The translations under genes and the position numbers were made by a program. Below, in pieces: positions 1 through 64,000 of a stretch of DNA of 64,000 bases. Positions within the stretch are counted from its first letter, which is position 1, and each line of letters starts with the position of its first letter. The notes beneath the pieces were generated by a model. The model saw nothing but the letters and a program-made list of their open reading frames with translations. It searched no databases and was not told where the DNA came from. The DNA is from Croceicoccus pelagius. GTDB lineage: Bacteria; Pseudomonadota; Alphaproteobacteria; Sphingomonadales; Sphingomonadaceae. The DNA lies in NCBI RefSeq assembly GCF_001661915.1, contig NZ_LYWY01000039.1, positions 434,001-498,000 on the forward strand. Reading direction: 5' to 3'.

Positions 1-241
1 GCGGGGCGTCCTCCCCCGTTTCCGTTCATTCCGTTTCGACGGCCGAAAGCGTTCATTCCAAACTCCGTTAGCACCGGCCCGCAAGCCGTCTCTCTTTCCC
101 GTGCGACAGCGACGCAGCAGGATCGAACGTCATGGTTCTGGCCGAATTTGGTGAATAACTCGTAAAGCACGGATGCAGCGGGCCAGCGGAGTTGCTTGGT
201 TAACGCTATCTTGACGATCCGCGCCGTAGTCGGGTCGGGAG
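1..241. other. Non-coding leader upstream of the polysaccharide locus
   Basis: No convincing coding sequence is seen here. A 10-base word, CGTTCATTCC, occurs at 23-32 and again at 50-59, 27 bases apart, and between the copies lies a short inverted repeat (TTTCG...CGAAA, about 34-48). This could be an operator or promoter region for the plus-strand polysaccharide genes, but no clear -35/-10 pair was recognised and the upstream gene is outside the window. Confidence 0.35.
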
Positions 242-1048
242 ATGTCAGGCTCAGCGCGAGCCCGGGCCGCGAAACCAGAGAGTGCAGGGACAGTGGTTGT
301 ATCCGACGAAGATCGCTTGATTTTCATGCATATACCCAAGACGGCGGGAATCTTCATTCGGCGCAGCCTGGCCGATGACCGGCGTTTTGCGGGCATCAGG
401 ACGATCGAGGGACTGGGCGAGCGCGACACCGCGCACTTGCCGCTGCGACTTGTTTCGGAACATTTTCCGGCCGATTTCGCGAAATTTTCCCGCTACCGCA
501 GCTATGCCTCGATCCGCGATCCGGGCGCGCGTTTCGTGTCTTCGGTGGCAGAGCATATCAAGCAGTTCCGCAAGGTTCCGAAAGAGCAGGTCAGCGACGC
601 GATGATCATCGAAGTCGCACGCGAGATCGTGGCCCATCTGCCGTCGGACAAACCACAATATGCGCATTTCCTGCCGCAGGTGGAGTTCGTGGAACTGGGC
701 GGCCGCCGCGTGGTGACCGACCTTTACGCCTTCTCGAACTTGGAGGCGATGGTTGCGGCCATGGAAGCCTACACCGGAAAACCGATGGACCGGCAGCCGA
801 AGAATGTCGCCGACAAGGCGCTCCACCCCGCGCTGCACCGCGGCTGGCGCAAGGTGCGCAGTGTCGCGCCGTGGGCCGCGCCGCTGGGTCGTTCGCGACT
901 TGCTCGCAAGCTGTTCGTACGGCGGAACGAGGTCGAATTACCCAAGGACCTCAAGGACTTCATCGACAATTTCTACGCAGCCGACATCGCTCTGCATCGA
1001 GAGGTGCTGAACGCGGCAGCCACGACCGGGGAGAAAGTCGCATGCTGA
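242..1048 (+). CDS. Sulfotransferase family protein
   Basis: The 268-residue product has the HIPKTAG signature (about residues 31-37), which in this family forms the 5'-phosphosulfate loop that binds PAPS, followed by an RDPGARFVSS stretch (about residues 93-102) resembling the 3'-phosphate-binding segment. A role in sulfating a carbohydrate is inferred from this and from its place at the head of a polysaccharide locus. The usual HIPKTAGT has Ile instead of Thr after Gly here, so PAPS binding should not be taken as certain. The start is uncertain: the ATG at 242 has a GGGAG directly abutting it with no spacer; an in-frame GTG at 293 is an alternative. It overlaps the next gene by seven bases (ATGCTGA), which suggests translational coupling. 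Confidence 0.75.
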   Translation: MSGSARARAAKPESAGTVVVSDEDRLIFMHIPKTAGIFIRRSLADDRRFAGIRTIEGLGERDTAHLPLRLVSEHFPADFAKFSRYRSYASIRDPGARFVSSVAEHIKQFRKVPKEQVSDAMIIEVAREIVAHLPSDKPQYAHFLPQVEFVELGGRRVVTDLYAFSNLEAMVAAMEAYTGKPMDRQPKNVADKALHPALHRGWRKVRSVAPWAAPLGRSRLARKLFVRRNEVELPKDLKDFIDNFYAADIALHREVLNAAATTGEKVAC

Positions 1049-1800
1049 GGAAGATCCCCCGCGTGCGTCGCGATCCGGTCGCGAACGATCCGCGCGTTTC
1101 GGACCTCTACGTCGTCGAATATCCCAAGTCCGGCGTGACTTGGCTTTGTACGCTGCTCGGCAATCTTGCCGCGCTGGAAAGCGGATCGAAGGCGGTAGTG
1201 AACTACACAAATTCTATCGCCTGGGTGCCAGACATTCATATCAGCCGGAATATCGGCGAACCGCTGCACAGCTGGCCGCCGCAGCGCATGATCAAGTCGC
1301 ATGCTCGGTTCCAGCGCGAATATACCTTTGCGCTCTATCTCGCGCGCCATCCGGTCGCGGTGATGAAAAGCTACTATCGCTATGCCGCCGCGTTTCAGGG
1401 CGCGCAGTTCGAAGATTTCGGCGCGTTTCTGCGTTCGGAAAAATACGGTGTCGATACTTGGCGCGACCATGTCCGTTCGTGGCTGGGCCGCAGGCCGAGC
1501 CATCACCGCATCCTGCTCGTCCGTTACGAAGATCTGCTCGATGACGCAGCGGCGCAGCTCATGCGGATCAGTGACGTTTTCGGCTGGAACGTCGATGCCG
1601 ACCACGCGCGCATCGCGGCACAGCGGTCGAGCGCTGATAACATGCAGGCGAACGAAGGTGCGCTCGGCATCGGCGGCCCGAAGTTCGTGAAGCAGGCCTC
1701 GACCGCCAGCGTGACCGAGGCGGATCTGGCCTTCATCCACGAACGATGCGCCGAGGAAATGGCGATGCTCGGCTATGACCCGCTCGCCTCGGGGGCCTGA
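1042..1800 (+). CDS. Sulfotransferase domain protein
   Basis: A 252-residue protein with a textbook 5'-PSB loop, YPKSGVTWL (about residues 29-37), and a 3'-PB motif, RHPVAVMKSYYR (about residues 101-112), as in cytosolic-type sulfotransferases that transfer sulfate from PAPS. The start ATG at 1042 is preceded by GGGAGAAAG with good spacing and overlaps the stop of the upstream sulfotransferase-like gene, so the reading frame further upstream is not used. The acceptor is unknown. Because a flippase and several glycosyltransferases follow directly, the likely acceptor is a sugar of the exported glycan (inference). Confidence 0.85.
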   Translation: MLRKIPRVRRDPVANDPRVSDLYVVEYPKSGVTWLCTLLGNLAALESGSKAVVNYTNSIAWVPDIHISRNIGEPLHSWPPQRMIKSHARFQREYTFALYLARHPVAVMKSYYRYAAAFQGAQFEDFGAFLRSEKYGVDTWRDHVRSWLGRRPSHHRILLVRYEDLLDDAAAQLMRISDVFGWNVDADHARIAAQRSSADNMQANEGALGIGGPKFVKQASTASVTEADLAFIHERCAEEMAMLGYDPLASGA

Positions 1801-1811
1801 GGGCCGCGCCT

Positions 1812-3134
1812 TTGGAACGGTATTTCACTCGCATCGGCTGGCTGGGGACCGAGCAGGTGCTGCGGATCCTCGCAGGGCTGCTCTTCGTCGCGGTGGCGGC
1901 GCGCTATCTGGGGCCAGCGCGGTTCGGCACAATGACATACGCGCTGACCATCGCCTCGCTGGCGAGCCAGGTCGTTCGGTACGGGCAGGACAATCTGGTC
2001 ATCAAGGACATCGTCAGAAATCGCTCCGAGGCGGCGAGCACGGTGGCTACGGCATTCCTGATCCGTCTTGCGCTTTGGGTGCTGGCCTGCGGTGCGATGA
2101 TCGCTTTTCTGCACTTCGTTCCGCCGCCGGGCCCGCTTGGGCCGCTGGCAGTTGCGGGTATGTGCGTTCTTGTCCTTGCCGTTCCCTTCGAAAGCCAGTT
2201 CGCCGCCGCCCGCGCCTTCGACCTGTTCCGCAACGTCTCGATCGGACGGTCGATCGTCGTGGTCCTGGCCGCGCTTGTTGCCGTGGCGTTCGTTTTGCTG
2301 AGCATGGACGTCGATGCCTTCGTCATGCTGCGCGGGTTCGAAACACTGGTCTACGGCCTTGTTTCCCTCGCGGTTTTCATAAGCGTCGGGAAAGAACGCG
2401 GAACGGTGCGTCTGACTGGCGGACGCTTCGTTCGCATGGTGCGGTTGGGCTTTCCGATCATGCTGTCGCAGCTCGCGGTGCTGGCATACCTTACGATCGA
2501 CCAGGTCATGCTGGGCCTGATGGCGGGCTCGCACGAACTGGGCCTCTACGGTGTCGCGGTGAAGATCGCGATGTTGGGCGCGTTTCTGCCGCGCCTGTTG
2601 CAGAGCGTGACCTATCCCACCCTTGTCGAAAGGGAAGGCGAGGGCGCAGCGCTGATGGGCGCGCTGTCCCGCTATTTCGACTATTTCGCGGCGACTGGCT
2701 GGCTGGTCGCCATCGGAACTGCAATTGGCGCGACGCTGTTTCTCGTGCCGCTGTTCGGCGCGTCTTATGAAGAAGCATTGCCCGTCTGCCTCGTCCTCCT
2801 GCTTGCCCAGCCGCTTTTTGCGCTGACCACCGCCTACAAGTCCTGTCTTTCGGCCAGCAGCAGGTTCTGGCCGATGACGGTCATCTCCGGCGCGGCCGCC
2901 GCGACGAACGTGGTGTTGAACCTGGTCCTGATTCCGCGTTTTGGCGGGATGGGTGCAGCGGTTGCGACGATCGCGGCTCTGTTCGTGGCCTCGATCGTCT
3001 CGGCCTCACTGAGGCGTGACGACCGCGCAATGGCGGCGATGATGGTCCGCTCGCTCGAACCTTTCGGCGCGCTGGGCAGGACGTTCCGGCAAGTGATGCC
3101 ACTCGTCGCCGCACGGATGGGGCGCAAGGCGTGA
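1812..3134 (+). CDS. Lipid-linked oligosaccharide flippase (Wzx/MATE-like)
   Basis: A 440-residue, strongly hydrophobic protein of about 12-14 predicted membrane helices with the look of the polysaccharide_synt/RfbX flippase family: an N-terminal helix pair containing GLLFVAVAARYLGPARFG and the repeated 'LGxYGVAxK' type loop near residue 240. Such proteins move undecaprenyl-linked glycan units from the cytoplasmic to the periplasmic face. The start is a TTG at 1812, 11 bases after the preceding stop, with GAGGG at a suitable distance; no ATG occurs until well inside the first conserved helix. Its stop overlaps the next gene's GTG (GTGA). No Wzy polymerase is seen nearby in the window. Confidence 0.85.
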   Translation: MERYFTRIGWLGTEQVLRILAGLLFVAVAARYLGPARFGTMTYALTIASLASQVVRYGQDNLVIKDIVRNRSEAASTVATAFLIRLALWVLACGAMIAFLHFVPPPGPLGPLAVAGMCVLVLAVPFESQFAAARAFDLFRNVSIGRSIVVVLAALVAVAFVLLSMDVDAFVMLRGFETLVYGLVSLAVFISVGKERGTVRLTGGRFVRMVRLGFPIMLSQLAVLAYLTIDQVMLGLMAGSHELGLYGVAVKIAMLGAFLPRLLQSVTYPTLVEREGEGAALMGALSRYFDYFAATGWLVAIGTAIGATLFLVPLFGASYEEALPVCLVLLLAQPLFALTTAYKSCLSASSRFWPMTVISGAAAATNVVLNLVLIPRFGGMGAAVATIAALFVASIVSASLRRDDRAMAAMMVRSLEPFGALGRTFRQVMPLVAARMGRKA

Positions 3135-4357
3135 AGCGGGTGATCCTGCATGTCAGCCATTCCGACCGCGTGGGCGGCGCGGCCATCGCGGCAAGGCGAC
3201 TGGTGGAGGCGCAGCGTAAGCTGGGTCTCGATGCCCATATGCTGGTGATCGACAAGCGTGGCGGGGAAGGCTGGATCAACGAGGCGGCTGCCGACACGAA
3301 GGCGAAGGCGCGCGCGGCACGTTTTGTCGCCAAGCGGCTGCTGCGCCGCGACAATTCGCCCGCCGCGGGCACGATGCGTACTGCGGCGGTGCTGCCAACG
3401 GGGCTGGGGCGGGAGATCGCCGGAATTGCGCCCGATGTCGTTCACTTGCACTGGCTGGGATCGGAGGCGATCTCGGTCCGCGAACTGGGCAAGCTGGCCT
3501 TGCCTACCGTCTGGACATGCCATGACCAGTGGGCCTTTTGCGGCACCGAGCATTACGCGCCGGACGAGGGCTACCGCCATGGCTATAAAGGGCGCGACCG
3601 GTTCGACGCCGATGTCGGCGCATGGAAGCGCAAGAAGCGGCATTGGCGCGGCTTTGCCCCGACTCTTGCCTGTCCGAGCCGGTGGATGGCCGATTGCGCG
3701 GCGCGAAGCGACATTGCCGGGCAATGGCCCTCTGTCGTCATACCCAATACGCTGGATACAAGCGTTTTTTCGCCCCTAGACCGCGATCAGGCACGCAAGA
3801 GTCTCGGGCTGCCGGAAGGCGAACTGGTGTTGTTCGGGGCCGATGCGGGCGACCGCGACCGGCGCAAGGGATATGACCTGTTACTCGATGCGCTGGCGAA
3901 ATTGAGGACGCGCGATCAGGTGGCTCTCGTGACGTTCGGCGGCGCGGCCAAGAGTGTTGGCGAAGTCGCGGGGCTGCCTTGTCACGCGTTGGGCAAGGTG
4001 AGCGATCCGGCCATGCTGACAAGGCTCTACAGCGCCGCCGACCTGTTCGTCGTGCCCTCGCGCGCCGACAACCTGCCCAATACGATGGTCGAGGCGCAGT
4101 GCTGCGGCACGCGTAGCGTCGGGTTCGACGTGGGGGGGCTGGGCGATATCGTCAGCGCGCCGCACCTTGGCGAACTCGTCCCGGCATTCGACACCGGCAA
4201 GCTGGCTGCGGCCATCGACCGGCAATTGGCGGCAGAGCCGGACCGCGAGCGCATCCGTACCGATGCGCTCGCGCACTTCGGGAACAAGCCGGTGGTCGAT
4301 GCCTTTTCGCGCCTTTACGATGCGCTGATCGCGAAGGAGCAGGGCGTTGGGTGCTAG
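3131..4357 (+). CDS. Glycosyltransferase family 4
   Basis: A 408-residue GT-B fold enzyme. The N-terminal half begins with HVSHSDRVGGAAIAARRL, the glycine-rich acceptor-side loop of WcaL/WcaC-like GT4 enzymes, and contains the HLHWLG and TCHDQWAFCG segments typical of that subgroup (about residues 106-140). The C-terminal half carries VPSRADNLPNTMVEAQCCGT (about residues 305-324), the donor-sugar motif with its conserved Glu. It probably adds one sugar to a lipid-linked repeat unit. The GTG start overlaps the flippase stop by four bases, so the gene belongs to the same operon. Donor and acceptor cannot be read from sequence. Confidence 0.87.
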   Translation: MKRVILHVSHSDRVGGAAIAARRLVEAQRKLGLDAHMLVIDKRGGEGWINEAAADTKAKARAARFVAKRLLRRDNSPAAGTMRTAAVLPTGLGREIAGIAPDVVHLHWLGSEAISVRELGKLALPTVWTCHDQWAFCGTEHYAPDEGYRHGYKGRDRFDADVGAWKRKKRHWRGFAPTLACPSRWMADCAARSDIAGQWPSVVIPNTLDTSVFSPLDRDQARKSLGLPEGELVLFGADAGDRDRRKGYDLLLDALAKLRTRDQVALVTFGGAAKSVGEVAGLPCHALGKVSDPAMLTRLYSAADLFVVPSRADNLPNTMVEAQCCGTRSVGFDVGGLGDIVSAPHLGELVPAFDTGKLAAAIDRQLAAEPDRERIRTDALAHFGNKPVVDAFSRLYDALIAKEQGVGC

Positions 4358-5087
4358 GGTCTCTGTCGTCACGGCTGTCTGGAACGCGCGCGAGGCGCTG
4401 AAGAAGACAGTTGCCAGTGTCGCGGCGATGGGCGGCATCGATCATGTCGTGGTGGACGGCGCGTCGAGTGACGGGACCCCAGAATATCTCGGCCAGACAG
4501 GCACGCGCTGGATCAGCGAGCCCGACAAGGGGATTGCCGACGCCATGACGAAGGGCATCGGCATGGCGACGGGCGAATATGTCCTGATTCTGCAGGCGGG
4601 AGACCTTTTCGCACCCGGCGTGACCCTGGACGAGCTCGAAGCGGAACTGGACGGCAGTGACATCGTCAGTTTCGACGTCCTCGTCACGCATCCCGATGGA
4701 GATGTCCGGTTCCTTTCGCGCGGACTGGGCGCAAAACTGGAAACGTCGATGAGCGTGCCGCACCAGGGCGCATTCGTACGGCGCGATCTCTATGACCGGA
4801 TCGGCGCGTTTGAGGCGCAGTACAAGGTGGGCATGGACTATGAATTCATGCTGCGCGCCAAGCGGGCAGGGGCGAGCTGCAAAGTGGTTGGCCGCATATC
4901 TTCGATCATGCCGGCAGACGGCATCAGCGCGCGGCGCGACTGGCCGAGCCTGCAGAAGCGGCTTGCCGAAAATCGCCTCATCCATTCGGTCCACGCGCGG
5001 GGATTGCGCGATCGCATCGTCCAGAAAATCTACTGGTCTATCTATCCGCTCTACAAGCGGCTGCGCCACATCGGCGGGCGGCGTTAG
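4347..5087 (+). CDS. Glycosyltransferase family 2 (WcaE-like)
   Basis: A 246-residue GT-A enzyme: the start VSVVTAVWNAREALKKTV and the VVDGASSDGT segment (about residues 32-41) are hallmarks of WcaE-type GT2 enzymes, and SFDVLVTHPDGDV replaces a classical DXD region. It probably transfers a nucleotide-activated sugar to the growing glycan at the inner face of the membrane. The TTG start at 4347 is chosen because AAGGAG lies seven bases upstream and the protein would otherwise lack its first beta strand. It overlaps the preceding gene by 11 bases. Its stop overlaps that of the converging minus-strand GT4 gene by four bases. Confidence 0.85.
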   Translation: MGARVSVVTAVWNAREALKKTVASVAAMGGIDHVVVDGASSDGTPEYLGQTGTRWISEPDKGIADAMTKGIGMATGEYVLILQAGDLFAPGVTLDELEAELDGSDIVSFDVLVTHPDGDVRFLSRGLGAKLETSMSVPHQGAFVRRDLYDRIGAFEAQYKVGMDYEFMLRAKRAGASCKVVGRISSIMPADGISARRDWPSLQKRLAENRLIHSVHARGLRDRIVQKIYWSIYPLYKRLRHIGGRR

Positions 5088-6073
5088 GGCGTCAGCAGGG
5101 TGAGGTAGGCCTCGCCCATCCGGTCCATAGAGAATCGTCCAGTCGCGCGGGTTCGCGCGGCTCTCGCCATGGCTTCGCGCCTTGCCGGATCTGCTGCGAG
5201 CGTTCGTGCCCCGTCGATGAAGCCCTGCGGCTCGTCGACGGGACAGAGCAGCCCTGTCACGCCATCATCGACCGCCTCGGGAAGCGAGGAGATATCGCTC
5301 GCGATGACGGGTGCGCCGCAAGCCATCGCTTCGAGGACGGAGAGGGGAAGCCCTTCGAGGCGCGTCGGTGCGAGGAGGGCATGGCTTGTCGCGTATTCGC
5401 GGATCATCTCATCCTGTTGCAGCCTGCCGAGGAATGTCACGTTGGCAAGTCCCGCAAGGTCCGGGCAATCGCTTTCGCTTGCCGTCATGCGCAGCTCGAA
5501 GCTTTCGCCAAGATCGCGCATTATCGGCGCGAGAAGGTCGATGCCTTTACGAATGCTGGGTGTGCCGGCGAAGAACAGGCGGAATGGCCCCTCGGCTGGT
5601 GGCGCGGCGACGGGGCTGAACCGTTCGACATCGATGCCGTTGGGGATCGCAATCGGGTTGCTGCGCGGAAATTCGGCGCGGACGGCGCGGGCGGTATAGT
5701 CGCTGACCGTCACGACACGATCGGCGCGGGCATAGCCGTGGGCGACGAAGTTGCGCACGAAGAGGTCATGGAAGATCGCCTGCGGAGCCGACTTGAAAGG
5801 CCTGATCGCGGGGTCGAGCACGAAGAGATGCTCGACACAGATCGTGCGGACACCGTCCCGCTGAAAGGCCGGCGCGTTCCAGCTATTGTAGATGATCGCT
5901 TCCGTTCCGTCGGGCGGAGCGACGCCTTTCAGCAACCACGGCGCGAACTGGAAGGCATGCGGGAAGGACTGGACCGCCGCATCGTGCCCGCGGCTTTCCA
6001 GCCATCGGCCGAGCGCCTTGACGAATGTGGTCGAGCCGGTCGGCGCGTGGGTATAGGGCAGCCAGATTTTCAT
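5084..6073 (-). CDS. Glycosyltransferase family 4
   Basis: A 329-residue GT-B enzyme. It has IPNGIDVERFSP (about residues 153-164), the FAGTPSIRKGIDLL loop that opens the C-terminal Rossmann fold, and RLEGLPLSVLEAMACGAPVI, the EX7E motif of GT4 retaining transferases. The start ATG at 6073 overlaps the stop of the upstream GT4 gene (ATGA); extension upstream would run into that gene in another frame. It is the last gene of the minus-strand glycan operon 9844-5084. Specificity is unknown. Confidence 0.87.
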   Translation of the reverse strand: MKIWLPYTHAPTGSTTFVKALGRWLESRGHDAAVQSFPHAFQFAPWLLKGVAPPDGTEAIIYNSWNAPAFQRDGVRTICVEHLFVLDPAIRPFKSAPQAIFHDLFVRNFVAHGYARADRVVTVSDYTARAVRAEFPRSNPIAIPNGIDVERFSPVAAPPAEGPFRLFFAGTPSIRKGIDLLAPIMRDLGESFELRMTASESDCPDLAGLANVTFLGRLQQDEMIREYATSHALLAPTRLEGLPLSVLEAMACGAPVIASDISSLPEAVDDGVTGLLCPVDEPQGFIDGARTLAADPARREAMARAARTRATGRFSMDRMGEAYLTLLTP

Positions 6074-7113
6074 GCGCGGGTGCCATAGGCCGCGTGCGTC
6101 TCTCGCGCGACCCGGTCCCAGCAATAGAACTCGCGCGCGGTGGCGGTCGCGTTTTCGAGAAATGCGCGTCGTTGATCGACGGTCATTGCGGCAACGCGAT
6201 TGATGGCATCGGCCCATGCGCGGGCATCGCCGCTTTTGACGAGGTATCCGGTCTTCCCGTCCACCACCGCGTCGCGCAATCCGTCGCGATCTGCGGCCAA
6301 CATGACCCCCCCGCACGAAGCAGCCTCGGGGGCGACGAGGCCGAAGCCTTCGTATTCGCCGGTGCCGGTGGAAATATTGGGTGCAATGACGCACATGGCC
6401 TGCCGATAGGCTGTAACGAGGTCATCGCCATGCAGGCTGCCGAGGAAGTTGACGCGCGGATCGTCTAGCGCAGACTGCTCTCCAGCGTCCCAGCCGGTGC
6501 CGGCGACTTCGACCTCCATTTCGGGGCCAAGCAGGGGCAGTACCTCGCGTACGAACCAGCCGAAGCCCTTCAGTCTCTTGAGTCTGCCGACGAAAAGGAT
6601 GCGGCCATTGTGGCAACCATCGGGATCAGGCCCGGTGAGATTGGTTGCGAGGGGCACAACGGTCGAAGGTGACCAACCGGTTTCGGTCAGCGCTTCGGCA
6701 GTCGCGCTGGAGTTGGCGATGATCGTCGCTTTGCGCAGCAGACGTGCACCCAGTTTGAGATAAGCGCCGTAGAGCCGTCCTTTCAGTCCCCCGCGCCGCT
6801 GGTAACCGGCATCAGTGCCATGGGCGGACAGGACGACCTGCGTGGAACGGCCCAGCCGACCCAGTAGCCCCATCGGCCAGAGAGCCATGTCGCCGACGTG
6901 CAGGACATCGGGCGAGAGCCGTCTTGCGAACCAGCGGGTGAGGACTTGCAGGGGGAACAGCAGCAGGTCGATCGGCCCCGGCGGCATACCGTTTGCCTTG
7001 CCGCGCAGCGCGACCACCTCCACCGGTTCGATTTTGCCCAGCGCTTCGGTCAGGCGCATCGAGTACGTTTCCATGCCGCCGACCGCCGGTGCCCACTTGC
7101 GGGTCACGAACAT
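6070..7113 (-). CDS. Glycosyltransferase family 4
   Basis: A 347-residue GT-B enzyme beginning MFVTRKWAPAVGGMETY, the usual acceptor loop of GT4 enzymes, with LSAHGTD (about residues 94-100), VGRLKRLKGFGWF and GEYEGFGLVAPEAASCGG (EX7E motif, about residues 259-276). It is likely a further sugar-adding step in the same glycan. The ATG at 7113 is preferred; an in-frame GTG at 7137 would add eight residues and neither has a strong Shine-Dalgarno sequence. It lies 32 bases downstream of the GT-C gene and overlaps the following GT4 by four bases. Confidence 0.85.
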   Translation of the reverse strand: MFVTRKWAPAVGGMETYSMRLTEALGKIEPVEVVALRGKANGMPPGPIDLLLFPLQVLTRWFARRLSPDVLHVGDMALWPMGLLGRLGRSTQVVLSAHGTDAGYQRRGGLKGRLYGAYLKLGARLLRKATIIANSSATAEALTETGWSPSTVVPLATNLTGPDPDGCHNGRILFVGRLKRLKGFGWFVREVLPLLGPEMEVEVAGTGWDAGEQSALDDPRVNFLGSLHGDDLVTAYRQAMCVIAPNISTGTGEYEGFGLVAPEAASCGGVMLAADRDGLRDAVVDGKTGYLVKSGDARAWADAINRVAAMTVDQRRAFLENATATAREFYCWDRVARETHAAYGTRA

Positions 7114-7145
7114 GATGCGTGGATCGGTGCCCGGCACGGATCGGC

Positions 7146-8825
7146 TCAATACTGCGTGAACATCGCGCCTTCCGGCCCGGGCATTGCCGGAACCGGGAGA
7201 TGGTCGCCCCAGCGCAGGACGACCTGCGTGGATGCATCGCGCCCGACGGTGTGCGACCCGCGCTCCAGCGTCACGACATCGCCGACGGCGGCTGGCTCGC
7301 CGTCGATGACGGTTTCCGCGCCTTCGACAGTGTAGGGGCCGGGGACGAGGACATCGATCGCTTCCGCGCCCTGTCCCGCCTCGACCGTCTTGCCCGCGAC
7401 GAAGATACCGCTCCAGTGCGGGATATAGTTTTCGCGCAAAGCCGCTACGTCTTCGGGCAGCAGCACTTCCTCGCTCGGCATGTCGAGCAGCGCGTGGGCC
7501 AGCGTTGCGCTGTTGGCGATGACCATCGGGACGACGTGCGTTTCCATCGCGCGTTTGTAGCGCGGTTTGCCTTGCGCGTAATAGCCGGCAAGGCCCCAAC
7601 CGGTGGAGAAGGTGGGTACGGCGCGGTCGAACCGTCCGATCATGCCGTTATTGTCGATATAGGTCACCGGCTCGGCAAAGATCTCGTAGGCACCGCGTTC
7701 GAGCGCGATCTGATTCTTCGCAGGCTGGCGATCCTCGTTCAGCAGGACCAGCCCGATGCTGGCGCCGATGACGATCATGACCAGCTTCATGCCGTACCGT
7801 TCTACGAACCAGGCAAGGCCCAGTGCAATCACGGGCATCGCGGGGGCCAGCGTGAAGACGAAGTTGTAGGGATAGGAATTGCGATAGATGGCCGCCGTCA
7901 GGAACGGCACGAGCAGCAGGACGATGCCGACCCGTGCTTCCCACGCCTTCTCGCGGGCGAACCATTGCCACAGGCCGACCCCGATCGCGATCGGCACGTA
8001 AGGCGCCTTGCCGAGCTGCGAGAGCAGGTATCCGCCTTCGGGGAAGAACCCGGCACCGAACATCCGGTCGAGCGATGCGAGAGCCAGGCGCTGCAGCGGC
8101 GCGGCCTTGGCCAGCAAACCGGTCTCGGCCAGCGGCAGGGCAAGGAACAGCGCGCCCCCGACAAGCGCTGCACCCAGGGCGCCGAAGATCGCGAGCCGCA
8201 AGGGGCGGGCGATCTCGGCATGACGCCACATCAGCGCGCCGAGGATCGGGAAGCCGTAGAACACCGACTTGATGGTGCAGGCCAGCGCAAGGACCAGCAG
8301 GGCCGCAGACAGCAGCAACCAGCCGAGGCGCAGCGGCCTTGCCAGCACGACCCAGAGCGCGCCCATTCCGAGCGCCGTCGCCAGCGGGTCCGCGCGCAGA
8401 ACCAGCATGTTGGTCAAAACATAACCGGCGCCCGCATAGGCCAGCAACGTCAGCAGCGCCTGCGGACGCGGCACGAAAGCGCGCGCGCAGCCATAGACCG
8501 CAAACAGGATCGCGATCTCGCAAGGCACCATCATCATGCGGATGACGCGAATGTCGCTGGTCGCAAGCTCGGTCGTGCCCGGAACCCACGAGAACAGGGG
8601 GAGGAAGGGCGACTGGAGCAGCGAGACTTTCTCACCCCCTGCGTACCGGACAATCTGACTGAAGTGAAAGAATTCGTCCCAGTTTATCGCGCGCGTGAAG
8701 ATCATAGCGACCTGCAGCGCGACAAGCGCGAGGATCGCGATCAGCGGCCAGGTGCTCCCTGCCGCACTACCGCGGAGAGGAGGGGCGGCAGCGACCGGTT
8801 GTGCCGGCATGGCGGCGCTCGCCAT
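7146..8825 (-). CDS. Membrane glycosyltransferase, GT-C fold (GT39/ArnT-like)
   Basis: A 559-residue protein with about ten membrane helices in the first 400 residues and a soluble C-terminal beta-rich domain of about 150 residues. The first external loop carries INWDEFFHFS with the acidic pair D50-E51, the catalytic base position in GT-C enzymes such as ArnT, PMT and GT39/GT83 members. These use polyprenyl-phosphate sugars and act on the periplasmic side. Its start overlaps the stop of the upstream polyprenol-phosphate GT2 gene by one base (TGATG), which fits a donor-maker/donor-user pair. The acceptor is unknown: lipid A, the exported glycan or a protein are all possible. Confidence 0.8.
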   Translation of the reverse strand: MASAAMPAQPVAAAPPLRGSAAGSTWPLIAILALVALQVAMIFTRAINWDEFFHFSQIVRYAGGEKVSLLQSPFLPLFSWVPGTTELATSDIRVIRMMMVPCEIAILFAVYGCARAFVPRPQALLTLLAYAGAGYVLTNMLVLRADPLATALGMGALWVVLARPLRLGWLLLSAALLVLALACTIKSVFYGFPILGALMWRHAEIARPLRLAIFGALGAALVGGALFLALPLAETGLLAKAAPLQRLALASLDRMFGAGFFPEGGYLLSQLGKAPYVPIAIGVGLWQWFAREKAWEARVGIVLLLVPFLTAAIYRNSYPYNFVFTLAPAMPVIALGLAWFVERYGMKLVMIVIGASIGLVLLNEDRQPAKNQIALERGAYEIFAEPVTYIDNNGMIGRFDRAVPTFSTGWGLAGYYAQGKPRYKRAMETHVVPMVIANSATLAHALLDMPSEEVLLPEDVAALRENYIPHWSGIFVAGKTVEAGQGAEAIDVLVPGPYTVEGAETVIDGEPAAVGDVVTLERGSHTVGRDASTQVVLRWGDHLPVPAMPGPEGAMFTQY

Positions 8826-9844
8826 CAGCGAACCCGGCGGCTCTTCAGCGAGACGACGTCGGCGCTTTCGCCTTCGTCATGGCCGGGGCGTTCGCCTTCG
8901 TCGGCCAGCTGCTCTTCCAGCTTGCGCAGCTTGTAGAGAGTGGCTTCCAGCAACTTGCGGTTGGTGGCGATCAGGTCGGCCAAAATGCCCATCACCGCAA
9001 CCAGCGTGCCCAGCATGAGCAGCGAGCCGCCGATAATCAGCGACTGGACGTGGCCGTTGCCGTCGCCGGCAAGGTAGAACCACACGAAACGCATGATCGG
9101 CAACAGTCCGACGAAGGCGAGCATCAGGCCAAGCCCGACGAAGACGCGCAGTGCGTTGTGCGTGGTGTAGGCCCGCGTGATCGTGACGCCGGTCTGCGAA
9201 ATGAAACGCGGGATAGACTTGAAAAGCCGTGAGGGGCGCGGCGTGCGGTGCGTGCGCACGGGTACGCTCTTTACCGCCATGCGCTTGCGACCCGCCTGGA
9301 TCAGCATGTCGGTGGTGTAGCTGAATTCGGTGGTGATCGTCAGCTTCTGCGCAGCCTCGCGGCTGATGGCGCGAAAGCCGCTGACGGCATCGGTGATCGT
9401 CGTGCCCGAAGCGCGGCGCACGACGGCACTGCCGAGGCGCTGGAGGCGGCGCTTGAAGGGGCCGAAATGCGCGTTGTCGGCAACGCCGCGATCGCCGATC
9501 ACGATGTCGGCTTCGCCGCGCAGGACCGGCTGGACCAGTTCGGCAATGTCCGCGCCTTCGTACTGGCCGTCGGCATCGGTGTTGACGATGATGTCCGCGC
9601 CAGCCTTCAGCGCGGCGTCGATGCCGGTCTGGAAAGCGGCGGCAAGCCCGCGGTTGCGGCGGTGGCTGACGACGTGATGCACGCCCCACTGGCGCGCGAC
9701 GCCTGCGGTATTGTCGCTGCTGCCGTCGTCGATCACGAGGATCTCGATCTCGTCAATGCCGGGGATCGAATGCGGCAACGCCGCCAGCGTTTCCGGCAGG
9801 TGATCCGCCTCGTTCAGGCAGGGAATCTGGATGATGAGCCGCAA
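8825..9844 (-). CDS. Polyprenol-phosphate glycosyltransferase, GT2 (DPM1/GtrB-like)
   Basis: A 339-residue protein: an N-terminal GT-A domain with QIPCLNEADHLPETL, VIDDGSSDNT and the NTDADGQY metal-site region (DXD-like, about residue 90), the conserved DAVSGFRAISREAA segment, and two C-terminal hydrophobic helices at about residues 235-300. This is the layout of dolichol-phosphate mannose synthase and GtrB-like enzymes, which make polyprenyl-phosphate sugars. The TTG at 9844 is preferred over the TTG at 9874, because GGGGGCGAG sits at good distance and relatives begin at this point (MRLIIQIPCLNE). First gene of the minus-strand glycan operon. Confidence 0.83.
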   Translation of the reverse strand: MRLIIQIPCLNEADHLPETLAALPHSIPGIDEIEILVIDDGSSDNTAGVARQWGVHHVVSHRRNRGLAAAFQTGIDAALKAGADIIVNTDADGQYEGADIAELVQPVLRGEADIVIGDRGVADNAHFGPFKRRLQRLGSAVVRRASGTTITDAVSGFRAISREAAQKLTITTEFSYTTDMLIQAGRKRMAVKSVPVRTHRTPRPSRLFKSIPRFISQTGVTITRAYTTHNALRVFVGLGLMLAFVGLLPIMRFVWFYLAGDGNGHVQSLIIGGSLLMLGTLVAVMGILADLIATNRKLLEATLYKLRKLEEQLADEGERPGHDEGESADVVSLKSRRVR

Positions 9845-9994
9845 GGTGTTCTCGCCCCCGAAAATTGCGCGCAATCAGAACTCTTGCAGCCGTGATCGGA
9901 CAATAGGCTTAAGAAATGGCTAACCACGATCGTTTGCGGTTGGCTGGAAAGCGCTTTTTTATGACGCTAGAAGCGGTTTGCCCCTTGGCGCTGA

Positions 9995-10918
9995 ATGAAG
10001 AGGCAGCTTCGCTTGCAATTCGACGAACGACGCGGAGTGTTGCTCGCGGTCATTGGATTTATCCTGCTTTCGCTGGGCGACGTGGTGCTGAAATCGGTTG
10101 CCGGCGAATGGGCGACGACCGCGATCGGGGCGCTGCGCTATTCGATGGGAGCAGTCATTCTCGGCATCGTGCTTTATGCGCGGGAAGGCGGCGCTGGATT
10201 TGTGCCGAAGCGGCCCTTGGTCCACCTGATGCGCGGGGGTGGGGTGGCGCTGGCGATGGCGTGCTTCGTGACGTCGCTGCGCTTCATGCCCTTGATCGAT
10301 GCGACGGCGATCGGGTTTACCAGCCCGATCATCACGGCCTTTCTGGCCGCGATCTTACTCAAGGAGCGCGTGAAGCGGGTCACATGGTTTGCGACATTGC
10401 TCGGTTTTTCCGGAGTGCTCATCGTGCTGCGGCCAAGCCTGCTCGATCTCGGCGCGCTGGCGCTTCTGCCTGTCATCGTCGCTTTCGGGATGAGTTTGCT
10501 TGTCATCGGAAACCGCGTGGTGGCGGGCGAGGGGAGCGCGCTTTCGATGCAGTTCCACGTTGCCGCACCGGCGGCTGTGTTCCTGATGTTGTTCGCGGCA
10601 GGTGGACATTTTTCGGGCGTCGATTTCCTGCATGTGGGCGGGATGCCGAACCCAGGCGTCGTGATCGCCGCGCTGGTCGTGGCGGCTTCGGCGACGACGG
10701 CGCACTGGCTGATCTATCTCGGCACGACGAAATCGGGCGCATCGACTATCGCGCCGCTGACTTACGTGCAGGTCCTTGTTGCCGGCACACTCGGCTGGAT
10801 CGTCTTCGGGCATACACCCGATGCGATGGCGTTCGTCGGCATTGCCGTGATCATCGTATCAGGCCTGATCATCTGGCACTCGCGCGAGGCGAAGTCGCTT
10901 CCGGATGAAGCGGGATGA
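9995..10918 (+). CDS. EamA/DMT-superfamily transporter
   Basis: A 307-residue inner-membrane protein with ten predicted helices in two EamA repeats (about residues 12-145 and 155-295). The first repeat ends with FTSPIITAFLAAILLKERV, the typical EamA 'SPxxxAxxxxxxLxER' signature. Family members export or import small metabolites, and the substrate cannot be inferred. The gene stands alone, divergent from the minus-strand glycan operon. The chosen ATG has only a weak ribosome-binding site (GAATGAAGAGG overlaps the start). Confidence 0.85.
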   Translation: MKRQLRLQFDERRGVLLAVIGFILLSLGDVVLKSVAGEWATTAIGALRYSMGAVILGIVLYAREGGAGFVPKRPLVHLMRGGGVALAMACFVTSLRFMPLIDATAIGFTSPIITAFLAAILLKERVKRVTWFATLLGFSGVLIVLRPSLLDLGALALLPVIVAFGMSLLVIGNRVVAGEGSALSMQFHVAAPAAVFLMLFAAGGHFSGVDFLHVGGMPNPGVVIAALVVAASATTAHWLIYLGTTKSGASTIAPLTYVQVLVAGTLGWIVFGHTPDAMAFVGIAVIIVSGLIIWHSREAKSLPDEAG

Positions 10919-10938
10919 GCGAGCAAGGATGAGCGAGC
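10913..10938. repeat. Short direct repeat at the transporter stop codon
   Basis: The 12-base word GGATGAGCGAGC occurs at 10913-10924 and 10927-10938, two bases apart, covering the stop of the EamA gene and the space before the HNH gene. It looks like a slip-strand duplication; no function is claimed. Confidence 0.6.
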
Positions 10939-10942
10939 CAAG

Positions 10943-11221
10943 ATGAACAAAACGGGCCACTGCTGGCTGTGTGAGCGACCTATCGGCAGCCGCTACGAAC
11001 TGCACCACCCGGTGCCGAAAAGCCGCGGCGGCCGCGAGACCGTCACGTTGCACCGGATCTGCCACCGCACGCTCCACGCGCGGTTCACGAACGCGGAACT
11101 GGCGCGGATCGGCGTTAATGTGGAGGCGCTGCGCGAGGACGCGGAGATCGCCCGCTTCATCCGCTGGGTCGGGGACAAGCCGCCCGACTTTCACGCACCG
11201 ACCCGCAAGCCCAAACGCTAA
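10943..11221 (+). CDS. Small HNH-type nuclease-like protein
   Basis: A 92-residue protein. CWLCERP (C7, C10) and RICHRTLH form two zinc-ligand pairs of an HNH finger, and ELHHPVPKSRGG supplies the conserved His-His core and the PKSRGG loop that is very common in HNH endonucleases. The fold is therefore confident, while nuclease activity is only inferred. Free-standing short HNH proteins of this sort are widespread in Sphingomonadales genomes and have no assigned role. It starts 24 bases after the transporter and ends just before a strong terminator. Confidence 0.75.
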   Translation: MNKTGHCWLCERPIGSRYELHHPVPKSRGGRETVTLHRICHRTLHARFTNAELARIGVNVEALREDAEIARFIRWVGDKPPDFHAPTRKPKR

Positions 11222-11232
11222 AGCTGAAAAGC

Positions 11233-11272
11233 AAAAAGGCCCGGCGTACCATGGTGGAGCCGGGCCTTTTTT
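11233..11272. terminator. Bidirectional rho-independent terminator
   Basis: An eight-base GC stem (GGCCCGGC at 11238-11245 with GCCGGGCC at 11259-11266) is followed by six T on the plus strand and preceded by five A, which read as U on the minus strand. It sits between the converging HNH gene and atpC and can terminate both. Confidence 0.9.
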
Positions 11273-11301
11273 GATTTGGCTGGAGCCGTCAGAGTCTGAA
11301 A

Positions 11302-11559
11302 TCAGCCCTCGACGTGCTCGGCAAGGACCGTCAGGCCGCTGTCTCCGACTTCGGCGAAGCCACCCTGGATCATGATCGTTTCCGGTGCAGCGTCCGCGGT
11401 CTTGAAGACTTGCAGCGCGCCGTCGCGGATCGTGGACATGAAAGGCGAGTGCCCTTCAAGCACGCCGAACTCGCCTTCCGAACCGGGGACGACCACCATG
11501 TGGACTTCCTCGGAGCGGACCAGCTTGGCCGGCGTGACGAGTTCGAAGTGCAGCGCCAT
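11302..11559 (-). CDS. atpC: ATP synthase F1 epsilon subunit
   Basis: An 85-residue epsilon subunit beginning [18 protein letters not shown], with the [17 protein letters not shown] beta-sandwich signature. It forms part of the central stalk and couples rotor and catalytic head. It is much shorter than the roughly 130-140 residues usual in E. coli-type enzymes: the C-terminal two-helix inhibitory domain is missing and only the beta-sandwich remains, as is known in several alphaproteobacteria. Last gene of the atpHAGDC operon, two bases after atpD. Confidence 0.95.
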
Positions 11560-11561
11560 GA

Positions 11562-13930
<2,369 letters not shown>

Positions 13931-13961
13931 GACGGCTCCCTACTTAAGTGTCTCGCGGGGT

Positions 13962-15491
<1,530 letters not shown>

Positions 15492-15522
15492 TTAAATAGC
15501 CTTTCGTCGAAGCCTTGCGGGC

Positions 15523-16077
15523 TTAGCCCTTCATCGCCTGGGCGAGAGAATTGAGACGGGTGCGAATCGAACCGTCGATCTGCTGCGAGCCGATCTTGAC
15601 GACCAGCCCACCGAGGATCGCGGGATCGACCGTGGTACGGACCTTGACGTCGCGTCCCTCGCGAGCAGTAAGCTTCGCAGTGAGAGCGGCGATCTGGGTA
15701 TCGTTGAGCGCGTGCGCGCTGGTGACGTCTGCCGTCACTTCGCCGCGCTGTGCAGCGGCGATGGCATTGAACGCGCGGATGATGTCGGGAAGAGCGGCGA
15801 GGCGGCGATTTTCCGCCAGCGTGCCCAGAAACTTTCCGGTCAGTTCCGAGGAACCGAGATGGCGGGCGACGGCGGTGATCGCTTCACCGGCTGCCTTGCG
15901 CGAAATCTCGGGGTCGGTCAGCAGGGCCGACAGGTCGCCCGATGCGGTGATCGCCTGGCGCAGGTTGTCGAGGTCGCCCTCAACCGCGGTCACCTGGTTC
16001 TGGTCGACCGCAAGGTCGAACAGGGCCGCTGCATAGCGCCCTGCGAGACTGGCCGTAATGCCGCCGGAAATATCCAC
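15523..16077 (-). CDS. atpH: ATP synthase F1 delta subunit
   Basis: A 184-residue peripheral-stalk subunit. It has [14 protein letters not shown] near the N terminus, which matches the OSCP/delta family, and ends with the conserved [21 protein letters not shown]. The GTG at 16077 is chosen: it gives the family's normal length, has AGAGGGAAG upstream, and the upstream in-frame residues do not resemble the family. First gene of the operon; atpB, atpE and atpF are absent from the window, so F0 is encoded elsewhere. Confidence 0.95.
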
Positions 16078-16142
16078 GCGAGTAGCTTCCCTCTTCGTTA
16101 TCGCGAACCGCCTGGCGAATCGCGCAGTGGCCGGATGGCCTG

Positions 16143-16157
16143 CAGATTCGCAATCTG
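16143..16157. promoter_or_regulatory. Palindrome upstream of atpH (possible operator)
   Basis: A perfect inverted repeat with six-base arms, CAGATT-CGC-AATCTG, lies 66-80 bases before the atpH start in the 225-base gap between the protease gene and the atp operon. No -35/-10 pair was assigned. A regulator site is possible but chance cannot be excluded. Confidence 0.25.
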
Positions 16158-16302
16158 GCAGGTGAGCCAGACAGGGGTGTCTTCGTCGCGGCGCGCCTAG
16201 CAACGAAACCTGCAAATGACAACTACGCTTATCGGCTAATATTCCACCGGTGCGATATCGACCATCGGGTGGGACTGAATCGCTTCGCCTTGCAGGGCCG
16301 TT

Positions 16303-17952
16303 TTACCCTTCCGAAGCGCCGTTTTCCCCTGCAGCCACCGCGTTTGCGGCGCCGTCGTTGGGGGCCGGTTCGCACGAATAGACCAGTCGCTCGTTCGGCA
16401 TCTTGGGAAGGAGAGCGCGGATCGCCTGCTGGGCATCACCCAATTCGCGTGCCGCTTCGACGCCCGCACCGCAGGCAGGCGCCTGAAAGTCGGACCGCGC
16501 CTTGCGCGCCGCGTCCATCGTCTGGAGATCGACGAGATAACGATCGACGGTATAGACGCGTCCTTGCGGATCGTAGCGGTTGAGCGAAATCGTCTGGTCC
16601 GCGCCGTTGACCGAGATGCGGGTCCAGTTCCCTTCCATCAGGCCGTACTGCGTCTTTTCGTTCACGCAGCCGTCGGGCGACCAGTCGAGGCGAACCTCGT
16701 TCGTGTTTGAAACCGTGACGCGGCTGCGTTCGGGGCGGAAGCGGCAGACGAAGCGGCCCTTGTCGACCAGCGAATCCGGTGGCGTGACGGCGGGGACTTC
16801 GGCCATCGCCGCCCTTTCGGCCTGCGAAGCGCGTTCCACGATGTCGTCGACGCTCGGCCGCGAGAACCATGCCGCCAGCGCGCCGACCATGCACAGAAGC
16901 GCAAAGACAGCGCTTGCCGTGCCTTGTTCCTGTTCCTGCCGCGCGAAGAATCGCATCGAAACCGCCGCACCCAGAACCATGAGCGCGAGCATGAGACCGG
17001 CGAGCGCCATCAGCGTCTCGCGCTCGTCGATCGTGTCGAGCTCCGACCGGCGGGAGGCGCGTTCGGCCTTCAAGCGGCGTTCGGTGGCGGCGGCCTCCAT
17101 CCGGGCCTGCTGTGTCGCAGATTCGCGTAGGGCGCGCGCGCTTTCATCGGCGTCGAAGGCGGCAAGGCTCTGGCAGGGCAGGGCGTTGGTGTGGGCCGAA
17201 ACCCCCGCCTTGCGCAGGAAAGGCGCCAGTTCGCGCATCGAGACCGCGAAGTAGAATTCCGAATCGGAGCCGTTGTCGCTGATCGTTCCGAAGCTGTTCA
17301 CGCCTACGACGCGGCCACACGCGTCGAGCAGAGGGCCACCGGAATTGCCGGTGCCGATAGGCGCCGTGTGAAGCAGCGTGTCGAACTGGCTGGAACTGCG
17401 CCCGCCCGAGACCTGTCCGCGCGACTTGACCGGAGCCTGCGGCGAGACGAGCCCGTTGAGGCCGAGGCCAAGTGCCTCGTCGACATTTGCGGGATAGCCG
17501 ACCGCGAAGACATCCGCCCCGTCATCGACCGCGCCGGTGTAAAGCGTGGCAACGGGAAGGCTGGCGTCTTCGGTCAATTCGATAAGGGCGAGGTCGACAT
17601 CGCTCGACACGCGGACGATTCGCGCGAAATAGCCGGTGCGGCCCTGTGCCGGCACAACGCCAAGGCGCAGGCGGTCGTCCTCCAGCAGCGGGGCGAGGAC
17701 GTGGGCGTTCGTGACGATCAGCTTCGACGTTACGGCAAAGCCGGTGCCGTGCCCGATGACATCGTATCCCGACGAATCGCGCAGGACGATTACGACGCGC
17801 ACGACGCTGCGCGCGGCGGCGTTGATGTCGGCGCTGTCGGCGCGGGCGGGGGAGGGCGCGGCAACGTGCAGCGTGCAGGCGAGCAACAGCGCGCACAGCA
17901 CGACGCGAAGGGCCGCAAAGGCCTTGGTGGGGTGGGGGAACCGCGAACCCAT
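16303..17952 (-). CDS. Trypsin-like serine protease with membrane anchor
   Basis: A 549-residue exported protein. After a signal peptide ending near residue 38 (PSPARADS) comes a chymotrypsin-fold domain (about residues 45-270) with the full catalytic triad: H83 in TNAHV, D120 in SSDVDLAL, S204 in GTGNSGGP. The chain then has a charged coiled stretch (about 285-335), two hydrophobic helices (about 340-395) and a C-terminal domain of about 150 residues with three Cys that I do not recognise. No PDZ domain is seen, so this is not a standard DegP/HtrA. The ATG at 17952 is preferred to one 27 codons upstream because it directly precedes the signal peptide. Substrate unknown. Confidence 0.8.
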   Translation of the reverse strand: MGSRFPHPTKAFAALRVVLCALLLACTLHVAAPSPARADSADINAAARSVVRVVIVLRDSSGYDVIGHGTGFAVTSKLIVTNAHVLAPLLEDDRLRLGVVPAQGRTGYFARIVRVSSDVDLALIELTEDASLPVATLYTGAVDDGADVFAVGYPANVDEALGLGLNGLVSPQAPVKSRGQVSGGRSSSQFDTLLHTAPIGTGNSGGPLLDACGRVVGVNSFGTISDNGSDSEFYFAVSMRELAPFLRKAGVSAHTNALPCQSLAAFDADESARALRESATQQARMEAAATERRLKAERASRRSELDTIDERETLMALAGLMLALMVLGAAVSMRFFARQEQEQGTASAVFALLCMVGALAAWFSRPSVDDIVERASQAERAAMAEVPAVTPPDSLVDKGRFVCRFRPERSRVTVSNTNEVRLDWSPDGCVNEKTQYGLMEGNWTRISVNGADQTISLNRYDPQGRVYTVDRYLVDLQTMDAARKARSDFQAPACGAGVEAARELGDAQQAIRALLPKMPNERLVYSCEPAPNDGAANAVAAGENGASEG

Positions 17953-18056
17953 AGGCGCGCTGTTACCCGATCCGGCGCGCGATGGCAGGGGGATTATCTC
18001 TTTTGCCCGCAGGTTTCGGGATGCGCGTTGCATCGCTGCCGCGTTAAGAAGAGGTC

Positions 18057-19100
18057 ATGACGACCACCCCAGCCCCTTTGCCGCTCGACGAGAGCGAGGC
18101 GCTCGACGCCTTCGAGCGGCGCGACCGTGCCTATGACGGGCGCTTCGTCGTCTGCGTGACGACAACACAGATATACTGCCGCCCTTCGTGCCCCGCGCGG
18201 CGGCCTCGGCCCGAGAACGTGCGGCTCGCCGCGTCGAACGATGCTGCCGAGGCCATGGGATTCCGCCCGTGTCTGCGCTGCAAGCCGGACGAGGCGGCTC
18301 GCGATTCGCAGGCGGTGGAGCAGGCCATCGCGTTGATCCGCGATTCGGGCGAGCGACTTGTACTCGCCGACCTTGCCGCAGCGGTCGGATATTCGCCCGA
18401 CCACTTCTCCCGCATATTCTCTCGCGCCACCGGCATGACGCCAGCCGCCTATGGCCGCGCGTTGCGGATGGAAAAGGCGCAGGAGGCGCTTGGCAACGGG
18501 CATGTGACCAGCGCGATCAACGAGGCGGGTTACGGCGCAGCGTCGCGGTTTTACGAGAAAGCGAAAGAGAGAATGGGCATGGCACCTTCGGCATGGGCCG
18601 ATGGCGGAAGGGGCGTAACGATCCGATGGGCCGTCGCCGACACGAGCCTTGGCCCGATGCTCGCTGCCGCGACCGACAAGGGCTTGTGCCGATTGTCGTT
18701 CGGCGAAGGCGAGGCGGACTTGCGCGACCGCTTTCCGAACGCGGCCCTTGTCCAGGGCGGGGTCGATTTCGCCGACTTCATCGCACGGGTCATCGCTGCG
18801 GTCGAGACGCCATGCATGGCGTCTGACATCCCGCTCGATGTGCAGGGCACCGCGTTTCAGGAGCGGATCTGGGCCGAGCTGCGCAAGATCCCGCCCGGCG
18901 AGACGCGGACTTATGCCGAGCTCGCCGCAGCCGCCGGAAATCCGAAAGCCGTCCGCGCGGCGGGCAGCGCGAACGGGGCGAACAACGTCGCGGTGCTGAT
19001 TCCCTGTCACCGCGTGATCCGATCCGACGGATCGATCGGAGGCTATGCCTATGGTGAGGCGATCAAGCGCGAACTGCTGAAACGCGAAAGCGAGGGCTGA
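18057..19100 (+). CDS. ada: Bifunctional Ada: O6-alkylguanine-DNA methyltransferase and regulator
   Basis: A 347-residue protein with all three Ada modules. The N-terminal zinc domain has C41, C45, C72 and C75 (YCRPSCPA, PCLRCKPD), where one Cys accepts methyl groups from phosphotriesters. An AraC-type helix-turn-helix follows at about residues 85-180 (DHFSRIFSRATGMTP). The C-terminal methyltransferase has the IPCHRV active site with C317. It repairs methylated DNA and, once methylated, activates the adaptive response. AAGAGG precedes the start. Divergently transcribed from the protease gene. Confidence 0.95.
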   Translation: MTTTPAPLPLDESEALDAFERRDRAYDGRFVVCVTTTQIYCRPSCPARRPRPENVRLAASNDAAEAMGFRPCLRCKPDEAARDSQAVEQAIALIRDSGERLVLADLAAAVGYSPDHFSRIFSRATGMTPAAYGRALRMEKAQEALGNGHVTSAINEAGYGAASRFYEKAKERMGMAPSAWADGGRGVTIRWAVADTSLGPMLAAATDKGLCRLSFGEGEADLRDRFPNAALVQGGVDFADFIARVIAAVETPCMASDIPLDVQGTAFQERIWAELRKIPPGETRTYAELAAAAGNPKAVRAAGSANGANNVAVLIPCHRVIRSDGSIGGYAYGEAIKRELLKRESEG

Positions 19101-20702
19101 TCACCCTTCGTCCTCTGGCAGCCCCGCCATCTCGCGGATGTCCTTCAAAAGCTTGCGGTCCGTCGTCCACGCGTGGGGCGAATAGGCCGAGATCTTGGCA
19201 ATCGCGATCGCAGGTTCAAACTGGCCCATTTTCGCCATGTCGCGGGCCAGCGCGTTGCGGATTTTCTTGCTTTCGGGCGCGAGGACATAGGCCTTGCGCA
19301 GGCCCAGGTGCGCCACCTCAGGCATCTCGTCGCCGGATTCGAGATAGGCCTTGTGCCAGAGATAGAGCGGCAGCGGGTCTTCCGGGGCAAGGCGATTGGC
19401 CTTCACGAGGTAGCTGCGCGCGGCACGCCACTGTTCGGTTTCGCCCTTGGCGGCCTTGTGCATCAGGATCTCGCCCTTCAGCGCATTGGCGCGCGGATGG
19501 TCGGGCATGGCAGCCAGCGCGAAATCCACTTCGCGCTCCGCCTCGGCAAAGGCCTCCTCCTGCTCGGCGCGCAGGCGGGACTCTTCGCCTAGATCGTATT
19601 CCTTCAGGTTGTAGGCGATCGCCTTTTCGAGGTCCTCGATCTTCTTCGATCCGGGCTCCTGCTCGGCAAGCGTGCGGCGCAGTTCCTCGACGTAGTCATA
19701 GATATCGTCGACGAAAGTCGCGGCGGAGTGGTGGGCCTTGGCGAGAGCGAAGTGTACGCGCGGCTCGTTCGGATACTTTGCCTCTAGCTTCTTCAGCAGA
19801 CGGATCGGTTCGTCCTGCAGGTTCTCCGACCGGCGCAGCAGGTCGATCGAGATAAGCTCCTGCTCAACCGGATCGGGCACCGAAGTGGTGATGTTCGGCG
19901 CGGGCATGTCGGTAGTGTCGATGATGCTGAACTGCAGTTTCCCCTGCCCATACCGCCCGACGGCATAAGTCAGCTGGTCCAGATCGCCCAGCGCCTGCGC
20001 CGCTTCTTTCAGCGACTTTCCGTTGCGAAAATCATCGAGATAGCGGGCCAGCCGTTGCGCATAGGCCGGGTCCGATTGCAGCATGTGGAGCAGCAGCCAG
20101 CCGCGTGAATAGGAGGTGTAGTCCCCACGTTCGGCCAGCAGGAAATCCGCGACCGAATCGCCGTCGTGATATTGCAGGCTCTCTGTCCGGTGGTTGGCGG
20201 GGCGGCCGATCTCGATCGTGTCGTCGTCGATCACGGTGGTCGAGTAGAACTCGGCAAAGGCTTCGGAATACCATGCAGGAACCGCGCTGTTGAAGTTGCG
20301 GTACATGAAGTGGTGCGCGTACTCGTGATAGAGAACGGCGTTACCGTTCAGGTGAAAGCCGGTCTTGATCCGCGAATTCTGGCCCACGGCGTAAGTGCCG
20401 TATTCGTCCGCGGTATAGAACCCGCCGACCCCGCTCCACGAAAGCTTTTCGACATCGCGGTAGCTGTCGACGAGGTAGATCGTCGGGCGGTTCGGATTGC
20501 CCGACGGTTCGATACCGTGGAGCTGGTGCAGCAGCGCGTCGAAGAGTTCGAGTTCACGCGCAAAGGCGCGGACGCGGTCTTCCTTGCCTTCGGAGTATAT
20601 GACGAAATTTTCGGTCTCCGCCTTGTGCCATTCGGCAGCGGCAGGCGATGCGAGGCCGAGCGCAGCCGTCGCCGCGAGAAGAAATCCCTGAATTCGATGC
20701 AT
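19101..20702 (-). CDS. Secreted HExxH metallopeptidase-like TPR protein (paralogue A)
   Basis: A 533-residue protein with a signal peptide (cleavage after AAA, about residue 23), then EWHKAETENFVIYSE and a gluzincin-like domain: H126-E127-x2-H130 in LYHEYAHHFM and a likely third ligand Glu in PAWYSEAFAEFY. This resembles peptidase_MA-like (PF13485) proteins. The C-terminal half (about 300-520) is helical with TPR character. The ATG at 20702 has GAGGG upstream; the TTG at 20717 is less likely. Paralogue B at 22392-24005 shares the same architecture and the same EWxKAET opening. Proteolysis is inferred from the motif only. Confidence 0.7.
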   Translation of the reverse strand: MHRIQGFLLAATAALGLASPAAAEWHKAETENFVIYSEGKEDRVRAFARELELFDALLHQLHGIEPSGNPNRPTIYLVDSYRDVEKLSWSGVGGFYTADEYGTYAVGQNSRIKTGFHLNGNAVLYHEYAHHFMYRNFNSAVPAWYSEAFAEFYSTTVIDDDTIEIGRPANHRTESLQYHDGDSVADFLLAERGDYTSYSRGWLLLHMLQSDPAYAQRLARYLDDFRNGKSLKEAAQALGDLDQLTYAVGRYGQGKLQFSIIDTTDMPAPNITTSVPDPVEQELISIDLLRRSENLQDEPIRLLKKLEAKYPNEPRVHFALAKAHHSAATFVDDIYDYVEELRRTLAEQEPGSKKIEDLEKAIAYNLKEYDLGEESRLRAEQEEAFAEAEREVDFALAAMPDHPRANALKGEILMHKAAKGETEQWRAARSYLVKANRLAPEDPLPLYLWHKAYLESGDEMPEVAHLGLRKAYVLAPESKKIRNALARDMAKMGQFEPAIAIAKISAYSPHAWTTDRKLLKDIREMAGLPEDEG

Positions 20703-20760
20703 TTTTGCGACCCTCAATTCCCTCGGGATATCTTGCCGATCAGGCGAAGGCGATCAAGAA

Positions 20761-22318
20761 CTAGTCGCGCGCCCATCCACGGCTGGCAGGTTTCAGGCCG
20801 TCGAGCACTGCCTTTGCGCTATCGAGATAGGCCTGCTGCTTGTCTGGCTTCATCCGGTCCCATGTTGCGTATGCCCGCCCGATGCGGTGGTTCGATTCCA
20901 GCAGCTTGCGGTTGCGGACGAGGAAGTCCCAGTAGAGCGGGTTGAAAGGGCACGCACCTTCGCCGGTCTTCTTCGAAACCGAGTAGGCGCAGTCGCCGCA
21001 GTAATCGCTCATCTTGTTGATGTAGTTGCCGCTCGCCGCATAAGGCTTGGAGGCAAGGCGGCCCTTGTCGGCCCAAAGTGCCATGGCTGCGACGTTGGGC
21101 AGTTCGACCCATTCGTAGGCATCGGCATAGACGACGAGGAACCAGTCCTCGACCTCCTGCGGCTTCACGCCCGCGATCAGCGCGAAATTGCCGAGCACCA
21201 TGAGCCGCTGGATATGATGTGCATGCGCGCTTTCGCGGGTCGATCGCACGCAGTCGGCCATGCAGCGCATGTCGGTATCGCCGGTCCAGTAGAACTCGGG
21301 CAGGGGGCGCGTGGCCTTCAGCGCATTGGCCTCTGCCAGTTCGGGCATCTCCAGCCAGTACATCCCGCGGATATATTCGCGCCAGCCGATGATCTGGCGG
21401 ATGAAGCCTTCGACCGCGTTGATCGGGGCCTTGCCGTCGCGAAACGCCTGCTCGGCGCGGCGGCAACATTCGACCGGGTCCAGAATGCCGAGGTTGATCG
21501 AGGTCGAGAGCAGCGAGTGGAACAGGTCGTCGGACCCGTGGACCATCGCGTCCTGATACGTGCCGAAGTCGGGCAGGCGCTGTTCGATAAAGGCGTCCAA
21601 AGCTTCTTCCGCCTGATCCGATGTCACGGGCCAGCCGAAGTGGTCGAGGCTGCCGAAATGGTCGGCAAAGCGGCGCTCGACCATTTCGATGACCTCGCCG
21701 GTCACACCGTCGGGCGCAAACCTGGGTGCGGGCGGCGGGGCAATGTCCTTGTCGGGCGAGGCGCGGTTGTCGTGGTCATAATTCCACTGGCCGCCTTCGG
21801 GTTCGTCGCCGTCCATCAAGAGGCCGGTCTTGCGCCGCATCTCGCGGTAGAAGTTCTCCATCCGCAGCGTGTCGCGCGATTGCGCCCAGGTATAGAAATC
21901 GTTCAGCGAACAGACGAAACGGTCGTCGGGCAGGATTTCGAGCGGGACGGACAGCGGTCCCTTCAGCCCTTCCAGCGATTTCAGAACGCGCCATTCGCCA
22001 GGTTCGACCACGCGGACCTCGCTCGCGCCGTGGCGATCGACCGCGCGGGAAATCTCGCCGGTGAACGAGCCGGAATTGCCGCCGTCTTCCAGCGCGATGT
22101 AGTCGACCGTCCAGCCCGCATCGCGCAATTCGGCAGCAAAGTGGCGCATGGCCGACAGGATCAGGACGATCTTGGCCTTGTGGTGTTTGACGTAAGTCGT
22201 CTCGTCGGCGACTTCCATCATCAAGGATCACCGTGTCCTTTTTCGTCCGGCCCCTGAGGCTGGCAAGGTCACGGGTCAGCTGGTCGCCAAGGACGGGTAC
22301 GAGAAGGGGGCCGGGCAT
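20761..22318 (-). pseudogene. FeS-containing bacterial photolyase/cryptochrome (PhrB-like), frameshifted
   Basis: The two reading frames together encode one protein of the FeS-BCP family (Agrobacterium PhrB type, (6-4) photolyase). Frame one, from the ATG at 22318, gives the N-terminal PLLVPVLGDQLTRDLASL up to DTVIL; frame two, from about 22221 onward, resumes with MMEVADETTYVKHHKAK and runs to 20761. The join is explained by one extra base in CTTGATGATGG (the AA run at 22223-22224 on the plus strand). The rest is intact and has the likely 4Fe-4S Cys: CMADC near the middle and the YCGDC...ACPF cluster near the C terminus. It is either a recent single-base mutation or a sequencing error. If only the second frame is translated, the first 31 or so residues of the antenna domain are lost. 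Confidence 0.85.
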
Positions 22319-22391
22319 GTCCTTGGCAACGCACGAGCGTGCCCAAGGTGTCCCGGCCCCGTCGATGGGCGTTCGGAACGCTGTCAGCCGA

Positions 22392-24005
22392 TCAGGATTC
22401 CTTGGCCTTCTGTTCGGCCTCGTCCATGATCTCGATGAGCTTGTCGCGAGCTTCCTCGTTCTTCTGCTCGTCGATCAGGTCGATGACCTGGCCCAGCTTG
22501 TTGTTTTCCTGGTCGCCGTGGAAGCTGAAGGCGATCGGGGCCAGCACCGTCTTGGCGAGCGGGCCCTTCAGTTCGATCAGCAGCTGGCGAGCGAGGATCA
22601 TGCGATAGGCCGCGTCGAAAGCCGCACTCTCGAACACCGATTCCAGCGCGATGATCGCGTTCTCGCTCGGCGCTTCACCGGCGCGGCGATAAGTCTCGTA
22701 ATAGAGGATCAGCGGTTCCGGGTTCTGCGGATCAAGTTCGGTCGCCTTGGCCAGCGGTGCACGCGCATCGGCGTACATCGCCATGTCCTTGGCCTCGTAC
22801 TCGGCGCGGCCCATGATCGACTTGGCCTTGAACAACCACGCCTGCGACGAGTTCGGATCGAGAGCGAGCGCACGGTCCACGGCGCGATCGGCATCGTCGT
22901 AGCGGCGCGCGTCGACGAACGCTTCGGCAGCGGCAAGCTGCACGAAGAGGCTTTCGGGGTACTCCGCAGCCTTGGCCTCGATCCCGCTGGCGACTTCCTT
23001 GGCGTCTTTCCGGTCCACTCCGCGCTTGGAACGCATGTAGAGGTTGATGACCGATTCTTCGGCCGCTGTCAGTTCGCGCATCGCGACGGCAGGGGCGACA
23101 TAGTCGGCAGGCTTGATGTCGAAGCCCGGCAGCTTGCCCAGCTTCGCCTCGCGCTTGTAGGCGTCGACTTCGTCCTGCAGCTTGTCGAGATCGCCGAATG
23201 CGGCCTTGGCGGCGGTCAGGCCGTCCTGACCTTCGCCGATGGCCTTCAGGTACTGGAACAGCTGCGGACGACGTTCTGGATTGAAGCTGAGGTAGTGGGC
23301 GACCATCCAGCCGGTGCCGTAAAACTGCAGGCGGTCGAGGCCCGAACGTTCATGGTTCTGGTCGAACATCTGCTTCAGCGGGAAGCTGCGAAGGTTGTAG
23401 ATCTGGAACGAGCGATACTGCGGCGGATTGCCGAGGTGGAACGTGCCGTCCTCGTAAAGCTCGATCGTCGCGTAAAGCTCGGCAAAGGCCTCGATGTACC
23501 AGTCGGGATACGTGGCCGGGAATGTCTGCAGCATGAAGTGGTGGACGTATTCGTGCTGCAAGATCGAGCGCGGGTCCATTTCCGCCTCGGTGTTGCGGGC
23601 GCGCTGGCGGATCGAGCGGATGTCGGCGATGTTTTCCTGCACCGGCGTAAAGGCGACAGGGGCACCTGCGCGCGGGATGTAGAAGCCCGCGATGCCCGAA
23701 CCGGGCGCACCGGCCAGCTTGGCGATGCCCGACACGCGGCCTTCGCGGAAGATCGTGACCTTGTTCGCGTCGCTCAGCTCCTCTTCCGGCTTGATCGGAA
23801 GCGCCTGAATCGTGCGCAGTGCGTTGTCGAATCGTTCGAGTTCGCGGGCAAATTCCTCGGTATCTTCCCTGGAATCCTCGGAATAGATGATGAAGTGGTC
23901 GGTTTCGGCCTTCCACCATTCGGCGTGCGCCGGCGATGCCGCCAGCGCGGCGATGGCGGCCGTTGCGGCCAGAGTGTTGCGGATGCGACCCAGAACTTTA
24001 TTCAT
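22392..24005 (-). CDS. Secreted HExxH metallopeptidase-like TPR protein (paralogue B)
   Basis: A 537-residue protein with signal peptide (ending ASPAHA, about residue 28), then EWWKAETDHFIIYSED and a peptidase_MA-like domain: H151-E152-x2-H155 in QHEYVHHFM and downstream Glu in PDWYIEAFAELY. About residues 330-480 contain TPR-like helical repeats (AFVDARRYDDADRAVDRALA). The ATG at 24005 follows GAGAGGGG closely and starts at the signal peptide. Clearly paralogous to 19101-20702. It sits between priA and the photolyase on the same strand, so the three may share a transcript. The function is unknown beyond a probable extracytoplasmic zinc peptidase. Confidence 0.7.
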   Translation of the reverse strand: MNKVLGRIRNTLAATAAIAALAASPAHAEWWKAETDHFIIYSEDSREDTEEFARELERFDNALRTIQALPIKPEEELSDANKVTIFREGRVSGIAKLAGAPGSGIAGFYIPRAGAPVAFTPVQENIADIRSIRQRARNTEAEMDPRSILQHEYVHHFMLQTFPATYPDWYIEAFAELYATIELYEDGTFHLGNPPQYRSFQIYNLRSFPLKQMFDQNHERSGLDRLQFYGTGWMVAHYLSFNPERRPQLFQYLKAIGEGQDGLTAAKAAFGDLDKLQDEVDAYKREAKLGKLPGFDIKPADYVAPAVAMRELTAAEESVINLYMRSKRGVDRKDAKEVASGIEAKAAEYPESLFVQLAAAEAFVDARRYDDADRAVDRALALDPNSSQAWLFKAKSIMGRAEYEAKDMAMYADARAPLAKATELDPQNPEPLILYYETYRRAGEAPSENAIIALESVFESAAFDAAYRMILARQLLIELKGPLAKTVLAPIAFSFHGDQENNKLGQVIDLIDEQKNEEARDKLIEIMDEAEQKAKES

Positions 24006-24117
24006 GAACCCCTCTCTCGGCCCGCCGGTTCGTTCCGAACAGGGCCTACCGATGTTGAACCAATCCCCTTGTCGCCGGGCCATGGCCCAAGTGCCCTGTA
24101 CCGGCGATGAAGCGATT

Positions 24118-26283
24118 TCATACGAAACTGTATGGATCGATGTCGACCCCTATGCGAACCCCCGGCGCAAACTCCATCGGATGGAGCCATTCGCGGATCG
24201 TCTGCTGTAGCGCTGCGCTGCGCCGGGCATTGATCAGCAGGCGATAGCGATATCGCCCGCGAAGCAGCGACAGCGGGGCAGGCGCAGGGCCGAATACGGC
24301 CAGATCGTCCAGCCGCGGGGCGGCGCGACCGATGTTCTGCGCTGCCTCGCGCGCTTCGGCCTCCTCCTCGCTCGACACGATGATTGCGGCCCAGCGTCCG
24401 AAAGGCGGGGCACCCGCGTGGCGGCGGGCATCGGTTTCGGCGGCATAAAAGGCATCGCGGTCGCCAGCGGCCAGAGCGGCGATGACGGGCGCATCGGGAT
24501 GGCGCGTCTGGATCATGACTTCGCCGGGTTTGGATGCGCGGCCAGCGCGGCCCGCGACTTGTGCGATCTGCTGGTATGACCGTTCCGCCGCACGCAAGTC
24601 GCCGCCCTCAAGACCGAGATCGGCATCGACAACGCCTACCAGCGTCAGTTCGGGGAAGTGATAACCCTTGGTAACGAGCTGGGTGCCTACGATCACGTCG
24701 ATCGCCCCGCTTTCGGCTGCATCGACGAAAGCGGCGATCTTCTCGGGGTTCGACAGGGTGTCGCTGGTGACGACGGCGGTGCGCGCATCGGGAAAGATCT
24801 GCGCGACTTCGTCGGCGATACGTTCGACACCCGGGCCGCAAGCGGTAAGGCAGTCTGCCTCGCCGCATTCGGGACATTGCGAGGGCGAGGGGACTTCGTG
24901 GCCGCAATGATGGCAGGCCAGCCGCTTCGACAGGCGATGTTCGACCAGCCATGCCGAGCAGTTCGGGCACTGGAAACGGAACCCGCAATTGCGGCACAGC
25001 GTCAGCGGGGCATAGCCGCGGCGGTTGAGGAAAAGCAGCGACTGCTCGCCCCGCTCCAGCCGCTCCTCGATGCCCTGCACCAGCGGCGGGGCCAGCCAGC
25101 GGCCGCGCGGCGGGACCTGTTCGCGAAGGTCCACGACCGCAATCTCGGGGAGCGATGCCTCGCCAAAACGGCTGGGCAGGTCGACTTTTTCGTAAACGCC
25201 CGCCTCTGCCATCTGCAGGCTTTCGAGCGCAGGCGTGGCCGATGCCAGCACGACCGGGATCTGTTCGAACCGCCCGCGCATCACGGCTACGTCGCGAGCG
25301 TTGTAACGCACGCCGTCGTCCTGCTTGAAACTGACCTCGTGCGCCTCGTCGACGATAATGAGGCCCAGGTTCGCATAGGGCAGGAACAGCGCCGATCTTG
25401 CGCCCACAACGACTTGCGCGCCGCCTTCGGCCACTTGCCGCCATGCGCGGCGGCGTTCGGACTGTTTCTGACTGGAATGCCAGACGACGGGCGGCACGCC
25501 GAAGCGGCTTTCGAAGCGTTTGAGGAAATTCTCGGTCAGCGCGATTTCCGGCAGGAGGACCAGCACTTGCCGCCCCATGCGCAGCGCCTCGGAAACGGCT
25601 TCGAAATAGGTCTCGGTCTTTCCTGAACCGGTCACCCCGTCGAGCAGGAAGGGCGCGAACTTGCGCGCCTTCACCGCGTCAACGAAACGGTCCGCGACGC
25701 CCGTCTGCAGGTCCGACAGGGTCGGCACCGCGTGATCGGGATCGGCGGGCGGATAGGCGCGGTCGATGTCGACGACGACAGGCTCCATCACGCCTGCATT
25801 GACCAGCCCGCGCAGCACGGCCTCGGACACGCCGGCAAGGTCGGCGAGTTCGCGGATCGTGCCCTGTTCGCCGTCCAGCGCCGAGATCGCCGCGTCGCGC
25901 TGCGGCGTGAGGCGCGAAGGCATCACGCCGGTCAGCCGGTATTCGGTGATCGTGCCCCCGCCGCGCAGCGCAGCGCTGGACGACAGGCTCATGCGCGCAA
26001 CGCTTGCCATCGCGGCGCAATAGTAGTCCGCCGTCCACTCGATCAGCCGCCGCAAGGGGGCACGCAGCGGCGGGACGGGCAGGACATCCAAAATGGGGCG
26101 CAGGCGCGCATCCGGAACTTCGGTGCCCGGCAACCGTTCGCTTTCCCAAGCAATCCCGAGCACTTGCCTCGGCCCCAGCGGCGCGACGACGACGCTGCCG
26201 GGTTCGACGTGCAGGTCGTCGGGCACGCGATAGTCGAGCGGGCCGAGCGCTGCATTGAGTACGAGGAGTCGGACGCGGTTCAT
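24118..26283 (-). CDS. priA: Primosomal replication helicase PriA
   Basis: A 721-residue superfamily 2 helicase that reloads DnaB at stalled forks. Seen directly: Walker A GVTGSGKTE (about residue 218), the DEAH box IIVDEAHEVSF (about residue 314), the ASATPALES motif, and the paired zinc fingers (CRNC...CPNC...CHHC...CPEC, about residues 435-480). The N-terminal 3'-DNA-binding domain begins VRLLVLNAALGPLDYRVP. Length and order match the family. Confidence 0.97.
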   Translation of the reverse strand: MNRVRLLVLNAALGPLDYRVPDDLHVEPGSVVVAPLGPRQVLGIAWESERLPGTEVPDARLRPILDVLPVPPLRAPLRRLIEWTADYYCAAMASVARMSLSSSAALRGGGTITEYRLTGVMPSRLTPQRDAAISALDGEQGTIRELADLAGVSEAVLRGLVNAGVMEPVVVDIDRAYPPADPDHAVPTLSDLQTGVADRFVDAVKARKFAPFLLDGVTGSGKTETYFEAVSEALRMGRQVLVLLPEIALTENFLKRFESRFGVPPVVWHSSQKQSERRRAWRQVAEGGAQVVVGARSALFLPYANLGLIIVDEAHEVSFKQDDGVRYNARDVAVMRGRFEQIPVVLASATPALESLQMAEAGVYEKVDLPSRFGEASLPEIAVVDLREQVPPRGRWLAPPLVQGIEERLERGEQSLLFLNRRGYAPLTLCRNCGFRFQCPNCSAWLVEHRLSKRLACHHCGHEVPSPSQCPECGEADCLTACGPGVERIADEVAQIFPDARTAVVTSDTLSNPEKIAAFVDAAESGAIDVIVGTQLVTKGYHFPELTLVGVVDADLGLEGGDLRAAERSYQQIAQVAGRAGRASKPGEVMIQTRHPDAPVIAALAAGDRDAFYAAETDARRHAGAPPFGRWAAIIVSSEEEAEAREAAQNIGRAAPRLDDLAVFGPAPAPLSLLRGRYRYRLLINARRSAALQQTIREWLHPMEFAPGVRIGVDIDPYSFV

Positions 26284-26355
26284 GAGGTGCCTTCTATATG
26301 GGCGCTGCCGTGGCTTGCGACACCCCGGCGCATCGCCCCAACAGGAGTTGTCGTC

Positions 26356-27036
26356 ATGAATCTGTCCCCCCCGTCCAGCCGCCGCGCCTTTCTCGGCGGT
26401 CTCGGCCTGTCCGCCGCCGCCCTGACCCTGCCGGGCTGTGCATCCTATGGCGGCTTCAGCTTTACCGAGGCGATCCGCCGATTGCTGACCCTGTCCTCGA
26501 CCCGCACGTTCGATCGCTTGCTGGCCGAAAACGGCTTCTACGAAAGCCAGGTAGCACGGCTTCAGCTTGACCAGTTCCTTGGCGCGCGCGGGGGTATCCT
26601 GTCTTCGATCCTGACTTCGGGCATCGTGAAGGACCGCCTGTTCCGCGGCCTCGCCGACGTTGCCGCCTCTGGCGCGGAGCGCGCGGCGCCCGTCGTTGCA
26701 GATACGATCCGCATGGTCGGTATCCAGAACGCCGCCGCGCTTATCACCGGCCAGCCGACAGCGGCGACCAGCTTCCTGCGAAACAACATGGGGCAGCGTC
26801 TGGTAGAGGTCATGGTGCCCGAAATCGGTGATGCGCTCGATCTCGTCTCCGATCCGGTCGTCGGCCCTGCGCTTTCGGCACTGGCAGGATCGAACCTGCA
26901 GAACGTCGTTTACGGTCTGACCGATGTGGCGGAAGAGACGATCTGGACCGAAATGGGCAACGAAGAGGCATATATCCGCGAGAACCCGCGCTCTACCAAC
27001 GATCCGGTCCTGATCGGCGTGTTCGGCGTCGCCTGA
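26356..27036 (+). CDS. DUF4197-like exported lipoprotein
   Basis: A 226-residue protein. Its N terminus combines a twin-arginine-like start (SRRAFLGGLGLSAAALTL) with a lipobox LPGC (Cys26 or so), so export as a lipoprotein, perhaps via Tat, is likely. The rest is helical with regular Ala/Leu segments and fits the DUF4197 family, whose function is unknown. The ATG at 26356 has ACAGGAG upstream; the longer frame before it overlaps priA antisense and is not used. Divergent from priA. Confidence 0.7.
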   Translation: MNLSPPSSRRAFLGGLGLSAAALTLPGCASYGGFSFTEAIRRLLTLSSTRTFDRLLAENGFYESQVARLQLDQFLGARGGILSSILTSGIVKDRLFRGLADVAASGAERAAPVVADTIRMVGIQNAAALITGQPTAATSFLRNNMGQRLVEVMVPEIGDALDLVSDPVVGPALSALAGSNLQNVVYGLTDVAEETIWTEMGNEEAYIRENPRSTNDPVLIGVFGVA

Positions 27037-27198
27037 CGGGGCCGATCCGATCTAAACTTCGCAAACTGGCACGCTTGCCGGTTGCAATGTCGCCCATGCG
27101 GCGGCAAGGCAGGCACCGATCAATCGGGTCATCGCGCTCGTCCGGCTCAACAACGCCGAACGGGCCGCGATGCCAGCCAGAAACTAGCGAGCGCACCC

Positions 27199-27852
27199 AT
27201 GAAATTCTTCGCCGACACCGCCGAAATCGCCGACATCAAGGACCTGGCCGCGACCGGCCTGCTCGACGGCGTCACCACCAACCCCTCGCTCATCGCGAAG
27301 TCGGGTCGTAACTTCATGGAAGTGACGAAGGAAATCTGCGACATCGTCGACGGTCCGGTCAGCGCCGAAGTCGTTGCTCTCGATCACGAGACGATGATGA
27401 AGGAAGCCGAAGTCCTGCGGAAGATCGCGGACAATGTCTGCATCAAGGTTCCGCTGACGATCGACGGCCTGAAAACGTGCAAGGCGCTGACGTCGGACGG
27501 CACGATGGTCAACGTCACGCTGTGCTTTTCGGGCAATCAGGCGCTGCTTGCCGCCAAGGCCGGCGCAACGTTCGTGTCGCCTTTCGTGGGCCGTCACGAC
27601 GACAACGGCGTGGACGGCATGGACCTCATCCGCGACATTCGCCTGATCTACGACAATTATGCGTTCGAGACCGAAATCCTCGTCGCGTCGGTGCGACACG
27701 TCACGCACGTTCTTGAATCGGCACGCATCGGCGCCGACGTGATGACCGCGCCCCCCGCCGTCATCAAGAACCTCGTCAAGCACGTGCTGACCGACAAGGG
27801 TATCGAAGGTTTCATGGCCGATTGGGCCAAGACCGGCCAGTCTATCATCTAA
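27199..27852 (+). CDS. fsa: Transaldolase (FSA/TalC-like)
   Basis: A 217-residue (beta/alpha)8 enzyme of the short transaldolase/fructose-6-phosphate aldolase group. [29 protein letters not shown], the Schiff-base Lys in NVCIKVPLT (about residue 84) and SPFVGRHDD match the family closely. It transfers a dihydroxyacetone unit between sugar phosphates in the pentose phosphate pathway. True transaldolase and fructose-6-phosphate aldolase cannot be separated safely by eye. No strong Shine-Dalgarno sequence, but the start is fixed by homology. Confidence 0.9.
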
Positions 27853-27870
27853 GATAGCGAAAGCCGCAAT

Positions 27871-29694
27871 TTGGCCGACCAGTCCCCTCTCGACAAGTTC
27901 CGCTCCGCGCTGACCGCGGCGTCGCGCGCCGTTTCGCGTGAGGCGGAGCTTGAGATCAACTGGACTTCGGAAAGCCCGAACCAGGCAGGCCACGTCGTTC
28001 GTGTACCCATGCCGGGCCGTAAGCTGGAGGCAGGCCCCGTTGCCGCTGCGCGCGGGGTGGCCGACAGTTTCGCGCTCAAGACGCGGCACCACAACGCCGC
28101 GCTGCACCGCAGATCGCGCCCCGTCGAACCTATCGCGGGGCAGGTTTACGATACGCTGGAACAGGTCCGGTACGAGGCGCTGGGCGCGAATGCCATGCAG
28201 GGCACGCGCGCCAACCTTGCCGCCGCGCTTGACCGCCGTCTGGCCAGCGATCCGATCCTGCGCGCCGACAAGCGCGAGGACGTGCCACTTGCCACGGCAC
28301 TTGCCCTTCTGGCGCGCGAGGCGCTGACCGGCGAAGCACCGCCCGAAAACACGCTGGCGGGACTTGAACTGCGCCGTGCCGGTATCGAAGGTGCAATCGG
28401 CGACGATTTCGCGCAGCTTGCCGAAGTGCTGGACGATCAGCAGGCTTTTTCGCGCAAGATGCTGGGCCTTCTCGAACATCTCGAACTCGTGGCGAGCGAA
28501 CCTGAGGACGCTTCCGAAGACGATAGCGGCGACGAGCCTGAAGGCGAGGACGAGACCGAGAGCGAGAAGGAGGAAGAGCAGCCCAGCGATTCCGATGCCC
28601 GCATGGAAGCGGCCCCAACCGAAAATCCCGAAGGCGAAAGCGAGAGCGAGGACGGCGAGGCCGAGGGCGAGGACGGCGACAGCGACTACGAACCGGGCGA
28701 GGGCGATCAGGAGGGCATGATGCCGGTCCGGCCCAACCGCCCGTGGACCGAGATTCCCGACGACTTCGACTATCGCGCCTTCACCACCGATTTCGACGAA
28801 ATCGTCAGGGCGGCGGACTTGTGCGACGAAGAAGAACTGACCCGTCTGCGCACGTATCTGGATGCGCAACTCAAAGGTCTTCAGGGCGTCGTCACGAAAC
28901 TAGCCAACCGGCTGCAGCGCCGGTTGATGGCGCAGCAGAACCGGTCGTGGGACTTCGACCAGGAAGAAGGCCTGCTCGATGCCGCGCGGCTGGCCCGCGT
29001 GGTGATCTCGCCCGGCCACTCGCTGTCCTACAAGATCGAGCGGGACCAGGAATTCAAGGACACGATCGTCACGCTTTTGATCGACAACTCGGGCTCGATG
29101 CGCGGGCGGCCGATCTCGATCGCGGCGATCAGCGCGGACGTTCTGGCCCGTACGCTCGAACGCTGCGGCGTGAAGACGGAGGTGCTGGGCTTCACCACCC
29201 GCGCCTGGAAGGGCGGGCAGAGCCGGGAGCAGTGGCTGTCTAAGGGCAAGCCCCAGAACCCGGGCCGCCTCAACGATCTTCGCCATATCGTTTACAAGCA
29301 GGCGGACGAGCCATGGCGCCGGGCGCGCCGGAATCTCGGCCTGATGATGCGCGAAGGGCTGCTGAAGGAAAACATCGACGGCGAGGCGCTGATGTGGGCG
29401 CATTCGCGGATGCTGGCCCGGCCAGAGGATCGCCGTATCCTGATGGTGATTTCCGACGGTGCGCCGGTCGACGATTCGACGCTGTCGGTCAACAATGCGG
29501 GCTATCTGGAACAGCACCTGCGCAAGGTGATCGAGTGGATCGAGAAGAAAAGCCCGGTCCAGCTTGTCGCCATCGGTATCGGGCATGACGTCACCCGCTA
29601 TTACCGCCGTGCGGTTACTATCATGGATGTCGAGCAGCTTGGCGGCACGATGATCGAACAGCTTGCCGGTCTTTTCGAAGACGACACGAAATGA
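27871..29694 (+). CDS. cobT: Cobaltochelatase subunit CobT
   Basis: A 607-residue protein of the aerobic cobalamin pathway. CobT works with the AAA+ subunit CobS, and the two drive cobalt insertion by CobN into hydrogenobyrinic acid a,c-diamide. The N-terminal region ([16 protein letters not shown]...) matches CobT, a very acidic linker occupies about residues 215-290, and a C-terminal von Willebrand A domain has the MIDAS motif DNSGSMRG (about residues 406-413) plus [11 protein letters not shown]. The TTG at 27871 gives the family's N terminus. CobS and CobN are not in the window. The stop overlaps the nitroreductase start by four bases. Confidence 0.93.
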
Positions 29695-30353
29695 ACGTGA
29701 GTGAAGCGGTCGCAAGCCGCCGGTCGGTCCGCGCGTTTCTGGGCAAGCCGGTCGACCTGGACCTCGTTCGCTCCATTCTCGACCGCGCCCGCATGGCGCC
29801 GTCAGGCTGCAACTTTCAGCCTTGGCGCGGCACCGTGCTTTCGGGCGCGAAACTGCGCGAAGTGCAGGACGCGATGGCGGCAAGCGAGCCGCAGGACCCG
29901 ATCGAATATTCGTGGTCGGAGCCTGAAAAGTCCGAAATCCACCTGAGACGGCTGCAGGAACTGGGCGCGCAGTTCTATGGCGCGATGGAGATCGAGCGGG
30001 CCGACAAGGAAGGCCGCGCCGACTTTGCCCGCCAGAACATCTATTCTTTCGGCGCGCCGGTCGTTCTGATGGTCCATTTCGAACGCCTGATGGGTCCGCC
30101 GCAGTGGTCGGATGTCGGAATGTGGCTTCAGACGATAATGCTGCTGTGCCGCGAAGAAGGGCTCGACACTTGTCCGCAGGAATGGATGGCGCTCTACGCG
30201 CGGCTCATCAAGCAGCACATCGGCGTTTCGGACGAGGAGCAGATCCTCTTTTGCGGCATCGCCATCGGATATGGCGACCACTCGGTTCCGCTGAACCGGT
30301 TCGAACGCACCCGCGTGCCGCTTGACGAACAGGTGCGCTTTCTCAGCGAATAG
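29691..30353 (+). CDS. Nitroreductase family flavoprotein
   Basis: A 220-residue FMN-dependent oxidoreductase. It shows the start [17 protein letters not shown] (RRSxR binds FMN phosphate), [10 protein letters not shown] (about residues 36-45) and the C-terminal IAIGYGD, all standard in nitroreductases. It probably reduces nitroaromatics or quinones with NAD(P)H. Translationally coupled to cobT (ATGA). BluB, a nitroreductase relative of the cobalamin pathway, is shorter in the lid region and has different motifs, so BluB is not claimed. Confidence 0.88.
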
Positions 30354-30414
30354 GCAATTTTGCCGCGTCTTTCCCCGTTTAATGTAACATAACAGGGCAC
30401 TTTCGGCTGTTCAC

Positions 30415-30430
30415 TGTGCTAGGTGTCACA
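30415..30430. promoter_or_regulatory. CRP/FNR-like binding site
   Basis: TGTGC-TAGGTG-TCACA matches the CRP consensus TGTGA-N6-TCACA at nine of ten defined positions with exact spacing. It lies 98-113 bases before the CHAT gene start, and the operon that follows encodes an adenylate cyclase. This is a visual match only; no crp gene is in the window. Confidence 0.5.
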
Positions 30431-30527
30431 GAGTCGGATGGGAAGGTCGGGCTACGGGAGAGCCCTGCCGCGATTTCGGTGTTAACCACCGTATGCGCGG
30501 AGAGACCTGTATTGTGGGGGATACTAG

Positions 30528-33500
30528 ATGCGAAGCGACAAGTCGCTTTTCGGCCGTTGGTCCGTTCGTGCGGGATTCGCGCTGGCTGGGGCTATCGCCT
30601 CGGCCCAGCCCGCCATGGCGCATTCTTCGCCGCTTTTGGCCGACAGTTTTCCGGTAGGATCGGGCGCAGAGGCGCTTTGCCAGGTGCAAAGTCGCGGTGA
30701 CAGTCCGCTGCTTGCCAACCCGTTCGACCGCGCATGGGCCGTCGTGTGCCGCGATACCGCGCTTCCCGTGGCGCGCATCTACGCCCTTCGCGGCGATGAC
30801 GCGATTTCGCGCATCGCCGCCAATCGCAAGGAATTCACTTGCCCCGAAGGCACGCCCGAAGTGCCTTCGACTCTTGTCGACGGCGCTACGCAGCGGCAGT
30901 GCCTAGGCTCGCGGACAGGTCTTCCCTATACGGTCGTGACGCTGGGCGACGGCAAGGCGAAGTGGGTGGCGGAAGGTTATACCGCCTACGAAAGCGCGCT
31001 CGAACTCGCGCTGAAATCGCTGTTGGAGGATCGTCTGGTCCCCGGCGAGGTCACCGTGGCCACGGCCTCGGTCGCCGATAGCGAGGCTTTCGCCCGAATC
31101 CAGGCCCAGACGCTGGACCCGCGCGCAGCGCTGGCCGAAGGGTATCGTCGCAACAATGCGGGCGACTATGCCGATGCGGCGGCATTCTTCGAACAACTCG
31201 GCATGCGCGATACTGACGCGGTCGGCGCTTCGCAGACGGAATATCTTGCCAATACCGCGCTGCAGCGGTCGAACCTTGGCCAATTTACCGAGGCGGAAAT
31301 CTTGTTCTCGCAGGCCGATGCCTTGCCCGCGACCGACCCGATTACCGAGCGCAAGCTGCGTAATTTCGAGGCGATCCATCAGCTTAATCGCGGCGAATAC
31401 GCCGCCGCGATCGAACGGCTGGCCCGTCCCTTGCGCGTGTCGATCGCGCCTGGGGGGCAGCAGCTTCGGCAGGACCTGACGCTCACGCCGCCGCTGACCA
31501 GCCGCATCAACGCGGGCGATCCGATCCTCGAGGCGCTGGGCGTCGTCGACGATCTGAAGCTGACCGAGGTGGAGCACGCGACGATCCTCGACGCGCAGGC
31601 GGATCACTTGCGTGGTTCGGCGCTCTATTACCTTGGCCAGACGGCAGAAGCGGAAGCCGCGCTCAATCTTGCCCAGCGCCGCGTGGTCGGCGTGCGCAAC
31701 GGGCGGGTCGTGTCGATCATCCGCATGCGCGGCCAGATCCTTTCGCAACTGGCCCGCATGGCCGAGGATCGCGGCGATTTCGGGCGGGCGGAAAGCCTGC
31801 TGGATTCGGCGGTCTCGATGATCGCGGTTCAGTATCCCGAAACGCGCAGCCTCGCCGCCGCACAGGCGCAGCTGGCTGCGTTCTACGCGCGGCATGGCCG
31901 CGTGCCCGAGGCTTCGGCGCTATACCGCGAGATCGTGGACCGTTCGCTCGAACGTACTGATGGCCTGACCGGACTTGCCGGACAGATGTCGCCCTGGTTC
32001 GACATTCTCGCCGCGCGTATGACCACCGATCCTGCCGCTTCGGCCGATTTCCTTGCCGCCGCGCAGATCCTGATGCGCCCCGGTGTCGCCGATACGCAGG
32101 CGGTGCTGGCCCGCGAACTTTCGGCCGGCGATGATGAGGCCGCGCGCCTGTTCCGTCAGTCGGTGAGCCTCAACCGCTCGCTCGAACGTCTGCGGGTGGA
32201 ACGTGCGGCGCTGGCCCGGCTGGATGGCGCCGATGCCCGTCCGCAGCAGCTCCGCGCGGTGGAGCGCGAGCTCGCCAAGCTGGAAGAGCAGGCGCAGAAT
32301 ACGACCGTCGCGCTCAACTACTATTCCCGGTACCGCGCCGTCGCACAGCGCCACATCGGTGAGGGCGAGCTTCAGAAGGTGCTGTCGCCGGGCGAGGTCT
32401 ATGCCAAGATCGCGGTGCTGGAAGACGATGTCTTCGTTTATGTCGCAGGTACCGATTTCGCGACTGGATACCGCGCGGGAATAAGTAGCCGCGCCATGGC
32501 GACCAAGGTGCGCGAAATCCGCGACACGATCTCGAAGTTCGAGGATGGACTCTACCTCACCGCGCCATTCGACGTAGAAGGCGCGCGCGAGCTTTACGTC
32601 GCGCTTTTCGGGCCGGTTTCGGGCCGGATCAAGGGGGCGAGCCACGTGATCTTCGAGCCCGACGGCGCGATGCTGCAACTGCCCGCCAACCTGCTGATCG
32701 CCGACGGTGACACGGTGCAGGAATATGTCGTCGCGATGGAGGCGCCCGACGCCGATCCGTTCGACGTGACGATGATCGACTGGATGGGCCGCGACCGCAT
32801 GATCTCTACCGCGGTGTCGGCGCGCGCCTTTGCCGATGCGCGCTCGCTGCCGTCTTCAGACGCGCCGCAAAGCTACCTCGGCATGGGCAGCAATGCGACC
32901 GTGGGCGATACGCCTGCAGGACATACCGGCATTCGCGGATCGTCGGGCGTTACCGCGCAGGATTGCGAATGGCCGCTGGCGGAATGGAACAACCCGATCT
33001 CAGCCGCCGAACTGCTGACCGCTACGACGCTGGTCGGCGGCGGCACCGATCTGATGACGGGGGCGGACTTCACCGACACCGCGATCAAGTCGCGCGAGGA
33101 CCTGTCGAACTTCCGCATCCTGCATTTCGCGACGCACGGCCTCGTCACGCCTCCGGGGCCGAGCTGTCCGACGCGTCCTGCGCTGTTGACCAGCTTCGGC
33201 GGCGAAGACTCCGATGGTCTTCTGAGCTTCTCGGAAATCTTTGACCTGAAGCTCGATGCCGATCTCGTGATCCTCTCCGCCTGCGACACGGCGGCTGCGG
33301 CCGACGTTGCAACGACGCGCGCGGCGGGTCTCGGTTCGGGCGGCGGCACGGCGCTCGACGGGCTGGTGCGTAGCTTTGTGGGTGCTGGCGGGCGCGCGGT
33401 TCTGGCCTCGCACTGGCCCGCGCCTGACGATTTCGGGGCGACGACAAAGCTGATGGAGGGCCTGTTCGAAGGGCAGGGCCAGACGCTGGGCCATGCGCTG

Positions 33501-33614
33501 CTCGATGCACAGCAGGCGTTGATGAACGATCCGCTGACTTCGCACCCCTATTACTGGTCGGGCTTTGCCATCGTCGGCGACGCGGCACGCCCGCTGCTCA
33601 ACCTGGGCGGCTGA
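30528..33614 (+). CDS. Exported TPR-CHAT caspase-like protein
   Basis: A 1028-residue protein. It has a signal peptide (residues 1-31, ending QPAMA), a unique region, TPR-like helical repeats at about residues 190-540 and a C-terminal CHAT domain (about 700-1028). The CHAT catalytic dyad is present: H870 in LHFATHGLV and C919 in ILSACDTA. CHAT proteases are clan CD relatives of caspases and separase. The signal peptide places it in the periplasm or outside. GGGGGA precedes the ATG. First gene of a five-gene run with a cyclase and a two-partner secretion pair. The likely role is maturation or release of the secreted TpsA, or signalling; this is inference. Confidence 0.85.
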   Translation: MRSDKSLFGRWSVRAGFALAGAIASAQPAMAHSSPLLADSFPVGSGAEALCQVQSRGDSPLLANPFDRAWAVVCRDTALPVARIYALRGDDAISRIAANRKEFTCPEGTPEVPSTLVDGATQRQCLGSRTGLPYTVVTLGDGKAKWVAEGYTAYESALELALKSLLEDRLVPGEVTVATASVADSEAFARIQAQTLDPRAALAEGYRRNNAGDYADAAAFFEQLGMRDTDAVGASQTEYLANTALQRSNLGQFTEAEILFSQADALPATDPITERKLRNFEAIHQLNRGEYAAAIERLARPLRVSIAPGGQQLRQDLTLTPPLTSRINAGDPILEALGVVDDLKLTEVEHATILDAQADHLRGSALYYLGQTAEAEAALNLAQRRVVGVRNGRVVSIIRMRGQILSQLARMAEDRGDFGRAESLLDSAVSMIAVQYPETRSLAAAQAQLAAFYARHGRVPEASALYREIVDRSLERTDGLTGLAGQMSPWFDILAARMTTDPAASADFLAAAQILMRPGVADTQAVLARELSAGDDEAARLFRQSVSLNRSLERLRVERAALARLDGADARPQQLRAVERELAKLEEQAQNTTVALNYYSRYRAVAQRHIGEGELQKVLSPGEVYAKIAVLEDDVFVYVAGTDFATGYRAGISSRAMATKVREIRDTISKFEDGLYLTAPFDVEGARELYVALFGPVSGRIKGASHVIFEPDGAMLQLPANLLIADGDTVQEYVVAMEAPDADPFDVTMIDWMGRDRMISTAVSARAFADARSLPSSDAPQSYLGMGSNATVGDTPAGHTGIRGSSGVTAQDCEWPLAEWNNPISAAELLTATTLVGGGTDLMTGADFTDTAIKSREDLSNFRILHFATHGLVTPPGPSCPTRPALLTSFGGEDSDGLLSFSEIFDLKLDADLVILSACDTAAAADVATTRAAGLGSGGGTALDGLVRSFVGAGGRAVLASHWPAPDDFGATTKLMEGLFEGQGQTLGHALLDAQQALMNDPLTSHPYYWSGFAIVGDAARPLLNLGG

Positions 33615-33656
33615 GACAGGGGAAGGGCGTAGATCCGAAGGGAGCGAGAGGGCACG

Positions 33657-35768
33657 ATGCCGGATACGCAGACATCGACGGGCGAAACGCGGGTGCGGCG
33701 GTCCTTGGGCCGCACGTTGCGCCAGCTCGGCTCGACGCGTGTCGTGATCGCGGTCCTGCTGATGGTGATCGGCGTCATCATCGCGTTCGGCAGCTGGAAA
33801 CTCCCGCTGCTGCGCGATGCGGAGCGTGCCCTGTACGACGTCCGTGCGGTGACCGCGGCAAAGGCGGTAGATACCGACCAGCGCATCGTGCTTGTCGTCT
33901 ATACCGACGACACCAACCGCGCCCGAGGCCAGATTTCGCCGGTGGACCGTACCGTGCTGGCCGAAGCGCTGGCCAATATCGACAAGATGGGCGCGCGCGG
34001 GATCGGCATCGACGTCCTGTTCGATTCCCCGCAGGACGACGATCCGCTGCTGCAGCAGGTCATGTCCGAGATGAAGACGCCGCTGTGGCTCGCCTATGCG
34101 ACGAACAGGACCAACCCCGAGGCGATCACGTTCGAGCAGCAGCAGGATCTCGATGCGTGGCACGGGGAAGTGCAGTCCGATGTCGTGCGCTCGACCTCTA
34201 TTCTTCTCGAAACCGACAGCGACGGCGTCGCACGCCGCTGGCCGCGTCACTACGCATCGCTGCCGCCGCTGATGAGCCTTGCGCTGACGCAGGGCGGTCC
34301 GGACGCGGCACCGGGGTTTGAAGGCTATACCGGCCCCATCCGCTACCGCGTTCCGATGAGTTCCGACCGGCCCGTTTTCGACAAGGTGCCGATCGATATC
34401 CTGGCAGATCCGGCAACGGCGGAGTTCATGGCCGATCTCATCGCCGACCGATACGTCATGATCGGCGGGGACTTTGCCGATTTCGACCAGTTCGATACGC
34501 CGTTTACGCGGACCGGCAATCCCGTGACGGGCGAGTCGCAGACCATCGGGGTCGAGATCCACGCCCAGATGCTGGCGCAATTGCTCGACCGCGAAATGCC
34601 GATGGTTCTGTCGAAGTGGCTGATCTGGCTGCTGGCCATCCTCGCGGTCACTATGGGCGCGGCCAGCGCTGCGCCGCAAGGTGGCGGTCCGGCAATCGGG
34701 CTCGCCATGATCCTGCAGTTCTCGATCTTTCTCGTCCTCCCGTTTCTATTCGAGAAGTGGGGCTACAACACTTACGATCTGCCCTCGATCGGGTGGGTCG
34801 GCGGATGGTTGCTGGGCTATCTCGCGGTGGCCTCGGCCCTGCGGTTTATCGGCCAGGCAGAGCGTGAATTCGCGACTGGCGCGCTGGGCAAATATCTGCC
34901 GAAATCGGTCGCGGGCGAAATCCTGCGCAATCCAGAGCGCCTGCAGCTGCACGGCGAGAAGCGCGAGATCTATTGCGTTTTCACCGACCTTGAAGGCTTT
35001 ACCAAGCTGACTCACGCGGTCGAACCTGAGGTCATCGCCAGTCTGCTGAACGACTATCTCGACCGGCTTTCGGCGGTGGTGCTGAAATATGGCGGCACGC
35101 TCGACAAGTTCGTCGGCGATGCGGTCGTCGCCTTCTGGGGCGCGCCGATCGCGAAGCCCGACGACGGCTACCGCGCCGCGATGGCGGCCTGGGCGATGTA
35201 CGAGGCGGGTGAGGAATTTCGCAAGGCCGTGCCCGAAGGCGTGCCACCGATCGGTCGTACGCGCGTCGGGCTCCACTATGGCGAGGCGATCGTCGGCAAT
35301 TTTGGCGGAGAGGGGCGTATCCAGTACACTGCGCTCGGCGACGCGATGAACACCGCGGCCCGGCTGGAAGCGGCGAACAAGGCACTCGACACGACGGTGC
35401 TGGCCAGCGCCGAAGTGGTCGAAAATCTGCGAACGTCGGACATCATCGACTGGTTCGTGCCGATGGGCCGTGTGACGCTGAGGGGACGTTCAACCCCGGT
35501 CGAGATCTACGAACCGCGCCCCGATGCCAGCGTGGAAGATCGCGCGGCAATCGCCGCACTTGTCGCGGCACATGCCGATGGCGATGTCGATGCTGTGAAC
35601 CGCTTCACAGACGAACTGGGCCGAATCGGACAAAGGGAAACTGCGGCAGGCGATGTCGCGCAGGCAGAAGGGCCGACCGGCCCGTCACCGCTGGGAATAC
35701 GTTCGCTGCACAACCTTGTACAAAGGCTGCGGCAGACAAGTGGAGGAGAAAGTTATGTCCTTGGTTGA
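33657..35768 (+). CDS. CHASE2-domain class III adenylate/guanylate cyclase
   Basis: A 703-residue membrane protein. One N-terminal helix (about 28-48) precedes a periplasmic CHASE2 sensor domain (about 50-315; RIVLVVYTDD, GARGIGIDVLFD), then come three helices (about 320-400) and a cytoplasmic cyclase domain (about 430-620). Metal-binding Asp are D444 (FTDLEGFT) and D488 (GDAVVAFWG). The transition-state Asn/Arg pair is N565 and R569 (LGDAMNTAARLE). All catalytic residues are present, so it should be active, more likely on ATP (LGD at the base-recognition position). The stimulus is unknown. GAGAGGG precedes the start. Sits 42 bases after the CHAT gene. Confidence 0.9.
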   Translation: MPDTQTSTGETRVRRSLGRTLRQLGSTRVVIAVLLMVIGVIIAFGSWKLPLLRDAERALYDVRAVTAAKAVDTDQRIVLVVYTDDTNRARGQISPVDRTVLAEALANIDKMGARGIGIDVLFDSPQDDDPLLQQVMSEMKTPLWLAYATNRTNPEAITFEQQQDLDAWHGEVQSDVVRSTSILLETDSDGVARRWPRHYASLPPLMSLALTQGGPDAAPGFEGYTGPIRYRVPMSSDRPVFDKVPIDILADPATAEFMADLIADRYVMIGGDFADFDQFDTPFTRTGNPVTGESQTIGVEIHAQMLAQLLDREMPMVLSKWLIWLLAILAVTMGAASAAPQGGGPAIGLAMILQFSIFLVLPFLFEKWGYNTYDLPSIGWVGGWLLGYLAVASALRFIGQAEREFATGALGKYLPKSVAGEILRNPERLQLHGEKREIYCVFTDLEGFTKLTHAVEPEVIASLLNDYLDRLSAVVLKYGGTLDKFVGDAVVAFWGAPIAKPDDGYRAAMAAWAMYEAGEEFRKAVPEGVPPIGRTRVGLHYGEAIVGNFGGEGRIQYTALGDAMNTAARLEAANKALDTTVLASAEVVENLRTSDIIDWFVPMGRVTLRGRSTPVEIYEPRPDASVEDRAAIAALVAAHADGDVDAVNRFTDELGRIGQRETAAGDVAQAEGPTGPSPLGIRSLHNLVQRLRQTSGGESYVLG

Positions 35769-36555
35769 GCGCAAGCTTACGCGCGGCCTTCTGGGAGCGG
35801 TCGCCGCTCTCTCGGTGCTGGGAACGGCATCGGTTGCCGCAGCGCAGTCCGTGGTCCTTCGCGCAACGGGGCCGTCCTCCAAGACCTATCCGGCCGGCAA
35901 GAAGCTGGCCGCTAACAGCGAGATCGTGCTGAAGTCGGGCGACGTCGTCACCGTGCTCGACAAGGCGGGCACGCGCGTCCTGCGCGGTCCGGGCAAGATC
36001 AAGCTGGACGGCGCGGTCGTGCGCGACCGTACCGGCTCGCAGCGGGTGGCCGATCTGGTTTCGGGCGGGACGGGTGCGCGGGCGCGGACCGGGGCCGTGC
36101 GCGGCGCCGGCAGCGGTGCGGCTTCGGCGACGCACACCGGCCCGACCAACATCTGGCAGATCGACAGCACGAAGGGCGGTACGTGGTGCGTCGCAGATCC
36201 GGCACGGCTGGTCTTCTGGCGGCCCGACCGTGTCGAGGCGGTGACCGGCAAGGTAACGGGCCAGGCGGGTTCGTCCGACATCGCGTGGAAGCGCGGCAGC
36301 GCGCTCAAGCTCTGGCCGCAGGATCTGGCGGTCGTCGACAATGCGACCTACACGCTTGAAATGCCGGGCGAGGCGCCGGTGACGATCATCACCCGTGTTC
36401 TGCCGCAAGTGCCGACCGACGACGCGACGGCGGTGTTCTCGATGCTGAACGATGCCGGCTGCGAGGCGCAGCGCGACCTGCTGGTCGAGGCCGCTTACGC
36501 CGATGCAGAAGCGATGGCCGAGACGCCGGAAGACGAAAGCGACAGCGAGGACTGA
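35755..36555 (+). CDS. Small secreted FecR-like protein of the TPS cluster
   Basis: A 266-residue protein with a signal peptide (about residues 1-29, ending SVAAAQ). Residues 30-95 form a beta-rich segment (KLAANSEIVLKSGDVVTVLDKAGTRVLRGPG) that resembles the FecR or SH3-like periplasmic domain, but the match is weak. A Gly/Ala/Arg-rich linker and a second beta-rich part follow, and the tail is acidic. GGAGGAG sits at ideal distance before the ATG at 35755, and the gene overlaps the cyclase by 14 bases, so it is coupled to it. Similar small exported proteins accompany CHAT/CHASE2 genes in other bacteria; the role is unknown. Confidence 0.65.
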   Translation: MSLVERKLTRGLLGAVAALSVLGTASVAAAQSVVLRATGPSSKTYPAGKKLAANSEIVLKSGDVVTVLDKAGTRVLRGPGKIKLDGAVVRDRTGSQRVADLVSGGTGARARTGAVRGAGSGAASATHTGPTNIWQIDSTKGGTWCVADPARLVFWRPDRVEAVTGKVTGQAGSSDIAWKRGSALKLWPQDLAVVDNATYTLEMPGEAPVTIITRVLPQVPTDDATAVFSMLNDAGCEAQRDLLVEAAYADAEAMAETPEDESDSED

Positions 36556-36566
36556 TGCTCTCAACG

Positions 36567-36589
36567 CGTACCCGTTCGCTGCGGGTACG
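36567..36589. other. Intergenic hairpin before tpsB
   Basis: An eight-base perfect stem, CGTACCCG (36567-36574) with CGGGTACG (36582-36589), around a seven-base loop lies in the 85-base gap between the FecR-like gene and the TpsB gene. No U-run follows, so it may be an mRNA processing or attenuation structure rather than a true terminator. Confidence 0.5.
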
Positions 36590-36640
36590 ATTGGAATTAC
36601 GGGGAAGCGCGGGATTTGGGGCCGCGCTGCGGGAGGCAAG

Positions 36641-38428
36641 ATGAATAGAGTGAAGACCGGGCGCGCGATAGCGGCAATGGCGCTGGCAGGCACCGCGATG
36701 ATGCCCGCGATCGCCATGGCGCAGGCGTCCGACGTGGCCTTGCCGACGCGTGAGGAGATCGAACGCGGCGTGGTGCAGGGCGCGATCGGCGACCTCGATA
36801 ACTCCGCTCTCGATGCGGGCGACGTCGAACGCGCGCCGTGCCCGCTGGCCGCGCCCGAGTTTGCCGACATTTCCTTCACGCTCAGCAATGTCGTCTTCAC
36901 CGGCCTCGAACCTTTCCCCGAAGGTGTCGACCTGTCGGGTGCTTGGGTTGGCATGGCGGGGCAGACGATGCCGGTCGCCGCGGTGTGCGAAATCCGCGAC
37001 CGCGCCGCGACGATGCTGCGCAGCATGGGCTATCTTGCCGCGGTGCAGGTGCCGCCGCAAAGGATCGAGGACGGCACGCTGCGGCTGGACGTTCTGGCAG
37101 CGCGGATCACGCGGCTTCAGATCAAGGGCGACGCAGGGCCGAACGAGGGTATCCTGCTGCGCTATCTCTCGCCGCTCACCGAACAGTCGGTGTTCAACAC
37201 GGCAGAGGCGGAGCGCACGTTGCTGCTCACCCGCGACCTGCCCGGCGTCGATGCGCGGCTTGCGCTGCGCCCCATCGACGGGAAGCCCGGCGAGCTTGTC
37301 GGTGAAGTCTCGGTCCGCCGCATTCCGTGGAGCGCCGATGCGCTCGTCCAGAATTTCGGCAGCAGCGCGACGGGTCCGTGGTCGATCCTTGGCCGCGTCC
37401 GCTTTGCGGGCCAGACGGGCATGGGCGACGCGACCACGCTGTCCCTCGTCACCTCGTCCGATTTCGACGAACAGATCGTATTCCAGATCGGGCACGAAAT
37501 GCGCCTTGGTCGCGATGGTCTGCGCCTTGCCGGTGATTTCACTTATGCCGAAACGCGGCCCACCGTCGGCGGACAGAACCCGTTCAGTTCCGAAACCGTG
37601 GCGGGGACGATCCGCGCCGACTATCCCCTGATCCGCAGCCGTACGCGCAACCTGTTCCTTGGCGGCGGGCTCGACATCGTCGACCAGGAAGTGATGTTCG
37701 GCAGCGCGACGCTGACTGAGGACAAGCTGCGGGTCGCGTGGCTGCGCGCCGATTACGCGACGATCGACGGCATGAGCGCAAGCGGACGCGGCGGCTATTC
37801 CGCGCTCGAACCGCACTTTGGCGTGTCCGGCGGCGTTGAGGTTCGACAGGGTCTCAACATCTTCGGGGCGAGCACCGATTGCTCGAAGAACTTCGACAAG
37901 TGTCTTGGCGCTGGCGAGGAGTTTACCAGCCGCCTCGACGGCGATCCCACCGCCTTCGTGCTGCGCGCTGACGCCAACGTTACCTATCGGCCCGATCCGC
38001 GCTTCACGATCGCGTTCCAGCCGCGCGCGCAGTGGGCGCCGAATGCCCTGCTGTCCTACGAGGAATTTTCGGGCGGCAATTACACCATCGGGCGCGGCTA
38101 TGATCCGGGCGCGGTTCTGGGCGACTCTGCGCTCGGGTTCCGGTCAGAGCTGCGTTACGGCTCGGCATGGCCCGAGGTCGCAGGGGGCCACGCGGTGCAG
38201 CCTTACGCCTTCTTCGACGCGGGATGGTTCTGGAACCACGATGCCGGCTTCGACGAATTGGGCGCCGAAAAGCTCTTTTCCGCAGGCGCGGGTGCACGCG
38301 CCAATTTCATGGACCGGTTCCGGCTCGACGCGGCGCTTGCCGTGCCGCTGCGCGATACGCGGTTCGACGACGGCGCGAAGGGCGACTGGCGCGCGCTTCT
38401 CAGCCTTTCCGTGCTGCTGGCGCAGTGA
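36641..38428 (+). CDS. TpsB outer-membrane transporter (ShlB/FhaC/HecB family)
   Basis: A 595-residue Omp85-superfamily protein that exports its TpsA partner. It shows a signal peptide (about 1-28), a POTRA-type region at about 55-150 (FADISFTLSNVVFTGLEPF), a further periplasmic domain and a C-terminal barrel. The loop-6 signature appears as IGRGYDPG with R485-G486-Y487, and the C terminus ends LSVLLAQ rather than in Phe. GGGAGG precedes the ATG at 36641. It lies 11 bases upstream of the tpsA-like gene, which is its obvious substrate. Confidence 0.9.
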   Translation: MNRVKTGRAIAAMALAGTAMMPAIAMAQASDVALPTREEIERGVVQGAIGDLDNSALDAGDVERAPCPLAAPEFADISFTLSNVVFTGLEPFPEGVDLSGAWVGMAGQTMPVAAVCEIRDRAATMLRSMGYLAAVQVPPQRIEDGTLRLDVLAARITRLQIKGDAGPNEGILLRYLSPLTEQSVFNTAEAERTLLLTRDLPGVDARLALRPIDGKPGELVGEVSVRRIPWSADALVQNFGSSATGPWSILGRVRFAGQTGMGDATTLSLVTSSDFDEQIVFQIGHEMRLGRDGLRLAGDFTYAETRPTVGGQNPFSSETVAGTIRADYPLIRSRTRNLFLGGGLDIVDQEVMFGSATLTEDKLRVAWLRADYATIDGMSASGRGGYSALEPHFGVSGGVEVRQGLNIFGASTDCSKNFDKCLGAGEEFTSRLDGDPTAFVLRADANVTYRPDPRFTIAFQPRAQWAPNALLSYEEFSGGNYTIGRGYDPGAVLGDSALGFRSELRYGSAWPEVAGGHAVQPYAFFDAGWFWNHDAGFDELGAEKLFSAGAGARANFMDRFRLDAALAVPLRDTRFDDGAKGDWRALLSLSVLLAQ

Positions 38429-38439
38429 GGGGCGGGGAT

Positions 38440-41400
38440 ATGGGACGCAATAGTAGGATGCGCAACATGGGGACTTTGGCGATGACGAACACGGTTCGCA
38501 CCACGCGCAAGGCGACACGGTTTGGCCAGCTGATGCTGGGCACATCGGTCGCGGCAGTGGCTCTCGCGGCGATCAGTCCCGCGGACGCGCAGGTCAATGC
38601 GAACGGCGTCGGCCAGTTCGGCACCGACAGCATCGTCAACAATGGCGTGACCACGACAGTCACGATTACGCCGACTGAGACAGAGGCGCTGGTCGACTGG
38701 ACCGCGACCGATGCCGACGTCTTCCTTGACGAGGCATCGACGCTTTCGTTCGAGAGCACCGGCCCGCAGTTCACCGTGCTCAACCGCATCACGCCTGTGG
38801 GCGGCACGACCAACCCGCTCGCCATCGACGGCGTCGTCAGCGCGACCTGGGCGAACGGGCAGGGTAACGTCTGGTTCTACAACCCCAATGGCTTTGTCGT
38901 GGGCGCGCTTGCGACATTCGACGTCAACGGCCTCGTCCTGTCGGCCAGCCCGATCCAGCTGGCTGGCGACGGCACGCTCCCCGATCTCGGCACGCCGATC
39001 ACGTTCGGGCAGGCGCCCAATCCCAATGCGTCGGTCACGTTTTCGCCCCGCGTCGACAGCGATATCGACCTGATCTTCCCGCAGAGCTATCTTGCCGTCG
39101 TCGCCCCCCGCATCCAGCAGAGCGGTAGCGTGAACGTCAACGGCTCGGTCGCCTATGTCGCGGCAGAGGCTGCGACGATGACGATTTCGGCAGGGCTATT
39201 CGACATTACGGTCGATGTCGGCACGACCGATGCGAACGGTATCGTCCACGACGGCGCGACGTTCGGTCCGGCGGGCAATGCCGCCGATCCCAACCACAAC
39301 CAGTACTATCTCGCGGTTCCCAAGAACCAGGCGATGACGATGCTGCTTTCGGGCCTTATGGGCTATGCCCCGGCGGTCGTCGCAGGCGAGGTGGACGGTG
39401 CTATCGTCCTTTCCGCAGGCTATGACGTTGCAGGCGGGCTGCCTGATATCGCCACCGGTTCGGGGTCGAGCTCGATCGCGATCGACGGTCTTACCACGAC
39501 CAGCGCGGTCTTTGGCCTTGCCAGCGACACGATCACGATCAGCGACGCGCTAGGCGCAAACACGTTCCTCGAAGATACTCTGCTTGCCGGATACAGCGCC
39601 GTCGATGTCAACCTTGCGCAGTCGACGGCGGTGCTGGGTTCGCAATCGCTTCTCGCGCAGGGCGACCTCACGCTTGTCGCCGGTTTCGACGATTCGACCA
39701 GCGGGATCGCGACTTTCGATGTCGCTGGTGGCGCAGAGGCACTGGCGTTCGGCAACCTGTCCGTTTTCGGCCGTGGCAGCGTCGATGTCGGCGTCGATAC
39801 CGGCGGACTGATCGCGGCGTTTCAGGATTTCACCCTCGCCAGCATCGTGACCGGTGCGGGTCCGGCCACGGCAGGCGACGTTTCGTTGATCGTCAACGAC
39901 GGCTTCGTCAACGCGACGAACATCAACCTGCAAAGCATCGCCTATAGCGACACTTCGGCCACCGGCGGCAATGTCACTATGGCCACCACGGGGCCGACCG
40001 CCGCGATCGAGACGATCAATATCGCGACCGTCTGGTCAATGGGTCTTGGCGCAGACGGCAATCCCGACGGCGCATTCGGCACCGGCGGCACGGCGCAAGT
40101 GCTGGTTCAGGACGGCCAGATGCTGTTCGGCAGCGATACGGTAGAGGCGGTTACACTCGACATCCGGGCCGATGGCGGCGCAGGCGCTCGTACCGATGCG
40201 GCGGGTGCTATCGGCGGTTCGCAGGGCGGTTCGGCGTTGCTTTCGGTCAGCGGCGGCGACCTGCTGGCCGACGGCATCGCCGTCTTTGCGCGCGGTTTGT
40301 CCTATACCTTGGACGGCGCGCTCCAACCCCTGGGCGGGCGCAGCACGGGCGATGGCTTCGACGCCATCGGCGGCAGCGCGACGGTGTCGGTTACCGGCGG
40401 CACGATCGGTTCGTTCAACTTCCCCGAAGGCGCCGCTCTCGACATTTCGGCGACCGGCTATGGCAGTTCAGCATTCGGCTCTGCCTCGGCGGGCGGAACG
40501 GGCGGAGCGGGGCAGGGCGGCATCGCGCAGTATTTCCAGTCCGGCGGTGTAGCGCAAGTCGCGACGATGGGCGTCAATGCCAGCGGCATGGGCGGCGCAG
40601 GCTCCAACCAGAATGCCGAGGGTGTGGAACCTGTCGGTGACGGCGGCGACGGCATCGGCGGGGCGGCGCTGGTCCAGATCGACGGCGGCACGCTCAACAT
40701 GTTCGGCGGTATCGGCATCCGCGCCGAAGGCAATCCGCGCAGTCCCGATCCCGTCCTGGGCACGCAGGCGGGGCAAGGCGGTTCCGCGCAGGGTAACACG
40801 GCAGGCACCGGCGGCACCGGCACGGGCGGTTCGGCGGCGATGATCGTGAACGGCGGCAACGTGCTGGGCCAGATCGCCAACGGCTTCCCAGCCCCCTTCG
40901 GCGTGATCGTATCGGCAACCGGCTATGGCGGTGCGGGCGGCGGGAACGATCCGTTCTTCTTCACCGCATTCGGCGGCAGCGGAGGCGACGGATTTGGCGG
41001 CGACGCGCTTTATGAATTTGCGGGCGGCTTCAACGAGGCTTCGTTTATCGACATCGAGGCCGCGGGCATCGGCGGTTCCGCAGGCCCTGACGATTCGGGC
41101 GGCAGCAGCGGCCAGTTTGCCGGATCGAACGGCGGTTCGGGCTTTGGCGGCACCGCGACAATGAACATCCTCGCCGACCTCGACGCGACCGCGATCGGGC
41201 TGGGCGGTCAGTCCTACACGGTGGCGGTGGACGGGCTTGGTGCCGACGGCGGCAGCAGTGATACCGGTAACGCGGGCACTGGCGGCAACGGCACGGCGGG
41301 ACAGCTCGCTGTCATCGCGGACGGCGCGGCGTTCACGTTCGACGGGTTGTTCCTCTACGCCTACGGCGACGGCGGCTGGGGCGGCGACGCCAGCGGTACC

Positions 41401-44400
41401 TCGGCGAACGGCGGCGCTGCAGGGTTCGGCATAGGCGGCGACATGCGGATCGCCGCGATCAATGGCGGCGCGCTCAATTCGCTCTCCCCGTTCTACATTG
41501 CCGCAGGCGGATATGGCGGCAGCGGCGGCTCCGCCGTCGACGGTACGGGCGGCGCGGGCAGCCTCGGCGTCGGCGGAACGGTCACGGTCGACGCGCTCGA
41601 CGGCGCGATCACGCATGGCATTCTCGGCCTCTATGCCGAAGGTTATGCGGGCGAGGGCGGTTTCGGGCCGGCCTTCGGCGCCGATGGCGATGCGACGGCA
41701 GGTTCGGTCTTCATCAATGCAGACGGCACCGGCTCGATCACGGGCGGAAGCCTTGAGGCTTATGCCGACGGTGTTCTGGTCGAATCGATCATCGCGGGCG
41801 GCACAATCGCGCTGACCGATACAACGAGCGGGACGGTCCAGTTCGACAGCCTGTTCTTTGCCAACGGCTATAATGCCGGGCTTGCTGAGGGCGGGATCAC
41901 CGTCACATCGACGCTGAACCCGATCGTCGTCGTTGGACCGGCACAGTTCTACACGTCGGGCGATCTCGTATTCCGGGCGGGCAACGGCGGGGGCTTTCGC
42001 GCCGATACGCTCGATGCCTTTGCCACGGGCGCGATCCGGTTCCTGTGCCTGACCGCGACCTGCACCGAAGAAGTCTCCTCTACGACAGCCCTGTCGCTCA
42101 ATGCGGCGAGCGGAGTCTTTGCCGACGGGCTCAGCTTCGGATCGGGCGGCGCGACAAGCGTTGTCGTGACCGGAGGCGACCTTGTCCTCACCGGCTCGGC
42201 CCGCGCGTTCGGCGGTCCGCTGGACATTTTGGTCAGCGGTTCGCTGCTCGGCACCGGAAGCGTATCGTCGACCGGCGATCTCGGCCTGACGGTCGGCGGC
42301 GACGTCGATATCGGCGCGATGACCGTGGGCGGACAACTGGTGCAGTCGGGCGCGATCGGCGCGCCGGTTCCGACGCCTTATACGACGCCGGGTGCGTTCA
42401 ATGTGGGCATGCTCGTGCTCGGCACGCAAGGCGACATTACGGCGGGGACGACCATCGCGCTGGGCGATGTCCAGACAGGCGGCAACGATCTGGCGCTGAC
42501 TGCTCCAGGTGCGATCACCATCGCGACGGCCTCGGATATCTCGGCATTGACGCTGAATGGCGGCTCGATCGGGTTCGGGGCGCTTGTCATCAACGGCGCG
42601 GTCGGCATGACTTCGGCGGGCGACGTGACCGGCGGGACGATTTCCGCCGAGGACAACGTGTCGATCACCGCGGGCGGAGCGTTGTTCGCGGACGGTATCG
42701 TAGCGACGGGTTCGGTCATTCTCGACGCGAATTCGATCGCGGGCCTCGGTTCGGTCGATGCGCTGGCCGATATTTCTGCGACTTCGGTCCTCGACATCGC
42801 CTTCACGACGTTGGGTGCAGGCGGCGCGGTTACGCTGACCTCGACCGGCGGTGATGTGACTGGCGGTTCGGTTGCCGCGGGCGGTAATGTCGCGATCGAT
42901 GCGGCGGGCAATCTGTCGGCGACTTTGATCGACAGCGGCGCTTCGGTGTTTCTGACCGCGAATGCGATCACGGGACTGGGCCCGGTGACGGCGGTAGGCG
43001 ATATCGACGCGCTGACGTCGGCGGGGCTGACGTTCACGGCGCTTGATGCGGGTGGGCTGGTTTCGCTGGCCTCGACCGGTGGTGATGTGACCGGCGGTTC
43101 GGTCGCGGCGGGCGGTAATGTCGCGATCGATGCGGCGGGCAATCTGTCGGCGACTTCGATCGACAGCGGCGCTTCGGTGTTCCTGACCGCGAATGCGATC
43201 ACGGGACTTGGCCCGGTGACGACGGTAGGCGATATCGACGCGCTGACGTCGGCGGGGCTGACCTTTACGGCTCTTGATGCGGGCGGTGTGGTATCGCTGG
43301 TCTCGACCGGCGGTGATGTGACCGGCGGGACAGTCGTCGCAGGCGGCGATGTCGTTTTTGATGCGATGGGCGTGTTGACGGCTGGCGTCGTCACAAGCGG
43401 CGGTGCTGTTTCGGCTACGGCAGGATCGGTGGCGGGACTTGGTCCGGTGACGGCAGCCGGAGACGTTTCGGTTCTCACAACCGGTTCGCAGGCTGTGGGG
43501 CCGGTGACCTCGGGCGGTGTCGTGAACCTTGTGTCCGATACCGGCGACATCGTGCTGTCCGGCATCGTCACCTCCGCCAGCGACCTGAACGTGATCGCCG
43601 GTGGCGATATTTCGGGCGGTTCGCTGGTCAGCGGCGGCTCGCTCTATCTCTCGGCAAACGCGGTGCTGGGTGTTGATGCGCTCTCCGCGCCGCTCGATAT
43701 CTCGGTCTTTACACAGGCGGGGCAATCCTATTCGTCGATCGCGGCGGGACAGGGCGTGGTGCTGTTCTCGAACAGCGGCGCGATCAGCGTGGCGGATCTG
43801 GCCGTGGGCGGGCTCGTCTCGCTCTATGGTACCGACGTCGACGTTGCCTCGGCAGGGGCGCTGGCCGTTACCGATGCGACGGCCTTCGACGGCAATGTCG
43901 CGATCACGACGGCTGGCGATCTGGCGGTCTCGTTCGCCCAGGCGAGCGGCGACGTGGTGCTTACCTCCACCGGGGCGAGTGTGATGGTGGGCGACCTGTT
44001 CGCCGGTGTCGCTCCGTCGTCGCCGACCGGCCAGACCGGCCAGGCGGTCGTCATCCCGAATGTCGGGGCGGGCAATATCGCGCTGAATGCGGCAACCGAC
44101 GTCAACGTGCTCGGCACCGCGCTGGCCGCCGAACTGTTCGGTATCGACGCGGGCAATCTCGCCAGCATCGACGGCACGGCCAGCGGCAGGCTGATCTATA
44201 TCGAGACAGCGGACCTTGCTGTCGGCGCGCTGGCGCTGATCGGTAGCGGGACGGGGACGGACGATATCTCTATCGTCGCGACGGGTAACGCAGGGCTGGG
44301 TTCGGGCATCGCTTCGCCCGGCTTCCTGCTCGACAATGCCGAACTGTCGCGCTTCGCTTCGGCGGGCGGCTTCTCGCTCACCACGGGGGGTACGCTGGCC

Positions 44401-45270
44401 GTGGGCGATGTCTCGCTCGTCGCGGGCAGCGGCGCGGTTGGCAGCGGCGGCACGATGGCGCTGATGGCGGCGGGCAATGTCACCGTTACCGGCGGACTGC
44501 TGCTCGACAATGCGGGCGGCGCGATGCTGATGATCGACAGCGGGGGCGATCTCTACGTGAACTCGGCAGGCGGTTCGATCCGCGTGCGTTCGGGCGGAGC
44601 ACAGGCGGGTAGCCTGATGCTAGCTGCAAATACCATCGTGGCGGGCAGCGCGCAGACGCTCTCCGATATCGCGACGGTTGACTTCCCCGACCTCACCGAC
44701 GCGCTGGGGGTGGTCGATGGTGGCGACGGGCGCAGCCTGATCGAAGGCGGCTCGGTCGTGATCGACGCGGGCGGGTTCTATGTCGCCAATACCGGTGCCG
44801 ACACGTCGTTCAACGCACGGCGCGGGTTCGTGGCCGATACGATGACGGTGACCAATTCGGGCGGCACGATGCCCTTCGTGGTCATCAACGGCGTCGTCGC
44901 GGGCGAAGTCGGGCTGGATACCGCGTTCGGCATTGCCTTCCCGCTGTCGGCGGTGCCCTATTCCTCGGTCAATGGCTGCTACATCGGCTTTGGCGGGCTG
45001 TGCGGCCCGACCATCGATACAGAGCTGGTGAAGCAGATCATCAACGAGGAACCGCCGCACTCCATCCTCGACGGAGAGCCGCGTTCAACGATTGAGACGC
45101 GGATCATCACCATCGAGAAGACCAACTCCGAAGGGTTCGAGCCGCTGATCGACGAACCGATCACCGGCACGGGCAACGACGACCTTTGGGAAGACGGTGC
45201 GCTCGACGGAAAGCAGTGTCCCGTCGATGTCCGGCAGGACGAGTGCGAGGAAGAAGACGGCAACCAGTGA
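38440..45270 (+). CDS. TpsA exoprotein, filamentous haemagglutinin type
   Basis: A 2276-residue protein. An extended signal peptide (about 50 residues, ending SPADAQ) is followed by the TPS secretion domain (about 51-270) with the diagnostic NPNGF at residues 148-152. The rest is Gly/Ala/Ser/Thr/Asp-rich with regular short hydrophobic strands, as expected of a right-handed beta-helix. Two Gly-rich stretches occur in the middle (about 600-1110), and a 77-residue repeat occurs later (see the separate entry). Cysteines are few; two pairs near the end (CYIGFGGLC and CPVDVRQDEC) stand out. GGGGCGGGG precedes the ATG at 38440. It is predicted to be a surface or secreted adhesin; no toxin module is recognised at its C terminus. 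Confidence 0.88.
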   Translation: MGRNSRMRNMGTLAMTNTVRTTRKATRFGQLMLGTSVAAVALAAISPADAQVNANGVGQFGTDSIVNNGVTTTVTITPTETEALVDWTATDADVFLDEASTLSFESTGPQFTVLNRITPVGGTTNPLAIDGVVSATWANGQGNVWFYNPNGFVVGALATFDVNGLVLSASPIQLAGDGTLPDLGTPITFGQAPNPNASVTFSPRVDSDIDLIFPQSYLAVVAPRIQQSGSVNVNGSVAYVAAEAATMTISAGLFDITVDVGTTDANGIVHDGATFGPAGNAADPNHNQYYLAVPKNQAMTMLLSGLMGYAPAVVAGEVDGAIVLSAGYDVAGGLPDIATGSGSSSIAIDGLTTTSAVFGLASDTITISDALGANTFLEDTLLAGYSAVDVNLAQSTAVLGSQSLLAQGDLTLVAGFDDSTSGIATFDVAGGAEALAFGNLSVFGRGSVDVGVDTGGLIAAFQDFTLASIVTGAGPATAGDVSLIVNDGFVNATNINLQSIAYSDTSATGGNVTMATTGPTAAIETINIATVWSMGLGADGNPDGAFGTGGTAQVLVQDGQMLFGSDTVEAVTLDIRADGGAGARTDAAGAIGGSQGGSALLSVSGGDLLADGIAVFARGLSYTLDGALQPLGGRSTGDGFDAIGGSATVSVTGGTIGSFNFPEGAALDISATGYGSSAFGSASAGGTGGAGQGGIAQYFQSGGVAQVATMGVNASGMGGAGSNQNAEGVEPVGDGGDGIGGAALVQIDGGTLNMFGGIGIRAEGNPRSPDPVLGTQAGQGGSAQGNTAGTGGTGTGGSAAMIVNGGNVLGQIANGFPAPFGVIVSATGYGGAGGGNDPFFFTAFGGSGGDGFGGDALYEFAGGFNEASFIDIEAAGIGGSAGPDDSGGSSGQFAGSNGGSGFGGTATMNILADLDATAIGLGGQSYTVAVDGLGADGGSSDTGNAGTGGNGTAGQLAVIADGAAFTFDGLFLYAYGDGGWGGDASGTSANGGAAGFGIGGDMRIAAINGGALNSLSPFYIAAGGYGGSGGSAVDGTGGAGSLGVGGTVTVDALDGAITHGILGLYAEGYAGEGGFGPAFGADGDATAGSVFINADGTGSITGGSLEAYADGVLVESIIAGGTIALTDTTSGTVQFDSLFFANGYNAGLAEGGITVTSTLNPIVVVGPAQFYTSGDLVFRAGNGGGFRADTLDAFATGAIRFLCLTATCTEEVSSTTALSLNAASGVFADGLSFGSGGATSVVVTGGDLVLTGSARAFGGPLDILVSGSLLGTGSVSSTGDLGLTVGGDVDIGAMTVGGQLVQSGAIGAPVPTPYTTPGAFNVGMLVLGTQGDITAGTTIALGDVQTGGNDLALTAPGAITIATASDISALTLNGGSIGFGALVINGAVGMTSAGDVTGGTISAEDNVSITAGGALFADGIVATGSVILDANSIAGLGSVDALADISATSVLDIAFTTLGAGGAVTLTSTGGDVTGGSVAAGGNVAIDAAGNLSATLIDSGASVFLTANAITGLGPVTAVGDIDALTSAGLTFTALDAGGLVSLASTGGDVTGGSVAAGGNVAIDAAGNLSATSIDSGASVFLTANAITGLGPVTTVGDIDALTSAGLTFTALDAGGVVSLVSTGGDVTGGTVVAGGDVVFDAMGVLTAGVVTSGGAVSATAGSVAGLGPVTAAGDVSVLTTGSQAVGPVTSGGVVNLVSDTGDIVLSGIVTSASDLNVIAGGDISGGSLVSGGSLYLSANAVLGVDALSAPLDISVFTQAGQSYSSIAAGQGVVLFSNSGAISVADLAVGGLVSLYGTDVDVASAGALAVTDATAFDGNVAITTAGDLAVSFAQASGDVVLTSTGASVMVGDLFAGVAPSSPTGQTGQAVVIPNVGAGNIALNAATDVNVLGTALAAELFGIDAGNLASIDGTASGRLIYIETADLAVGALALIGSGTGTDDISIVATGNAGLGSGIASPGFLLDNAELSRFASAGGFSLTTGGTLAVGDVSLVAGSGAVGSGGTMALMAAGNVTVTGGLLLDNAGGAMLMIDSGGDLYVNSAGGSIRVRSGGAQAGSLMLAANTIVAGSAQTLSDIATVDFPDLTDALGVVDGGDGRSLIEGGSVVIDAGGFYVANTGADTSFNARRGFVADTMTVTNSGGTMPFVVINGVVAGEVGLDTAFGIAFPLSAVPYSSVNGCYIGFGGLCGPTIDTELVKQIINEEPPHSILDGEPRSTIETRIITIEKTNSEGFEPLIDEPITGTGNDDLWEDGALDGKQCPVDVRQDECEEEDGNQ
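42841..43350 (+). repeat. 231-bp tandem repeat within tpsA
   Basis: Two near-identical 231-base units (77 codons) lie at 42841-43071 and 43072-43302, and a third, decaying copy begins at 43303. Each starts with codons for STGGDVTGGS and includes VFLTANAITGLGPV. The period is a multiple of three, so copy number can change without breaking the frame. Confidence 0.9.
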
Positions 45271-45275
45271 CAGGC

Positions 45276-45308
45276 CGCGCCCGGTCCGTGCTTGACCGGG
45301 CGCGCCTT
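45276..45308. terminator. Terminator-like hairpin after tpsA
   Basis: An 11-base perfect GC stem (45276-45286 with 45294-45304) around a seven-base loop is followed by CCTTTC, just after the tpsA stop. The short T-run is weak, but the stem is strong. It probably ends the secretion operon, although cysS starts only 20 bases later. Confidence 0.65.
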
Positions 45309-45328
45309 TCGCGGGCACAGGCGCGCGC

Positions 45329-46807
45329 ATGACCGAGACTGCCGATCACCCGCTGACCCTGTTCAATTCGCTGACGCGCAGCGCCCAGCCGTTCGTGCCG
45401 GTGCACGCGGGCGAGGCGCGGGTCTATTCCTGCGGGCCGACGGTCTACAACTACCCCCACATTGGCAACATGCGCGCTTACGTCTTTGCCGACACGCTGG
45501 GCCGCGTACTGACGTGGAAGGGATTTGACCTGACCCATGTCATCAACATCACCGACGTCGGTCACCTGACAGACGATGGGGACGCAGGCGAGGACAAGAT
45601 GGAAAAGATGGCGGCGGCAAAAGCCCAATCCATCTGGGACATCGCGCGCCATTATACCGAGGCTTACTGGGCCGACGTAAAGGCGCTGAACATCCGTCAG
45701 CCCGCCAAGTGGACGATCGCGACCGACTACATCGACGAGATGCTGGAGTTCGCGCGGGCGATCGCGCCGAAGCACTGCTATGAGCTCGACAGCGGGCTCT
45801 ATTTCGACGTTTCGACCGTCGCTGATTACGGCAGGCTGGCCCGTGCTGTCACCGAAGAGGGTGAGGGCCGGATCGAGGCCGTGGACGGCAAGCGCAATGC
45901 CGCCGACTTCGCGATCTGGCGCAAGACGCCTCTGGGCGAGAAGCGCCAGATGGAATGGGACAGCCCCTGGGGCAAGGGCGCGCCGGGCTGGCATCTCGAA
46001 TGCTCGGTGATGAGCGGCAAGGTGCTGGGCTTTCCATTCGACATCCATACCGGCGGCATCGACCACCGCGAGATCCACCACCCGAACGAGATCGCCCAAA
46101 ATCAGGCGTTCTGCGAATGCGGTGCGCTGTCAAATGCGGCCAATTCGGGCGCGAACATCTGGATGCACAACAACTTCCTCGTCGAGCGGTCGGGCAAGAT
46201 GAGCAAGTCTAGCGGCGAGTTCCTGCGGCTCCAGCTGCTGATCGACAAGGGCTACCACCCGCTCGCCTACCGGATGCTGTGCCTTCAGGCGCATTACCGC
46301 AGCGAGCTTGAGTTCAGCTGGGAGGGGCTGGGCGCGGCGCTGGTGCGATTGAAGCGCCTGCTGGGTTCGGCGCGAAACCTGCTGGAACTCGTGACCGACG
46401 GCGCGACGCTGGAATCGGTGCGCGCGACGGTTACGCACCAGAAGCTGACGCCGCTGGTCGACAAGTTCGATGCGGCGCTGTCGGATGATCTCAACACCGC
46501 CGTCGCGCTCACCGTTCTGGAAGAGGCGGTTGCGGTGAAGAAGGTCGATCAGGAGCAGAAGGCATCGCTTGTCGGCGCAATGCTGTCGGCGCTTGGTCTG
46601 CCGCTGGTCTTGCGCGAGGAGTTTCGCATTCGCCCCAAGGATGCGACGGTCGAGGAAAGCGAGATCGAGAACGCGATGGAGCGGCGCAAGGCTGCCCGCG
46701 CGGAAAAGGACTTTGCCGCCTCGGACGCGATTCGTGACGGCCTTGCCGCCAAGGGTGTCGAGGTGATGGACGGCGATCCGCTGGGTTGGGAGTATAAACT
46801 AGGCTGA
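45329..46807 (+). CDS. cysS: Cysteinyl-tRNA synthetase
   Basis: A 492-residue class I synthetase that charges tRNA-Cys. The zinc-binding Cys in VYSCGPTVYNY (about residue 35), the HIGH-type signature PHIGNMRAY (about residues 43-51), GWHLECSVM and the KMSKS loop KMSKSSGEF (about residues 290-298) are all in place. It ends with the short anticodon-binding region. It begins 58 bases after tpsA but behind a hairpin, so independent transcription is likely; no clear promoter was assigned. Confidence 0.97.
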   Translation: MTETADHPLTLFNSLTRSAQPFVPVHAGEARVYSCGPTVYNYPHIGNMRAYVFADTLGRVLTWKGFDLTHVINITDVGHLTDDGDAGEDKMEKMAAAKAQSIWDIARHYTEAYWADVKALNIRQPAKWTIATDYIDEMLEFARAIAPKHCYELDSGLYFDVSTVADYGRLARAVTEEGEGRIEAVDGKRNAADFAIWRKTPLGEKRQMEWDSPWGKGAPGWHLECSVMSGKVLGFPFDIHTGGIDHREIHHPNEIAQNQAFCECGALSNAANSGANIWMHNNFLVERSGKMSKSSGEFLRLQLLIDKGYHPLAYRMLCLQAHYRSELEFSWEGLGAALVRLKRLLGSARNLLELVTDGATLESVRATVTHQKLTPLVDKFDAALSDDLNTAVALTVLEEAVAVKKVDQEQKASLVGAMLSALGLPLVLREEFRIRPKDATVEESEIENAMERRKAARAEKDFAASDAIRDGLAAKGVEVMDGDPLGWEYKLG

Positions 46808-46813
46808 GCGGCC

Positions 46814-46836
46814 GTCACGGGAGCAAATCCCGTGAC
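46814..46836. terminator. Hairpin after cysS
   Basis: A nine-base perfect stem, GTCACGGGA (46814-46822) with TCCCGTGAC (46828-46836), encloses a GCAAA loop seven bases after the cysS stop. No T-run follows. It may act as a bidirectional stop between cysS and the converging yihY-like gene, or may stabilise the mRNA end. Confidence 0.5.
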
Positions 46837-46906
46837 GTCAGACGGGCTGTCGCCCGCTGGCCGGCCTGAACGCTCTCGCTTCCAAGCGTCGGATCGCTTC
46901 GCGCTC

Positions 46907-47818
46907 CTAGCTTGGGCGCGGGCTTGGATCAGGCGTGTCCGCCCTCTCCATAAGAGCGACGTCCGCTTCAGCCCCGATCAGGATCACGTAGCTTGTCAGC
47001 CAGAGCCACGTCAGCAGCACGACAACCCCGCCCAGCGCGCCATACGTCGCATTGTAGCTGCCGAAGTTCGAGACGTAGAAGCTGAAGGCCAATGTCAGCA
47101 GCGCGGCCATGACAGCGGCAAGGATCGAACCCGGCGACAACCAGCGCAGCGGCGGTGTTTCGCAGGCAGGGCCATAGCGGAACAGCAGGGCGATCGCGCT
47201 TGCCATCGCTACGATCAGGACTACCCAGGTCACCAGTTGGCCGACCAGCGCTACAATCGCATTGTCCGGCGCGACGAGAGCCTGCAGCGCACTGAAGGCG
47301 CCCATTCCGGCGAACATTACGACCGCCGCAACCGCACCGCCGACGGTGATCGCCAGCGCGACAAGGTTCTTGCCCACGAATCCGCGTCCTTCCGGACAGC
47401 CGAATGCGACATTGAGCGCAATAATCATCGATCCCGCCCCGTTGCGCGCGCCAAACAGGGCGAGGGCGAGCGAGACCAAAAGGCCGATACCTTTCGACTT
47501 GTCCGACCCTTCGACCAGCGATTCAAGCTGGCCGCGAATGATTTCGGCGGCCGACGCAGGCAGGGTGTCGGACAGCTCGGCAACGTGGCGCGCAACGGTC
47601 GCCGGATCGGCGAGAAGGCCATACATCATCACCACCGCGCCCAATAACGGGACCATCGCAAGAAACAGGTAGAACGCAACGCCAGCCGCGATCAGGCCCA
47701 TATTGTGCTCAGCCGCTCTCGCCCAGCCGCCCTTGATCACCGAAATCCAGTCCTTCGGCGAAAGCCCCGTGGGCGAACCTTTCCGGTCCAGCCCCATGTC
47801 CCATGTGCGCTTGCTCAT
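46907..47818 (-). CDS. YihY/BrkB-family inner-membrane protein
   Basis: A 303-residue protein with six to seven predicted membrane helices. The first conserved block, NMGLIAAGVAFYLFLAMVPLL (residues about 40-60), and YATYGALGGVVVLLTWLWL-like text near the C terminus identify the YihY/BrkB family, once misnamed RNase BN. The function is not settled; export or envelope maintenance have been suggested. The ATG at 47818 is preferred, eight codons after another possible start. Divergent from the ThDP enzyme gene. Confidence 0.85.
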   Translation of the reverse strand: MSKRTWDMGLDRKGSPTGLSPKDWISVIKGGWARAAEHNMGLIAAGVAFYLFLAMVPLLGAVVMMYGLLADPATVARHVAELSDTLPASAAEIIRGQLESLVEGSDKSKGIGLLVSLALALFGARNGAGSMIIALNVAFGCPEGRGFVGKNLVALAITVGGAVAAVVMFAGMGAFSALQALVAPDNAIVALVGQLVTWVVLIVAMASAIALLFRYGPACETPPLRWLSPGSILAAVMAALLTLAFSFYVSNFGSYNATYGALGGVVVLLTWLWLTSYVILIGAEADVALMERADTPDPSPRPS

Positions 47819-47940
47819 TGTCCTATCAAAAGCACAGGTCAATCATGGGTTCCACGAAGTGACGGTTAAGCAGGTGGGCGGATGCGCCGAAGGGTGATAC
47901 CCCTTCATACCTGAAGCGATCGATCAAGGGGGGACGTATC

Positions 47941-49596
47941 GTGGGCGACAAGCAGAAAGCATCGGATCTTTTCATCGAGTGCCTCGAGAACGAGGGCGTC
48001 GAATACATCTTCGGCGTGCCGGGCGAGGAGAACCTCGATTTCCTCGATTCGCTGTCCCGGTCGAAACAGATAAAGCTGGTGCTGACGCGGCACGAACAGG
48101 GCGCAGGCTTCATGGCCGCGACTTATGGCCGCCATACCGGCAAGACCGGCGTGTGCCTTGCAACGCTTGGCCCCGGTGCGACGAACTTCGTGACGGCGGC
48201 GGCCTATGCCCAGCTTGGCGGGATGCCTATGATGATGATCACCGGGCAAAAACCGATCAAGAAATCGAAGCAGGGCCGGTTCCAGATCCTAGACGTGGTG
48301 GCGATGATGGGGCCGATCACGAAATACGCGCACCAATTGGCCAGCAGCGACAACATCCCCAGCCGCGTGCGCGAGGCGTTCCGTCTGGCCGAGGAGGAAA
48401 AGCCCGGTGCGGTCCACCTCGAACTGCCCGAGGATATTGCTGACGAACATACCGACAGCCGCCCGATCAAACCCAGCGTCGCCCGCCGCCCGAGTGCAGA
48501 GCCTAAGGCCGTGCGCCTTGCCGTCGCCGCGCTGGAAAAGGCCAAGGCGCCGGTTCTGGTCATCGGTGCAGGCGCCAACCGCAAGATGACCGGGCGAATG
48601 CTGCGCCAGTTCGTCGAAAAGACCGGAATCCCGTTCCTCACGACGCAACTCGGCAAGGGCGTGATCGATGAACGCCACCCGCTGTTCCTGGGCTGTGCTG
48701 CGCTGTCGTCGGGAGACTTCGTGCACCGCGCGGTCGAGGATTCGGACTGCATCATCAATGTCGGCCACGACGTGATCGAGAAGCCGCCCTTCTTCATGAA
48801 GAACGACGGTGTCACGGTCATCCACGTTTCCACCAAGACTGCAGAAGTGGATCCTGTCTATTTCCCGCAGATCGAGGTGATCGGCGATATCGCCAATGCC
48901 GTCTGGCAGATGAAGGAAGACATCGTGCCCTCGGGCGCGTGGAATTTCGATCACATGCTGGCCTATCGCAAGGCAGAGGTCGAACACACCAAACCGCTGG
49001 CTGACGACACCCGATTCCCTATCTTTCCGCCGCATCTGGTGAGCCAAGTTCGCGCATCGATGCCGCAGGACGGGATCATCTGTCTGGACAACGGGGTCTA
49101 CAAGATCTGGTTCGCGCGCGGGTACACCGCCTATCTGCCGAACACCGTCCTGCTCGACAATGCGCTCGCCACGATGGGGGCGGGGCTTCCCAGCGCGATG
49201 ATGAGCGCGATGCTCTATCCGACCCGCAAGGTCATGGCGATCTGCGGCGACGGCGGGTTCATGATGAACAGCCAGGAGATGGAGACCGCTGTGCGGTTAG
49301 GGCTCAATCTCACGGTTCTGATCCTGCGCGACGATTCCTACGGCATGATCCGCTGGAAACAGGCGAACATGGGTTTCGAGGACTGGGGTCTGACGTATGG
49401 CAACCCCGATTTCGTGGCCTATGCCGAAAGCTACGGCGCGAAGGGTCACCGTGTCGAAAGCTCCGACCATTTGAAGGAAGTGCTGGCCCACTGCCGAGAC
49501 ACGCCGGGTGTGCACCTGATCGATTGCCCGGTCGATTATAACGAGAACGACCAGATCCTGAACAACGAGATCAAGGAACTCAGCGCGAAGCTGTGA
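47941..49596 (+). CDS. Acetolactate-synthase-like ThDP enzyme
   Basis: A 551-residue thiamine diphosphate enzyme in the usual three-domain order. The N-terminal pyrimidine domain holds the catalytic Glu, E52 in RHEQGAGF; the central domain carries DVVAMMGPITKYA upstream and VLVIGAGANRK; the C-terminal pyrophosphate domain has the GDGGFMMNSQEMETAV metal motif and DDSYGMIRW. It looks closest to AlsS or catabolic large subunits, and no regulatory small subunit follows, so a biosynthetic IlvB role is less likely. The GTG start has AAGGGGGGAC upstream. The next gene is an aldehyde dehydrogenase 25 bases away, which may use its product (inference). Confidence 0.82.
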   Translation: MGDKQKASDLFIECLENEGVEYIFGVPGEENLDFLDSLSRSKQIKLVLTRHEQGAGFMAATYGRHTGKTGVCLATLGPGATNFVTAAAYAQLGGMPMMMITGQKPIKKSKQGRFQILDVVAMMGPITKYAHQLASSDNIPSRVREAFRLAEEEKPGAVHLELPEDIADEHTDSRPIKPSVARRPSAEPKAVRLAVAALEKAKAPVLVIGAGANRKMTGRMLRQFVEKTGIPFLTTQLGKGVIDERHPLFLGCAALSSGDFVHRAVEDSDCIINVGHDVIEKPPFFMKNDGVTVIHVSTKTAEVDPVYFPQIEVIGDIANAVWQMKEDIVPSGAWNFDHMLAYRKAEVEHTKPLADDTRFPIFPPHLVSQVRASMPQDGIICLDNGVYKIWFARGYTAYLPNTVLLDNALATMGAGLPSAMMSAMLYPTRKVMAICGDGGFMMNSQEMETAVRLGLNLTVLILRDDSYGMIRWKQANMGFEDWGLTYGNPDFVAYAESYGAKGHRVESSDHLKEVLAHCRDTPGVHLIDCPVDYNENDQILNNEIKELSAKL

Positions 49597-49621
49597 TTTC
49601 GTTCGGGATTGGAGGACCCAA

Positions 49622-51058
49622 GTGACCAAGCTCAAAGACACATATCCGCTTTATCTGAACAACAAGGCAGTGCAGCCCAACACCGACCTTGCCGTGACCG
49701 ACAAGTTCACCGGCGAGGTCGCTTTCCGCACCGCGCTGGCGACGCCCGACATCATCGACGAGGCGATCGCGGGCGCGACGCGCGCGGCCCCTGCCATGGC
49801 GAAGCTTGCCAGTTACGAGCGGCAGGGCGTTCTCGACCACTGCGTCGCGCGGTTTCGTGAACGGTTCGACGAACTGGCCTATGCCCTTTGCGTGGAGGCG
49901 GGAAAGCCGATCAAGGATGCAGAAGGCGAAGTCACGCGCTTGATCGACACGTTCCGCATCGCGAGCGAGGAGGCGACCCGCAATTATGGCGAAGTCCAGC
50001 CGCTGGACATTTCGGCCCGGGCAAAAGGCTATATGGGCATCTGGAAGCGCGTTCCCATCGGGCCGTGCAGCTTCATCAGCCCGTTCAACTTTCCGCTCAA
50101 CCTTGCCGCGCACAAGATCGCACCGGCCATCGCCATGGGTTGTCCCTTCGTGATGAAGCCGGCCAGCATGACCCCGCTGGGCGCGATCATCATGGGCGAG
50201 ATTCTGGCCGAATGCGACGTCCTGCCCGAAGGCGCGTTCTCGATCCTTCCGGCCAGCCGCGACGGCGCGGACCTGTTCACGACGGACGATCGGCTGAAGC
50301 TCTTATCCTTCACCGGCAGCCCCGACGTGGGTTGGGCGTTAAAGGCGAAGAGCGGGAAGAAAAAGGTCGTGCTGGAACTGGGCGGCAATGCGGCGGTGAT
50401 CGTCGATCATGATGCCGATCTCGACCATGCGCTCGAACGGATTATCTTCGGTGCATTCTACCAGTCGGGCCAGTCGTGCATCGGCGTGCAGCGCATTGTC
50501 ATCCACGAACGCATCTATGACGAGTTCCGCGAGATGCTGGTCGCGAAAACGAAGACGCTGGTCGCGGGCGATCCCAAGGACCGCGATACCTTCATCGGTC
50601 CGATGATCTCGGAGAAAGAGGCCAAGCGCCTCGACGGCTGGGTCCAGTCGGCGGTGAAGGCGGGCGGAAAGCTGCTCGTCGGCGGCAAGCGCGATGGCGC
50701 GATGCTGGAAGCGACGCTGCTGGAAGACGTGCCCGACAATTGCGACGCGGTGCGTGAAGAAGCGTTCGGCCCGCTGGCGATCCTTTCGAAGTTTAGCGAC
50801 TGGGACAAGGCGCTGGCCGAAGTCAATGACAGCAAATTCGGGCTTCAGGCGGGGCTGTTCACCCGCGACATTCACAAGGTCCTGGACGCGTGGGACGAAC
50901 TGGACGTGGGCGGCATCGTGGTGAACGATGTGTCATCCTACCGCGTCGACAACATGCCCTATGGCGGCGTGAAGGATTCCGGCCTTGGCCGCGAAGGCAT
51001 CCGGTTCGCCATGGAAGACATGAGCGAGATCCGCAACATGGTGATCAGGCGGGCTTAA
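49622..51058 (+). CDS. NAD(P)-dependent aldehyde dehydrogenase
   Basis: A 478-residue ALDH-superfamily enzyme. The ISPFNFPLNLAAHKIAPA segment, the Glu in VLELGGNAAVIV (about residue 252) and the nucleophile Cys in QSGQSCIGVQR (about residue 287) are all present. It oxidises an aldehyde to the acid, and the substrate cannot be read. The sequence resembles the succinate-semialdehyde/glyceraldehyde-3-phosphate side of the family. The GTG at 49622 is preceded by GGAGGACC. Probably co-transcribed with the ThDP enzyme. Confidence 0.88.
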   Translation: MTKLKDTYPLYLNNKAVQPNTDLAVTDKFTGEVAFRTALATPDIIDEAIAGATRAAPAMAKLASYERQGVLDHCVARFRERFDELAYALCVEAGKPIKDAEGEVTRLIDTFRIASEEATRNYGEVQPLDISARAKGYMGIWKRVPIGPCSFISPFNFPLNLAAHKIAPAIAMGCPFVMKPASMTPLGAIIMGEILAECDVLPEGAFSILPASRDGADLFTTDDRLKLLSFTGSPDVGWALKAKSGKKKVVLELGGNAAVIVDHDADLDHALERIIFGAFYQSGQSCIGVQRIVIHERIYDEFREMLVAKTKTLVAGDPKDRDTFIGPMISEKEAKRLDGWVQSAVKAGGKLLVGGKRDGAMLEATLLEDVPDNCDAVREEAFGPLAILSKFSDWDKALAEVNDSKFGLQAGLFTRDIHKVLDAWDELDVGGIVVNDVSSYRVDNMPYGGVKDSGLGREGIRFAMEDMSEIRNMVIRRA

Positions 51059-51073
51059 ATTGCCGTGCGCGGG

Positions 51074-51103
51074 TTGAAGAATCGGCGCGGGCCACGCTAG
51101 GCT
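51074..51103 (+). promoter_or_regulatory. Weak sigma70-like promoter before the cytochrome operon
   Basis: TTGAAG (51074-51079) and TAGGCT (51098-51103), 18 bases apart, lie in the 102-base gap before the first cytochrome gene. The -10 match is poor, so this is only a candidate. Confidence 0.2.
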
Positions 51104-51160
51104 GTTCATGGGCAGGGAAGGTGTCGCGACCTGCGCGGCACCTTGAATGGGGGAACAGGT

Positions 51161-52579
51161 GTGGGGAACACTGCTGGTCGGCTGGTGCGTATCGTGGACA
51201 GGCTCGGCCTGTCACGAACCGCGCTGCTTGGGCTTTGCGCCTGCGTCCTGATGGCCTCGGGCGCATTGGCGGCCAGTTTCCTCCTCGCGCCGCAGCCTGC
51301 CGGGGCGCAGGCCTCCGACCATTCCGACACGATGAAGCGTCACCTCGGCGTCGCGTCATGTGCAGGCTCGACCTGTCATGGCCGCTCGCTGGGCGATGGT
51401 GTTCCCGTGCGTCAGGACGAATTGCAGATGTGGCAGGAGGAATCCTCGCCCACCGGCGCGCATAGCCGTGCCTATCGCGTCCTTTTCGAACCGCGCGGCA
51501 AGGACATCATCCGCCGCCTCGGCCTCGACGATGCGGGCGTGGCGCGGGACTGTCTTGGCTGTCATGCAGAGCCTGGCGCAGCGCGTCTCGAAGATGCCGT
51601 CGGGTGCGAGGCGTGCCACGGCGCGGCGGGCAGCTGGATCGCGGGACACTATACCGTCGGCGCGACGCACGAACGCAATGTGTCGCAAGGGATGACCGAT
51701 CTGGTCGATCCGCAGACCCGCGCGGGCGTCTGCCTCGACTGTCACTTCGGCGGGACCGCCAAGGGCCAGTTCGTCCACCACCGGATAATGGGGGCAGGGC
51801 ATCCGCGCGTTTCGTTCGAGCTGGACCTGTTCTCGACGCTGCAGCAGCACTGGAACGTGGATGCCGACTATGTCGAGCGCAAGGGCCGCCCCAACGCGTT
51901 GCAGACCTGGGCGGTGGGTCAGGCAGAGGCGCTGAACCGCTCGCTTTCCCTGTTCGAAAAGCCGGGCCTTGCCACCGATGGCATGTTCCCCGAATTCTAT
52001 TTCTTCGACTGCCATTCGTGCCACCGCCCGATCTATGACGGGGCGGACGCGCGGGCGAGCAAGGTGGCCAATCCCTATCGTCCGATCCCGACCGGCTATC
52101 CGCCCTACAACGACGAGAACATGATCATGCTGGCCGCGGCCGTGCGCGTTCTCGCGCCCGATGTGGCTGGCAGCTACGACGCGCAGGTAAAGCGTTTCCA
52201 CGCCTCGATGACGCAAGGGCGCGATGCCGCCGTGGTCGAAGCCGCGCAGATGCGGGCCATGGCGAAAGACCTGTCGCGCCGGTTCGCGGGCTCTGCCTTC
52301 ACCGACAAGCAGGGCTTCGCCATGATCGAGGCTATCGCCAGCGAGGGCGTGGCCGTGCGCTACACCGATTACGAAGGCGCGGTCCAATCGGTCATGGCGA
52401 TGGACACACTGCTCTCTGGCCTTGTTGCGCAAGGTGCGGTCAGCCCGGCGCAGGCAAGCGCGCTGCGGCTCGACATCAACCGGGCCTATGCCTCGGTCAA
52501 GGAGCCGAACAGCTTCGAGCCGCTGGCTTTCCGTGCCGCGCTCTCCAGCGCCGTTCGCGCCATCCGGGGCATGCGCTGA
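51161..52579 (+). CDS. Periplasmic multihaem cytochrome c (c554-like)
   Basis: A 472-residue exported protein. A hydrophobic signal or anchor (about residues 17-45) ends PAGAQA. Haem c sites: one CX4CH (CAGSTCH, soon after the signal peptide) and four CXXCH (CLGCH, CEACH, CLDCH, CHSCH), so up to five haems, all in the first two thirds. The spacing recalls the cytochrome c554 domain. The C-terminal 150 residues are helical without haem sites. The GTG at 51161 has GGGGGAACAGG upstream, better than the TTG at 51143. Two bases separate it from the next gene. It is the likely periplasmic electron carrier of the operon. Confidence 0.85.
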   Translation: MGNTAGRLVRIVDRLGLSRTALLGLCACVLMASGALAASFLLAPQPAGAQASDHSDTMKRHLGVASCAGSTCHGRSLGDGVPVRQDELQMWQEESSPTGAHSRAYRVLFEPRGKDIIRRLGLDDAGVARDCLGCHAEPGAARLEDAVGCEACHGAAGSWIAGHYTVGATHERNVSQGMTDLVDPQTRAGVCLDCHFGGTAKGQFVHHRIMGAGHPRVSFELDLFSTLQQHWNVDADYVERKGRPNALQTWAVGQAEALNRSLSLFEKPGLATDGMFPEFYFFDCHSCHRPIYDGADARASKVANPYRPIPTGYPPYNDENMIMLAAAVRVLAPDVAGSYDAQVKRFHASMTQGRDAAVVEAAQMRAMAKDLSRRFAGSAFTDKQGFAMIEAIASEGVAVRYTDYEGAVQSVMAMDTLLSGLVAQGAVSPAQASALRLDINRAYASVKEPNSFEPLAFRAALSSAVRAIRGMR

Positions 52580-52581
52580 CG

Positions 52582-54540
52582 ATGCGGCGCATTGCGGCCC
52601 CTCTGCCGATCCTCGCGGCGTTCTCGCTGGCCCTGTCGGGCTGCGGCGGGGGCGGGGACGGCAATTCGGTGGGCGGCGTCGCGCCGACGCCGACGCCTTC
52701 GCCGGTCGGCGGCAGGCTCTATGCCGATCCGGCGCAGGAATCGCTGTCGGCCACCGACGTGCAGCAGATCATCGCGCAGGCCGTCGGCGAAGCGCAGGCA
52801 AGGGGCTTGCCCAGCACGATTGCTGTGGTCGACCGCGTCGGCAATGTGCTCGCCGTGTTCCGCATGAACGGCGCGAGGGACGACATGGTGACCAGCGCGT
52901 TCATCCCGTTTCTGAACGCGCAGAACGACACGCCGGTCGACGCACAGGGATTGACCATTCCCTCGGCCGCGGGCGCGATCGCCAAGGCCATTACCGGTGC
53001 CTACCTGTCGAGCGGCGGCAACGCGTTTTCGTCCCGCACGGCAAGCATGATCGTGCAGGAACATTTCCCGCCGGCTCCGACGACGCCGGGGCTTGAATCG
53101 GGTCCGTTGTTCGGGGTGCAGTTCTCGCAGCTGCCCTGTTCGGACCTCGTTGCGCGGGCATCGGACGGACTGATCGGGCCCAAGCGTTCGCCGCTGGGCC
53201 TTGCCGCCGATCCGGGCGGTTTTCCGCTCTACAAGAACGGTGTCGTCGTGGGCGGCGTGGGTGTTATGGGCGACGGGGACTATGGCCTCGACCCCAATGT
53301 GCTCGACGTCGATACCGATGCCGAGGAATATATCGCGCTTGCCGCGATACAGGGGTTCGCCCCGCCGGAAAACATCCTTGCCAACCGCATCACGGTCGAC
53401 GGGACGACACTGCGGTTTTCGGACGCCAGTGTCGACAAGCTTGCCGCGCTTCAGACCAATTTCGCGGCGATCAACGGCACGGCCGGCGCGCTCATCGCGA
53501 TCAACGGATATACCGACGGAACGCTGATCGCGGGCACGGCTTACGGCACCGAAAGTTCAGGCATTCGCCGCGCCAGCATGGCCGAATTCACGAACGGTGA
53601 TGCATTCGTGCTTACCGACGGGGCGGGCACAAACCGCTTCCCCGTGCGCGCGGCAACCGACGGCGCCGCCCATGCCCGGCCGCTGACGCAGGCCGAGGCA
53701 CAGGCGATCCTTGAAGAAGCATTTAAGGTCATGAGCCGCGCCCGCGCCCAGATCCGCCGCCCGCTCGACAGCCGCGCGCAAGTCTCGATCAGCCTTGTCG
53801 ACACCTACGGCGAAGTGCTGGGCGTCGTGCGCGGCCCCGATGCGCCGATCTTCGGCACCGATGTGTCGCTTCAGAAGGCGCGCACGGCGGCGTTCTTTTC
53901 AAACCCTGTCGCGGCAGAGCAGATGCTGGCCAATCCCGCCAGCGCGCCATTCGTGCAGGCGGCTCGCGATTTCCTTGGCGATCCGACGGCGCTTACCGGC
54001 ACGTTCGCCTTTGCCGACCGCAGCGGCGGCAACCTGTCGCGGCCCTATTTCCCCGATGGCGAACTGGGCCGCCCGCACGGGCCGTTCAGCCGCCCGATCG
54101 AAGATTTCAACCCGTTCGCCACGGGCCTTCAGGTCCAGCTTGTCGCGGGTAACCTCCTGCAACACGTCGGTTTCGTTCTGGGCATGAACGCCGATACGCC
54201 GCGCCAGTGCAGCGGCATTCCGGCATCGCCGACGGGGCAGGTGCGTCTTGCCAACGGTATCCAGATCTTCCCCGGTTCGGTCCCGGTCTATCGCGACGGC
54301 GTGCTCGTCGGCGGGATCGGCGTGTCGGGTGACGGCATCGACCAGGACGACATGATCAGCTTCCTCGGCACGCATAATGCGGGGCAGAAGCTGGGGACTC
54401 TCGGCAACGCGCCCAAGGACATTCGCGCCGACCGGATCGTGGTAGACCTCGGCGATGCGAGCGTCAGGTTGCGCTATATATCCTGCCCGTTTGCCCCGTT
54501 CCTCGATACCGACGAACAGAACGTCTGCGAGGGGCTGTGA
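52582..54540 (+). CDS. Lipoprotein with two GlcG/HbpS-like domains
   Basis: A 652-residue lipoprotein (lipobox LSGCG, Cys about residue 21) with two DUF336/HbpS-like modules, at about residues 55-290 and 365-610. Each begins with a helix and a strand of the type STIAVVDRVGNVLAVFRM or VSISLVDTYGEVLGVVRG, and the two align to each other. Family members such as HbpS of Streptomyces bind haem, though no haem ligand is proven here. A Pro/Thr-rich linker follows the lipobox. The gene lies between two cytochrome-related genes, so haem supply or sensing at the envelope is a reasonable inference. Confidence 0.75.
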   Translation: MRRIAAPLPILAAFSLALSGCGGGGDGNSVGGVAPTPTPSPVGGRLYADPAQESLSATDVQQIIAQAVGEAQARGLPSTIAVVDRVGNVLAVFRMNGARDDMVTSAFIPFLNAQNDTPVDAQGLTIPSAAGAIAKAITGAYLSSGGNAFSSRTASMIVQEHFPPAPTTPGLESGPLFGVQFSQLPCSDLVARASDGLIGPKRSPLGLAADPGGFPLYKNGVVVGGVGVMGDGDYGLDPNVLDVDTDAEEYIALAAIQGFAPPENILANRITVDGTTLRFSDASVDKLAALQTNFAAINGTAGALIAINGYTDGTLIAGTAYGTESSGIRRASMAEFTNGDAFVLTDGAGTNRFPVRAATDGAAHARPLTQAEAQAILEEAFKVMSRARAQIRRPLDSRAQVSISLVDTYGEVLGVVRGPDAPIFGTDVSLQKARTAAFFSNPVAAEQMLANPASAPFVQAARDFLGDPTALTGTFAFADRSGGNLSRPYFPDGELGRPHGPFSRPIEDFNPFATGLQVQLVAGNLLQHVGFVLGMNADTPRQCSGIPASPTGQVRLANGIQIFPGSVPVYRDGVLVGGIGVSGDGIDQDDMISFLGTHNAGQKLGTLGNAPKDIRADRIVVDLGDASVRLRYISCPFAPFLDTDEQNVCEGL

Positions 54541-56435
54541 TGGGGCTCGGCTTCGCTCTCATCTCGCCGCTGGCTCTGATCGCGATGCAGGCAGGCGAAC
54601 CTGTCGCTGCGGGCGACCCTGTGCTGCAGGATGCAGAGGACGTTCCGATCGAGGATCGCCGCCGCCCCGGCGTGCAGAGCGAGCTTCCCGATCCGATCGT
54701 GCAGCAGAACGAAGGCGCGGTGCGCGCCCCGCCGCCCGAAGCATTCTATACCGAGTATGATGGCACCGAAGGCGACCTGACGCTCGATGTCGCGGTGCCG
54801 GATAGAGCGCGGATCACGTCGTCGCTGTGCCCCAAGGGCGGCGATACGTCGATCTACACGCTTTATCCGAACCTTGCGGCGATGTGCCATTCGAAGCTCG
54901 ATCCCTTTCATCACAACCTGCTGAAGGGCGATCACCCGCTGGGCGAAAAGCGCCCCGGGTTTCTGAAGGGCGACGACTGGTATCTGATCCTGACGGGCAT
55001 TTCGGACACGGTGGTCGAACCGCGTAGCTTCCCTATTCCGGTCGGTGTGCAGACGACGGACCGGCCCGACAGTCTCGACGTGTTCGGGCGCAGCGACAGT
55101 CTCGTGCTCGCACAGACGTTTATCGCGGGCGTCTCGCTGCTGAAGGGCATGACCGCGTTCAAGCCGCCGACGGTCGAATACCGCGTCACGGTGGCGGGCC
55201 AGTACAACTACGTCGACGTTCCCGAACGCCGCGTGCTGGAGGTCGAGCCGAGCGAGGACAGTGAGCGGCACGACTTCTTCATCGGCCTGCAGGAAGCTTT
55301 CGTCGACTACCACATCGGCCGCTTCGATTCGAAGCGCTACGACTTCTTCTCGGTCCGCGCGGGGATTCAGCCGTGGCAGTCGGATTTCCGCGGTTTCCTG
55401 TTTCAGGACAACCAGTTGGGCATCCGCTTCTTCGGCAACCGCGACAATAACCGCTGGCAGTTCAACGCCGCCGCGTTCTGGCGCGTCGAAAAGGACACGA
55501 ATTCGGGTCTTAACGACATCACGCAAAGCCCGCGCGACGATTATGTCTTCACCGCGAACGTCTACCGGCAGGATTTCCCCGTCGTCGGCATGACGAGCCA
55601 GCTTTCGCTGACCTACAACATGAACCGCGAGGCGGGCGATATCGAGGTCGACAAGAACGGCTTTCCGGTGCGTCCCGCGCTGCTCGGCAATCTTCGCGGG
55701 CGGGACTACGACGTCGTCTATATCGGTCACGCCATGGACGGGCACTTCGGCCGCGTGAACGTGACGACGCAGCTTTACGGTGCGTTCGGCGAGGATCGGG
55801 ACGACATCTTCACCGACGATGCTTCTAAGATCGAGGCGTTCTTCGCCGCGGCAGAGGCGAGCTATGACGTCGACTGGCTGCGCTTCCGCCTGTCGGGCCT
55901 CTATGCCAGCGGGGACAGCGATCCCTATGACGGGAAGGAAACCGGCTTCGACGCGATCTTCGAGAACCCCGTCTTTGCAGGGGCCGATACGTCGTACTGG
56001 ATCCGGCAGACTATCCCGTTCGCAGGCGGCGGGCGCGCTGTGGCAGTCAACGGGCGCAACGGTATCCTGAACTCGCTGCGGTCCAGCAAGGAGCAGGGGC
56101 AGTCGAACTTCAACAATCCGGGGACGGTGCTGCTGGGCGCAGGGGTCGATGCCGACCTTACGCCCGACATCCGCGTCTCGGCCAACTGGAACCACTTGTG
56201 GTTCGACAGCACCGAAATCGTGCAGGTCCTGCGCTCCGAAGGTTCGATCCCCAAGGCGATCGGCCATGACGTGTCGGTGGCGGGCATCTGGCGACCGTGG
56301 GCGAACCAGAACGCGGTGATCCGCCTGTCGGGCGCGGTGTTCGATCCTTCCGACGGTTTCGGCGACCTTTTCGTGGCGCGGGGCCGCGATGACAGGTTCT
56401 ACTCGGTCCTCGCCAACGCGACGTTTGCTTTCTGA
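54540..56435 (+). CDS. Outer-membrane beta-barrel protein of the cytochrome operon
   Basis: A 631-residue protein. The hydrophobic N terminus is a short signal peptide. About residues 20-170 form a periplasmic or plug region with two Cys; from about 200 onward amphipathic strands alternate (for example RWQFNAAAFWRVEKD, YVFTANVYRQDF, MTSQLSLTYNMN, VNVTTQLYGAF), and the protein ends VLANATFAF, with the terminal Phe typical of barrel proteins recognised by BamA. No CXXCH. I know no family name. The ATG overlaps the lipoprotein stop (TGATG), as does its own stop with the next gene. It is a candidate for the porin sheath of an electron conduit. Confidence 0.8.
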   Translation: MGLGFALISPLALIAMQAGEPVAAGDPVLQDAEDVPIEDRRRPGVQSELPDPIVQQNEGAVRAPPPEAFYTEYDGTEGDLTLDVAVPDRARITSSLCPKGGDTSIYTLYPNLAAMCHSKLDPFHHNLLKGDHPLGEKRPGFLKGDDWYLILTGISDTVVEPRSFPIPVGVQTTDRPDSLDVFGRSDSLVLAQTFIAGVSLLKGMTAFKPPTVEYRVTVAGQYNYVDVPERRVLEVEPSEDSERHDFFIGLQEAFVDYHIGRFDSKRYDFFSVRAGIQPWQSDFRGFLFQDNQLGIRFFGNRDNNRWQFNAAAFWRVEKDTNSGLNDITQSPRDDYVFTANVYRQDFPVVGMTSQLSLTYNMNREAGDIEVDKNGFPVRPALLGNLRGRDYDVVYIGHAMDGHFGRVNVTTQLYGAFGEDRDDIFTDDASKIEAFFAAAEASYDVDWLRFRLSGLYASGDSDPYDGKETGFDAIFENPVFAGADTSYWIRQTIPFAGGGRAVAVNGRNGILNSLRSSKEQGQSNFNNPGTVLLGAGVDADLTPDIRVSANWNHLWFDSTEIVQVLRSEGSIPKAIGHDVSVAGIWRPWANQNAVIRLSGAVFDPSDGFGDLFVARGRDDRFYSVLANATFAF

Positions 56436-59400
56436 TGGACGCAATCATGCACACCAGCCGCCCCAAGTGGCATCTGGGCAGGCTCATCCTGCTCCTCGCG
56501 GCAATCCTCTTGCCCGCCGCGCTGATGGCCGCTGGCGGAGAGACGCCGCAGGACGTGAAGCACATCCGCGCCGCGCCCGCGCCCAAGGGGCAGCCGGGCG
56601 ACACGCTGGCCGAGAACTGGGCCTACGTCGATCAGCAGAACACGGGCTGCGTTTCGTGCCACACGGCTACCGATCACAAGACGATGCACGCCAGCCCCGC
56701 CGTGGTGCTGAGCTGCACCAATTGCCACGGCGGCGATTCCACGATCCAGGCCGCGCCCGAATGGCCGCATGGCGGCATGGACTACATGGCCGCGATGAAG
56801 GCCGCGCACGTGCTGCCCAAGTATCCCGCAGGCTGGAACTGGCCGTCGAGCGCCAACCCGGAACGGTCCTACGCGCTGCTGGCCAAGGAAAGCCCTGAAT
56901 TCGTCCGCTTCGTGAACCCGTCCGATTACCGCGTCGTGCGCGATGCCTGCGGGGCCTGCCATATCGAGATCATCGAGGCGTCAGAGCGCAGCCTGATGTC
57001 GACCGGCGCGATGTTGTGGGGCGGGGCCGCCTACAACAACGGAATCGTGCCGTTCAAGAACTACATCTTCGGCGAAAGCTATACCCGCGATGGCGAACCG
57101 GCCCTGCTGAAAAGCGCCAGCCGCGAGATCGGCCCCGACGGCAAGCCGATGTGGGGCACGGTGACGGAAGAGGAAAAGGCGCGCGGCGCGCTGCCCGTGC
57201 TTTATCCGTTGCCGATGTGGACCACGGTTCCGCCCGGCGACATTTTCCGCGTGTTTGAGGACGGGGGCCGCACGATCAACCCGCAGTTCCCCGAAATCGG
57301 CCTGCCCAACCCGACCGGCCTGATCCAGCGTCTGGAAGAACCGGGACGGCCCGATCTCAAGCAGTCGAACCGCGGGCCTTCGACCGGGCTTCGCGTCGCG
57401 ATTCCGGTGCTGAACATCCACAAGACGCGCCTCAACGACCCGTTCCTCTACCAGATGGGGACGAACGATCAGCCGGGCGACTATCGCTCATCCGGCTGCG
57501 CGGCGTGCCACGTGATCTATGCGAACGATCGCGAACCGCGCCACTCCATGAACTATGCCCAGTGCGGGCGCGACGGTCAGACTGTCACGGCGGATCCGAC
57601 GATCAATTTCTTGCGCGAAGGCCGCCAACTCAAGGGCGCATACGGCACTTACGACGCGGCAGAGCACGAGGCGCACGGCAAGGTGCAAGGCTCGGTGCTC
57701 GACACGCATCACGGCGCGAAGGGTTACACGGGCAAGGAAGGCGCGAGCGAGGCCGATTGCCGCGCCGCCACGATGTCCGCGCAGCAGGTCGCTTTCGGTC
57801 CGGCAGAAGGTGTCGCACCGCATGGCACGGCCAAGGCACACGCGATGGACAAGGCGGAGGCCCATGCGGCTGCTGGCCTCGACGAAAATGGCCATATGGC
57901 AGGGGGGCAGGCGGGACCCGTCCCGTTCAACGAGCGTGAGCGCGGCCACCCGCTGGCGCATACCTTCACCCGCGCCATCCCGACCGCGCAGTGCATGAAC
58001 TGCCACATGCACCAACCGAACATCTTCCTGAACACCTACCTCGGCTACACGATGTGGGACTATGAAAGCGACGCGGCCCAGATGTGGCCGGGTCCGGAAA
58101 ACACTGCCCCGCGTCCCGAAGGGATGAGCGACGAGGACTATGCGGCGCTGTTCAAACAGCAGTACTATCCCACCGCGAAGGAAAAGCGCGAAGTGCTGGA
58201 CCGCAATCCCGAAGGCGCATCGCCATCCGGCCTGTGGCGCGATGTCGAATTCCTGCGCAACGTCTATGACCTCAACGAGACGAACGAGGATACGCAGTTC
58301 GCCGACTACCACGGCCACGGCTGGAATTTCCGCGCGATCCTGAAGCGAGACCGGCGCGGCAATCTGCTCGATGCAGACGGCGACATGTCGAGCTATGGCA
58401 CCGACATTGCGCATATCGTGGACGAAAGCGACCCCGAGAAGTGGCGCAAGGCGGGCGAGGGCAAGTTCGTCCCCGCCGGCGACAATCCGGGCAAGTCGGT
58501 CCACATGATGGACATCCACGCCGAAAAGGGGATGCAGTGCGCCGACTGCCACTTCGCGCAGGACAGCCACGGTTCGGGCCTGATCTACGGGGAAGTCGCC
58601 AACGCGGTCGAGATCGGGTGCAAGGACTGCCACGGCACGGCGGATGCCTATCCGACGCTGAAGACCAGCAACCTTGCCGCGCCGCCCGAAGGGCACAACC
58701 TGGCCCTGCTTCGCAACATGGACGGCAAGCCGCGCTTCGAATGGTTCTCCGATGCCGGCGGGCGCAAGGTGCTGATCCAGCGTTCGATCATCGACCCTGA
58801 TCTGGAATGGCAGGTCAGCCTGGTGAAGGATTCGGTCGACGCGCGCTGGCAGGGCGTGACCGACGCACTGGGCAAGCCGGTCTTCAACCCGAAGGCCGCG
58901 CGCGCCAAGCTGATGGCGAAGTCGGCGTCGGAAACCGGCGAATACACATTTGGTACGGGTGTCGAGAAGGCGAACCGCGCGCATGACGATGACGACATGG
59001 CGTGCTTCACCTGCCACCTTGCCTGGACGACGAGCTGCGCAGGCTGCCACTTGCCGATTGAGGCGAACTGGAAATCCTCGATGCACAAGTACGAGGGCGA
59101 GGACACGCGCAACTACGCGACCTACAACCCGCAAGTCGCGCGCGACCAGATGTTCCAGCTGGGCCGTCACCAGACGACGAAGGCCAGCGGCGAGGAACCG
59201 GACAAGGGCATCATCGCGCCGATCCGCTCCACCTCGGCGCTGATCCTGTCGTCGACCAACATCAACCGCGAACGCATCTACGTGCAGCAGCCGCCGATCA
59301 GCGCGATCGGCTATTCCTCACAGGCTTTCGCGCCGCACTTCCCGCATACCGTCCGCAAGAACGAGACGAAGCAGTGCACCGACTGTCACGTGAGCGAGGA

Positions 59401-60943
59401 GGACGACAACAACGCGATTCTATCGCAGCTGCTCCTGCTCGGCACGAACTACGTCAATTTCGTCGGGCTGCACGCTTTCACCGGTCTCGAAGGCGGGTTC
59501 GAGGCGATCCGCGTGACCGAGTGGGACGAGCCCCAGGCCGTGATCGGGTCGTACCTGCACCGCTATGCCTATCCCGACTACTGGCGCGCCCATGTCGAGG
59601 ATAACGGCCGCGAGTTGAAAGAGTGGACCCGCGGGCCGATCGCGGACGCGAACCTGTCGGGCGAAACGAAGCAGCGCGAACTATTCCGCAACGTCGTGCA
59701 AGGAACGCCGGATGCCGTCCGGTGCCTGCAGATGCGCGGTGAATACATGTTCGTGGCGCAGGGCAAGGGCGGCTTCTCGGTCTATGACATCGCCTCTGTC
59801 GGCAACAAGGGTTTCTCGGAAAGCATCGTGACCGCGCCGTTCAGCCCGCTGGGCCACGATACGCGGGTGAAGACGAAGAACGCGACCTGCATGGCGATCC
59901 CGACGAACCAGGCGATCGCGCCCACGCGCAACACCCCCGAACTGCGCGGTGCGAACCAAGAACAGCCCTTCAGCCCGGTGTATTCCTACGCCTTTGTCAC
60001 CGATAGCGAGGAAGGCCTGATCGCGGTCAACGTCGACACGATGGCCGACGGCGAATTCCGCAACAACTTCCTGTTCCGCGCTTTCACCTTCAACCCCGAC
60101 GGCGTGCTGACGGGCGCGCGGCATATCACGCTGGCGGGCGACTATGCCTATGTCGTGACGGATCGCGCGCTGGTGACGGTCCACCTGCCCAAGCCGTGGT
60201 CGCCAAAGGCGCCCTGCGAGGTGAGCGCGAAGAAAGGCGGAGAGACCTGCCTCGATCCCAAGGTGACGAGCGTCGTGCCTCTGGACGATCCGCGCGCGAC
60301 CGCGGTGCAGTTCCGCTACCTCTGGGCGACGACGGCGAACGGGCTGGAACTGCTCGACGTGACGGACCTTTCGCAGCCTAGGCCTGTGGCGGGCGCGACC
60401 GTGCCGCTGGCCGACGCGCGCCGCGTCTATCTGGCCCGCACTTTCGCCTATGTCGCCGCGAAGTCCGAAGGTCTGGTGATCGTCGACATAACCACTCCGC
60501 GTCGCCCTGCGGTGCTGGAGAAGTTCACTGCCGGCGGCACGCTGACCGATGCGGAGGACGTGATCGTCGGCTCCACCAATGCCAGTGCCTTTGCCTATGT
60601 CGCGGACGGTGTTAACGGTATGAAAGTCCTGCAACTGACCGACTTTGAACGCACCCCCGGCGTCTATGGTTTCGCGCCGGTGCCCAAACCTACGCTGATC
60701 GCCTGGGCGAAGACGCCATCGCCTGCGCTGGCTCTCAGCAAGGGGTTGGACCGCGATCGCGGCGTGGACGAAACCGGCGGCCAGATCGCGGTGTTCGGCC
60801 GCCTCGGCAGCCGACCGTTCACGCGTGACGAGATGGAGCGATTGTTCCTCAACGCGCGCGGAGAAGTCTACCGCGTTTCGAACACGGTCGACATGGGCAA
60901 ATGGGTGGGGGCACGCACCCCCACCGCCATCGCACGGCGTTAG
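56435..60943 (+). CDS. Decahaem cytochrome c with LVIVD-like propeller
   Basis: A 1502-residue exported protein (signal helix about residues 13-32). Ten CXXCH haem sites start at Cys 72, 94, 172, 355, 520, 702, 729, 857, 868 and 981. Residues about 420-495 form a His/Ala/Gly-rich insert. From about 1090 to 1430 come repeated strands of LVIVD type (FSVYDIASVG, LLDVTDLSQPRPV, LVIVDITTPRRPAV, MKVLQLTDF), probably a beta propeller. An outer-surface location is inferred from size, signal and operon. The gene overlaps the barrel gene (TGATG). Its stop overlaps the converging hypothetical gene. Confidence 0.87.
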   Translation: MDAIMHTSRPKWHLGRLILLLAAILLPAALMAAGGETPQDVKHIRAAPAPKGQPGDTLAENWAYVDQQNTGCVSCHTATDHKTMHASPAVVLSCTNCHGGDSTIQAAPEWPHGGMDYMAAMKAAHVLPKYPAGWNWPSSANPERSYALLAKESPEFVRFVNPSDYRVVRDACGACHIEIIEASERSLMSTGAMLWGGAAYNNGIVPFKNYIFGESYTRDGEPALLKSASREIGPDGKPMWGTVTEEEKARGALPVLYPLPMWTTVPPGDIFRVFEDGGRTINPQFPEIGLPNPTGLIQRLEEPGRPDLKQSNRGPSTGLRVAIPVLNIHKTRLNDPFLYQMGTNDQPGDYRSSGCAACHVIYANDREPRHSMNYAQCGRDGQTVTADPTINFLREGRQLKGAYGTYDAAEHEAHGKVQGSVLDTHHGAKGYTGKEGASEADCRAATMSAQQVAFGPAEGVAPHGTAKAHAMDKAEAHAAAGLDENGHMAGGQAGPVPFNERERGHPLAHTFTRAIPTAQCMNCHMHQPNIFLNTYLGYTMWDYESDAAQMWPGPENTAPRPEGMSDEDYAALFKQQYYPTAKEKREVLDRNPEGASPSGLWRDVEFLRNVYDLNETNEDTQFADYHGHGWNFRAILKRDRRGNLLDADGDMSSYGTDIAHIVDESDPEKWRKAGEGKFVPAGDNPGKSVHMMDIHAEKGMQCADCHFAQDSHGSGLIYGEVANAVEIGCKDCHGTADAYPTLKTSNLAAPPEGHNLALLRNMDGKPRFEWFSDAGGRKVLIQRSIIDPDLEWQVSLVKDSVDARWQGVTDALGKPVFNPKAARAKLMAKSASETGEYTFGTGVEKANRAHDDDDMACFTCHLAWTTSCAGCHLPIEANWKSSMHKYEGEDTRNYATYNPQVARDQMFQLGRHQTTKASGEEPDKGIIAPIRSTSALILSSTNINRERIYVQQPPISAIGYSSQAFAPHFPHTVRKNETKQCTDCHVSEEDDNNAILSQLLLLGTNYVNFVGLHAFTGLEGGFEAIRVTEWDEPQAVIGSYLHRYAYPDYWRAHVEDNGRELKEWTRGPIADANLSGETKQRELFRNVVQGTPDAVRCLQMRGEYMFVAQGKGGFSVYDIASVGNKGFSESIVTAPFSPLGHDTRVKTKNATCMAIPTNQAIAPTRNTPELRGANQEQPFSPVYSYAFVTDSEEGLIAVNVDTMADGEFRNNFLFRAFTFNPDGVLTGARHITLAGDYAYVVTDRALVTVHLPKPWSPKAPCEVSAKKGGETCLDPKVTSVVPLDDPRATAVQFRYLWATTANGLELLDVTDLSQPRPVAGATVPLADARRVYLARTFAYVAAKSEGLVIVDITTPRRPAVLEKFTAGGTLTDAEDVIVGSTNASAFAYVADGVNGMKVLQLTDFERTPGVYGFAPVPKPTLIAWAKTPSPALALSKGLDRDRGVDETGGQIAVFGRLGSRPFTRDEMERLFLNARGEVYRVSNTVDMGKWVGARTPTAIARR
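60904..60925. terminator. GC-rich hairpin at the convergent gene ends
   Basis: An eight-base perfect stem, GGTGGGGG (60904-60911) with CCCCCACC (60918-60925), and a six-base loop lie inside the last codons of the decahaem gene, beside the point where it meets the minus-strand gene. No T-run, so termination is only possible. Confidence 0.35.
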
Positions 60944-61281
60944 CCTTCGTCGAGCAGGAGCAGCTCGACCTCGACCCGCATGACGGGCTCGGGCAGCATC
61001 GCGTGATCGACCGACAGGACCTGCGCATCGGCGACAAGCTGGCCTGGAATGACGAATTCGTGGTCGGGAAGCTCGGCGATCATGCGCTCGCCCGCCTCGA
61101 GAGCGGCAGTGCCCGAAAAGGCCAGCGACAGCGTGTGGCGCGCCCCTGCGAACGTGATGCTGGCCCACGGCACTTCACGGTGGATGACGATTTGCCCATG
61201 CCCCGATGCCAGTGCGCGCAGGGCGCCTTCTATGCGTTCGGCGGGATAGCGGCGGGCGCTGCGGGTGCCGCGGATGGGCAT
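60940..61281 (-). CDS. Conserved hypothetical protein
   Basis: A 113-residue soluble protein that I do not recognise by function. It has a coherent, well-conserved-looking core (ALASGHGQIVIHREVPWASITFAG with Trp and several Gly) and ends in an acidic LLLLDEG. The ATG at 61281 is chosen because residues from MPIRGTRSARRYP onward look coherent; an ATG at 61311 would add ten residues. Neither has a good Shine-Dalgarno sequence. It is divergent from, and its start overlaps, the S24 regulator gene, so promoters must lie within each other's coding regions if both are expressed. It does not resemble any haem or redox protein. Confidence 0.6.
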   Translation of the reverse strand: MPIRGTRSARRYPAERIEGALRALASGHGQIVIHREVPWASITFAGARHTLSLAFSGTAALEAGERMIAELPDHEFVIPGQLVADAQVLSVDHAMLPEPVMRVEVELLLLDEG

Positions 61282-61867
61282 TGCGGCGGCGGTGGACTGG
61301 TCAGCGAACATTGATCGGAAGGGTAGCCCCCGAAAGCTGGAGGAGAACGACCGCCGCACGCTGGCCCAGTTCTTCGGCGTGGACGAATCGGAACTGGGCG
61401 CGCCGGACGGTGCGGATAATTCCTACGTTCCTGCAAAGGCCCCGCGCAAAAGCTGGATCGCGATTCCCCGGCTGGCGCTGGGCGCATCGGCCGGGCCGGG
61501 CGCGCTGGCAGAAGACGATGCGCCGGTCGGCCACCTCGGCTTTTCCGAGGGCTGGCTGCGCAAAATGGGGCTGACCCCCAATGGCCTCACCGCGCTGTCG
61601 GTCGCCGGCGATTCGATGGACCCGACGCTGTCGGACGGAGACGAAATCCTCGTCGCCCGCGCCGAGGCCCAGTACGGCGGCCGCCTGCGCGACGGCATCC
61701 ACGTCATCCGCCGTGACGGCACCCTGATGGTCAAACGCCTCTTGTTCGAGCGCGAGGGGCAGGTCTCGGTAATCTCGGACAACAAGGCGTATCCGTCGGA
61801 CGCGAACGTCCCGCTGGAAGAGGTCGAAGTGCTGGGCCGTGTCGTGTGGAAGGGCGGGCGGATCTAG
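61265..61867 (+). CDS. S24-peptidase (LexA/CI-like) regulator lacking its helix-turn-helix
   Basis: A 200-residue protein. The C-terminal part (about residues 90-195) is an S24 domain: the Ser of SVAGDSMDPTLSDGDEILV (about residue 119) and the Lys of LMVKRLLF (about residue 157) form the self-cleavage dyad. The middle (KGSPRKLEENDRRTLAQFFGV) is the linker found just after the HTH in Sphingomonadales regulators of this type. Those relatives carry about 45 further N-terminal residues with the HTH; here only some 17 unrelated residues precede it. The GTG at 61265 or ATG at 61274 are the possible starts. Truncation is inferred from memory of the family, not measured. Confidence 0.65.
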   Translation: MPRMGIAAAVDWSANIDRKGSPRKLEENDRRTLAQFFGVDESELGAPDGADNSYVPAKAPRKSWIAIPRLALGASAGPGALAEDDAPVGHLGFSEGWLRKMGLTPNGLTALSVAGDSMDPTLSDGDEILVARAEAQYGGRLRDGIHVIRRDGTLMVKRLLFEREGQVSVISDNKAYPSDANVPLEEVEVLGRVVWKGGRI

Positions 61868-61923
61868 GGAGAGGTAGTCCCCCTCGCTTGCATTCCTCCG
61901 CCGCCCCCGCCACATCCTCTTGC

Positions 61924-62595
61924 ATGACCGAACCCACGCAAGAACCTCCGATGCGGGCCGCTATCGTGCCCGTGACCCCGCTTCAGCAGAACTGTTCGCT
62001 GATCTGGTGCACGAAGACGATGAAGGGCGCCGTCATCGATCCGGGCGGGGATCTGCCGCGGATCAAGGATGCCATCGCCAAGGCGGGGATCACGCTGGAA
62101 AAGGTGCTCGTCACCCACGGGCATCTCGATCACTGCGGCAACGCGGGCGTCTTCGCCAAGGAAATGGGCGTTCCGATCGAGGGGCCGGAGGAGGCTGACC
62201 GGTTCTGGATCGCGCGGCTGGATGACGATGGACCGCGCTGGGGGATGGAGGCGAGCAGCTTTGAGCCTGACCGCTGGCTTCACCACGGTGACAAGGTCAC
62301 GGTGGGCGAGCTGGAGCTCGATGTCGTGCATTGTCCCGGTCACACGCCAGGCCATGTCGTGTTCCATCACGCGCCCAGCCAGTTCGCGGTTGTGGGCGAC
62401 GTTCTGTTCAAGGGTTCGATCGGGCGCACCGATTTCCCGATGAGCAATCACCAGGATCTTATCGATTCGATCACGCAGCGTCTGTGGCCGCTGGGCGACG
62501 ACGTCACTTTCATTCCGGGCCACGGTCCGATCAGCACTTTTGGGGCAGAGCGGCAGACGAACCCCTTTGTTGCGGATATGGCACTCAAACAGTAG
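61924..62595 (+). CDS. MBL-fold metallohydrolase (YcbL/glyoxalase II-like)
   Basis: A 223-residue metallo-beta-lactamase-fold enzyme. It has the THGHLDHCG metal motif (about residues 63-71), further His ligands in HCPGHTPGHVVFH and the C-terminal FIPGHGP, plus GDVLFKGSIGRTD. It is close to YcbL, a small hydrolase with glyoxalase-II-like activity on S-lactoylglutathione-type thioesters. Substrate unproven. The ATG at 61924 is used; the ATG at 61951 is equally possible, since neither has a clear Shine-Dalgarno sequence. Confidence 0.85.
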   Translation: MTEPTQEPPMRAAIVPVTPLQQNCSLIWCTKTMKGAVIDPGGDLPRIKDAIAKAGITLEKVLVTHGHLDHCGNAGVFAKEMGVPIEGPEEADRFWIARLDDDGPRWGMEASSFEPDRWLHHGDKVTVGELELDVVHCPGHTPGHVVFHHAPSQFAVVGDVLFKGSIGRTDFPMSNHQDLIDSITQRLWPLGDDVTFIPGHGPISTFGAERQTNPFVADMALKQ

Positions 62596-62777
62596 ACTGC
62601 CCTTGCGCTAATCGCAGAAAACGCTATAGCGCGCGCCTTCGCCGCACCCCCCGTGCCGCAAAGCGCGCGCCCCGGTCCGCAGTGGGAAAGAACTTCCCGA
62701 TGTGGGCTTGTGCCGTGCCGGAGGCTGGACTAGGGCGGCACGCAAAGATCGTCGTTATTGATTGAACAGGTGCCGAA

Positions 62778-62957
62778 ATGGCTGTCCCCAAGAGAAAAGT
62801 TTCGCCGTCCCGTCGCGGTATGCGTCGTGCCCATGATGCCCTCAAGGTCGAGGCGTTCCACGAATGCCCGAACTGTGGTGAGCTCAAGCGCCCGCACAAC
62901 CTTTGCGACGCTTGCGGCCATTACAACGGGCGCGAGATCGTTTCCGTCGGGCTCTGA
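62778..62957 (+). CDS. rpmF: 50S ribosomal protein L32
   Basis: A 59-residue ribosomal protein. [20 protein letters not shown] is the standard start, and the zinc ribbon has CPNC and CDAC. L32 sits in the large subunit near the peptide exit side. It stands 33 bases before plsX, the widely conserved rpmF-plsX arrangement that links ribosome and phospholipid synthesis. Confidence 0.97.
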
Positions 62958-62990
62958 AGACCCGCACAGACACTTGCTAGGACGTAGACC

Positions 62991-64000
62991 ATGAGCTTGC
63001 CGCGTATCGCAATCGACGCGATGGGCGGCGATCATGGCGTTCGCGTCATGATCGAGGGTGCCGCGCTTGCGCGTCGGCGCCACGATCGCTTCAAGTTCCT
63101 TCTCGTCGGTGACGAGGAGCGGATCAAGCGTGCTCTGGAAAATCACCCGAACATGCGCGGCGCGTCGGAGATTCTCCACGCGCCCGAAGCCGTCTCGGGC
63201 GATGAAAAGCCGACCCAGGCCCTGCGCCGTGCCCGCAAGACCAGCATGGGCCTTGCGATCGACGCGGTGAAGAAGGGCGAGGCGGGAGCCGCCGTTTCGG
63301 GCGGCAATACCGGCGCGCTGATGGCGATGGCCAAGCTTTCGCTGCGCACGATGCCCGGCATCGACCGCCCGGCTCTTGCCGCACTGATGCCCACGCTGGG
63401 CGATACCGACATGGTCATGCTCGACCTTGGCGCGAACACCGATTGCGATGCCCGCAACCTGGTGCAGTTCGCGATCATGGGCGCGGCCTATTCGCGCATT
63501 GCCACGGGTCTTCCGGAACCGCGTGTGGCGCTGCTCAACATCGGGACCGAGGAGATCAAGGGCACCGATGTCCTGCGCGTCGCATCCGAAAAGTTGCGCG
63601 CTGCCGATCAGCGGCTGGCGATGAGCTTCGAAGGCTTCGTAGAGGCCGACAAGATCAACCGCGGCAGCGTCGACGTTGTCGTGACCGACGGGTTTTCGGG
63701 CAACATCGCCCTGAAGGCCGTCGAAGGCGCGGCGCGTTTCGTGACGGACCTTTTGAAAAGCGCGTTCCAGTCCTCGCTGCGTTCCAAGGTAGGTTTTCTC
63801 GTCAGCCGTCCGGCGACCGAGTTGCTGAAGCACCATCTGGATCCGAACAATCATAATGGCGCGGTTTTCCTCGGCCTCAACGGGGTCGTGGTGAAGAGCC
63901 ACGGTAGCGCCAATGCCAAGGGCGTGGCCAATGCCGTTGCGGTGACGGCGCGCCTGCTGGAGGAAGACCTGATCGAGCGTATTTCTGCCGACCTTGCGCG
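62991..64000 (+). CDS. plsX: Phosphate acyltransferase PlsX (3' end outside window)
   Basis: The first 336 residues are visible. PlsX converts acyl-ACP and phosphate to acyl-phosphate for PlsY in phosphatidic acid synthesis. The opening LPRIAIDAMGGDHG, then AAVSGGNTGALMAMAKL, MVMLDLGANTDC, NIGTEEIKGTD and VVTDGFSGNIALKAVEG are all family motifs. The C terminus is cut by the window edge; only about 10-20 residues should be missing. Confidence 0.96.
   Translation, partial: MSLPRIAIDAMGGDHGVRVMIEGAALARRRHDRFKFLLVGDEERIKRALENHPNMRGASEILHAPEAVSGDEKPTQALRRARKTSMGLAIDAVKKGEAGAAVSGGNTGALMAMAKLSLRTMPGIDRPALAALMPTLGDTDMVMLDLGANTDCDARNLVQFAIMGAAYSRIATGLPEPRVALLNIGTEEIKGTDVLRVASEKLRAADQRLAMSFEGFVEADKINRGSVDVVVTDGFSGNIALKAVEGAARFVTDLLKSAFQSSLRSKVGFLVSRPATELLKHHLDPNNHNGAVFLGLNGVVVKSHGSANAKGVANAVAVTARLLEEDLIERISADLA

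Follow-up and report, generated by a model that had tools for sequence, protein, structure and literature searches.

Four tightly packed genes on the plus strand at 51161-60943 of the window (the whole stretch of 64,000 nucleotides of Croceicoccus pelagius DNA analysed here) encode a pentahaem cytochrome (c5), an HbpS-like lipoprotein, an outer-membrane barrel and a decahaem-propeller protein, and they raise the question of whether such a set passes electrons across the outer membrane. A sequence-only reading had proposed them as a porin-cytochrome conduit, and its description of the four genes was borne out by frames, Pfam matches and haem counts, the latter kept in 21/21 relatives. It had also put all junctions at two bases or less, which holds for the barrel started at ATG 54540 but not for its GTG start: the c5 and HbpS-like genes are separated by a 2-base gap, the HbpS-like and barrel genes overlap by 4 bases (GTG) or 1 base (ATG 54540), and the barrel and decahaem genes overlap by 1 base. 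In our judgement the chances are evenly balanced that the four genes form the outer-membrane part of a two-module chain that carries electrons across the envelope.

The first gene (51161-52579, plus strand, GTG start, with TTG 51143 also possible) codes for c5, an exported c-type cytochrome of 472 residues with an N-terminal hydrophobic signal and five haem motifs, which is predicted to be periplasmic. Its suggested likeness to cytochrome c554 was confirmed by Pfam (Cytochrome_C554, 29.3 bits, cut-off 20.8) and by a PDB profile match to cytochrome c554 (E 5e-6). A CX4CH motif (51359-51379) is followed downstream by four CXXCH motifs (51551, 51605, 51731 and 52010), all in invariant columns of the c5 alignment A2 (18/21 relatives, without L049, L061 and L063). 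This 4+1 composition was found in 21/21 loci (the window plus 20 related loci) and in 72/73 copies from the best 80 of at least 551 loci, the remaining one (L127) being a 39-residue frame only. The second gene (52582-54540, plus strand) encodes a 652-residue protein with HbpS-like domains (PF03928 in 4 stretches, 90 bits, cut-off 25), and its lipobox LSGC (52633-52644, lipobox Cys21) agrees with the lipoprotein assignment made earlier. The gene is present in 21/21 relatives, with the strict lipobox pattern in 17/21 and a looser Cys-Gly pattern in 21/21. It must be noted that this protein has no CXXCH.

The third gene (54537-56435, plus strand) encodes the barrel, with 632 residues from GTG or the 631 originally reported from ATG 54540, and its C-terminal Phe is as described. 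The last residue was aromatic in 80/80 of the best 80 of at least 551 loci (57 F, 23 Y), and the barrel alignment A1 held 19/21 relatives (without L049 and L060). The sole Pfam match up to E 1 was a sub-threshold one to OMP_b-brl (12.2 bits versus a cut-off of 28.7). Structure modelling predicted a barrel domain at residues 148-631 (54978-56429, plus strand) with 18 long strands, a topology of moderate confidence (pLDDT 67, pTM 0.69). Foldseek gave as its nearest folds an exporter and substrate porins, including OprD-type ones; the nearest solved fold was the alginate exporter AlgE (E 3e-16, 13% identity, TM 0.47 by query and 0.61 by target). This likeness is one of fold only, with no sequence-family match in Pfam to AlgE or substrate porins, and the barrel differs from AlgE in lying beside cytochrome genes. 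Residues 458-529 (55908-56123, plus strand), which lie between strands and are very conserved, form a candidate plug or partner-binding loop; of these, residues 485-521 were modelled with low confidence.

The fourth gene (56435-60943, plus strand) encodes a decahaem cytochrome of 1502 residues with an N-terminal hydrophobic export signal. The anticipated fusion of a ten-haem region with a propeller is supported by ten CXXCH in residues 72-985 (56648-59389, plus strand) and by C-terminal LVIVD repeats (Pfam, 47.9 bits, cut-off 20.2), the best-scoring of which spans residues 1327-1360 (60413-60514, plus strand). Ten CXXCH were counted in 21/21 proteins from the window and 20 related loci and in 75/80 of the best 80 of at least 551 loci; of the five exceptions, three are cut by contig ends and two (L130 and L142) are not cut. 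The protein had been taken for an outer-surface cytochrome, a position that is at most putative: it has no lipobox, and a strict one was found in 0/21 relatives and in 1/80 named loci (best 80 of at least 551). The first lipobox scan covered the first 60 residues, with frame starts that were sometimes too early, and was repeated relative to the first haem. A model of residues 37-1085 (mean pLDDT 43, pTM 0.32) was too poor for a fold search and was discarded.

Searching other genomes for the four-gene set revealed it, with constant haem-motif counts, in 21/98 related genomes (own included, all 21 being used for the haem counts) and also outside Sphingomonadaceae. Sphingomonads are regarded as plain aerobic degraders, and the locus had been called unexpected there; it is not odd, a barrel relative being encoded in at least 551 stretches of GTDB genomes. 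In the named loci, which are the best 80 of these barrel-bearing stretches, the barrel and decahaem genes are present in 80 each, the HbpS-like gene in 78 and c5 in 73. Where c5 was missed, the locus is at a contig end in six of seven cases; the seventh, L104, is a true miss and lacks both c5 and the HbpS-like gene. Chance assembly of cytochrome genes is ruled out because the haem counts are invariant and synteny is kept. The further alignments comprised 17/21 relatives in A3 (without L049, L050, L058 and L062), 60/81 rows in A4, 45/81 in A5 and 17 each in A6 and A7.

MtrCAB of Shewanella and the MtrAB-PioAB relatives likewise hold in one operon a periplasmic multihaem cytochrome, a barrel and a large multihaem cytochrome. 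Plain MtrCAB homology is rejected by the profiles. The barrel had no Pfam or NCBIfam match to MtrB/PioB up to E 1, and a genome-wide TIGR03509 search gave no match, though this carries no weight, 14 control genomes being equally silent; c5, with its five haem motifs, reached 17.2 bits versus a cut-off of 192.2 in the MtrA/DmsE model, and the decahaem protein 18.3 bits versus 30 in the MtrC-type PF22113. The parts are therefore assigned to none of these families and are unlike the known conduits, as had been held from the beginning. MtrB has 26 strands and holds MtrA, whereas the barrel here was modelled with 18. In idealised geometry the backbone radius is ~17 Å for 18 strands versus ~24 Å for 26 and, since the model has 18, this barrel would probably not have room for a 50-kDa cytochrome in the way that MtrB encloses MtrA. 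In addition, the decahaem protein, with LVIVD repeats and without a lipobox, differs from the MtrC-type outer-surface multihaem lipoprotein.

The genome has its own inner-membrane module on another contig, C30, on the minus strand. It consists of an FAD protein with four [4Fe-4S] sites and cNMP-binding domains (320975-323566), a membrane cytochrome b (320010-320975) and an FHA-anchored decahaem cytochrome (318143-319999). In 12 aligned FAD proteins, chosen as near-complete frames, 16 Cys in four 4-Cys motifs are invariant and no CXXC occurs in the first 400 residues. Five His are invariant in 17 cytochromes b, and ten CXXCH were counted in 36/36 FHA-cytochromes. The latter were found in 20/21 barrel-bearing relatives, the exception being G035 (67% complete), versus 1/77 relatives without the barrel (a weak FHA-only match). 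Cytochrome b was found in 12/12 barrel-bearing and 3/386 barrel-less genomes of a phylum sample, and in 29/29 and 10/356, respectively, of a class sample. Fisher p values for co-occurrence, with kinship ignored, were 1e-18 (relatives), 2e-20 (phylum) and 2e-35 (class); the three samples overlap partly, G000, G027 and G053 being in all of them. Outside the family, cytochrome b lies on the contig and strand of the barrel in 23/26 barrel-bearing class-sample genomes. A one-direction block of FAD protein, cytochrome b, FHA-cytochrome, HbpS-like protein, barrel and decahaem protein was present in 13/13 stretches examined (L202-L213 and L221), chosen from those 23 linked genomes rather than from all 26. 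Co-occurrence, linkage and invariant composition all argue for a two-module reading, and we consider it highly likely that both modules form one functional electron chain.

There are also observations against this reading. Cytochrome b of the inner-module type was found without the barrel in 13 sampled genomes (3 phylum, 10 class, some matches weak); c5 was not found in 6/13 barrel stretches outside the family (~20 kb each); in G353, also outside the family, the modules are convergent, ~8 kb apart and not in a single block; and G249 has the barrel and the inner module with no decahaem match genome-wide, its contig ending just after the barrel. Seven of the ten barrel-less class-sample genomes with cytochrome b were examined (L214-L220, with G509, G650 and G699 left out), and 4/7 stretches showed an alternative terminal unit pairing a multihaem protein, here of pentahaem type, with a barrel-like one. 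c5 accompanied the inner module in 5/7 of these stretches where the barrel is absent and, because of this, it is probably a periplasmic relay and not the filling of the pore. The same distribution, together with the 6/13 stretches where it was not found, makes c5 less likely as the barrel's own filling, and the idea of c5 as a barrel-specific partner did not stand. In another stretch, L193, a TonB-receptor-like and a TonB-like frame were seen by eye near a variant inner module.

From the observed gene content, gene order, haem-motif counts and co-occurrence we infer the direction of electrons, the order of carriers, their localisations and the NAD(P)H donor. The cytosolic FAD/4x[4Fe-4S] protein would oxidise NAD(P)H, the presumed donor, and pass electrons to the membrane cytochrome b; this would reduce the decahaem cytochrome in the periplasm, which would be anchored to the inner membrane with its FHA domain towards the cytosol; and c5 would then carry electrons across the periplasm. 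The terminal unit would be formed by the HbpS-like lipoprotein, the AlgE-like barrel and the decahaem-propeller protein, the barrel either holding the latter at the outer membrane or letting the redox chain of the latter reach through it, and an acceptor would be reduced there. NAD(P)H-driven electron delivery via the periplasm to the outer membrane is the likely function. This inner partner, a flavo-FeS/cytochrome b/FHA-decahaem module of NAD(P)H type, differs from that of Mtr systems, which is a quinol dehydrogenase such as CymA.

That the electrons reach the cell exterior is slightly less than an even prospect. The conserved porin-plus-multihaem unit, unlike known families, favours the conduit first proposed, while the distribution of c5, the narrow 18-strand barrel with its nearest folds among exporters and substrate porins, and the decahaem protein without a lipobox speak against export. 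The barrel fold and the missing lipobox suit a different explanation, in which the AlgE-like barrel passes a soluble substrate or product, which may be an oxyanion or a polymer, and a periplasmic decahaem-propeller protein reduces the substrate with inner-module electrons via c5, no electron crossing the outer membrane. A precedent comes from the porin-like ExtI, encoded in a cytochrome cluster of Geobacter: selenite and tellurite reduction falls when ExtI is lost, and the authors consider it as a channel as well as in a conduit-like function (PMC5877670). The decahaem protein gave a weak match to the ExtM profile (63.6 bits versus a cut-off of 800; 46.8 bits in a genome-wide search, with controls silent), which also points that way; lying below the cut-off, it was not taken as an assignment of homology. 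Against this explanation, Pfam places the barrel sequence in none of the substrate-porin families, the most conserved part of the barrel includes a long stretch outside the strands that is more suggestive of protein binding than of substrate filtering, and the alternative terminal unit again pairs a multihaem with a barrel-like protein (4/7 stretches). We regard a porin with a periplasmic reductase as a serious rival, though less likely than not. A nutrient porin lacking any link to cytochromes, which would have spoken against the conduit first proposed, is not the case here: the barrel adjoins cytochrome genes in the examined loci.

Conduits of Geobacter (OmbB-OmaB-OmcB, ExtABCD, ExtEFG) follow the same logic as the delivery chain preferred here. 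Like the barrel here, ExtB is predicted to have 18 strands, and such conduits also include pentahaem proteins (PMC6148476). Of the components by which that text defines a conduit (PMC6148476), the multihaem periplasmic c-type cytochrome corresponds to c5, by predicted location, and the integral beta-strand outer-membrane protein to the barrel (18 strands, aromatic end in 80/80 of the best 80 of at least 551 loci); the lipoprotein with a redox cofactor may have a counterpart in the HbpS-like lipoprotein, which has no CXXCH, the decahaem protein not being a lipoprotein. In the Geobacter conduits, by contrast, the outer-membrane lipoprotein is a cytochrome. The selenite/tellurite cluster extHIJKLMNOPQS is described with a porin-like barrel, a lipoprotein other than a c-type cytochrome, pentahaem and further multihaem proteins and a cytochrome b (PMC5877670, PMC6148476). 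It shares these component types with the system here, but its lipoprotein is rhodanese-like and it includes a Rieske protein, where we found HbpS-like and FAD/4x[4Fe-4S] proteins.

Electrons might instead flow inwards, the outer unit oxidising an extracellular donor, be it a metal ion such as Fe(II) or Mn(II) or some reduced organic compound, with electrons running to cytochrome b and to NAD(P)+. Multihaem chains are reversible in principle and sphingomonads are mostly oxygen-respiring; even so, this is improbable because the inner end appears to be an NAD(P)H-type flavoprotein, with which uphill NAD(P)+ reduction would be unlikely. Equally improbable is haem or iron handling or oxidative defence, in which an active HbpS-like lipoprotein would be served by cytochromes powering reductive iron or haem release or extracellular peroxide removal: the HbpS-like gene is kept (21/21 relatives, 78/80 of the best 80 of at least 551 loci), Pfam calls its family haem-degrading and the TonB-type frames of L193 would fit, but 25 c-type haem motifs in three cytochromes would be a large investment.

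Taken at its widest, delivery to the outer membrane would be a widespread alphaproteobacterial export system leading from NAD(P)H through the inner module and c5 to a decahaem protein wired through an AlgE-like barrel unrelated to MtrB, bypassing the quinone pool; oxygen-respiring sphingomonads would reduce something outside, and the outer unit could be swapped for another multihaem and barrel pair. We advance this version as possible and tentative, and the system is also present in two sampled genomes outside Alphaproteobacteria. No description of it was found in the open-licence literature searched (titles and abstract starts among the matches listed), and it looks like a chain of many sphingomonads so far undescribed there. 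Should ~25 c-type haems link a cytosolic NAD(P)H enzyme with the outer membrane in one chain common to many sphingomonads, surface electron delivery would be a common trait rather than a speciality of metal breathers, and the barrel-plus-multihaem arrangement would have been built more than once from unrelated parts. The gene set is defined, and its removal in culturable strains would test the chain directly.

With respect to regulation, an FNR-type box was found in 0/73 regions upstream of c5; therefore there is no sign of anaerobic control, which was rejected, and this counts against the proposed chain. A loose CRP-like dyad occurs in 5/73 of these regions (shuffle mean 0.4, maximum 2), too weak for inference. 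Plasmid spread of the outer unit was rejected as well: the barrel and the decahaem protein were found in 13 of 72,556 plasmid records, the identical 13 in both searches, and the carriers were 12 Sphingobium and one Sphingopyxis.

The four genes at 51161-60943 run in one direction and almost abut. The first encodes a pentahaem cytochrome (c5), which has a signal for export and, as haem motifs, four CXXCH plus a single CX4CH; the second encodes the HbpS-like protein, which carries a lipobox besides its HbpS-like domains (PF03928, 90 bits). The product of the third is an outer-membrane beta-barrel with a C-terminal Phe, for which a Pfam search gave no family above cut-off, and that of the fourth a decahaem-propeller protein with ten CXXCH (residues 72-985) and LVIVD repeats close to the C terminus. 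The four closely packed genes described in the sequence-only reading were confirmed. The order also recurs elsewhere: barrel, c5 and decahaem protein were each found in 21 of 98 related genomes (its own included), the identical 21, with the order c5, HbpS-like, barrel, decahaem preserved (in two of them the unit is divided across contigs). Haem motifs were constant in all 21, both in c5 (four CXXCH plus one CX4CH) and in the decahaem protein (ten).

A scan of GTDB genomes for barrel relatives gave at least 551 confirmed stretches. The best 80, the named loci, all encoded both barrel and decahaem protein; the HbpS-like gene was present in 78 of them and c5 in 73. Their genera include Novosphingobium, Sphingopyxis, Sphingobium, Sphingorhabdus, Blastomonas and Parasphingopyxis, among others. 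One named locus, L104, had barrel and decahaem protein with no c5 or HbpS-like gene within 10 kb upstream. Thirteen plasmid records, 12 from Sphingobium, carried barrel and decahaem protein. The barrel was present in 12/398 genomes of an even phylum sample (four outside the family) and in 29/385 of a class sample (26 outside it).

In loci outside the family, the outer-unit genes are adjoined by an inner module of three genes, encoding an FAD protein that also has 4Fe-4S and cNMP-binding domains, a membrane cytochrome b, and an FHA-cytochrome, in which an FHA domain and ten CXXCH are combined with a single membrane span. The FHA-cytochrome occurred in 20/21 barrel-bearing relatives, the exception being a 67% complete genome, versus 1/77 other related genomes, where the match was weak and covered the FHA domain only. 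Cytochrome b was found in 12/12 barrel-bearing versus 3/386 barrel-less genomes of the phylum sample, and in 29/29 versus 10/356 of the class sample. Fisher values for this co-occurrence overstate certainty, because phylogeny is ignored and the samples overlap; the linkage pattern is a stronger argument that the modules belong together. Cytochrome b shared contig and strand with the barrel in 23/26 barrel-bearing class-sample genomes outside the family, the two lying on separate contigs in the remaining three, and all 13 stretches fetched from those 23 had the order FAD protein, cytochrome b, FHA-cytochrome, HbpS-like, barrel, decahaem. Two counter-cases were seen: in G353, a genome outside the family, the halves are convergent with about 8 kb between them (L160, L194), and G249 gave no decahaem match, its contig stopping just past the barrel. 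The inner module lay inside the 10-kb flank in 23 of the 80 named loci, on the opposite strand in 22 of these. In further genomes the halves are separate but co-inherited, as in the window's own, where the same three genes are on another contig (C30), unlinked to the window.

The top NCBIfam model for the FAD protein was a YpdA-type reductase, below cut-off (109.5 versus 339.9 bits). Since 12 aligned sequences had no CXXC within the first 400 residues and 16 invariant Cys arranged as four 4-Cys motifs, a role in passing electrons from NAD(P)H to iron-sulphur centres seems likelier than thiol reduction. Five His of cytochrome b were invariant across 17 sequences. The FHA-cytochrome had ten CXXCH in 36/36, with the hydrophobic span between FHA domain and haems; phosphorylation and cyclic nucleotides may control the module, given its FHA and cNMP domains. 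In divergent relatives from two related genomes (L191:6850-12656, L193:3052-8146), FAD protein and cytochrome b appear to form one frame of about 1120 residues, adjoining an FHA-cytochrome with nine CXXCH, and the stretch lacks a decahaem-barrel unit; frames resembling a TonB receptor and TonB were also noted by eye in L193.

The sequence-only reading grouped c5 with the barrel. As a specific pairing this was not supported: c5 was present in 7 of the 13 fetched stretches, at varying position and orientation, yet in five of seven stretches that have cytochrome b and FHA-cytochrome without the barrel (five of the seven also have the FAD protein). Four of these seven instead encode a pentahaem c554-type protein and, next after it, a ~530-residue protein with a Lys-Phe C terminus (L214:4293-7809, L215:3960-7461, L216:13247-16665, L217:9443-12734). 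The latter gave no Pfam family (L214, L216 and L217 searched) and, in a profile comparison of one, was unrelated to the window's barrel (probability 0.3%); its export signal and C terminus suggest a barrel. Given the distribution of c5 and this alternative outer unit on barrel-less inner modules, c5 looks like a soluble relay, and the inner module with c5 like a delivery unit whose outer-membrane end is exchangeable.

Electrons would most likely pass from NAD(P)H through FAD, four [4Fe-4S] clusters and cytochrome b to the FHA-cytochrome, and from there through c5 to the decahaem protein at the outer membrane, the outward direction being proposed from the presence of the flavoprotein. The claim of a porin-cytochrome conduit across the outer membrane stands in part: the barrel and multihaem unit is conserved, but a strict lipobox on the decahaem protein was found in 0/21 relatives and 1/80 named loci, and the final step across the membrane is a prediction. 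The main rival explanation is a porin supplying a periplasmic decahaem reductase. One description of Geobacter conduits names three defining elements, namely a multihaem periplasmic cytochrome, an outer-membrane barrel and a redox lipoprotein (PMC6148476); the present system has the first two, and also a lipoprotein, the HbpS-like one, which contains no CXXCH. Profiles placed it outside the Mtr families and outside the Geobacter ext cluster; it may work like these systems. No account of the two-module system was found among the open-licence papers listed, judging by titles and abstract openings.

An AlphaFold2 model of the barrel (60 sequences; pLDDT 67, pTM 0.69) has 18 long strands over residues 148-631. 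Its nearest fold among solved structures was AlgE (TM-score 0.47 by query, 0.61 by target; 7.4 A deviation), followed by OprD-type porins and chitoporins, scores that point to common topology and no confident family. Residues ~458-529 are very conserved and mostly non-strand, with low model confidence over 485-521. In idealised geometry the backbone radius is about 17 A at 18 strands versus 24 A at 26, so a whole cytochrome inside the modelled barrel is unlikely, though there could be room for a loop or a small haem domain. Geobacter ExtB, whose cluster was tested by deletion, is also predicted to have 18 strands (PMC6148476), and strand number alone is therefore no bar to a conduit.

Several neighbouring genes were identified by eye. 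Acetolactate-synthase-like and aldehyde-dehydrogenase genes (window 47941-51058) lie directly upstream of c5 on the same strand, and recur in 37 and 44, respectively, of 69 named loci with sufficient upstream sequence. Farther upstream, CHASE2/cyclase-like and FecR-like genes (33657-36555) precede a very large frame (38167-45270); in L163, FecR-like and TPR/barrel-like genes are immediately 3' of c5. In L161 a glutamate-dehydrogenase-like gene (11834-13366) separates c5 from the HbpS-like gene, and another adjoins the FHA-cytochrome in L194 (14280-15650). The 9-mer GGGGTCGCA occurred in 18 of 73 c5 upstream regions (L068-L147 plus the window), a count uncontrolled for species relatedness.
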